Shown here piece by piece: positions 1 through 34,150 of a DNA stretch of 34,150 bases; position 1 is the first letter of the stretch, and each line of letters begins with the position of its first letter. The DNA comes from an uncultured bacterium. GTDB lineage: Bacteria; Planctomycetota; Phycisphaerae; Phycisphaerales; SM1A02. The translations under genes were made by a program, and so were the position numbers. The stretch lies in the NCBI GenBank assembly GCA_903911205.1, contig CAIWCL010000169.1, forward strand, positions 1 to 34,150, given 5' to 3'. Below the pieces are notes generated by a model. It made no database searches, was not told where the DNA came from, and saw nothing but the letters and a program-made list of their open reading frames with translations.

Positions 1-217
1 GGTTCAACTCGCTATATCGCTGCGGATACAGTTTCGTTTCCCCTCCTTGCCATCCGCGCGCCGAGGCGGATTTCGGGCCCTCAGCGATCCGTCAGACAGA
101 ACCTAGATTCAAACCGATCGGCGCGCGCAAACCAATCAAATTGTGGTCCGGTCGCGATTTTTCAGGCGTGCGTGCGAGGTGAACACGGTCGCGGGCTTGA
201 GATTGCGGCCATTTCGT

Positions 218-223
218 TATCCT
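218..223 (+). promoter_or_regulatory. Putative -10 box of a leaderless promoter
   Basis: The hexamer TATCCT lies exactly six bases before the ATG at 230, and there is no purine-rich ribosome binding site. The TA-N3-T pattern and the 6-base gap recur at several other gene starts in this window. A possible -35, TTGAGA, is at 197-202, a rather short 15-base spacing. The call rests on pattern and recurrence only. Nothing else recognisable was seen in bases 1-217. Confidence 0.5.
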
Positions 224-229
224 GCGGGC

Positions 230-658
230 ATGATTCGGCAGTCCAATCTTCGACTTGGTCCGTCGCGGGCGGGTGCGTCCGCACTTCTCGTCTCAGTGTG
301 CCTCGCAGTTTCAACGCTCGGGCTCGCGGCTTGTGACAACACCACGGGTGGCTATCCACCGCCGCCACCGCCGTACGAGCCACCTGCCGCTGCACTCGAT
401 GCGGCGAAGAGCGAGAAGTTCCAACCGCTTGTGAAGGCACTCGTCGCGCAGCGCGCGGCGGCGAAAGCGCTCGCGGATCATGCGGCGTCTGGCGCGGCCG
501 ATCAGCAGAAGTATCAAGAACTCTTCGGGAAGTCGCGCGCCGCCTCAAAGGTTGTGGGCGAAACGGTTGCCGCCGCGAATCTCGACGACAACGAGAAGAA
601 ACTCTGGAATGACATCACGTCGCTCGATGATGCGAAACTCGCGGAACTCGCGAAGTAA
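230..658 (+). CDS. Small putative lipoprotein, function unknown
   Basis: The 142-residue product starts with a signal peptide whose hydrophobic stretch ends in the lipobox L-A-A-C with Cys35, so it is probably lipidated and anchored in a membrane. A proline-rich segment with six consecutive Pro follows. The remainder, about residues 55-142, is Ala/Lys-rich and predicted helical. I recognise no family. The reading frame stays open upstream to 143, but the ATG at 230 gives a well-formed lipoprotein signal and follows a -10-like box by six bases, so I chose it. The gene is monocistronic and convergent with the prepilin gene; a strong hairpin separates them. The lipoprotein call is fairly safe, the role is unknown. 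Confidence 0.8.
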   Translation: MIRQSNLRLGPSRAGASALLVSVCLAVSTLGLAACDNTTGGYPPPPPPYEPPAAALDAAKSEKFQPLVKALVAQRAAAKALADHAASGAADQQKYQELFGKSRAASKVVGETVAAANLDDNEKKLWNDITSLDDAKLAELAK

Positions 659-746
659 GCGCGAATTGCGTGCGACCTCGCATGCAGCAGCGCATGCGAT
701 ATCACGCGATACCAGGCGTCCCTAGGCGATACACCGTGCATCAAAG

Positions 747-780
747 AAACCGCCCGCAGGCATGCGGGCGGTTTTCGTTT
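747..780. terminator. Bidirectional intrinsic terminator
   Basis: A perfect 12-bp stem pairs 747-758 with 763-774 around a 4-base loop GGCA. A T-rich tail (TTTTCGTTT) follows on the plus strand, and the minus strand reads T-rich on the other side. It lies between the convergent genes ending at 658 and 848, so it probably terminates both. Confidence 0.85.
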
Positions 781-847
781 GAAGAGGAGAACGGTCGCTT
801 GAGGCTCGTCTCTTCGATGCACGCAACGTTGTGTGTCTGAAGAGGCG

Positions 848-1813
848 TTACTGAATCTCAGGCCGAATGATGCCGGGCAAGAGAATCGTGGTCATGAAGC
901 GGTAGGCCGGGCGCACGCCTGTTTCAGTCACTTCGTGCAGCGGCGCCTGGCCCGAATTCGGCTGCATTTGCTTCGCAAGTTCCTCGTAGATGATGTTCGG
1001 TGCGTCGACCGAGCCATCCATGTACGAGAGATTCACGCGGCCCGTGTTCCACAACGCAGGCGTATCAATCCAGAGTCCACCCGCGCCGGTCGGGGGCCGC
1101 ACTTCGATCACCCAACCTTGGAAGTTGTGACCGAACGCGTCTTCTTCCGTGATCGTCGCCAGTGTGCGCGACGGTTGCGGAATCTGCGACATCGTCACGG
1201 TCTTGTACTGCGTGTTCCGGTACGGCTCCGGCGTATCTGGGCTCTCTGGGTCGGGGAAGTCGTACCACTCGTCGGCGCGGTGGTAGTAGTCGAGATCACC
1301 GACGCCCACGAAGCCGCTGAATGAGTAACTGCGTACACGCCCCGTTGGATCCATCGGCGAAAGGTAGGCCTTCGCGTTCTGATCGAGGTAGGACCAGAGG
1401 GCGCCGCCCTCAAGGCTCTTCTCTGTCTCAACGCCATTGACAAGAGCGCCGGTTGCCGCCGTGTTGACCCAGCAGTTGCCGACGCCGCGCATTCCGGTAT
1501 CGGGCGGATAGTTGTTCGTGCGCGGACTCACGAGTCGTCCGGCGTTGTCGGTGGCATACGTCTGATTCGCAAGCGCGAGTTGCCGTTGATTGGAGAGGCA
1601 GTTGAGCGCGCGGGTGCGCGTTTGCAACTGGCTGAGGCCCACGAGGACAAGCGACACCACGATCACGATGATCGAGATGGTGAGCAAGAGTTCGACCAGC
1701 GTGAAGCCTGTACGCGTGGGGCCGGATTGGGCGACGCGCGATCGAGTGGAGCGGGGGGCCGTACAGCGAGCGGTCGGGAGGAACTGTCGGGGCGGCATCG
1801 TTGATGTCGTCAT
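848..1813 (-). CDS. Prepilin-type (type II secretion/pseudopilin-like) protein
   Basis: The 321-residue product has a class III signal sequence. After a basic, hydrophilic 36-residue leader comes G36|FTLVELL with the conserved Glu at mature position 5, followed by a hydrophobic helix of about 20 residues. This is the site cut and N-methylated by prepilin peptidase. The rest is a large soluble domain ending near a short N-x-S-Y-M-D-G segment, which resembles the planctomycete prepilin C-terminal DG signature. Such proteins are numerous in planctomycetes and may form pseudopili or surface structures; the specific role is unknown. The ATG at 1813 has GGAG five bases upstream (minus strand); the TTG at 1834 is less likely. 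The gene is divergent from the MFS gene. Confidence 0.85.
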   Translation of the reverse strand: MTTSTMPPRQFLPTARCTAPRSTRSRVAQSGPTRTGFTLVELLLTISIIVIVVSLVLVGLSQLQTRTRALNCLSNQRQLALANQTYATDNAGRLVSPRTNNYPPDTGMRGVGNCWVNTAATGALVNGVETEKSLEGGALWSYLDQNAKAYLSPMDPTGRVRSYSFSGFVGVGDLDYYHRADEWYDFPDPESPDTPEPYRNTQYKTVTMSQIPQPSRTLATITEEDAFGHNFQGWVIEVRPPTGAGGLWIDTPALWNTGRVNLSYMDGSVDAPNIIYEELAKQMQPNSGQAPLHEVTETGVRPAYRFMTTILLPGIIRPEIQ

Positions 1814-1957
1814 AGTGGCTCCAGTGAACTCCAAGTACCGAAGGGGCTCCGGAGTGTACTACGGCACGTGCGGCGTCCAAACCACACGAAGCCATGGGAA
1901 TGGCGATTTGGACAGCCTGTCGCGTGCGTCATCCAATGGCGCCCCGTTGGCGCGAGG

Positions 1958-1986
1958 TTGGTGCCCGGTACCGATTTCCGTATGGT
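1958..1986 (+). promoter_or_regulatory. Putative promoter of the MFS gene, leaderless type
   Basis: TTGGTG (1958-1963) and TATGGT (1981-1986) are separated by 17 bases, the normal -35/-10 spacing. The ATG at 1993 follows the -10 by six bases, so the mRNA would begin at or next to the start codon. No Shine-Dalgarno is visible. Confidence 0.55.
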
Positions 1987-1992
1987 GCGCAC

Positions 1993-3420
1993 ATGTCTGA
2001 TCCGTCTCAGACCTCGAACACCACCATGTCCAAACCCGAATCCACAGACGGCTCGCACGCCCGCGAGTCCATTGGTCGTACGGCGGTCGAAACCGCTCCG
2101 ACACCACCAAACCGCGCCGTCGGACTCGTCATCGTCGTCGCGGCACTGGGGTACTTCGTCGACATCTTCGACCTCCTGCTCTTTGCGCTTGTGCGGGAAA
2201 AATCGTTGCCCGAAGTGATGACCGTGCAACTTGCGGGAAAGTCGCCGGAGGAGGTTGCGGCCCTCGTCACCGCGAACGGGGTTTGGCTCGACAACATTTT
2301 GCAAACGACGGGCCTTCTCGTCGGCGGGCTCGTCTGGGGTGTGATCGCCGATCGCCGCGGCCGTCTGAGCGTGCTGTTCGGATCGATTCTCTGCTACTCG
2401 GTCGCCAACCTGCTGAACGCCGCCGTCACCGATATTGATCCGCAGGGCCCCCTCGCGTTCTTGCACACACTTGGCCTCGGGAGCGCGATCAACCAATACG
2501 GCGTGTTCCGCTTCATCGCAGGTTTCGGATTGGCGGGCGAACTCGGCGCTGGCATCACGCTTGTGTCCGAACTCGTGAGTCGTGAACGACGTGGGCTCGC
2601 AACCACCGTCGTTGCAGCGGTTGGCATTCTCGGTGCGGTCGCGGGCTACTTCGCCACGCAGTTCGTGCATTGGCGCACCGCCTTCGTGATCGGCGGCGTA
2701 CTCGGCCTCGCACTGCTCGCACTCCGTATCGGCGTCGTCGAAAGCGGTATGTTCCTTAAATCAGAGCGTGCACACGTGTCTGGACGCGGTGCATTTTGGA
2801 AGCTCTTCTGGCCTCGCGAGAGGCTCGTGCGATGGATGTCGACGATTCTCATCGCAGTGCCGATTTGGTTCGTGGTCGGCACCCTCGTCAAGTATTGCAG
2901 CCGAATCATGCCGAGCCTCGGACTTTCGGGCGCCGAGGCGCCGTCGGTCGCAAAGGCAATCATGTGGTGCTATGTCGGCCTGGCCGCGGGTGATCTTGCA
3001 AGCGGGCTCACAGGGCAATGGCTCCGATCGCGGAAAAAGTCGATCGCGCTCTTTCATGTCCTCACCCTCGTTGCGATCGCCTTGTACTTCACGGTCGGTA
3101 CGTGGTCGCAAACTGCGTTCTATGCCGTCATTTGTTTCACGGGTTTCGCGAGCGGCTACTGGGCGGTCTTCGCAACGATTTCTGCGGAGCAGTTCGGCAC
3201 GAATCTGCGCGCCACCGCTGCAACGATGGCTCCGAACATCGTGCGATTCTCGGCGGCGGGTACCGGTGCGTTGTGGTTGTGGCTCTCGGGGACGGACATT
3301 GGATTCGCGCCGTGGCAGGCGGCCCTCGCGGTGGCGGCCATCGTCATGCCAATCTCGATGCTGGCGACGCTCGGACTCCGCGAAAGCTACGGCACAGATC
3401 TCGACTTCAACGAGAAGTAG
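1993..3420 (+). CDS. Major facilitator superfamily transporter
   Basis: The 475-residue protein has about twelve hydrophobic segments and would act as a secondary transporter in the cytoplasmic membrane. A hydrophilic N-terminal tail of about 42 residues precedes the first helix (43-65, with the acidic G-Y-F-V-D-I-F-D stretch). The loop between helices 2 and 3 carries the MFS motif A as GVIADRRGR (116-124). A segment with G-E-L-G-A-G-I-T-L and S-R-E-R-R-G resembles the metabolite/aromatic-acid:H+ symporter branch. The substrate cannot be told from sequence or neighbours. The ATG at 1993 is preferred because a complete promoter ends six bases before it; ATG 2026 is an in-frame alternative, and the frame is open back to 1894. 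It is not obviously in an operon. Confidence 0.85.
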   Translation: MSDPSQTSNTTMSKPESTDGSHARESIGRTAVETAPTPPNRAVGLVIVVAALGYFVDIFDLLLFALVREKSLPEVMTVQLAGKSPEEVAALVTANGVWLDNILQTTGLLVGGLVWGVIADRRGRLSVLFGSILCYSVANLLNAAVTDIDPQGPLAFLHTLGLGSAINQYGVFRFIAGFGLAGELGAGITLVSELVSRERRGLATTVVAAVGILGAVAGYFATQFVHWRTAFVIGGVLGLALLALRIGVVESGMFLKSERAHVSGRGAFWKLFWPRERLVRWMSTILIAVPIWFVVGTLVKYCSRIMPSLGLSGAEAPSVAKAIMWCYVGLAAGDLASGLTGQWLRSRKKSIALFHVLTLVAIALYFTVGTWSQTAFYAVICFTGFASGYWAVFATISAEQFGTNLRATAATMAPNIVRFSAAGTGALWLWLSGTDIGFAPWQAALAVAAIVMPISMLATLGLRESYGTDLDFNEK

Positions 3421-3439
3421 CCGAACTCCAAGGCCGCGC

Positions 3440-3445
3440 TACACT
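3440..3445 (+). promoter_or_regulatory. Putative -10 box upstream of the 3493 gene
   Basis: TACACT occurs in the context GCTACACTTCGC, close to the consensus of the other putative -10 boxes in this window. Here the ATG is 47 bases further on and has an AGGA sequence (3481-3484), so this transcript would have an ordinary short leader. No clear -35 is seen. Confidence 0.35.
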
Positions 3446-3492
3446 TCGCGCCCGCTCCGAGATCACGTCAAAATTCCCGCAGGAATCGCGCC

Positions 3493-3933
3493 ATGAAGTC
3501 ACTCCACGCCTCCGCCATCGGTCTTCTCACCGCTTCACTTGCACTCGGCGCGTGCTCGTCTGTGCCGACGGGCGCGGGCGTCTATCTCGTGACGGTTGTC
3601 GACGCAAAGTCTGGCAAGCCCGTCGAAGGTGTCGAACTTCAAGCGTCGGGTGCGGGAATCCGCGCGCGCGGTGGAAAGCCCGCGCAAGGAACCACCGACG
3701 AGGACGGCGAGACGACGCTTGCGTTCGGCAACTGGGGTGCGGTTGATCTCGTGCTCGAGGCAAGCGGTGCGCAGGAGCGATGGCTGATCGCGCAAGAGCG
3801 TGTCGCAGTGAACGGCGGAAAGTCGTCGCAATCGCCGCTTCGCATGATCGTGGGATCTGGCCAAGACGGCGGCGTGTCGCGATACACGCTTTCGATCACG
3901 CGCGTCGAGCGCGGCCCGAAACTCGACAACTAA
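3493..3933 (+). CDS. Small putative lipoprotein with a carboxypeptidase-regulatory-like (Ig-like) domain
   Basis: The 146-residue product has a lipoprotein signal ending in L-G-A-C (Cys21). The mature part reads V-V-D-A-K-S-G-K-P-V-E-G-V, the usual first strand of the carboxypeptidase-regulatory/transthyretin-like beta-sandwich, followed by T-x-D-E-D-G-E-T-x-L at about 76-85. These small sandwiches are structural or binding modules, so an envelope role is likely but the ligand is unknown. The ATG at 3493 has AGGA eight bases upstream. It follows the MFS gene by 72 bases and probably has its own promoter. The fold assignment is moderately sure. Confidence 0.75.
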   Translation: MKSLHASAIGLLTASLALGACSSVPTGAGVYLVTVVDAKSGKPVEGVELQASGAGIRARGGKPAQGTTDEDGETTLAFGNWGAVDLVLEASGAQERWLIAQERVAVNGGKSSQSPLRMIVGSGQDGGVSRYTLSITRVERGPKLDN

Positions 3934-3989
3934 ATCGTGCGGACGAATGCGTTGCGCGTTGCTCGCGTGCTTCGCAGTCGCGAGAGAGG

Positions 3990-4289
3990 TCACGCATCAA
4001 GAAGTTGATGCATGTATTTGGCGGATGACTCCGCCAATCGTGCGCAGGTCCGTTCGAGATTTCGCACGAACGCCTCATGCGCCGGTTCGCCGCCTGCATG
4101 CGCGCGGTCGACGAGATCGGTCACGCCCTTCAACGCGACGAGTGGGAGGCGCTCGGCGGCACAGACGGACGCGAGCGCTGCCAGTTCCATGTCCTTCGCA
4201 AGCGTGCGCGTGCGCGCGAAGAGCGCCATCTTGCCGTCGGTCGCGTCGAGGCTTGAGCCTGAGGACGCCAGTCCGACGCGCGGCGTGAC
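3990..4289 (-). pseudogene. 3' fragment of a methylthioadenosine nucleosidase gene (duplicate)
   Basis: Ninety-nine codons read in frame from a stop at 4290-4292 down to a stop at 3990. Their translation matches about residues 148-241 of the full nucleosidase encoded at 6949-7674. The shared stretches SSGSSLDAT, TLAKDMELAALA, ALKGVTDLVD and EPAHEAFVRNL are identical. The extreme C-termini differ and the fragment has a three-residue insertion (A-G-G). It keeps the D-M-E and V-T-D-L-V-D elements but lacks the N-terminal two thirds with the catalytic Glu, so it cannot be an active enzyme. An internal ATG at 4229 could start a 79-residue peptide, but no ribosome binding site supports this. I read it as a remnant of duplication or recombination. 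Confidence 0.85.
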
Positions 4290-4480
4290 CTAGTCGGTCC
4301 GGAACACGGCGTACTTGCCGTCCGAACTGAGTGCGCCGAAGTCGTAGCGGACGCTTCCCGGGTACTGCGGCACATCGACGACGACCACCTGCGCGAAACA
4401 GGTGGTCGCCGAAAGCGTCGCGCCGAGGATGGCTGTGATGCTGGCGGTGGGCTGGTGTCTCGCGAGGAGGAATCTTTCCG
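4290..4480 (-). pseudogene. N-terminal stub of a secreted protein
   Basis: In the same frame as the nucleosidase fragment and ending at the stop 4290-4292, the minus strand encodes a hydrophobic signal-peptide-like stretch (S-I-T-A-I-L-G-A-T-L-S-A-T-T-C-F-A-Q). About 35 residues follow that end F-G-A-L-S-S-D-G-K-Y-A-V-F-R-T-D. The last part resembles the start of secreted beta-propeller-like proteins, including the neighbour at 4628-6739 ([11 protein letters not shown]). No ATG, GTG or TTG opens this frame, and it stops exactly where nucleosidase similarity begins. I interpret it as the remnant of a gene cut at a recombination point. The 5' boundary is approximate. Confidence 0.5.
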
Positions 4481-4566
4481 CCGTAGATTGAGGGAAGCTC
4501 GGATCTATGGAACGAGCAAATCCCTGAGATTTTTCGAATCGTCATGCGCCGTGCGCGTGCCTTGGG

Positions 4567-4592
4567 CCGCGTCGGGCCGGAAGTCGACGCGG
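4567..4592. terminator. Hairpin downstream of the dockerin gene
   Basis: An 8-bp perfect stem (CCGCGTCG at 4567-4574 with CGACGCGG at 4585-4592) closes a 10-base loop. It lies 36 bases beyond the stop of the minus-strand dockerin gene. It has no T-run, so termination is only a guess. Confidence 0.3.
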
Positions 4593-4627
4593 TCCGCGCC
4601 CCGGCTCTGTCGGAGGGGAAGCCGCGG

Positions 4628-6739
4628 TCAGCCCCACGCCGAGAGCAGCAGCGCGAGATCCGCAGCACCGACCGTGCCGTCGCCGTCGATGTCCCCGACG
4701 CCGCTCGTGCCCCACGCCCCGAGCAGGATCGAGAGGTCCGCGGCGTTGACGCTGCCGTCCCGATTCAGGTCCGCCGGATCGAAGCACAGTTGCGACGCTG
4801 TGGACACGCACAGCGAATCCCATGCGACCGCGCAGCAGTAGGAGTCGAACGAGCAGACCGACTCGCAGCAGATCGAGTCGCTGCAGCCCGGTCCGTGCGC
4901 CTCGTTGCAGGGGCCGCCGCTGCCGCAGACCTGCGCGCATTCGACCGGTGATAGCGTGGCGGTGCCGAGGATCGCCGCGCCGTTCTCAGCCGAGAATCGG
5001 ATGAGGTACTCCTCTCCGGCGACCGTGAAGAACGTGAGCGATGCGCCGAAGGGCGAGAGCAGGCATGCGCCCCCCGAACTGTTCGTGCAGTTGATCGACA
5101 GGCCGCCGCACGACCGGTACGCCGCGATGGTCGCCTGGCTCGTGAGGGCGCCGGACGCGCAGAGGCGGATGGTCGTCATGCCGGAGCAGGTCGCGCGGAG
5201 GATGCGCCAGGTCGCGCGCGTGTCGTTCACCCCGCATCCGGCGGCCACGCCGTCTGGAACGACGCCGGTGGTGTCGATCGTGAAGGTGTTCGGGAAGAGG
5301 TTCGACAGGAGGATCGCGTCGGCGCAGGTCTCGCCGCTGCGGCAGGTCGCGAGCGCGCGGTCGGCGCAGAGTGCGTCCCACGAGGTCGAGCAGCAAAAGC
5401 TGTCGACCGCGCAGACACTCGTGCAGCACTCGGCGTCGGCGCAACCGGGGTTCGCGTGGACCTCGGTGCACGCGCCGTTCGCGGGGTCGCCGCAGCCGAG
5501 GCAGTGGTACTCGGCGCCCTGCACGCACAGCGTGTCCCACTTGACCGAGCAGCAGTAGGGGTCGAACTCGCACACGCGGCCGCAGCACTCCGCGTCGTTG
5601 CAGCCCGCGGTGGGGCCTGCGACGAAGCAGCTCCCGCCCGAGCCGCAGGACGGCGAATCGAGACCGGTGAAGAGGACGAGCGAGTCGTTCGTCAGCGATG
5701 CGAGGAACGTCTCACTGTCGCCCGAGATCCCGAGGGCGGCCGCGGCGGTCGGCGCCGCGATTCCTCGCGACGCGAGGAACTCGACCGCGGTCCTGAACCC
5801 TTCGTCGAGGACCCAGACCGTCTGCGGGAACGATGCGCCCGTGGGAGTCGTCGCCGAGAAAACGATGGTGTCGAGGGCATCGTTCGCACCCCCCACCTTC
5901 AGGGTGCTCGCACCACCCGGGAGCTCGAGGATCTGGTCCTCGCTCGAGGTCCGCCGCACGAGCCTGAAGCGCTGCGAGCCGTCGGGAAGCGTGCGCCAGG
6001 TGCGCATCAGGATCGTCGAGGCGTCCCAGTTCATGAAGATCACCTCGCCGCTGACATCGGGCGCAGGCACCGAAAGCGCGATCAGGCTCTCGCCTGCGGT
6101 GTCGTTGCAGCGGAAAGGCTGCGCGCGCACTTCGCCACCGACGAGCGAGTAGCTCGCGCCTCCGCAGATGTCGGCGAACGGCGCCACCGCCATCACCTGG
6201 GGGATCGGCCCCGCGGTCGGCAGCGAGTAGGGCGTGAAGGCTCCCGGAGTCCACCGGTACACGGCGCTCGGTGCGCCATCGCCGAGAAACGCGCGGCTCG
6301 GCAGCCCGATCAGCGGCGGCGCCGCGGCCACGACGCATGTCTCGTAGGCGCCGGCGCCCGCGACGAATGCGCCCGAGGCCGCGTCGAATAGGACGGCGTT
6401 CGCGAGGAAGTCGCTCGGGTTGGTGCGCCCGCCGACGAGATCTCCGCGCGAGTTGACGCTGCTTGCGATCCACGGGTCGCCGTCCGGAGCGCTCGGCAGC
6501 CTGACCACGCCCGTCGCGATCGTCCAGCGATCCGTGACAACCGGCGACTTCAGATCGGGGAAGTATGAGCGGACGACGGTCGACCCGTCTCGGCTCAAGA
6601 TGAACGAGACGTCGGCGTTCTCTGAGGCGTTCGTGTAAAGCACGATGGGCTCGCTCCCGCCGATGGCTGCCGTGCCGACGAGTGCCGCGGCGAGGTGCGC
6701 GGCGCGCGGAAGGAGAAGGGACAAGTTGTTCCAGGTCAT
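4628..6739 (-). CDS. Secreted cysteine-rich protein with GC-type dockerin-like C-terminus
   Basis: The 703-residue protein opens with a signal peptide (hydrophobic 7-27). About 30-360 is a beta-rich region with repeats such as S-R-D-G-S-T-V-V and [11 protein letters not shown], suggesting a propeller. Three copies of a Cys module follow at about 365-405, 416-466 and 605-652, each with C-C-x2-V-C-x2-D-x-[YF]-C-C-x3-W-D-x-L-C. A beta-sandwich of the pre-peptidase type may lie at 472-600. The C-terminus (657-703) has two calcium-loop units, [16 protein letters not shown] and [16 protein letters not shown], each ending in a G/S-A-W-G tag. This dockerin-like tail is known from planctomycetes as a probable sorting or anchoring signal. 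Codons are strongly G/C-ending compared with neighbours (bases 4681-4740 are 45/60 G+C). The ATG at 6739 follows GAGGA by eight bases. Ligand and role are unknown. Confidence 0.85.
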
Positions 6740-6948
6740 GGCATGGTTCCTCGAGGTTGATTCGTTCTGAGAGCAGAGACCGGATCTGTGGCGGCCCGCC
6801 TTGCCGGATTCTCGCCGCGCGTGTGTTCAGTTCAACTCCGGATTGGGGAGTTCCGATTCCAAACGCCGTCCGGGGGGCACTGCAGGGGGGTAGACCGCCG
6901 ACCTCGGTCGAGGCTTTCGGACCTCGTCGCGACGATGGGCGCAGTCCG

Positions 6949-7674
6949 CTACCGGCTGACGATGGCTCGGAGGAGCGTCGGTGCGGCATCCGCCAACCGC
7001 CCAGAGGTTCGCGCGAGGTTTCGAACGAACGCTTCGTGCGCGGGTTCGTGTTGATCGACGAGATCGGTCACGCCTTTGAGCGCGATGAGCGGAACGTGTT
7101 CCGTCGCGCAGACCGCCGCAAGTGCGGCAAGTTCCATGTCTTTCGCGAGCGTTCGCAGGCGGGCAAATTGCGCGAGTTCGTCGGATGTCGCGTCGAGGCT
7201 CGAACCAGAAGAGACGAGTCCTACGCGCGCGCTGATGGTGTCCGCGAGCGCATCGAGTTGGGCATCGCTTGGCGAGAGTCGCGTGTGCGCGCGTGCCACA
7301 GCGTCGAAACCCGGAAGTGCGACGCGCGCATCGTGAAACATCGTGTCGCGCGCGAGGACGAGGTCGGCAATATCGAGGCCCTGGGCTGCGAAACCGCCCG
7401 CGGTACCCATGTTGACCACGAGATCGGGCTTGGCAGTCGCGATGGCGCGCGTGAGCGCCCATGCGGCGTAGACGGGGCCAATGCGATCACACGAGGTCGC
7501 CGTGTCGCGGCCCGGATTGCAGAGTTCGATTTGCGCGCTGCCGAGACTTCCACGTCCTGCATGCAAACGCAACGCTTGGGCGATCGGCGTGGCTTCGCTC
7601 TCCATCGCGATGAAGAGAAGTACGCGCGCGGATTTCGGCGGTAGCGATGGAAGTTCGTGCGACCAGTCGGGCAT
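6949..7674 (-). CDS. 5'-methylthioadenosine/S-adenosylhomocysteine nucleosidase-like protein (plant-type)
   Basis: The 241-residue protein belongs to the nucleoside phosphorylase/nucleosidase family. It would hydrolyse the glycosidic bond of methylthioadenosine, and perhaps of S-adenosylhomocysteine, in the cytoplasm. The N-terminal strand L-L-F-I-A-M-E-S-E places Glu27 where Escherichia coli MTAN has its Glu12. N-M-G-T-A-G-G-F (88-95) is the ribose/base loop, K-D-M-E (178-181) the substrate Met/Glu element, and V-T-D-L-V-D (202-207) supplies the catalytic Asp204. The K-D-M-E-x-A-A and A-V-T-D-L-V-D-like wording is closer to plant MTA nucleosidases than to E. coli MTAN. The ATG at 7674 lacks a good ribosome site. 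The gene lies about 100 bases after the beta-CASP gene on the same strand. A partial copy is at 3990-4289. Confidence 0.85.
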   Translation of the reverse strand: MPDWSHELPSLPPKSARVLLFIAMESEATPIAQALRLHAGRGSLGSAQIELCNPGRDTATSCDRIGPVYAAWALTRAIATAKPDLVVNMGTAGGFAAQGLDIADLVLARDTMFHDARVALPGFDAVARAHTRLSPSDAQLDALADTISARVGLVSSGSSLDATSDELAQFARLRTLAKDMELAALAAVCATEHVPLIALKGVTDLVDQHEPAHEAFVRNLARTSGRLADAAPTLLRAIVSR

Positions 7675-7749
7675 GTGCGGTGACTCAGGCGGGGCGAGGC
7701 GATGGAAGCAACGCGCGCATCTCTTCGGAGCAACTCTGCAAAATGAGCG

Positions 7750-7755
7750 AAAGTA
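7750..7755 (-). promoter_or_regulatory. Putative -10 box upstream of the nucleosidase gene
   Basis: On the minus strand TTGCTACTTTCGCTC contains TACTTT, matching the GCTA-N3-T-CGC look of other -10 boxes here. It would give a leader of roughly 70 bases to the ATG at 7674. No -35 was recognised. Confidence 0.3.
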
Positions 7756-7773
7756 GCAATGTTTTCGCTGTGC

Positions 7774-9243
7774 TCAGACCGCAACTTCTTCGAGCGGCTT
7801 CGGGGCGGTACATGCCAGGCCGATTTCTGCAGTGAGCCGTCCCGCGAGTGTCGCGCGCGCGGCGTCGGTACCGTGGTTGAGAATCACGCGCGCGGGTTTC
7901 CGATCGAGTCGCGAGAACCACCGTACGAGATCATCTTGATACGCGTGACCCGAGAGGCCATCGACGCGCGACGTGGATGCGCGAATCGGTACCACCTTGC
8001 CGCCCGTGAATTGCGCGCGATCAGCGCCGCGTTGCATGCGCTTGCCGAAGCCGTCTTCAGGTTGATATCCGCCGAGGAGCACCATGCAATCTTCGCGATC
8101 GAGCGACTCTTCGAGATGGCGAAGCATCGGCCCTGCATCCATGAAGCCGCTACCCGCCAGAATGATCCCGCCATGCACCATGCGATCAATCGCCATCGAT
8201 TCGCGCTTCGAAAGCACGTAATGCAATTCAGGGAACCAAAGCGGTGCGCCGCCCGCGCGGACAGCATCGCGCAGGTCCGGTGCGAGGTACTCAGGATGTT
8301 TATAGAGCGATTCGATCCCGTACACCGCCATCGGACTGTCGACGTAGACGTTGAGTCCGTGCAGGAGACCCTTTGCGTGGAGCCGTGCGAGGCGATGCAC
8401 AAGCAGTTGTGCACGACCGAGCGCGAACACCGGCGCAAGCACTTTGAGCCGCTTTCGCGCAGCTTCGGCCACAATCTCAGCGAGCGTCTCGTCTGGATCC
8501 GGCAGCTGCCCGCGCTGTCGTTCGCCATTCGTTGATTCGACGACGATGATGTCGGCGTTCGCAGGTCGGTGTGGTGCGGCGAGAAGCGAGACATGGCCCT
8601 CGCGATCTGCGCCGAGATCGCCCGTGAAATACAGCACGCGACGATCGGCGCCGACGCCAATCGAAAGTTCAGCACTGGCCGCGCCCGGCGTGTGACCAGC
8701 GTTGCGGAACGTAAGTGCCACATGCGGGGCGATCTTCACCTCGCGATCGAGCGGAACACCCTCGATCTTCTCCATCGTTTCGCGCACATCAGGCGTGTCG
8801 AAGAGGCGTTGCGCGGGCGGAAACTCCGGTGCGGGACCGGCAACCTCTCCGGGCATCAATGCGCGACCCCATGGTGCGCTGCCGTTGGCGCGCTCGTAAA
8901 AACGTGCGCGTTGCAATTTCGCGCTCGATCGCAGCACGCGGCCAAGGAGTTCATGCGTTGCGGTCGTCGCGTAGATTTTTCCGCGAAAACCGAGGCTCGG
9001 CAGCATCGCAAGGCGGCCACAGTGATCGATGTGTGCGTGCGTGACGACGACGGCGTCCACGAGCGCAAAGTCGATTTCGGGCGCGACCGCGTTGCGTGCC
9101 TCGTCGGCAGGCGAGCCTTGGAACATCCCGAAGTCGATGACGATGCGCGCCTTCGGTGTGCGAACGAGTGTGCAACTTCCCGTGACTTCGCCAGCAGCGC
9201 CATGAAACTCAAGCGTGGCGCCGATTGTGCGTGTATCGCTCAT
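7774..9243 (-). CDS. Metallo-beta-lactamase fold, beta-CASP ribonuclease
   Basis: The 489-residue protein is a CPSF73/RNase J-like metallohydrolase that probably cleaves RNA in the cytoplasm. Residues 10-45 carry the first motif (G-E-V-T-G-S-C). The zinc site T-H-A-H-I-D-H-C-G-R-L is at 68-78, followed by F-R-N-A-G-H-T-P-G-A-A and Y-F-T-G-D-L-G. The beta-CASP insert includes V-D-S-P-M-A and G-S-G-F-M-D-A-G-P. The C-terminal RNA-specificity part has L-S-G-H-A-Y and L-N-H-G-T-D-A; the usual H-G-E of bacterial relatives is H-G-T here. The ATG at 9243 has AGGAGG upstream and overlaps the stop of the mutarotase gene as ATGA, so the two are translationally coupled in one operon. The functional link between them is not evident. 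Confidence 0.9.
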   Translation of the reverse strand: MSDTRTIGATLEFHGAAGEVTGSCTLVRTPKARIVIDFGMFQGSPADEARNAVAPEIDFALVDAVVVTHAHIDHCGRLAMLPSLGFRGKIYATTATHELLGRVLRSSAKLQRARFYERANGSAPWGRALMPGEVAGPAPEFPPAQRLFDTPDVRETMEKIEGVPLDREVKIAPHVALTFRNAGHTPGAASAELSIGVGADRRVLYFTGDLGADREGHVSLLAAPHRPANADIIVVESTNGERQRGQLPDPDETLAEIVAEAARKRLKVLAPVFALGRAQLLVHRLARLHAKGLLHGLNVYVDSPMAVYGIESLYKHPEYLAPDLRDAVRAGGAPLWFPELHYVLSKRESMAIDRMVHGGIILAGSGFMDAGPMLRHLEESLDREDCMVLLGGYQPEDGFGKRMQRGADRAQFTGGKVVPIRASTSRVDGLSGHAYQDDLVRWFSRLDRKPARVILNHGTDAARATLAGRLTAEIGLACTAPKPLEEVAV

Positions 9244-9623
9244 CGCGTACCTCCTGCGTGTGCCGTTGTCGCCGTCGCGGAATTCTTTGGAAACGCCGCG
9301 AGATCGAAGATTTCCTCGAGCGGAGACCACCAATCGCCGGGACGCGCGAAGGGAGTTGGTTGTTGGAAGGAACGCATCAGCGCATCCCACTCTTGCGTAC
9401 GTGCATTGCTGGCGTAGTCCTGATAGCGCGCCGGATCAAAATCGTCATCGGTTTCAACGAGCATGAAAAGCCGCGTTCCACCGCGCCAAATACGCATGCC
9501 GCGAATCCCAATCGCGCGCAGCCCGTCGGTCACTTCCGGCCACACCGACGTGTGGTGGCGGATGTACTCCTCGATCCGCGCGGGATCGTCAACGAGATCG
9601 AGGGCTTGGGCGAAAACGCGCAT
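9240..9623 (-). CDS. L-fucose/L-rhamnose mutarotase family protein (DUF718)
   Basis: The 127-residue protein matches the RhaM/COG3254 dimeric ferredoxin-like mutarotases, which interconvert the alpha and beta anomers of 6-deoxyhexoses. Visible landmarks are E-Y-I-R-H-H-T-S-V-W-P-E-V with the active-site His, M-R-I-W-R-G-G-T-R-L-F-M-L-V-E in the core, and W-D-A-L-M-R-S-F-Q-Q-P-T-P near the end. The Q-Q-P-x-P and F-M-L-V-E wording resembles the branch annotated as L-fucose mutarotase. Its divergent neighbour encodes fucokinase/GDP-fucose pyrophosphorylase, which supports L-fucose as substrate by inference. The ATG at 9623 is preceded at six bases by a -10-like TACCTT, so the mRNA is probably leaderless. 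It is first in an operon with the beta-CASP gene. Confidence 0.85.
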   Translation of the reverse strand: MRVFAQALDLVDDPARIEEYIRHHTSVWPEVTDGLRAIGIRGMRIWRGGTRLFMLVETDDDFDPARYQDYASNARTQEWDALMRSFQQPTPFARPGDWWSPLEEIFDLAAFPKNSATATTAHAGGTR

Positions 9624-9629
9624 ACCGAG

Positions 9630-9635
9630 AAGGTA
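9630..9635 (-). promoter_or_regulatory. Putative -10 box of a leaderless promoter (mutarotase operon)
   Basis: Minus-strand TACCTT lies exactly six bases before the ATG at 9623, in the context GGCTACCTTCTCGGT. There is no Shine-Dalgarno between box and start. Confidence 0.55.
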
Positions 9636-9665
9636 GCCGAATGATCGACGACGTGCGGCATCCGT

Positions 9666-9671
9666 TACCTT
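9666..9671 (+). promoter_or_regulatory. Putative -10 box of a leaderless promoter (fucokinase gene)
   Basis: Plus-strand TACCTT lies seven bases before the ATG at 9679, with no ribosome binding site. The same hexamer serves the divergent gene, so both directions of the 55-base gap carry a matching promoter. Confidence 0.5.
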
Positions 9672-9678
9672 GCTTTCA

Positions 9679-12600
9679 ATGGATGCAGCGCGCGCAGAAC
9701 GTCCGAACTTTGACTGGCTTGTCCTCACCGCCGCCAACGAGCGGCAGGCAAGTGCATACGAGGGACAACTGCGAGATCGCTTCGCGGGTGACACACAGAG
9801 TGTGAAGTCAACGCGCGTTCGACACGCGTTTGCAATCGCCGACGCGTGTGATGCGCGTATCGGATCAGGTGCGGCGACCATCTTGGCTCTCGCGGAAGTG
9901 GCGCGTCGTGTGCTTTGTATGAAGCGTGCGCGCTCGCTTGCGGAGATTTTCGCTGGCGAACGCGTGCTTGTACTGCACTCAGGCGGGGATTCGCGGCGAC
10001 TGCCGATGTATGCGGTCGAAGGGAAAATTTTCGCGCCGATTCCGAAGTCTGCTCGAGGTGGATTGTGCGCGAGCGTCTTTGATCTCCTCCTTGAAGACAT
10101 GGCGTCGCTTCCTGCGCGTGCGGGCGGCGAAGTGCTTGTTGGTGCGGGCGACGCCGTCATTGGCCTCGCACGCGCTCCTGTCCACTTTGAGGGAGCGGGC
10201 ATCGTTGGAGTCGCGCAGTGGGCGAGTGTTGCGCGCGCTTCGAAGCACGGCGTCTTTGTTCGTGGAAAGGGCGATGATGTCGCAGCGTTTCTACAAAAGC
10301 CGGACGCTCGACAGTTGCGCGCGGCAGGCGCGCTCGCGCGAGATGGTCGCGCGCTTGTCGATCTTGGACTCTTCTCATTCGACGCGTCGTCGATTGCGGA
10401 TCTGCTCGTGGGTGCGGGCGTGCAGATTCGCGCCGGAAAGATCGTCTTTGTGCGCGGTGGACTGGCGGATCGCGCATCGCGTGCGGAGTTACCGCAGATC
10501 GATCTCTATCGGGAGATTGCGATGGCACTGCCACGACAATCGTCTCGTACGCAATACCTCGAAGTTTGCGCCGGTAGCGCACGCGCCGCTGCACTCGCGA
10601 AGCCACTCGGAAAGCTCTTTGATTCCATGCGCGAAACGAGGTTTCGCGTGCAAGTCGCGGATGTGGGCGACTTCCTTCATATTGGATCGATGCGCGAGAT
10701 GCTCCGCGCACTGTGCGGACCGAGTGCAGAGATCGCGCGATTCGGCGTAGACGCGACGTCGTGTCCATTGCCGGCAATGGATGTCACCTCAGAGATTGCG
10801 CCCGTCCTCCTCGATTCGCGCGTGACGCATGCGTCTGTTGGCGCTGGCCGCGCGATTCTCGACGCGAGTGTCATCGAGCGAGCGAGGCTCGGCGGCGACA
10901 ACATCGTGTGTGGCGTCGTGGCGAAAAAGCTGGAATTGCCGCCGGAAGTCGCGCTTTTCCAGCTCTCGATGGATACGAAGACGCATCGATCAGAGTCGGT
11001 GCATCTCGCGTGCGGTGTGAACGATGACTTCAAAACCCGCCTCGATGCGGGAGGCACCTTTTTTGGTCGTCCGTTTGAAGAGTTTCTGCGACATGCACGT
11101 GTCGCGGCGGCAGACGTCATCGCAGGCGACGGAACCTTGTGGGATGCACGACTCTGGGTCGTGGATGCAGTGGATGCGGTGGACGCAACGACGGGCGCAC
11201 GTAAGAGCACCGAAGCGCATCGCACGTTGGAGTGGATGTGGCGGGAAAAGCAGGCACCAGACGCGTGGCGGAGTGCGTCGCGTGTGTCGCTCGGAGAGAT
11301 TGTTGCGCGGGGGAACAGCATGCAACGCATCGCGGCGCGAGCGATGAGCGCGGCAGATCTCGCCGCGTCGTATCCCTCGATTGCGTTTGTCAGCGCTGCA
11401 AGCGATGGCACCTTGGCAGCGATGCATCAGCGCATGCTGCGAATGTCGATGGACGGGCGGCGCGCGATCGTGTCGAGTGAGCGCGAGCTTCCAGTGCGCA
11501 TGATTGCGGCGCCGCTCGTTCGTGCGCACGCATCGGCCACGATGTCGTGCGTCGCATCAAGTCTTGGAAAGCGTTCACTGCAGCAGGCGGAAGCGTTTCG
11601 GACGCAGGCTTTTGCGGCAGTGGGCGACGCGGTCCTCTCGCATGTGGATCTTCCGACAAGTCCGCTGCGCGCTTCCATCCTCGAAGATCAGGCGGTGTGG
11701 ACGACGACACCCGTGCGTGTTGATCTCGCGGGTGGTTGGACCGACACGCCACCCATTTGTAATGCGGTTGGCGGAAGCGTTGTCAACGTCGCCGTGACGT
11801 TACGAGGCCAGCTTCCGATTCAGGTTGTTGCGAAACTTGACGAAGTACCGCGCGGTGAGGACCCCGTCATTCGCATCACCAGCACCGATCTCGGAGAGAC
11901 GCGAATCATTCGTTCGATGCGCGATCTCGTGGCGAGAGGTGATCCAACGCGTTGGTCGAGTCTTGCTGAAAATGCCTTGGTTTTGACGGGTGCCGCACCC
12001 TCTGATCCGAAGGCATCACTCACGAAGTGGTTGCGCGAGATTGGCGGTGGGATCTCCCTCACCATGTTCTCCGCAGTGCCGAAGGGTTCTGGCCTTGGCA
12101 CGAGTTCGATTCTCGGCGCAGCGACGATCCAGTGTTTGGACCGCGTCTTTGGTCGCGAGCGTTCGCCAGAAAAGTTGTTCGCGGCAACAAGTGCGCTTGA
12201 GCAGATGCTTTCGACGCGCGGTGGTTGGCAAGATCAGGTCGGTGGTGTCGTGGGAGGTTTCAAAATCGCGCACACGCAGCCAGGAGGTGAGCAACGACCC
12301 AGCGTTGAAAAACTCATCGCGCCGGAGTCGTTCGTCCGCGACATCATCTCGCGGTCGGTGCTCTACTTCACAGGCGAGCGTCGCATGGCGAAAAACATCC
12401 TTGAAAACGTGGTGTGGAATCACCTCACGCATGCGCCCGCAGCGATTGAAGCAGTGGCAGGACTGAAAGAGAATGCACCACGCATGCGCGACGCGCTCGT
12501 TCGAGGCGACAGCGATCGCTTTACCGAGGAACTCGACCGATACATGCGACTCAAGCGACAGATTGATCCAGGCTCGTCTCCGCCGATGTTCGACGCACTG

Positions 12601-12798
12601 GCGAAGCGCTGGCGGAAAGACCTCGCGGCATGGTGCTTCGCGGGCGCGGGCGGTGGTGGATTTATGCTTCTGGTGGCGAAGGACGCACGTGCTGCTGCGC
12701 GGCTCCGCGCCGATATCGCGCAGCGTCCGCAGCATCCGCGGGCACGTGCATTCGACGTCGAAGTTGATGCGGTTGGATTGCGTTGTGCCGTCCTCTGA
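9679..12798 (+). CDS. fkp: Bifunctional fucokinase / fucose-1-phosphate guanylyltransferase (FKP-type)
   Basis: The 1039-residue enzyme combines both steps of L-fucose salvage: ATP-dependent phosphorylation to fucose-1-phosphate, then transfer to GTP giving GDP-L-fucose. The N-terminal pyrophosphorylase domain shows H-S-G-G-D-S-R-R-L-P (100-109) followed by E-G-K-I-F-A-P-I-P, the G-G-x-S-x-R-x-P signature of the family. A left-handed helix-like middle region follows. The C-terminal GHMP kinase has R-V-D-L-A-G-G-W-T-D-T-P-P (about 680-692), the ATP loop P-K-G-S-G-L-G-T-S-S (about 801-810) and G-A-G-G-G-G-F near the end. The length fits bacterial and plant FKP proteins (roughly 950-1060). The ATG at 9679 is chosen over TTG 9670 because of the adjacent -10 box. 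GDP-fucose would be used for glycan or surface polysaccharide decoration. Confidence 0.92.
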   Translation: MDAARAERPNFDWLVLTAANERQASAYEGQLRDRFAGDTQSVKSTRVRHAFAIADACDARIGSGAATILALAEVARRVLCMKRARSLAEIFAGERVLVLHSGGDSRRLPMYAVEGKIFAPIPKSARGGLCASVFDLLLEDMASLPARAGGEVLVGAGDAVIGLARAPVHFEGAGIVGVAQWASVARASKHGVFVRGKGDDVAAFLQKPDARQLRAAGALARDGRALVDLGLFSFDASSIADLLVGAGVQIRAGKIVFVRGGLADRASRAELPQIDLYREIAMALPRQSSRTQYLEVCAGSARAAALAKPLGKLFDSMRETRFRVQVADVGDFLHIGSMREMLRALCGPSAEIARFGVDATSCPLPAMDVTSEIAPVLLDSRVTHASVGAGRAILDASVIERARLGGDNIVCGVVAKKLELPPEVALFQLSMDTKTHRSESVHLACGVNDDFKTRLDAGGTFFGRPFEEFLRHARVAAADVIAGDGTLWDARLWVVDAVDAVDATTGARKSTEAHRTLEWMWREKQAPDAWRSASRVSLGEIVARGNSMQRIAARAMSAADLAASYPSIAFVSAASDGTLAAMHQRMLRMSMDGRRAIVSSERELPVRMIAAPLVRAHASATMSCVASSLGKRSLQQAEAFRTQAFAAVGDAVLSHVDLPTSPLRASILEDQAVWTTTPVRVDLAGGWTDTPPICNAVGGSVVNVAVTLRGQLPIQVVAKLDEVPRGEDPVIRITSTDLGETRIIRSMRDLVARGDPTRWSSLAENALVLTGAAPSDPKASLTKWLREIGGGISLTMFSAVPKGSGLGTSSILGAATIQCLDRVFGRERSPEKLFAATSALEQMLSTRGGWQDQVGGVVGGFKIAHTQPGGEQRPSVEKLIAPESFVRDIISRSVLYFTGERRMAKNILENVVWNHLTHAPAAIEAVAGLKENAPRMRDALVRGDSDRFTEELDRYMRLKRQIDPGSSPPMFDALAKRWRKDLAAWCFAGAGGGGFMLLVAKDARAAARLRADIAQRPQHPRARAFDVEVDAVGLRCAVL

Positions 12799-12844
12799 AT
12801 CGGCACGTTTTCCTTGGATTCGCCGCTTCGAACTCCGCTTCGCG

Positions 12845-13129
12845 CTAACGCCGCCGCAGGAACGGAATCTCGAGTCCAAGGGCTCCAAGCGCACTCACAA
12901 GTGCGAGCGTGAAGAATGCTTCATCGAGGTTTCCGACCACGGGAAGCGCATCCGGCAGAAGTTCAAACAACCCGAGCGTCGGATTGATCAGATAAAGCAC
13001 GCTGACGCAAGCAACCAGCACCGCGGCAACTTTCTTCAGCGCGCCAACGGGCTTGCGCGGGGGTTGGTCGGCAGAAGTCGGTGGCGGCGGCGGCGCCTTC
13101 GGCTCGTCGGAAGGGATCGGCGGTTGCAT
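12845..13129 (-). CDS. Small DUF1232-like membrane protein
   Basis: The 94-residue product has a Pro-rich cytoplasmic-like head (1-27) and a hydrophobic helix at about 34-53. The segment L-P-D-A-L-P-V-V-G-N-L-D-E-A (58-71) is the hallmark of DUF1232/YkvA-like proteins, and a second hydrophobic stretch at 73-87 follows. The family has no established biochemical role. It ends in basic L-R-R-R. An ATG at 13138 is also in frame, but it sits inside the probable -10 box, so I favour ATG 13129, seven bases after that box. It is convergent with fkp (46-base gap) and divergent from the 13153 gene. Confidence 0.75.
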   Translation of the reverse strand: MQPPIPSDEPKAPPPPPTSADQPPRKPVGALKKVAAVLVACVSVLYLINPTLGLFELLPDALPVVGNLDEAFFTLALVSALGALGLEIPFLRRR

Positions 13130-13134
13130 CAAGT

Positions 13135-13148
13135 CCATCGTACGATGG
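13135..13148. promoter_or_regulatory. Palindromic bidirectional -10 element
   Basis: CCATCGTACGATGG is a perfect 14-base palindrome, so TACGAT reads on both strands. The plus-strand copy (13141-13146) is six bases before ATG 13153. The minus-strand copy (13142-13137) is seven bases before ATG 13129. One melted box could start leaderless transcripts in both directions. Confidence 0.55.
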
Positions 13149-13152
13149 GCAC

Positions 13153-14025
13153 ATGGATGCTCGCGACCCGCAACCGGTGCAACAGGCGCAACCCGCGTCG
13201 CTCGCGACGAATCGGCCGTGGCTCGCTGTGGCTGGATGCCTCGGCGGTGGAACGCTCGCGATCGTGTTCGCGATGCTCCTTCTGGTCGCGGCACTCGTGT
13301 TCCTGTTCTTCAACCCCGATGTCTTGTCGTCGAAGGGCCGACAGAAAGCGCTCTTCGTTTCTGCGCTTGGGCGTCTGACCGAGGCGCCAGCACTCAAGGT
13401 TGCGACGCGCGAGATTGCGGTCCGCGTCGATGCGAGCACGCCCACCGAGGCGACGCTTCGGGCGTGGCTTGTTCCGATCGGGCCCGGATGGAAAATCGAG
13501 CTCGGGCGGACGAAGGTCGAGATCGTCGCTGAGGGAAATCGCGTCCAATACGTCATTCCGCTCGAAAAAGACGTCGAAAGTGAAGAGCGTCCGTCACGGA
13601 CCATTGTTGACGGCGACCGTGTGCAAATCACGCCGCACAACCGCGAGGGTGTGAAAGCCGAGCTTGCATGGAACCTCGATGACCCGAAGGCGGAGGTTGT
13701 CGTGACCTTGCCTCCGCCGCGCGTCGACGAAACTCTGGTCGAAGTGCAGAGTGACCCGAAGCGTCTGCGGATTCAAATTGATCGCGACTGGGCCGACCAT
13801 GTTGTTGGTGATGACCGCGCCCGAGACGAGGCACTTGCCGCGATTCGCGCGGCTGTTGTTCGCGAGGCGTCCTCCGAGATCGCCATGTTCGAGGTTCGTG
13901 AAAAAGCCCGTGCGACGGTCGTCGAGATGCTCCGCGCACTCCTTCCCGAAGACCTGCGTGATCGTCCAATTCGGATCCGGTGGAGCGACGAGGCCGACAC
14001 CGACGGCAAGTCTGTGCTCAATTGA
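13153..14025 (+). CDS. Membrane-anchored protein of unknown function
   Basis: The 290-residue product has one transmembrane helix at about 24-54 after a short Gln/Pro-rich head, then an extracytoplasmic or periplasmic domain rich in charged residues. Its C-terminal part (about 220-280) has alternating helices and the end R-P-I-R-I-R-W. This is faintly reminiscent of DUF4230 proteins, but I cannot assign it to a family with confidence. The ATG at 13153 is six bases after the palindromic -10 box. It stops 15 bases before the chemoreceptor gene, which has its own -10 box inside the gap. A link to the chemosensory cluster is possible from position only. Confidence 0.7.
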   Translation: MDARDPQPVQQAQPASLATNRPWLAVAGCLGGGTLAIVFAMLLLVAALVFLFFNPDVLSSKGRQKALFVSALGRLTEAPALKVATREIAVRVDASTPTEATLRAWLVPIGPGWKIELGRTKVEIVAEGNRVQYVIPLEKDVESEERPSRTIVDGDRVQITPHNREGVKAELAWNLDDPKAEVVVTLPPPRVDETLVEVQSDPKRLRIQIDRDWADHVVGDDRARDEALAAIRAAVVREASSEIAMFEVREKARATVVEMLRALLPEDLRDRPIRIRWSDEADTDGKSVLN

Positions 14026-14028
14026 GGC

Positions 14029-14034
14029 TACATT
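14029..14034 (+). promoter_or_regulatory. Putative -10 box of a leaderless promoter (Wsp-like operon)
   Basis: TACATT is followed by GCGCAC and then the ATG at 14041, a six-base gap. The spacer is identical to that before the MFS start at 1993 (GCGCAC). No Shine-Dalgarno is present. This is the only promoter-like site seen just upstream of the chemosensory operon. Confidence 0.55.
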
Positions 14035-14040
14035 GCGCAC

Positions 14041-16167
14041 ATGGCCGTGCGCCCCGCGTTTCATCGCTCGCTCCTCGGTCGAAGCATGCTCTTCGGCGTT
14101 CTTCCCGCGGCACTTGTCGTTCTCGTGGTTGTCGTTCTGAATGGCGTGCGCGCGTGGAGTAATCTCAGCGCGAGCCTTGAGCGCGACCTGCGAAACGCGA
14201 CCGAACTGGCGGCGAAAGAAATCAACATTCGCAACGAAAAGACCGTGCGACTTGTCGAGTTGATGGCCTTCGTGCAAGAGAGCGGGCAATTCGGTCGTCG
14301 CGCCGAAACGCTTGTGCTGCTCGAGCGGATTATTCGGGAAAATCCCGACGTATATGCGGCGTACATTGGCTACGAACCCAACGCCGATGGGAATGACGCG
14401 CAAGGTGCGGGTCCCGGCATTCCGACCGAAGCACTCGGCGAGGGTGGTCGTTTCTATCCCTATTTCAAGCGCGATTTGAAGGCCGCCGGTGGCATACGCG
14501 TCGAGCCGCTTCAAGAAGTCGAAGACGACGACGGCCTCTGGTATCGCTTCCCCAAGACGCGATTTGAGCGTTCGGGGGTTCGTGATGCGGTCATTACGAA
14601 GCCGTACGAATATCTCGGCACCGACATCATCGAGACCGTTGTGCCGATCATCATGGATCGAAAGTTCGCGGGAGTTGCCGGGCTCGACGTTGCACTCACT
14701 GGAGTACAGGAGCGTCTCAGTACGATTGCGAGCGAACTTGGCGCGGACATTTTCCTTGAAACGCGCGGACGCTACATCGCAGCGACCACCGATCGCGCAG
14801 GAGGCGCGGTACTCAGGACCACCGAAGTCGCGCGATCACCACTGGCAGCCATCTTTGACGAGGTTCCCGCGCAGGGTGTTCGTCTCGAAGAACGGCTTGA
14901 CCCGATGTCGGGCGAGTCAGCATTCTTCGTGTCAGCCACAGTTCCCACCGGTGGTTGGCGGCTGATCGTCCGAAAGCCAGCGAGCGCTGTTCTTGCAGAG
15001 CTCTTCGGACTTTTCGCGGCGAACATGATCACCGCGATCGTTGGGATTTCGATCATTGTCGGGCTCCTTCTTATCCTTGCGATCGGCATAAGCCGTCGTG
15101 TGCGACTGGCGCAAGATGCGGCGGTTCGCATCGCGTCCGGCGATCTCTCACAACGCGTGACGGATGAAGCTGGCAGCGATGAATCTGCGGAGCTCGTGCG
15201 CGCGATGGGCCGGATGAATGACGATCTCGCGAAGATCGTCGGCAGCGTGCGCGCCGCAGCCACCCGGCTTGCATCGTCGAGCGTCGAACTCTCGGCGACA
15301 AGTCGCCAACAAGAAGCGGCCGCGGCTGCGTTTGGTGGATCCACCGCGCAAATCGCCGCAGCGATTCGCGAGATTTCCGCGACAGGGAGCGAGCTCTTGC
15401 GCACTGTTGGTTCGGTCGACTCGGGCGCGCGGCGGTCTGCGGAATCAGCAGGAGCAGGCCGTGAACGGCTCGACATGATGGCTTCCACAATGGCGCGACT
15501 CGACGCCTCCACAGGCGAAATCGGCGATCGTCTGCAGGTCATCTCGGAGAAGGCATCCGCCATCAATGCCGTGATTGAAACCATCACAAAGGTGGCAGAG
15601 CAAACAAATCTTCTCTCGGTCAACGCCGCGATTGAAGCGGAAAAGGCGGGTGACGCGGGGCTTGGCTTCCTTGTCGTCGCGCGTGAAATTCGACGGCTCG
15701 CAGATCAAACGGCGTCCGCGACCACCGATATCGAGCGCATCGTGCAGCAGATGCAAGATGCGGTTGCTGCGGGCGTCGTCGAAATGTCGCGATTCACGCG
15801 CGATATGCGAGGGGGAACGGCCGATGTCCAGCGTGTGGCGAACGATCTCGGCGGAATCATCACGGAAATGAACGCGGCCGTTGCAGGATTCTCAGAGGTC
15901 GAATCAGGCATGGCGGCGCAGGCAACTGGCGTCGCGCAGATTGAGGGAGCGGTGCGGCAGGTCGCGGATGGCGCGCGACAAACTTCATCAAGCGTTTCTG
16001 AGTTCGGGCGTGTGGCGAGCGAACTCTCGCATTCGGTTGCCGTGCTTCAAGATGCGGTCGCGCGTTTCCAACTGACAGCGGAAGCCAGCGCCAAAGCCGA
16101 TCGGTCGGTGTGCACGCATACCCGCACGGATTCGGAAGACACGTCATCAAGTGCGGAGCGGCCCTGA
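14041..16167 (+). CDS. Methyl-accepting chemotaxis protein, WspA-like
   Basis: The 708-residue receptor has TM helix 1 at 16-36 and a large periplasmic sensor at about 40-318 of double-Cache type (F-Y-P-Y-F and [18 protein letters not shown] are typical). TM helix 2 is at 325-350, HAMP at about 350-403 and a coiled-coil signalling domain at 404-680. The hairpin tip at 519-545 ([18 protein letters not shown], then [18 protein letters not shown]) has the E-A-E-K-A-G and I-R-R-L-A-D-Q-T wording of WspA receptors. It would activate the CheA at 18742 through the two CheW proteins. It is the first gene of the operon; its stop overlaps the next start (TGATG). The stimulus is unknown; Pseudomonas WspA senses surface contact. 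Confidence 0.92.
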
Positions 16168-16661
16168 TGTCTGCGCCAATCTCGGTCCTTCTTGTAACCG
16201 TCGGCGGAAAGCGATTTGCACTCGATGCACGAGAAGTTGTCGAGGTGCTCCCCGTGGTTGCGTTTCGACCCGCGGGAACGGGACCGAAGTGGCTCCTCGG
16301 GCTTTTCAATTTGCGCGGCGCGCTTCTTCCGCTCGTCGATCTCTCAATCATTGTCGATGGAGCGCCGACTGCTTCGCGCCTCGGATCGCGCATCGTTGTG
16401 TTGCGACTCGATGGCGATCTCTTTGAAGGTGCGACACGATCGGTCGGGTTGCTCGTTCCAGAGGTGGCTGGCCTCGCGATACGCGATTTTCATGCGAACG
16501 GAGCGCACGAGGGCTTCTCGTTTGCGGGAGCGCCGCACCTTGGCCCAACGGTCGCGGATGAGGAAGGCACGTTGCAACTGCTTCGTTGTCGAAGGCTGTT
16601 GGAGGGCGATGCCGCGTTGCGAGAACTTCCCTCCTTGAGCGCGGATGGAGGCATCGGGTGA
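16167..16661 (+). CDS. CheW-like coupling protein, WspB-like
   Basis: The 164-residue protein is a single CheW beta-barrel: the start L-L-V-T-V-G-G-K-R-F-A-L-D, then V-V-E-V-L-P and L-L-G-L-F-N-L-R-G-A-L-L-P-L-V-D-L at about 46-62. That last segment is the strand that docks receptors and CheA. The ATG overlaps the MCP stop and has GGAG eight bases upstream (16155-16158). Its position between receptor and CheR equals wspB. It would link WspA-like receptors to the kinase. Confidence 0.88.
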   Translation: MSAPISVLLVTVGGKRFALDAREVVEVLPVVAFRPAGTGPKWLLGLFNLRGALLPLVDLSIIVDGAPTASRLGSRIVVLRLDGDLFEGATRSVGLLVPEVAGLAIRDFHANGAHEGFSFAGAPHLGPTVADEEGTLQLLRCRRLLEGDAALRELPSLSADGGIG

Positions 16662-18019
16662 CCGCGCGCATCCCTGAGGATGAACGAAGTTCTCACGCGC
16701 CATCTGAGGCATCGACTTCTGCGCTTGAGACCATTTTGAATCGTCTCAAGATTTCGAGCAGTTTTCCGGCGTCGCTCCTTTCCCGTGAGCGTCTTGCTTC
16801 GTATCTCGCGATGCGCGCACAGGAGTTACGCCTGCCATCGATCACTGCGATGACGTCGCGCGTCGACTCGGATGCGGCCGAGTACGCGCGCATCGAAGGA
16901 CTCTTTTCTCCGCCGGAAACATGGTTGTTTCGCTATCCGGAGAGTTGCGAGTTCTTGCGCGCACGGATTGCGCACGGTGGCGCCGGCGTCTTCCGTGTGC
17001 TTCTTGCAGGGTGCGGCGGTTGGTGCGAACCCGTGTCGGTTGCGTGTGCGCTGCTTGATGGCGCGCATGGAATGCGTCGCGTTGAAATCGACGCCATCGA
17101 TCGCAATCCGCATGTCTTTGAGGCGGCATTGCGTATGACCGGTCTCCAAATCCGGAGCGGAGTTCCTTCGTGGGCCGAGCACTGTTTCGAACGAGAAGAG
17201 CGCGCGCTTGTGCCAAAAAGAGACGTCTGTTCGGTGATTCGTCCGCGGGTTGCCGATGTTGGTGTTTTTGTCGAAGAGAGTGTCCTCAGGGGCGATCGCT
17301 ACGACGCGGTACTCTTTCGCAATGTCGCGATCTATCTTGATGACACGATGCGCGCGCGTGTCTTTCGGGGAATCAGGCAGATCCTGGCGCCAAATGGAGT
17401 TCTGCTCGTTGGTCACTCGGAAGTATTTGCAGCCGCGGAGGCGACTGGTTTCGAGCCAGTATCTGCAACCGGGGTCTTTGCGCTCACGCCGACATGCAAC
17501 ACGAACGCGGGGAGCGCGACATCAACGTGCAGCGTGCCAGATGCTCGGGCGCGTGAGTCGAAGACCGCGTCGCCATACGACGCTTCGCGTTCTGGCGTGT
17601 CGCGCCGGACTGTGCCGACCCCGCCGTCCCCAGTCCCACCACCAAGCGCGCCGCTCCAAATGAAACTTCAGGCAGCACCCAACGCAACCGACGATTTGCA
17701 TCCTGCATCGTTCGTGCTGCTTGCTCGTGAACTCGAGTCTGCGGGTGATTTACTCGGCGCATGGCAAGTGATTGGGAAGGCGCTCTATCTTGATCGGTGG
17801 CATGAGGAGGCGTTGGTTTTTGCAGCGCAACTCGCCGAGAAACGAGGAGATCGTGCCGAAGCGGAGCGACTCCGCATTCGCGCGCTGCGCGCCCATCTTG
17901 CGAATGAGGCGATTCGTGAGCACGGACGCGAAGGCGAGCGCAAGAACGAGACGCGCGACCGATCCGAACGATCCGCGGGTGATGTCCGCCGTGCTTCTCG
18001 ACCCCACGAAGAAAGTTGA
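16658..18019 (+). CDS. CheR-type methyltransferase with C-terminal TPR-like region, WspC-like
   Basis: The 453-residue protein has a CheR N-terminal helical subdomain (about 20-80), the P-P-E-T-W-L-F-R-Y motif (85-93) and an AdoMet-binding core. F-R-N-V-A-I-Y-L-D (220-228) and L-A-P-N-G-V-L-L-V-G-H-S-E (243-255) follow. A Ser/Thr/Pro-rich linker leads to tetratricopeptide-like helices (about 350-425), as in WspC. Motif I is unusual: CGGWCEPVSVA (119-129), where relatives read C-S-T-G-E-E-P-Y-S-x-A, so two glycine-loop positions are changed. It should methylate glutamates of the receptor. The start is GTG 16658, overlapping the CheW stop as GTGA with GGAGG six bases upstream; this beats the TTG at 16586. 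Confidence 0.88.
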   Translation: MTARIPEDERSSHAPSEASTSALETILNRLKISSSFPASLLSRERLASYLAMRAQELRLPSITAMTSRVDSDAAEYARIEGLFSPPETWLFRYPESCEFLRARIAHGGAGVFRVLLAGCGGWCEPVSVACALLDGAHGMRRVEIDAIDRNPHVFEAALRMTGLQIRSGVPSWAEHCFEREERALVPKRDVCSVIRPRVADVGVFVEESVLRGDRYDAVLFRNVAIYLDDTMRARVFRGIRQILAPNGVLLVGHSEVFAAAEATGFEPVSATGVFALTPTCNTNAGSATSTCSVPDARARESKTASPYDASRSGVSRRTVPTPPSPVPPPSAPLQMKLQAAPNATDDLHPASFVLLARELESAGDLLGAWQVIGKALYLDRWHEEALVFAAQLAEKRGDRAEAERLRIRALRAHLANEAIREHGREGERKNETRDRSERSAGDVRRASRPHEES

Positions 18020-18106
18020 ATCGCCTGATAGTCTCTCTGCAACCACGTTCCGTCACTCGCATCGCCGACCATCGCTCCGAAATCATCGCCTTCTCTCGCG
18101 CCGCAG

Positions 18107-18745
18107 ATGGCTGCATCTCCTGAACAACATCGCTCATCCGACACTGCAGCGGAAGCCAGTCCTTCGCTCGCGCGGTCGGGTCATGAACTGGCGCGTATGC
18201 GGAGGCTTCTCGATCGTCCGCTGAGCGAGAACGATCTCGAAGAGAACACACGACTTGTTGCGCAGCGGGTCGACGAATCGCGCGGTACGGATCAGGGTGT
18301 TGCGAGCATCCTCGTTTTTCGCATCGGAGCTGAGCGACTGGCACTCGATGCGGAAGCGACGCATCGTGTTGTTCCAATCTCAACCGTTCGTCGCGTGCCA
18401 CATCGCTCGAGCGAGACGTTCGCAGGAATCGCCAACGTCGGCGGCGAACTTCTCCTCGTCGCTCGACTTGGTGCATCGTTGGGATTGATCGCGCAGGAGA
18501 GATCAAGCCACTTCATTGTGATTGGTGGTGCGGGCGCGCGCTGGGCGTTTGCGGTCGATGCCATCGAAGGCGTGCGACGCGTGCGACGTTCGGAGCTCGT
18601 CTCGCCTCCAGCGACCGTGCGGCACGCAGTTGATGGATGTGCACAGAGCGTCTACTGCGACCGAAGTGTTGAAGGCAACGATTCACTCATCACCTTGCTC
18701 GACGGAGCCAAAGTCTGCGCGCTTCTCGCAAGGAGCATCGCATGA
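18107..18745 (+). CDS. CheW-like coupling protein, WspD-like
   Basis: The 212-residue protein has an N-terminal helical extension with R-R-L-L-D-R-P-L-S-E-N-D-L-E-E-N-T (32-48), as in WspD proteins, and a CheW domain from about 66 to 210 (I-L-V-F-R-I-G-A-E-R-L-A-L-D; F-A-G-I-A-N-V-G-G-E-L-L-L-V). An 87-base gap separates it from the CheR gene, the largest gap before the last gene of the cluster. Its ATG has no good ribosome site, so an internal promoter or reinitiation is possible (TAGTCT at 18029-18034 is a weak candidate). Its stop overlaps the CheA start (ATGA). Confidence 0.85.
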   Translation: MAASPEQHRSSDTAAEASPSLARSGHELARMRRLLDRPLSENDLEENTRLVAQRVDESRGTDQGVASILVFRIGAERLALDAEATHRVVPISTVRRVPHRSSETFAGIANVGGELLLVARLGASLGLIAQERSSHFIVIGGAGARWAFAVDAIEGVRRVRRSELVSPPATVRHAVDGCAQSVYCDRSVEGNDSLITLLDGAKVCALLARSIA

Positions 18746-21369
18746 GCGACCTCGGCGGATTTAGTTTGCATGAGCTCTTCAAGGGCGAAGCCGAAATGCA
18801 TGCGGCTGCGCTCAGTGAAGGGCTTGTCCGCCTTGAAGGTTTGAGCGATCCGGCGACCGTCGAACCGCTGATGCGTGCAGCGCACTCGATCAAGGGTGCG
18901 GCGCGTGTGATCGGGCTTGATATTGCCGTGCGTCTCGCTCACGCGATGGAGGATGTGCTCGTTGCCATGCAGAAAGGGCGCGAGGCCATTCAGGCGTCGC
19001 GTATCGACCAACTGTTGAAGGGAACAGATCTCCTCGCCTCACTCGCGCAGGTCGAGGAATCAGCAGTGCCAGCGTGGACTGCGGCGCACGACGCTGCGGT
19101 GACCTCACTTGTGGAGTCGCTGCGTGTTGCGCCGCCGAGTCGTCCGGCAGCATCGACTCCGATCGCAGAAGTTGCGGGTGTGATCGAGACTCCGGCGGCG
19201 TCGGTCGTGCAGAGCGCGCACGTGATTTCGGAGACGCAGTCGATACAGGGAGCTGAGGTCATCGAGTCCTCTCTCACAGCGACCGCGCACGAGCAGCCGA
19301 CTCCATTCGTTGCATCATCGATACCTGCGGCGGTCACTGCGTCGCAGTCAGCGCCAGTGACTCCCGCAACGTCAGCGACTCCCGTCACGCCTGCCACACC
19401 GTCCGCGCGATCGACCGCTGTTCGTGTCACCGCTGAAAAGCTGGATCGGCTGCTCCAACTCGCGGGCGAGACCATGCTTGAATCTCGGCGCTTGGAGGCG
19501 GTTCGTACCGAAGCGGTTGAAATCAAGCGTGAACTGACGCGGCTTGAGGATGAACTGGATCACTTGCGCAGCGTGGTGCGGCGTGCGGGTCTTGACGCGT
19601 CGCTCCTTGCGCCTGCGCGTGGCATTCTTGATCGGAGCAGAGGATGCGTGCTCGCACATCTTCTCACAGTTGAGAGCGCGATCCGTCGTGGTGAAGAAAC
19701 TTCAACGCAGCTCTACCACGAAGTTCTCTCGAGTCGTATGCGCCCTTTCTCTGACGTCACCGCGGCACTGCCGAGAACGGTTCGCGACGTGGCGCGTGCA
19801 CTCGGAAAGGACGCGAAGATCGAGGTCATCGGTGAGAACGTCCCGGTCGATCGTGACATCCTCGCGCGTCTCGATGCTCCGCTCAATCACATGCTTCGGA
19901 ATGCGCTTGATCATGGCGTCGAGTCGCCGGAAGAGCGTCGGGCGCGGGGCAAGTCGCCGCAGGCAACGCTCCGCGTGGAAGCAAGACACCATGCGGGACA
20001 ACTTCGTATTCGAGTTTCCGATGACGGTCGTGGTATCGATCTCGAGGCGTTGCGCGAACGAATCGTGCGCAAGCAACTCGCTTCGAGCGACATGGTTGCC
20101 GAACTCGATCGCCAGGAATTGCTGGAGTTTCTATTTCTTCCCGGTTTCTCGACCGCGCAAAAGGTGACCGAGTATTCGGGTCGTGGTGTTGGACTTGATG
20201 TCGTACAAACGACTGCACGCGAGATCGGCGGTGTTGCGCGTATTCACACCGAACTCGGTCAAGGCACCGTTTTTGAACTCGATCTTCCGATCACGCTCTC
20301 CGTGCTTCGGGCACTGTTGGTCGAAGTATGCGGCGAAACACTTGCGTTTCCGCTCGCCCGCATTGATCGAGTGGTGCAGCCGGAACGCGAGGCCATTGCG
20401 ACGGTCGCGGGTCGAATGCAGTTCTTACTCGAAGATGCAGATGCCGCACAGAGTTCTATGACAAATGGATCTGTGGCGAGTGGTTCTCTGTCAAATGCAG
20501 CGAGTGTGACGACCTCGGTTGGCATCATCGAAGCAGCCCGTGTGTTGCAGCTTGGCGAACCACGATCCGACGATTCGCGTGCCAATATTGTCGTGCTCGG
20601 ATCGGGCGATGAGCGCTATGGCTTCGCAGTTGATGGGCTTGTTGGCGAAGAAGATCTTGTCGTGCGCGCACTCGATCCGCGGCTTGGCAAGGTTGCGCAT
20701 CTCGCCGCATCAGCAGTTCGAGAGAACGGCGATCCGGTACTCATTGTGGACACCGAGGACATCATCCAATCGGTGCGGATGGCGCTCAACGAGGGTCGGT
20801 TGCGTGGCGCACGGCCTGCACTCGAGAGTGCGTCGCGCCGCGTGCGTCGCGCGCTTGTGGTGGACGATTCAGCCACGGTTCGCGAGGTTGAGCGGCAATT
20901 GCTGCTGCGTATGGGTTTCGCGGTTGAGACGGCGGTCGATGGTCTCGACGGTTGGCATCAACTTCGCGATGGCAATTTTGATTTGGTTGTCAGCGACATC
21001 GACATGCCGCGCATGAATGGAATCGAGTTTGTTCGAACACTGCGCGCAGATGCGCGATTTACCTCGATTCCGGTCATCGTGGTGAGTTACAAAGATCGTG
21101 AGGAGGATCGTCGTGCGGGTCTTGAGGCAGGCGCAACCGCCTATCTGACGAAAGGTGCATTTCAGGACAGCACCTTCGCAGACACCGTGCGTGATCTTGT
21201 CGGTGTCGAGATGTCGGAGCTTGCGCCTTCACATGCGCCTTCACATGCGCCTTCACATGCGCCTTCGAACGAACTTTCGAATGCGCCTTTGAGGGGTGTC
21301 GAAGGGTCTGCAAGGCGATCGTCGACAGAGCAGCAATCACGCGATGGCGGATCGCGAGGTGCGCCGTGA
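18742..21369 (+). CDS. Hybrid chemotaxis histidine kinase CheA-REC, WspE-like
   Basis: The 875-residue kinase has an HPt domain with A-A-H-S-I-K-G-A-A-R (His48 is the phosphorylation site) and a Ser/Thr/Ala/Pro-rich linker (125-225). The dimerisation helices are at about 225-345. The ATPase has N-box N-H-M-L-R-N-A-L-D-H-G (382-392), D-D-G-R-G-I-D (427-433) and S-G-R-G-V-G-L-D-V-V (479-488). A CheW-like domain (about 518-685) and a C-terminal receiver (700-822) with acceptor Asp752 and Lys804 complete it, followed by a repeat-bearing tail. The order HPt-kinase-CheW-REC equals WspE. It would phosphorylate the CheB-like and the REC-phosphatase proteins, with its own receiver as a possible sink. 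AGGAG lies six bases before ATG 18742. Confidence 0.93.
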   Translation: MSDLGGFSLHELFKGEAEMHAAALSEGLVRLEGLSDPATVEPLMRAAHSIKGAARVIGLDIAVRLAHAMEDVLVAMQKGREAIQASRIDQLLKGTDLLASLAQVEESAVPAWTAAHDAAVTSLVESLRVAPPSRPAASTPIAEVAGVIETPAASVVQSAHVISETQSIQGAEVIESSLTATAHEQPTPFVASSIPAAVTASQSAPVTPATSATPVTPATPSARSTAVRVTAEKLDRLLQLAGETMLESRRLEAVRTEAVEIKRELTRLEDELDHLRSVVRRAGLDASLLAPARGILDRSRGCVLAHLLTVESAIRRGEETSTQLYHEVLSSRMRPFSDVTAALPRTVRDVARALGKDAKIEVIGENVPVDRDILARLDAPLNHMLRNALDHGVESPEERRARGKSPQATLRVEARHHAGQLRIRVSDDGRGIDLEALRERIVRKQLASSDMVAELDRQELLEFLFLPGFSTAQKVTEYSGRGVGLDVVQTTAREIGGVARIHTELGQGTVFELDLPITLSVLRALLVEVCGETLAFPLARIDRVVQPEREAIATVAGRMQFLLEDADAAQSSMTNGSVASGSLSNAASVTTSVGIIEAARVLQLGEPRSDDSRANIVVLGSGDERYGFAVDGLVGEEDLVVRALDPRLGKVAHLAASAVRENGDPVLIVDTEDIIQSVRMALNEGRLRGARPALESASRRVRRALVVDDSATVREVERQLLLRMGFAVETAVDGLDGWHQLRDGNFDLVVSDIDMPRMNGIEFVRTLRADARFTSIPVIVVSYKDREEDRRAGLEAGATAYLTKGAFQDSTFADTVRDLVGVEMSELAPSHAPSHAPSHAPSNELSNAPLRGVEGSARRSSTEQQSRDGGSRGAP
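21223..21270 (+). repeat. 12-bp tandem repeat inside the CheA gene
   Basis: The unit GCGCCTTCACAT occurs three times in perfect tandem (21223-21258) and once more imperfectly (21259-21270). It encodes A-P-S-H repeats in the tail after the receiver domain. The repeats are in frame, so copy-number change would lengthen or shorten the tail by four residues. Confidence 0.9.
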
Positions 21370-22496
21370 GAATTGCGATTGTGAATGATCTCGCGGTCGC
21401 ATGCGAAGCGCTTCGTCGTGTTGTCGTAAGCGATACCGCGCTTTCGATTGCGTGGATTGCGCGGGATGGCGACGAAGCAATTGCCAACGCCGCGCGCGAT
21501 CGCCCCGATGTGATTCTGATGGATCTCATCATGCCGCGCGTCAACGGCGCTGAAGCGACGCGTGCGATCATGCGCGCGTCACCGTGTCCAATTCTTGTTG
21601 TAACTGCGACGGTCACAGGCAACGCGGGTCTGGTCTACGAAGCGCTTGGGGCAGGAGCTCTCGATGCGGTGAATACGCCGACACTTGGATCAGGCGGTTC
21701 CGTCTCAGGCGGCGCCGATTTGCTTCGTCGTATCCATCTGGTCGCACGCCTCGCGCAATCGCGCGCCCGCGCGGTGCCAACGCAGACGGTCGCTCCAGCC
21801 AAGTCGCCAGCGTCCGTTCCGGCGCCGCCTTCCACCCCGCCTGTCGCGCCGCCCTCCACGCCTTCGATCGTGACATCATCGGCAGCTCAAGCTTCCATTG
21901 CTCGCGGGCCGGGGCTCCGAGGTCTTCTGCCGACGATCGTGGCGATTGGCGCATCGACGGGTGGGCCACGCGCTGTTGCCGACCTCCTTCGTGCGCTCCC
22001 GAAAGAGCTGCGTGCGACGTTCCTTGTGGTCCAACACGTCTCTGTTGAGTTTGTCGCGGGATACGCGCAGTGGCTTTCTGCCGAGACCGGTCGTCGCGTG
22101 ACCATCGCGCGCAACGGTGATGTGCTGCGCGAGGGCGATGTCTTTGTTGCGGGCGAGGATCGTCATCTCACAGTCTCTCGGAGCGGGGTGCTCGAGTACC
22201 GCGAGGAGCCAAAGGACCACTTGCACAAACCAGCGGTGGATGAGCTTTTCACATCACTTGCCGCATTGCCTACGCCCGGGGTTGCGGTGCTTCTCACCGG
22301 AATGGGTCGCGATGGTGCGGATGGGCTCCTCGCGCTGCGACGCGCGGGTTGGCACACGATCGCGCAGGATGAGGCGACCAGTGTTGTGTGGGGAATGCCA
22401 GGGGCTGCGCACCGAGCGGGTGCAGCCGTCGAAACACTCCCGATTCAAGCGATTGGCGCGGCGGTCGCGGCGGTGGTGCGAAGGTCTGCGGTGTGA
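21366..22496 (+). CDS. CheB-type chemoreceptor methylesterase, WspF-like
   Basis: The 376-residue protein has a receiver (about 1-125) with acceptor Asp53 and a Pro/Ala/Ser-rich linker (135-180). The CheB esterase domain has the catalytic triad Ser197 (G-A-S-T-G-G), His224 (V-V-Q-H-V) and Asp316 (G-M-G-R-D-G-A-D-G). It removes receptor methyl groups and resets signalling. The receiver has N-T-P (103-105) where most receivers have the conserved K-P pair, so phosphorylation control may differ. The start is GTG 21366, overlapping the CheA stop as GTGA, with GAGG six bases upstream. In Pseudomonas, loss of WspF locks the pathway on. Confidence 0.92.
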   Translation: MRIAIVNDLAVACEALRRVVVSDTALSIAWIARDGDEAIANAARDRPDVILMDLIMPRVNGAEATRAIMRASPCPILVVTATVTGNAGLVYEALGAGALDAVNTPTLGSGGSVSGGADLLRRIHLVARLAQSRARAVPTQTVAPAKSPASVPAPPSTPPVAPPSTPSIVTSSAAQASIARGPGLRGLLPTIVAIGASTGGPRAVADLLRALPKELRATFLVVQHVSVEFVAGYAQWLSAETGRRVTIARNGDVLREGDVFVAGEDRHLTVSRSGVLEYREEPKDHLHKPAVDELFTSLAALPTPGVAVLLTGMGRDGADGLLALRRAGWHTIAQDEATSVVWGMPGAAHRAGAAVETLPIQAIGAAVAAVVRRSAV

Positions 22497-22560
22497 TGTG
22501 ACTCGCGCGAGTCGTCGACGAATGTGCGCACAAAACAGGCGGTGAACGCGACGACGAGTT

Positions 22561-22620
22561 TTGAGGTCGGGCTTGAGATCGGAATTGAGGTCGGATTTGA
22601 GACCAAGTTTTGAGAAGGAA
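22561..22620 (+). repeat. 12-bp periodic repeat before the output gene
   Basis: Units beginning TTGAGGTCGG, TTGAGATCGG, TTGAGGTCGG and TTGAGACCAA start at 22561, 22573, 22585 and 22597; a fifth TTGAG sits at 22610. The 12-base period covers most of the 129-base gap between the CheB gene and the REC-phosphatase gene and runs into its ribosome binding site (AAGGAA, 22615-22620). It could be a repeated operator, an unstructured mRNA leader or a decayed coding tail. Confidence 0.8.
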
Positions 22621-22625
22621 ACTCT

Positions 22626-23819
22626 ATGCAGAGTGTTGGCACCATCGATCGCGTTCTTCTTGTGGACGACCAGGCCATCGTTGGCGAAGCGGTTCGACGC
22701 ATGATTGCGACGCAGGGCGACTGTGCATATCGCGCCGTAAATGATCCTGCGAAAGCGATCGAAGTGGCGGAAGAGTTCCGACCGACCGTAATCTTGCAAG
22801 ATATTGAAATGCCTGGCATGAACGGGCTTGATCTCGTTGGTCGCTATCGCGCCCACGAGGCGACGCGTGAAGTGCCGGTCATCATGCTGACGGGAAAGGA
22901 AGACCCGGCGGTGAAGGCAGACGCGTTCGCGCGCGGCGCGAGCGATTACCTTGTGAAGTTGCCACATCCGGTTGAACTCGTCGCGCGTATTCGACATCAC
23001 TCGCACGGCTATCGCATGCAGTTAGAGCGAAATGCGGCCTTTGCAGCGCTTGCGGCGAGCGAAGCGCACATGAAAGCGGAGATCAATCGCGCGGCGGCGT
23101 ATGTGCGTTCTTTGCTCGATCAACCAATGGACGGCGTAGTGCACGCTGATTGGCGATTCGTTCCGTGCGAAGCACTCGGGGGTGACGTCTTTGGCTACCA
23201 CTGGATCGATGACGATCATCTCGCGATGTATGTGATCGATGTGAGCGGTCACGGAGTCGGTCCCGCATTGATGGGCGTTTCTGCGATGAATCTCATCAAG
23301 AGCGGTTCGCTCGAGCGTGAGCAGGTGCTTGATCCGACGCGCACGCTGCAGGCACTGAATGCTGCGTTTCCGATGGCGCGCCACGACGGCATGTACTTCA
23401 CCATCTGGTACGGCGTCTACAACCAACGAACACGTGAGCTCGCATGGTCTGGTGGCGGACATCCACCGTCGTTTCTTTTGCGCGGTGGAACGCTCCGTCG
23501 GCTTGAGTCGACGACGTTCATGATCGGCATCGTGGACGACTACGACGCGCCGACCGAGCGGACCACGTTGGAGGCCGGCGATAGGCTCTACCTCTTCTCG
23601 GACGGTGTCTTTGAACTCCACCTCAAGGCGGGGGGGATTTGGGGACTCGACCAACTTGAGGCGTTTCTCGCGAAAAGTCCTGCGGCCGACGTCTTGGATG
23701 CGGTTGTGGCCGAGACACGGCGGGTGGTGCTCGACGGAAGAGGTCAGGTCGACCCCGGATCGGGTGCTGCGGTCGCGTGGGATGACGACTTCTCGCTCAT
23801 CGAGTTCCGCTTCGCGTGA
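22626..23819 (+). CDS. Response regulator with PP2C/RsbU-type serine phosphatase output (WspR-like receiver)
   Basis: The 397-residue protein has a receiver at 8-125 with acidic pair Asp14-Asp15, acceptor Asp59 (L-Q-D-I-E-M-P-G), Thr89 and Lys111. Its wording V-L-L-V-D-D-Q-A, P-T-V-I-L-Q-D and D-Y-L-V-K-L-P-x3-E-L-V-A-R-I-R is that of WspR. After a helical linker (125-165) a PP2C/SpoIIE domain replaces GGDEF. Its metal ligands are visible: Asp187 in G-G-D, Asp205 in V-I-D-V-S-G-H-G, Asp326 in F-S-D-G and Asp387/388 in D-D-F-S-L-I. It should be an active phosphatase, by family knowledge acting on phosphoserine of a STAS-domain anti-anti-sigma partner. None is encoded in the window. ATG 22626 has AAGGAA five bases upstream. 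It is the last gene of the cluster. Confidence 0.92.
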   Translation: MQSVGTIDRVLLVDDQAIVGEAVRRMIATQGDCAYRAVNDPAKAIEVAEEFRPTVILQDIEMPGMNGLDLVGRYRAHEATREVPVIMLTGKEDPAVKADAFARGASDYLVKLPHPVELVARIRHHSHGYRMQLERNAAFAALAASEAHMKAEINRAAAYVRSLLDQPMDGVVHADWRFVPCEALGGDVFGYHWIDDDHLAMYVIDVSGHGVGPALMGVSAMNLIKSGSLEREQVLDPTRTLQALNAAFPMARHDGMYFTIWYGVYNQRTRELAWSGGGHPPSFLLRGGTLRRLESTTFMIGIVDDYDAPTERTTLEAGDRLYLFSDGVFELHLKAGGIWGLDQLEAFLAKSPAADVLDAVVAETRRVVLDGRGQVDPGSGAAVAWDDDFSLIEFRFA

Positions 23820-23936
23820 TGAGGCTCAACCGCAGGGTGCTGACGAGCCGATCTCCTTGACCTCATCCCGGCCTATTGTGTCCGCCCTCGCCGGGCAAGT
23901 GCCCCGGTTGCAATTGTCTGCGAAAGGCTTGCTGTT

Positions 23937-25016
23937 ATGAAGAACGTACTCGTCATCGGTGCTGGCAAGATTGGCCGCATGGCCGCGCATCTTCTCGCTC
24001 ACTCGGGCGACTATCGCGTGCATGTGATTGACTCGCATGAGGCATCGTGGCGGAAGGCGATTGAAGGGCTTCCGAACGCGTCCGGTGCGACCGCCGACTT
24101 CTCGAAGCAAGCGGACCTTGATGCGGCGATCAAGGGCCAGTGGGGTCTCATCTCGTGCGCGCCGTTCTTCTGTAATCCGCTGATCGCCGAGCGTGCGAAG
24201 GCGCACGGGGCGCATTATCTCGACTTGACCGAAGACGTCGCCGTGACGAAACAGGTGATGGCACTTGCGGACGGCGCGTCGACGGCGTTCATTCCGCAAT
24301 GCGGTCTCGCTCCTGGCTACATCACGATCGCGGCAAATCATCTCGCGAAGCCGATGAGCGAGATCCACGAACTCCGCTGCCGCGTGGGTGCGTTGCCGCG
24401 CAATCCGACCAATCAACTCAAGTACAACATGACGTGGTCAACGAACGGCCTCGTCAATGAGTATTGCAATCCCTGTGAAGCGCTCGTGGACGGGAAGATG
24501 ACGTTGATCCCACCGCTCGAGAATCTCGAGGAATTCACGCTCGACGGAATTGAATACGAAGCGTTCAACACTTCAGGCGGGCTCGGTTCGCTCGGTGAGT
24601 CGCTCGCGGGCCGTGCGCGCAACGTCAACTACAAGACGATTCGCTACCCCGGCCACTGCAAGCTCATCAAGTTCTTGCTGAACGATCTTGGATTCATCGA
24701 TCACCGTCAGCAGTTGTGCGACGTGTTTGACCGCTCGATTCCTGCGACCGATGACGATGTGATCGTGATTCTCTGCGTCGCGATCGGCATCGAGAACGGC
24801 CGCTTGGTTGAGAAGATCGATGCGCGCCGCGTGCCTGCGAAGAAAATGCAAGGCAAGCACTGGACGGGTATTCAGATCACGACGGCTGCGGGTGTGTGCG
24901 CGGTACTTGACATGCTCAAGGATGGTCAAGTGCCGCAGAAGGGCTTTGTGAAGATGGAAGACGTGTCGTACGACGCGTTCATCGCGAACCGGTTTGGTCG
25001 TGAATACGTGGTTTGA
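23937..25016 (+). CDS. Saccharopine dehydrogenase family protein (lysine dehydrogenase-like)
   Basis: The 359-residue protein starts with a Rossmann NAD(P) loop, V-L-V-I-G-A-G-K-I-G-R-M (4-15). It continues with C-G-L-A-P-G-Y and G-A-L-P-R-N-P-T-N-Q-L-K-Y-N-x-T-W-S-T, typical of the saccharopine reductase / L-lysine 6-dehydrogenase / carboxynorspermidine group. The short N-x-Y-C-N-P-C-E-A segment is common in members annotated as lysine 6-dehydrogenases. It would oxidise an amino acid such as lysine or saccharopine with NAD(P) in the cytoplasm; the exact substrate is not decided by sequence. ATG 23937 has AAAGG nine bases upstream. It stands alone, 117 bases after the chemosensory cluster. 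Confidence 0.82.
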   Translation: MKNVLVIGAGKIGRMAAHLLAHSGDYRVHVIDSHEASWRKAIEGLPNASGATADFSKQADLDAAIKGQWGLISCAPFFCNPLIAERAKAHGAHYLDLTEDVAVTKQVMALADGASTAFIPQCGLAPGYITIAANHLAKPMSEIHELRCRVGALPRNPTNQLKYNMTWSTNGLVNEYCNPCEALVDGKMTLIPPLENLEEFTLDGIEYEAFNTSGGLGSLGESLAGRARNVNYKTIRYPGHCKLIKFLLNDLGFIDHRQQLCDVFDRSIPATDDDVIVILCVAIGIENGRLVEKIDARRVPAKKMQGKHWTGIQITTAAGVCAVLDMLKDGQVPQKGFVKMEDVSYDAFIANRFGREYVV

Positions 25017-25246
25017 TCGCGTTGTTTGAGCGCTCGCAACCTGCTTCGCAACTTGCTCGCTCTGGCGAGCCTCGCCGCGAATGAATCGCGGCGGGCTGAG
25101 ATGGCGTCGAGTTTGATCGCTCGCGACTGGCCTACGGGGCGGCTTTGCCGCGTCCGCAGGCTTTCGCTCGCTTTGGCGCGGATCACGCCGAGGGAGCCGC
25201 CGCAGCGGCGACCTCCTCATGACGAGCGCTCGCGCGCACTTCCCAA

Positions 25247-25303
25247 CGGTGCCGAGAGGCTGGCGGGTACAAGCGGGTACGAGCGGGTGCTCTCCCGGCA
25301 CCG
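25247..25303. repeat. Hairpin with decamer repeats, copy A
   Basis: The left arm CGGTGCCGAGAG (25247-25258) pairs with CTCT plus CGGCACCG (25290-25303), with a two-base bulge. The loop holds the tandem units CGGGTACAAG, CGGGTACGAG and a partial CGGGT (25264-25288). The same arrangement recurs at 25355-25411. Confidence 0.75.
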
Positions 25304-25354
25304 TGGACGGTGAATGGAAACGGCTGTGCGTACAGCGGATGCACGCGAGCGTCG

Positions 25355-25411
25355 CGGTGCCGAGTCACTGCCGGGTACGAGCGGGTACGAGCGGGTCTCT
25401 GCGCGGCACGG
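25355..25411. repeat. Hairpin with decamer repeats, copy B
   Basis: CGGTGCCGAG (from 25355) and CGGCACGG (25404-25411) pair over GTGCCG/CGGCAC. The loop holds CGGGTACGAG twice and CGGGT (25372-25396). Arms and loop match copy A 108 bases to the left. Confidence 0.75.
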
Positions 25412-25444
25412 TTGGGGTAATACTGGCCGCAGCCACCCCGCGCG

Positions 25445-26146
25445 TCAGACTTTCTTCACGCGCAAATTTCGGAACGCCACACGGTCGCCGTGCCCGCAAA
25501 ACCCGAGATGCCCAGCCGTGCGGGTCAGACCTTCAACCTTACTGCCGCTAATCGTCTTGCCTTCCGGCGCAACCTTGTCGAGATCGATGTCGACAATGAC
25601 GACACCGTTCAACTCGACCTTGATCGTTCGGCCCTTCATGGTGATCGTCTCATGATTCCACTCGCCGACGGGGCGGAGCGCTGTCGCCGTCGCAGCCGCG
25701 ACCCCGTAGATCGAGCCGTGGTACTGCCAATCCTTCAAGCCCTTGTACTTCTCAGCGGTATTGTCGAGCACCTGTGATTCGAAACCTACATAGGCAGGGT
25801 CGCCCTCGGGTGGGCAGCGCAGTGCAATGCCGTTGTTCGCGCCGGGCGTGAGCTGGAATTCGAAGCGAAACTCGAAGTCGCCAAACTCCTCTTTGGTGAA
25901 CAGATTGGTTCCACCCGGCTGACAGACAATCGCGGGTGAACCGCCAATGGTCTCAACCTTGTAACCCTTCGTATCGCCGATCCAACCTTCAAGGTCCTTG
26001 CCGTTGAAGAGGGTGATGAAGCCATCCGACTTCTCCTTGGTCGCGTCGACGGCGACAGGCTTCGGTTCCGCAGCGGGGGGCGGCAATGTTGCGGGAGCGC
26101 AGGCAGCGAGGATGGCAACAACGAGGGTGGCGGTGGCGATCTGCAT
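25445..26146 (-). CDS. DUF1080 (3-keto-disaccharide hydrolase-like) lipoprotein
   Basis: The 233-residue product has a lipoprotein signal ending L-A-A-C (Cys16), a Pro-rich spacer, then the DUF1080 domain from about 40 to the end. The opening F-I-T-L-F-N-G-K-D-L-E-G-W is the family signature, followed by E-F-R-F-E-F-Q, N-N-G-I-A-L-R and a C-terminal G-H-L-G-F-C-G-H-G-D-R-V-A-F-R-N-L-R-V. The fold is a concanavalin-like jelly roll. Members are greatly expanded in planctomycetes and some hydrolyse 3-keto-glycosides; the substrate here is unknown. The ATG at 26146 gives the lipobox and lies seven bases after a TACACT box. The frame is open to 26212. It is divergent from the sugar dehydrogenase gene, suggesting a carbohydrate theme. 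Confidence 0.88.
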   Translation of the reverse strand: MQIATATLVVAILAACAPATLPPPAAEPKPVAVDATKEKSDGFITLFNGKDLEGWIGDTKGYKVETIGGSPAIVCQPGGTNLFTKEEFGDFEFRFEFQLTPGANNGIALRCPPEGDPAYVGFESQVLDNTAEKYKGLKDWQYHGSIYGVAAATATALRPVGEWNHETITMKGRTIKVELNGVVIVDIDLDKVAPEGKTISGSKVEGLTRTAGHLGFCGHGDRVAFRNLRVKKV

Positions 26147-26153
26147 GCGCGAA

Positions 26154-26159
26154 AGTGTA
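26154..26159 (-). promoter_or_regulatory. Putative -10 box of a leaderless promoter (DUF1080 gene)
   Basis: Minus-strand TACACT is seven bases before ATG 26146 with spacer TTCGCGC and no ribosome binding site. It is nearly the same string as the box at 3440-3445. Confidence 0.5.
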
Positions 26160-26206
26160 CGAACGAAAGAAACACAATGGTGATGCCGCACGTGGCTGAG
26201 CACCGA

Positions 26207-26212
26207 TACCAT
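26207..26212 (+). promoter_or_regulatory. Putative -10 box of the sugar dehydrogenase gene
   Basis: TACCAT in the context CGATACCATCGCGAC fits the local -10 consensus. Here the ATG at 26236 is 23 bases away and has the strong ribosome site AGGAGG (26226-26231), so this is a leadered transcript. Confidence 0.45.
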
Positions 26213-26235
26213 CGCGACTCACTTCAGGAGGCTTT

Positions 26236-27525
26236 ATGCACTTCGCGCCGCTCTTCGGATTCGTTCTCGCAACTACCGCGCCCCTCGCTCCCTCCGCCAC
26301 AGACGTCGCTGCTGACGCTCCAACAGAGCCAGTGGTCGCACAGCAAGCACCCGCGCAGCGCAAGCCGAATGCTGGTGGTTCGAAAGCGGACGTACGCGAA
26401 TACGCCGAAGGGCCCGCGGTGCCAAACATCCGACTCGAGCGTCTCCTCCCCGAACTGCCGCTCGTGCGCCCGATCCAAACGCTGCAGCGTCCGGGCGACG
26501 CGAAGCACTTGTATATCGTCGAGCAACCTGGCCGTATCTTGATCGCGGATCCGACGGACGCCGCGACCAAGGAAGCGAAGGTCTTCCTCGACATTCGCGA
26601 GCCGGTGAACGATCAGGGCAACGAGGAAGGCTTGCTGTCGGTGGCGTTCCATCCGCAGTGGCCTGACAAGCGCGAGGTGTATTGCTACTACACCGCGGCG
26701 AAACCCCGGCGCTCGGTGCTTTCGCGCTTCACCGTTGCCGCCGACGGTATGACGGCGGACCCCGCGAGTGAAGAGGTCCTGCTGACACAGTCGCAGCCCT
26801 ATTCGAACCACAATGGTGGCACTGCAATCTTCGGCCCGGATGGTTACCTCTATCTCTCGCTTGGTGATGGTGGAGCCGCGAACGACCCGCATCACTACGC
26901 GCAGAACATGGGTACGTTCCTCGGCAAAGTGCTTCGCATCGACGTCAACAAGAAGGGCGACAACGGTGCGCCATACGCCGTTCCAACCGACAATCCGTTC
27001 GTCGGCAAGGAAGGCGTGAAGCCAGAGATCTGGGCCTATGGCACGCGCAACATCTGGCGGATGTCGTTTGACCGAAAGACAGGTCAACTCTGGGCGGGAG
27101 ACGTTGGTCAGAACATTTGGGAAGAAATCGACCTCATCGAAAAGGGTGGAAATTACGGTTGGAACGCGCGCGAGGGATTCCATGACTTCGCGGGTGGCAA
27201 GGGTGAACCGCCCTTCGTTGATCCGGTTGTCGAGTATCACCACCGCGAGGGTGTGTCGGTGACTGGCGGCGTTGTGTACCGCGGCGCTGCGATTCCAAAT
27301 CTCGATGGCGTCTACGTCTATGCCGACTTCCAGTACGGCACGGTGTGGGGAATTCGCATGGTCGATGGGAAGCCGACGAAGCCGACGGTCATCACGCGCG
27401 CGCGCGGCGAACTCATCTCGAGCATCGACGAAATGGCTGACCGCACGATGATCTTCTCGACGTTCAACGGCGGTCAAGAACGCGGCAATCCCGGTTCGAT
27501 TTGGCGTGCCGTTGCTGCGCCGTGA
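26236..27525 (+). CDS. PQQ-dependent glucose/sorbosone-type sugar dehydrogenase, secreted
   Basis: The 429-residue protein has a signal peptide (about 1-21) and a low-complexity spacer (22-58). A six-bladed-propeller domain of the glucose/sorbosone dehydrogenase family follows. Landmarks are Y-I-V-E-Q-P-G-R-I, N-E-E-G-L-L-S-V-A-F-H-P, Y-S-N-H-N-G-G, G-P-D-G-Y-L-Y-L-S-L-G-D-G-G, G-K-V-L-R-I-D-V, Y-G-T-R-N-I-W-R-M-S-F-D and W-A-G-D-V-G-Q-N-I-W-E-E-I. In characterised relatives such proteins oxidise aldoses with PQQ and calcium; many environmental members are untested. The ATG at 26236 has a near-perfect AGGAGG four bases upstream. It is divergent from the DUF1080 gene. Confidence 0.88.
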   Translation: MHFAPLFGFVLATTAPLAPSATDVAADAPTEPVVAQQAPAQRKPNAGGSKADVREYAEGPAVPNIRLERLLPELPLVRPIQTLQRPGDAKHLYIVEQPGRILIADPTDAATKEAKVFLDIREPVNDQGNEEGLLSVAFHPQWPDKREVYCYYTAAKPRRSVLSRFTVAADGMTADPASEEVLLTQSQPYSNHNGGTAIFGPDGYLYLSLGDGGAANDPHHYAQNMGTFLGKVLRIDVNKKGDNGAPYAVPTDNPFVGKEGVKPEIWAYGTRNIWRMSFDRKTGQLWAGDVGQNIWEEIDLIEKGGNYGWNAREGFHDFAGGKGEPPFVDPVVEYHHREGVSVTGGVVYRGAAIPNLDGVYVYADFQYGTVWGIRMVDGKPTKPTVITRARGELISSIDEMADRTMIFSTFNGGQERGNPGSIWRAVAAP

Positions 27526-27610
27526 CAGGTACGAACGTGTCGCGAAGCCGCACGTCCCAAAGACGTCGCAGGCGCGCTGCTGAGAGTGCACGACGATCGG
27601 AAGGAGCCGC

Positions 27611-28777
27611 ATGTCCCGACCACTTCGCTACCAAACCGCCGGTGAATCGCATGGTCCCGCGCTTGTCGCAATTTTGGACGGATTGCCGAGCGATCTCGAG
27701 ATTGATGTGGCGCGTGTGAACGCGGAGCTCGCGCGGCGGCAGGGCGGGTACGGTCGCGGAGCGCGTCAGAAGATCGAGACCGACGTGGTCGAATTTCTCG
27801 GCGGATTGCGGCAGGGGAGGACGATCGGGTCGCCTGTGGCGCTGCGCGTCGCGAACAAGGACAACCGCATCGACGACCCTGCGAAGACGCCGCCGGTCAC
27901 GCGACCGCGGCCAGGCCATGCGGACCTCGCGGGTAGTTTGAAGTATCTCGTGCCCGATTGTCGCGGCACGCTCGAACGCGCGAGTGCGCGTGAAACGGCC
28001 GCACGTGTCGCGGCGGGTGCGGTCGCACGCAGCGTGCTCGATGCGTTCGGAATTCGCGTCTTCGGTTTCGTGCGCGGCGCGTGTGACGCGTGGTGTTCGC
28101 CCGATGTGCGGGCCGAGACGCTTGATGTACTGACCGCCGCGCGCGACGCGAGCGAGGTGTACTGCCCCGATGCAGCGACCGACGCGCGGCTTGTCGAGTT
28201 GATTCACCGCGCGAAGACGGAGAAAGACACCGTCGGCGGTTGGTGTGAGGTGCACGTCCTTGGATGCCCGCCAGGCCTTGGTTCCTGCATGAATTGGGAC
28301 GATCGCCTCGATGCGCGGCTCGCATTCGCGGTCATGGGAATTCAAGCGTTCAAGGCGGTCGAGATCGGCCTCGGGCGCGAGTGCGGCGCGCGCTTTGGGA
28401 GCGCCGTGCATGACCCGATTCTCTACGACGCGGCGCGTGCGGCGACGCCGAGCCTCGGGTACGAGCGGCCGACGAACAACGCGGGCGGTCTTGAAGGCGG
28501 CATGACGAATGGCATGCCGATGGTTGTTCGCGGGACGATGAAGCCGATTTCGACGCTCTTGCGTGGAATGCCGAGCGTCGAGTTCGGTTCGCACGAGCCC
28601 GTGCAGAGCGCCTACGAACGCAGCGACGTGAGCGCGGTTGCGGCTGCGAGTGTGGTCATGGAGAACGTGGTTGCGTTCGAAGTGGCGCGAGCGTTCCTCG
28701 ACAAATTCGCAGGCGACTCGATGCGCGAGGTACGCAGCGCGTACGAGGCGTACCTCGCGGTCGCCCGCACGATCTGA
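27611..28777 (+). CDS. aroC: Chorismate synthase
   Basis: The 388-residue protein is the last enzyme of the shikimate pathway, converting 5-enolpyruvylshikimate-3-phosphate to chorismate with reduced FMN. Signatures include T-A-G-E-S-H-G-P-A-L (9-18), R-R-Q-G-G-Y-G-R-G-x-R, R-P-R-P-G-H-A-D-L-A-G-S-L-K-Y and R-A-S-A-R-E-T-A-A-R-V-A-A-G-A, then N-N-A-G-G-L-E-G-G-M-T-N-G and A-A-S-V-V-M-E-N-V-V-A-F-E-V-A near the end. The length fits the family (about 360-400). The ATG has AAGGAG four bases upstream. It stands 85 bases after the sugar dehydrogenase and is followed by a hairpin; no other aromatic pathway gene is near. Confidence 0.96.
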   Translation: MSRPLRYQTAGESHGPALVAILDGLPSDLEIDVARVNAELARRQGGYGRGARQKIETDVVEFLGGLRQGRTIGSPVALRVANKDNRIDDPAKTPPVTRPRPGHADLAGSLKYLVPDCRGTLERASARETAARVAAGAVARSVLDAFGIRVFGFVRGACDAWCSPDVRAETLDVLTAARDASEVYCPDAATDARLVELIHRAKTEKDTVGGWCEVHVLGCPPGLGSCMNWDDRLDARLAFAVMGIQAFKAVEIGLGRECGARFGSAVHDPILYDAARAATPSLGYERPTNNAGGLEGGMTNGMPMVVRGTMKPISTLLRGMPSVEFGSHEPVQSAYERSDVSAVAAASVVMENVVAFEVARAFLDKFAGDSMREVRSAYEAYLAVARTI

Positions 28778-28781
28778 TGTT

Positions 28782-28800
28782 GGTGCACGTCTCGTGCACC
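28782..28800. terminator. Hairpin after chorismate synthase
   Basis: A perfect 8-bp stem, GGTGCACG and CGTGCACC, closes a 3-base loop (TCT) four bases after the aroC stop. It has no T-run, so it may terminate weakly or protect the 3' end. Confidence 0.5.
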
Positions 28801-28851
28801 ATCGGAAACCGTCGAAACATGCCGCAGCATCCTCGATGTTTCCGATAGCAT
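28801..28851 (+). promoter_or_regulatory. Inverted repeat and -10 box upstream of the deaminase gene
   Basis: ATCGGAAAC (28801-28809) is repeated inverted as GTTTCCGAT (28838-28846). Inside it AAACAT (28815-28820) and ATGTTT (28836-28841) form a second, competing inverted pair. The right arm touches a -10-like TAGCAT (28846-28851), 12 bases before ATG 28864. A regulator bound here would overlap the promoter. The operator role is inferred. Confidence 0.4.
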
Positions 28852-28863
28852 CGCAGCCGCACT

Positions 28864-30894
28864 ATGAGCACCATCGCGCACACGCACCTCGGAGCAAAGC
28901 CGGTCGATATGAAATCTTCCACGCCTGCATCGGTGACGTCCGTCACGAACCGCACGCCTGCCTACTGGGAAACCCCCTCACCGGCCGAGAAGATTCCGAC
29001 CCGCGTCATCGAGCGCGCGAAGGACGTCTCCGCCACCGTCGCGCGCGAAATCGCCGACCTCATTCGCGCGAAAGCTCGCGCCGGCGAAAAGTGCGTCCTC
29101 GGCCTCGCGACTGGTTCGACGCCGACCGGCGTGTACGACGAGCTCGTGCGACTCCATCGTGAAGAAGGCCTGTCGTTCAAGAACGTCGTCACCTTCAACC
29201 TCGACGAATACTGGCCGATGCAGCCAGCCGATTTACAGAGTTACCACCGCTTCATGCGCGAGCATCTTTTCGATCGCGTTGATGTCGATCCTGCGCACAC
29301 GCATATTCCCGATGGTCTCGCGACCGAAGACGACGTCCGCGCCATGTGCGAGCGTTACGAGCGCGAAATCAAAGCCGCGGGTGGCATCGATCTCCAGATC
29401 CTCGGTATCGGCCGCACGGGCCACATTGGTTTCAACGAGCCAGGTTCGTCACGCACGAGCCGCACGCGTCTCATCACGCTCGATCGTGTCACGCGTAAAG
29501 ACGCCGCCAGCGATTTCTTCGGCGAAGAGAACGTGCCGACGCGCGCGGTCACGATGGGCGTGGGCACGATTCTCGAAGCCAAGCGCGTGGTGATGATTGC
29601 GTTTGGCGAGGGCAAGGCGCCCGTCGTCGCGCGCGCGATCGAAGGCGCGGTGACGAACTCGATTGCCGCGAGCTTCTTGCAAGAACATGCGAACGCGCAG
29701 GTCTATCTCGATCTCGCCGCCGCCGCAGAACTCGAGCGCTGCAAAGCGCCGTGGGCGAGCGCGAATCACGATCTCGAGTGGACCGACGCGCTTACGCGTA
29801 AGGCCGTCATTTGGCTTGCACGCACGACCGGCAAAGCGATTCTCAAGTTGACCGCCGAGGATTACAACGAGCATCACTTGCAAGATCTTCTCGCAGGTCG
29901 CGGCAACGCCTACGACCTCAATCGCGCGGTTTTCCGCGGTCTTCAGCGCTCGATCACGGGATGGCCCGGTGGAAAACCCGCGGCGCACAAGCAAGATGGC
30001 GACATCAATCGTCCCGAGGACGAGATTTTCCCGAAGCGCGTCTTGATCTTCTCGCCGCACCCTGATGACGATGTGATCTCGATGGGCGGCACATTCATTC
30101 GCCTGGTCGACCAAGGCCACGAAGTGCATGTTGCGTATCAAACTTCTGGAAACATCGCGGTGTTCGACGCCGAAGCGCTGCGCTTCCTTGATTTCGCAAG
30201 TGATTTCAACGGCATGTTCGGTTTCGAAGGCGCGAAGACCGAGCGCATGGAACACGACATCGCGCGCAAGTTGAAGGCAAAGCGGCCCGGCGAAGTCGAT
30301 GCTGCTGAAGTGCAGCGTTTGAAGGGCTTGATTCGTCGTGGCGAGGCGAAGGCAGCAGGCATCTACTGCGGCGTTCCTGAAGATCGTTTGCACTTCCTCG
30401 ACATGCCGTTCTACGAAACGGGCCGTGTCCGAAAGAAGCCGCTTGGCGTTGACGACATCGAAATCGTGAAAGCACTCCTTCGCCAAGTGAAGCCGCACCA
30501 GGTCTACGCTGCGGGTGACTTGAGCGACCCGCACGGCACGCACCGCGTGTGCCTTGCTGCGATTTTCCGCGCGCTTGGCGAGTGTGCGAACGATGAGTGG
30601 GCGAAGCACTGCACAACATGGCTCTATCGCGGTGCGTGGCAAGAGTGGGATGTCGAGCAAACTGAAATGGCTGTGCCGCTTTCGCCCGATGAAGTCGCCC
30701 GCAAGCGCACCGCGATTTTCAAGCATCAATCGCAGAAGGATCGTGCACTCTTCCCAGGCGCCGATGAACGTGAGTTCTGGGAGCGCGCGGAACAGCGTAA
30801 CGCGAACACCGCGAAACTTTACGATTCGCTTGGATTGGCGGAGTACGCAGCGATCGAAGCGTTTGTCCGGTGGGACGGTCGACCGCTCGATTGA
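28864..30894 (+). CDS. nagB: Glucosamine-6-phosphate deaminase fused to a LmbE/PIG-L deacetylase-like domain
   Basis: The 676-residue protein has a NagB/isomerase domain at about 45-310: L-A-T-G-S-T-P-T-G-V-Y (81-91), F-N-L-D-E-Y-W (111-117, Asp114) and G-R-T-G-H-I-G-F-N-E-P-G-S (183-195, His187, Glu192). It converts glucosamine-6-phosphate to fructose-6-phosphate and ammonia. A C-terminal domain from about 390 carries S-P-H-P-D-D-D (397-403), the zinc signature of LmbE/PIG-L N-deacetylases, and D-P-H-G-T-H later. The same two-domain architecture is known in Bacteroidetes. The usual catalytic Asp before Gly-His (E. coli Asp141) is Thr185. A reasonable idea is coupled deacetylation and deamination of amino sugars, but this is inference. 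There is no strong ribosome site; a -10 box lies 12 bases upstream. Confidence 0.9.
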   Translation: MSTIAHTHLGAKPVDMKSSTPASVTSVTNRTPAYWETPSPAEKIPTRVIERAKDVSATVAREIADLIRAKARAGEKCVLGLATGSTPTGVYDELVRLHREEGLSFKNVVTFNLDEYWPMQPADLQSYHRFMREHLFDRVDVDPAHTHIPDGLATEDDVRAMCERYEREIKAAGGIDLQILGIGRTGHIGFNEPGSSRTSRTRLITLDRVTRKDAASDFFGEENVPTRAVTMGVGTILEAKRVVMIAFGEGKAPVVARAIEGAVTNSIAASFLQEHANAQVYLDLAAAAELERCKAPWASANHDLEWTDALTRKAVIWLARTTGKAILKLTAEDYNEHHLQDLLAGRGNAYDLNRAVFRGLQRSITGWPGGKPAAHKQDGDINRPEDEIFPKRVLIFSPHPDDDVISMGGTFIRLVDQGHEVHVAYQTSGNIAVFDAEALRFLDFASDFNGMFGFEGAKTERMEHDIARKLKAKRPGEVDAAEVQRLKGLIRRGEAKAAGIYCGVPEDRLHFLDMPFYETGRVRKKPLGVDDIEIVKALLRQVKPHQVYAAGDLSDPHGTHRVCLAAIFRALGECANDEWAKHCTTWLYRGAWQEWDVEQTEMAVPLSPDEVARKRTAIFKHQSQKDRALFPGADEREFWERAEQRNANTAKLYDSLGLAEYAAIEAFVRWDGRPLD

Positions 30895-30982
30895 TGGAAA
30901 CTCTGCGTGCGCGTGCGCGTGACATCACCGCTTCGCGATGAGGGAGAGCAAAGGGAGAGCGAAGAGAATTGGCGCATCGGCT

Positions 30983-32146
30983 ATGAACGACCCGATTTCT
31001 TCGGTGCTTGTGAAGGCGAACTCACGCGAGGGCGGGTTCGTCGATGCTTCGGGCGAGCCGCGAGAGTTTGCGCCGTTTCGCCACGCGCCCGCGCCTGATC
31101 TGGACCAGCCGGGAACGCGTGCGGCCTACGCCGCGATTGCGCGCAAGACGCGTCGCCACGGAGATGCACATGCCTCGGCCGCGCCGGAACTCCACGTGGT
31201 GCTCGAGGATCGCATTCTTCTTCGCTCCGCGCCAATTGCAGCAACGTGTGCGGGAGTACTCGTACTCGGCGTCTTTCGACTCGCCGACTTGCTTGCGGCG
31301 AGCGGTGGAGGGCCAATCAATCGCGATGATGGTCGGATTCTCGTTCTGATGCCATTCGCTGCCGCGGCTGTCGCATACACCGCGACCCGTTGGTGGTTCG
31401 TCTTCCGCCATCGTGGCTCAAAGGCGACGGTGCCGTTACTCGAACTCGGCTTCTGTGCGGCGTGCGGACACGCGTTGCGTGGTGCGTCGCCGGTGCAACC
31501 GCCGCGCAACGGCCTCGACGACTTTCGAGAAACGCCGCTCTGTGCCTGCGCCGAATGCGGCGCGCAATGGCCTATCACAGCGACACGCGCGCCGTTCACG
31601 CCCGACGGAGAGTCGCTCGGAAGCGTGTTCCCGACGGTCGAAGGTGTTGCGCGTTGGCGCAGTCGCCGCGCACTTGCGCGGGCGCTGCGTGCGGGATCTG
31701 AGGATTTCACGATCGACGCGGCGAACATGCAGCGCTACATCGCGACCGGTGCGGGCGCGCGCAGGAGCAGCGGGACGATCGCAAGGGACATCGCTGCCGA
31801 CGCGGGTCGCGCGTCTATCTTCGTCCTTACGGCGATGTTTGTGATGTCTTTCGCGGCGCTCGCGATTGCCTTCGTCACCGCGCCGCTCCGGCTCCTCGCT
31901 GGAGGGCTCGGGCCGATGATGGATAGCGCGCTCATCCTCATCGAGTTGAGCCTCCTCCTCTTTGTCGCGGTCCGAATGTTCGCCCGCGCACGACGGAACT
32001 CGCGTGTGCGTCGCGTGCAGAAGTCCGTGAAAGAGTCGCTTGCGAAGGAGGTCTGCCCCACGTGTACGACGCAACTCGTGGGCGTGCCATCAACCACACT
32101 CTACGAACCGTGCTCTTGCTGCGGATCGATTTGGCGGAGAACCTGA
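30983..32146 (+). CDS. Membrane protein with two zinc-ribbon-like modules
   Basis: The 387-residue protein has four probable membrane helices (about 82-104, 119-140, 277-303 and 312-334). Between the helix pairs a soluble stretch has C158-x2-C161 and C187-x-C189-x2-C192. The C-terminus has C358-x2-C361 and C377-x-C379-C380, each followed by an aromatic (A-Q-W, S-I-W). Both look like zinc ribbons. The N-terminal 70 residues are hydrophilic and probably disordered. I recognise no family. ATG 30983 is chosen; ATG 30938 is in frame and would add 15 basic residues. Neither has a clear ribosome site. The FG-GAP gene follows four bases after the stop, so they are likely co-transcribed. Confidence 0.7.
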   Translation: MNDPISSVLVKANSREGGFVDASGEPREFAPFRHAPAPDLDQPGTRAAYAAIARKTRRHGDAHASAAPELHVVLEDRILLRSAPIAATCAGVLVLGVFRLADLLAASGGGPINRDDGRILVLMPFAAAAVAYTATRWWFVFRHRGSKATVPLLELGFCAACGHALRGASPVQPPRNGLDDFRETPLCACAECGAQWPITATRAPFTPDGESLGSVFPTVEGVARWRSRRALARALRAGSEDFTIDAANMQRYIATGAGARRSSGTIARDIAADAGRASIFVLTAMFVMSFAALAIAFVTAPLRLLAGGLGPMMDSALILIELSLLLFVAVRMFARARRNSRVRRVQKSVKESLAKEVCPTCTTQLVGVPSTTLYEPCSCCGSIWRRT

Positions 32147-32150
32147 CGAC

Positions 32151-33404
32151 ATGAACACGCTCGCATTTGCGCTCATGGCGATCTGCGCTACGCAGCAACC
32201 GCCCACCTTCGTGAAGCGCACACTGTCGAAGGACTTTGTCGCCGAGGGCTGCTGCGTCGCCGACTTCGATCGCGATGGGCACCGCGATGTATCTGCGGGT
32301 CGGTTCATCTGGTTCGGGCCAGACTTCGCCACGCCCGTCGCCTTCGCGCCGCCGCGCTTGAATACCGACGGCACGCCGCGCGAACCGTATCGCGCGGATA
32401 CTGGATACTCCGATTACTTCGAGCAGTTCGCGCATGATTTCAATACGGATGGCTGGCCCGACATCCTCGTGTACTCGTGGCCCGGAAGCGATGCGTCGGT
32501 GTTCGTGAATCCGGGTGCGACGGCCGCGGCACCGCGCGTCGATGCGGAATGGAAGCGTCATGCGATCTTCGATGTCGCCGACGGCGAATCGCCGGATCTC
32601 GTGGATGTGACCGGCGATGGAAAGCCCGAGTTGCTCGCCTTCACGGGCGGGCAGTTTGGCTTCGCGGAAATCGACTGGTCGAATCCGCTTGCGAAAGCGC
32701 GCTTTCGCGCCATCAGCGCGAAGTCACCTGAGAGCGACCGCGCGATTCATAAGTACACGCATGGATACGGCGCCGGCGATGTGAACGGCGACGGACGCAT
32801 CGATATCCTGACGAGTGGCGGTTGGTATGAGCAGCCAGCGAAGAGTTCGGTCGAAACCGAAACGCACGCCACTGCGTCATGGAACTTTCACGCAGCGAAT
32901 TTCGGCGAGGGCGGCGCGCAGATGTACGCGCTCGACGTGAATGGCGACGGACGCGCCGACATCATCACGAGCATCAAGGCACACGGCTACGGACTTTCCT
33001 GGTTTGAGCAGAACAGCGATGGTTCGTTCACCGAGCGCGTGATCCTCGGCCGCACCGCTGCCGACAACACGGACGGCACGGCTGCGGGGAAGGGTTTCAG
33101 CCAATTGCACGCGCTTCGGCTCGCGGACATGAACGGCGATGGTCTGCCCGACATCGTGACTGGGAAGCGCCGTTGGGCGCATGGACCGATGGGCGACGAA
33201 GATCCGATGGCCGCGCCGATCCTCGCGTGGTTTGAGACCGTGCGCGACGCATCGGCACCGGGAGGCGCACGCTTTGTGCAGCACCGGATCGACGAGGACA
33301 GTGGCGTCGGTACACAGTTCTGGACGGGGCTTCTTGATGGTGACAATCAGCCGGACGTTGTCGTCGGCAACAAGCACGGGGTGTTCGTGTTCTTGCGGAA
33401 GTGA
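32151..33404 (+). CDS. Secreted FG-GAP/VCBS seven-bladed beta-propeller protein
   Basis: The 417-residue protein starts with a short signal peptide (about 1-13) and carries about seven calcium-loop repeats of the FG-GAP type: V-A-D-F-D-R-D-G-H-R-D, H-D-F-N-T-D-G-W-P-D, V-D-V-T-G-D-G-K-P-E, G-D-V-N-G-D-G-R-I-D, L-D-V-N-G-D-G-R-A-D, A-D-M-N-G-D-G-L-P-D and L-D-G-D-N-Q-P-D. Seven repeats suggest one closed propeller with bound calcium ions. Family members bind or process extracellular polymers, but no catalytic site is evident and the role is unknown. The reading frame is open to 32040, but ATG 32151 gives the signal peptide and follows the upstream stop by four bases, with GGAG nearby. Confidence 0.88.
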   Translation: MNTLAFALMAICATQQPPTFVKRTLSKDFVAEGCCVADFDRDGHRDVSAGRFIWFGPDFATPVAFAPPRLNTDGTPREPYRADTGYSDYFEQFAHDFNTDGWPDILVYSWPGSDASVFVNPGATAAAPRVDAEWKRHAIFDVADGESPDLVDVTGDGKPELLAFTGGQFGFAEIDWSNPLAKARFRAISAKSPESDRAIHKYTHGYGAGDVNGDGRIDILTSGGWYEQPAKSSVETETHATASWNFHAANFGEGGAQMYALDVNGDGRADIITSIKAHGYGLSWFEQNSDGSFTERVILGRTAADNTDGTAAGKGFSQLHALRLADMNGDGLPDIVTGKRRWAHGPMGDEDPMAAPILAWFETVRDASAPGGARFVQHRIDEDSGVGTQFWTGLLDGDNQPDVVVGNKHGVFVFLRK

Positions 33405-33420
33405 CGCATCGCGTCGTGGG

Positions 33421-33457
33421 GGAACTGCGGAGAACTGCGGAGAACTGCGGAGAACTT
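33421..33457. repeat. 10-bp tandem repeat in a convergent gap
   Basis: The unit AGAACTGCGG (first copy GGAACTGCGG) is repeated three times, with a partial fourth (AGAACTT). It lies 16 bases after the FG-GAP stop and before the hairpin at 33468. The unit length equals that in the loops of the 25247 and 25355 hairpins but the sequence is unrelated. Confidence 0.9.
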
Positions 33458-33467
33458 TGCGGAACGA

Positions 33468-33482
33468 TGCACGTGCCGTGCA
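33468..33482. terminator. Short hairpin between convergent genes
   Basis: TGCACG and CGTGCA form a 6-bp stem around a 3-base loop (TGC). The stem shares its sequence with the middle of the hairpin after aroC (28782-28800). There is no T-run. It may serve both convergent genes. Confidence 0.4.
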
Positions 33483-33497
33483 CCGTGCGCGCGCAGG

Positions 33498-34150
33498 TCA
33501 GTTCGCCATCGGTCGCTTGGGGCCAACGGCGGTGTTCGGCACAACGGTGCCGAGGCGACTTGACCGCGAGTCGTCGTCGGTCTGTTGCGAGAGGTCGGTC
33601 GCGTTCGGGTCCTTGGTGAAGACGACTTCGAACGGCGTTCGCCGCTTGCCGTCGTACTTGGCGCTCCATCGACCCGCGAGATAGCTCGAACTGTTTGGGT
33701 TTTGCACGTTCTTCGGCGCCTCACCACGCAGCACGAGTTGGAAGGGGCGATCGGGCGCGAATCCATCGAGGGTGTTTTTGTTTCCATTCGCCACATCCCA
33801 CGTGCGATCCTCCTGCTCGACCGTTGCCGCGAGGTTGACATGCACCTGGTTGATCGTGCCGAAGACCTCGAGCTCGAACGCGACGCTTGCGCCTTCCGCG
33901 GTGGCGTCCGTCGAACCCTTTGGAAGCGCGGCAATCGCGATCTCCTGTGTCTTAAGCGAGTCGCCGATGCGCTCGGCGGCATAGGGCTCCCAAGCGGGCG
34001 ACATCGTGACGTTCTTCGGGTCGATGATTTCGACCCGCACCTCCCACGCATGGTCGAACACGCCTTCGAGCGCGGGTCCCGCGTTCTCGCCCCGCATTGA
34101 TCGGATCCGCGCCGGAGGACTTCCGAGCCGCTCCGCAGGACCATGCCCCA
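33498..34150 (-). CDS. Protein of unknown function, 5' end outside the window
   Basis: At least 217 codons are open on the minus strand from the window edge to the stop at 33498-33500. An ATG at 34097 would give 199 residues, but the frame continues open upstream to the end and the ATG has no ribosome site, so I treat the gene as partial. The visible part is beta-rich and polar (V-R-V-E-I-I-D-P-K-N-V; V-A-F-E-L-E-V-F-G; P-F-Q-L-V-L-R-G-E-A). It ends in a disordered Asp/Ser/Arg-rich tail. It could be a secreted or envelope beta-sandwich protein. No family is recognised. It is convergent with the FG-GAP gene. Confidence 0.6.
   Translation of the reverse strand, partial: GHGPAERLGSPPARIRSMRGENAGPALEGVFDHAWEVRVEIIDPKNVTMSPAWEPYAAERIGDSLKTQEIAIAALPKGSTDATAEGASVAFELEVFGTINQVHVNLAATVEQEDRTWDVANGNKNTLDGFAPDRPFQLVLRGEAPKNVQNPNSSSYLAGRWSAKYDGKRRTPFEVVFTKDPNATDLSQQTDDDSRSSRLGTVVPNTAVGPKRPMAN

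Follow-up and report, generated by a model that had tools for sequence, protein, structure and literature searches.

Within the window (the whole stretch of DNA analysed, 34,150 nucleotides), positions 14041-23819 hold wspA-B-C-D-E-F, followed by a receiver-PP2C gene, all on the forward strand; the Pfam domains thus bear out the order MCP-CheW-CheR-CheW-CheA(REC)-CheB-REC output that an earlier note on this DNA had claimed. The features are:

13081..14025, + strand: uncharacterised protein directly upstream of wspA, kept in the same genus (listed as a neighbouring gene)
14041..16167, + strand: wspA-like chemoreceptor, 708 aa, with PDC/Cache sensor, HAMP, and MCP signalling domain (Pfam)
16167..16661, + strand: wspB-like CheW (Pfam); the ORF opens at 16110, likely ATG at 16167
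16658..18019, + strand: wspC-like CheR methyltransferase, 453 aa (Pfam; ORF 16586-18019), likely GTG at 16658
18107..18745, + strand: wspD-like CheW (Pfam)
18742..21369, + strand: wspE-like hybrid CheA, with Hpt, HATPase kinase, CheW domain, and C-terminal REC (Pfam)
21366..22496, + strand: wspF-like CheB, with REC and CheB methylesterase (Pfam)
22626..23819, + strand: output regulator, REC plus SpoIIE (PP2C), 397 aa (Pfam)
22800..22802, + strand: codon of D59, the predicted receiver phosphosite, invariant in 108 of 108 aligned sequences

The starts of the second and third genes were read from the sequence: the likely ATG of wspB overlaps wspA by 1 base, and the likely GTG of wspC overlaps wspB by 4 bases. 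The receptor has a 31-residue tip similar to the tips of other Wsp receptors, which, together with the hybrid CheA, the CheB type, and the receiver tree (see below), supports the proposed Wsp-type identity. Of the CheR(TPR) assignment, CheR is found by Pfam, but the TPR detail is not confirmed: the C-terminal extension of the window protein has no detectable TPR repeats, even at E 10; a TPR family was found at E 1e-3 or better in six of nine CheR homologues tested, and in none of two same-genus homologues.

The complete seven-gene order is present in 13 of 18 same-family loci, and the remaining five are cut by contig ends, which excludes a chance arrangement; an isolated one-off fusion is also ruled out, since the arrangement is kept in the genus and beyond. 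REC-PP2C is co-inherited with WspE in the family: among 37 genomes, 18 have both WspE and a full-length REC-PP2C protein and 16 have neither, and the three mismatches (G005, G008, and G011) are all at contig ends. Among the 80 public loci, 18 (some truncated) have REC-PP2C with no wsp gene in view, so the regulator may not always be bound to Wsp (the contig scan for public loci was seeded with a PP2C motif, and partly overlaps the other genome set sampled).

The output regulator consists of a WspR-type receiver (residues 9-124, approximately), a long helical linker, and a PP2C/SpoIIE domain (PF07228) at residues 195-369 according to Pfam, reaching residue 396 by a purpose-built profile. The best solved matches of the receiver are the Pseudomonas WspRs 3bre (E 1.5e-42) and 3i5a (5.1e-41), with the next chain at 7.4e-23. 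In a quick (rather than careful) tree search the window receiver groups with WspR, whereas a position far from it would have refuted the earlier note's reading, and WspR-type receivers are split from the others with an SH-aLRT of 99; judged by sequence, it is a WspR-type receiver. An alignment of 108 homologues, the window protein among them, was counted by position: D14, D15, D59, K111, D187, D205, H209, and D326 are the same in every sequence, and position 89 always holds S or T; 107 sequences have D387 and D388, and the remaining one has a gap. We take D187, D205, D326, D387, and D388 to be metal ligands, as in SpoIIE/RsbU. The AlphaFold model of the regulator (mean pLDDT 88.5, pTM 0.66) matches, by Foldseek, the REC-PP2C protein RssB of P. 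aeruginosa (E 4.9e-27); other matches include WspR, the SiaA PP2C domain (6k4e), SpoIIE, RsbU, RsbX, and the RsbU-RsbW of Rv1364c, and the modelled fold is of the SpoIIE/RsbU PP2C type. Pfam, fold, and conserved positions thus agree with the claim of a complete RsbU/SpoIIE-type PP2C output with its Asp ligands, and not GGDEF; with SpoIIE/PP2C in place of the GGDEF output, the system is Wsp-type but not canonical Wsp-WspR. It is highly improbable that this one protein both phosphorylates and dephosphorylates a STAS partner, in the manner of HsbR or CrsR: the REC-PP2C core is common to them, but the window protein ends after PP2C and contains no HATPase kinase domain according to Pfam.

We find different outputs in different lineages, with output classes assigned by small purpose-grown profiles and spot-checked with Pfam. 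A strong WspR-type receiver occurs in 20 planctomycete genomes, and it is joined to PP2C in 19 of them and to GGDEF in none; three weak planctomycete matches lack a WspR-type receiver (there are four weak matches, with G148 outside the count). Among the best 22 wsp loci of Pseudomonadota, 21 have GGDEF as the output (30 loci were classified among the matches listed, and G431 was picked as a centre because it bears PP2C). Further bacterial phyla also have the PP2C-ending version, and a cluster annotated as Wsp may therefore act by a non-textbook route. Genome papers interpret clusters of this kind as surface-driven c-di-GMP signalling, one of them taking WspE-WspRF genes as a sign that planctomycetes regulate surface affinity (PMC6461901); since no strong planctomycete WspR-type receiver in our survey carries GGDEF, a surface/c-di-GMP reading of planctomycete clusters is unsafe.

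The earlier note also described the array as rewired from c-di-GMP, a direction that is unproven, since PP2C is the more widespread output in our (partly biased) sample and the rooting does not settle the order. In rooted quick trees of CheA and CheB joined, the GGDEF clade is nested among PP2C systems, and the nesting is also seen without the Fla-type outgroup, with the Fla-type outgroup alone, and with CheA alone; the GGDEF clade was not recovered with CheB alone. PP2C as one clade was not rejected by the AU test (p 0.603), and holding it together improved the score by 7.1 log units over the unconstrained tree. For the joined tree, 22 of 87 loci were set aside because they were near-duplicates or had truncated genes, and another 15 ingroup rows were dropped before rooting; a locus took its label from any WspR-type receiver on it, even one encoded on the opposite strand or lying upstream of wspA. 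We tentatively suggest, at less than even odds, that PP2C was the original Wsp output (partner switching, in many phyla), that the WspR/c-di-GMP output of Pseudomonas was a later single swap, and that the receiver is a plug fitted to no fewer than six outputs (PP2C, GGDEF, HD-GYP, nucleotide cyclase, hybrid histidine kinase, and FAD-NAD(P) oxidoreductase). The surface-sensing label is likewise unsupported, because the receptor sensor domain differs: PDC/Cache in the window, versus a 4HB_MCP_1 four-helix bundle in three of four GGDEF-type receptors tested. A four-helix-bundle sensor is not known to be obligatory for Wsp.

We also checked for genes that could encode the partner of the phosphatase. 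The window's own genome contains six STAS matches and one clear RsbW, which adjoins a STAS gene on contig C387; this STAS gene, beside the RsbW-type kinase (G000:C387:3191-4000), is the best single candidate. SiaC is ruled out as the partner, with no match to its family (PF09345) in this genome. The suggestion of a STAS/anti-sigma partner is supported indirectly, by adjacency in other lineages, but no STAS or RsbW gene was found on the window's contig or in the 18 own-family loci. In the 80 public loci, all nine RsbW-type genes that pass a 50-bit filter are no more than 1.5 kb from the cluster; these flanks account for 24% of the sequence outside the clusters (binomial p 2.8e-6). Of two weaker matches below the filter, the one in L142 is beside its cluster, and the one in L102, about 3 kb off, would count as far. 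STAS or RsbW is nearby at 10 of these 80 loci and at none of 21 GGDEF-type loci, a difference not significant alone (Fisher p 0.12). In L100 the entire wsp cluster, REC-PP2C, RsbW, and STAS are consecutive on one strand. The same four elements occur at a single locus in Desulfoferrobacter suflitae DRH4 (L122). Among planctomycetes, a STAS/RsbW neighbour is seen at two loci: L184 has REC-PP2C, STAS, and RsbW consecutively, and L187 has the wsp cluster and REC-PP2C, followed by a convergently oriented gene whose product has an RsbW-type domain. Finding RsbW together with the array is uninformative, since nearly every genome of the order (57 of 61) has the C387-type RsbW, which thus does not track the array; two array-bearing genomes have no RsbW match (G015, 95% complete, and G006, 82%).

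We regard the variant with the PP2C output as real, and the following mechanism for it as plausible. The Cache-type receptor would control the WspE kinase, which would pass phosphate to WspF, the adaptation enzyme, and to the receiver at D59; once phosphorylated, the receiver may switch on PP2C via the long helical linker, as proposed for HsbR-type regulators. PP2C would dephosphorylate a STAS protein from another locus of the genome (the candidate being the C387 STAS), and the partner switch would flip, so that a sigma factor or other client is freed or captured in response to the presumed signal. We give the whole explanation, a Wsp-class array whose receiver-PP2C output acts on a STAS partner switch, a probability of roughly 60%. 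If it is true, it links partner switching to a chemosensory array; L100 holds array, phosphatase, RsbW, and STAS together.

The clean break from c-di-GMP implied by the earlier note is unsupported, because a GAF-HD-GYP protein of the same genome (L080) carries a WspR-type receiver and HsbA/SiaC-type switches are known to feed diguanylate cyclases. A separate REC-GGDEF protein as the true target, which the earlier note had named as a refuting outcome, was rejected: the sole GGDEF protein in the genome with a receiver match has a receiver 23% identical to that of the window, which is therefore not WspR-type. The pathway could still end in c-di-GMP if the phosphatase acts on a switch with a c-di-GMP enzyme as client, in the style of HsbR-HsbA-HsbD or SiaA-SiaC-SiaD. 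According to the available parts of the papers, HsbA interacts with the cyclase HsbD (PMC5085249, PMC6482189) and SiaD is regulated by SiaA, SiaB, and SiaC (PMC9239204); the PP2C domain matches SiaA-PP2C by Foldseek, and the genome has three GGDEF matches besides the receiver on the HD-GYP protein. However, SiaC is missing from the genome, and none of the three GGDEF matches is on the array contig (C169) or on C387, which is weak evidence in a 393-contig assembly; we consider this alternative unlikely. Somewhat less doubtful, and compatible with the partner-switch explanation, is a branched output, in which WspE would drive both REC-PP2C and an unlinked HD-GYP protein on contig C245 (plus, in some relatives, an FAD-NAD(P) oxidoreductase), so that the phosphatase and c-di-GMP breakdown would be switched together. 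WspR-type receivers are found on HD-GYP proteins in the window's genome and its relatives, and on NAD_binding_9 proteins in G001, G007, G012, and G014; and the L103 cluster has tandem REC-HD-GYP and REC-PP2C downstream of wspF. Yet G021 has the HD-GYP type without a Wsp-kind WspE match, so this type can exist without the array, and the HD-GYP receivers are 43-50% identical to the window receiver; shared kinase specificity is putative.

Wsp is a standard model of surface-driven c-di-GMP signalling; in Pseudomonas it controls biofilm formation through production of c-di-GMP. The window shares with Pseudomonas Wsp (WspABCDEF-WspR) the gene order, receptor tip, hybrid CheA, CheB type, and output receiver, but differs in having PP2C instead of GGDEF, and a PDC/Cache receptor sensor. 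SiaA is a membrane sensor, not a receiver protein. SiaA-SiaB-SiaC-SiaD (PMC7647112, PMC9239204) has in common with the window a PP2C phosphatase and a STAS-type partner, the latter predicted for the window, whereas the window genome lacks SiaC. HsbR-HsbA of P. aeruginosa and CrsR-CrsA of Shewanella also use a receiver regulator with PP2C, which acts on a STAS anti-sigma antagonist, as is predicted for the window; from the sections available, HsbR and CrsR carry an extra kinase/anti-sigma domain absent from the window regulator, and HsbR belongs to the HptB cascade and not, unlike the window regulator, to a chemosensory array operon (PMC6482189). A 2012 account had already listed REC-phosphatase regulators in clusters of this kind: the regulators of ACF-class clusters with CheR-TPR include REC fused to family 2C Ser/Thr phosphatase, like the window, and the available text of that account does not mention WspR-type receivers on PP2C, a lineage split, or RsbW/STAS neighbours, nor does "planctomyc" occur in its main text (PMC3447774). 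We found no description of a Wsp array with a PP2C output plus STAS/RsbW neighbours in the literature covered; new here are the WspR identity of the receiver, the lineage split of outputs, and the RsbW/STAS genes beside the cluster in other lineages. Compared with the RsbU-RsbV-RsbW switch, the window genome has both a STAS protein and an RsbW-type kinase (the C387 pair), encoded away from the phosphatase rather than beside it.

The window is a single contig from a genome of 3.87 Mb (96.9% complete). The seven genes of the cluster are identified by Pfam as MCP, CheW, CheR, CheW, hybrid CheA, CheB and receiver-PP2C, the very order, phosphatase last, that the earlier note had read. wspD-wspE and wspE-wspF overlap by 4 bases each, and wspF is separated from the output gene by 129 bases. 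The features of the region are:

9670-12798, protein like bifunctional fucokinase/fucose-1-phosphate guanylyltransferase, also upstream of wspA in L060 of the same family and in those same-genus loci whose contigs reach far enough
13081-14025, protein without a Pfam match, immediately upstream of wspA and conserved in the genus
14041-23819, wsp cluster
22626-23819, forward strand, output gene (397 aa), WspR-type receiver and PP2C/SpoIIE phosphatase domain
28864-30891, glucosamine-6-phosphate isomerase domain joined to a PIG-L deacetylase domain

The best solved matches of the output protein, over its receiver, are WspR of P. aeruginosa (E 1.5e-42) and P. syringae (E 5.1e-41); the third is P. 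aeruginosa RssB (near full length, E 7.4e-23), a REC-PP2C protein. A quick tree of 178 receivers, built on few columns, splits 131 rows from the remaining 47 (SH-aLRT 99): every WspR-type row, including the window's output receiver, along with a single stray, the receiver of the window's WspF, whose branch length of 5.6 we read as misplacement. Pseudomonas WspR receivers fall among PP2C-linked receivers in this tree. By profile, over the classified loci, WspR-type receivers score at least 119 bits and all others at most 94, leaving a gap between them. The phosphatase domain had been described as complete with its Asp ligands, and the active-site positions of the output protein are invariant across 108 aligned sequences, except for one gap at two positions.

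Full-length REC-PP2C occurs in 15 of 16 same-genus genomes, and in the sixteenth (G011) the contig stops 0.9 kb past WspE. Across 37 family genomes, WspE and REC-PP2C are both present in 18 and both absent from 16, the three mismatches all being at contig ends. Of 18 same-family loci, 13 (L052, L054-L063, L065 and L066) show the complete seven-gene order; the other five are interrupted by contig ends.

Beyond the family, 80 public loci came from scanning named genomes with PP2C and receiver motifs as seeds, which biases the sample: 27 match all six other wsp genes, 24 have wspE- and wspF-like matches without all six (including L108, L125 and L138, a different, distant cluster used below as outgroup), 11 have only one of the two, and 18 have no wsp gene in view, some being cut short. 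In 45 of the 80, wspF is the next gene upstream, no more than 1 kb away. Record names and tree labels, many from metagenome bins and possibly wrong, span Planctomycetota, Acidobacteriota, Thermodesulfobacteriota, Myxococcota, Lentisphaerota, Ignavibacteriota, Elusimicrobiota, Verrucomicrobiota, Chlamydiota and Pseudomonadota.

Searching with the receiver only, 24 of 392 planctomycete genomes matched at E 1e-25, 20 of them strongly (best E at most 4e-54); among the three fetched of the four weak matches there was no WspR-type receiver. PP2C follows the receiver in 19 of the 20 strong genomes, beside wspE/wspF in 18 of those 19; G166 has a REC-HisKA-HATPase-REC protein instead, and not one of these receivers is joined to GGDEF. 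Two of the genomes, G004 and G020, were judged from their same-family loci. Although built without GGDEF-type WspR, the profile scores GGDEF-linked receivers at 149-200 bits and should therefore not have missed them. Among 398 Pseudomonadota, 71 genomes matched at E 1e-35, and outputs were classified for the 30 loci returned. The best 22 (L200-L221), all with a WspF match, comprise 21 GGDEF and one PP2C, the latter being the survey centre (G431), selected for having PP2C; the other eight comprise four GGDEF and four with none of the tested outputs.

Other arrangements of the receiver were also seen. It heads a REC-HisKA-HATPase-REC hybrid kinase in a wsp cluster (L189:10685-12346); one cluster closes with a tandem of REC-HD-GYP and REC-PP2C (L103:6563-8985), and REC-guanylate cyclase and REC-PP2C form another tandem behind wspF (L156:8341-11167). 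Two gammaproteobacterial clusters, L096 (96-1121, 9818-11524) and L098 (2-964, 9938-11146), each carry WspR-GGDEF plus a divergent REC-PP2C, directly followed by STAS in L096. Unlinked to the wsp cluster, the receiver is joined to HD-GYP in the window's own genome (L080:327-2009, contig C245, also with GAF) and in L074-L079; genome G021 has such a protein (L076) without a Wsp-type WspE match. Four same-genus genomes join it to an FAD-NAD(P)-binding oxidoreductase (L070:5233-7290, L071:8218-10095, L072:8360-10213, L073:2902-4779; NAD_binding_9 by Pfam on L072), and in a quick tree these receivers form the sister group of the REC-PP2C receivers from their own genus (support 91).

The earlier note had the array rewired from c-di-GMP. 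A CheA+CheB tree of 65 loci accommodates the 13 GGDEF-only systems (support 91) by a single change, and the dual-output systems L096 and L098 adjoin them (98). Rooted on four outgroup rows, the tree has the GGDEF clade (98) among PP2C lineages; two other choices of outgroup, and CheA by itself, give this placement too, and with CheB by itself the clade is not recovered. PP2C as a single clade is not rejected by an AU test (p 0.603), so that neither the rewiring nor its reverse is shown.

The STAS and RsbW proteins of the own genome served to build profiles, with which the 80 public loci were searched. Nine RsbW-type genes passed a 50-bit filter; all nine (p 2.8e-6), and four of six STAS genes (p 0.03), are no more than 1.5 kb from the cluster, in a zone making up 24% of the non-cluster sequence; all 15 carry Pfam PF13581 or PF01740. 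Two weaker RsbW matches fell below the filter, one near the cluster (L142) and one far (L102). Genes for a candidate STAS/anti-sigma partner stand beside clusters at 10 of 80 public loci, and at L100 the entire array is lined up with phosphatase, RsbW and STAS in a single row. In the planctomycete survey, L184 has phosphatase, STAS and RsbW consecutively, with no array within the 15 kb read; at L187, array and phosphatase are accompanied by a convergent gene whose product bears an RsbW-type domain. No such neighbour was found on the window's contig or in 18 own-family loci. GGDEF-type loci gave none either (21 loci with 1.5 kb flanks; 16 longer stretches), and the difference between 10 of 80 and 0 of 21 is by itself not significant (p 0.12). 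Elsewhere in the own genome, STAS and RsbW genes are paired (C387:3191-4000); the STAS serine and the RsbW kinase boxes look intact when judged by RsbV/RsbW motifs. RsbW occurs in 57 of 61 relatives, array present or not, and is missing from two with the array (G015 and G006).

In the window's receptor, Pfam places a PDC sensor above its cut-off and dCache below it, whereas of four GGDEF-type receptors three have a 4HB_MCP_1 bundle and the fourth a sub-threshold TarH match. Other PP2C-type receptors vary: Tll0287-like in L122, sub-threshold PDC in L144 and L161, and no named sensor domain in L179 and L116. Surface sensing, as claimed earlier, is therefore unsupported here, and the receptor could respond to a small ligand. 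The signalling-tip pattern F.VVA.EIRRLAD fits 37 of 46 receptors labelled PP2C and 8 of 17 labelled GGDEF; three GGDEF-type tips inspected are at most one letter off; judged by sequence, the tip is of one kind across both types.

The predicted structure of the output protein (pLDDT 88.5, pTM 0.66) has two domains linked by a long helix (aa 115-163), through which the phosphorylated receiver would activate the phosphatase. Its nearest structure is RssB and, by domain, WspR, SiaA, SpoIIE and RsbU-RsbW. Earlier papers list REC with a family 2C Ser/Thr phosphatase among regulators in CheR-TPR clusters (PMC3447774), report planctomycetes with Wsp genes, the output domain not being stated in the text examined (PMC6461901), and propose STAS-kinase-PP2C circuits in Campylobacterota, one with a REC-PP2C-kinase protein (PMC9239204); among the papers listed by our literature searches, none was seen to connect these findings with a Wsp array. 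According to two further papers (PMC6482189; PMC5085249), HsbA binds FlgM once HsbR has dephosphorylated it, and phosphorylated HsbA binds the cyclase HsbD. Since HsbA serves either FlgM or HsbD, partner switching and c-di-GMP output are, by this analogy, not mutually exclusive.
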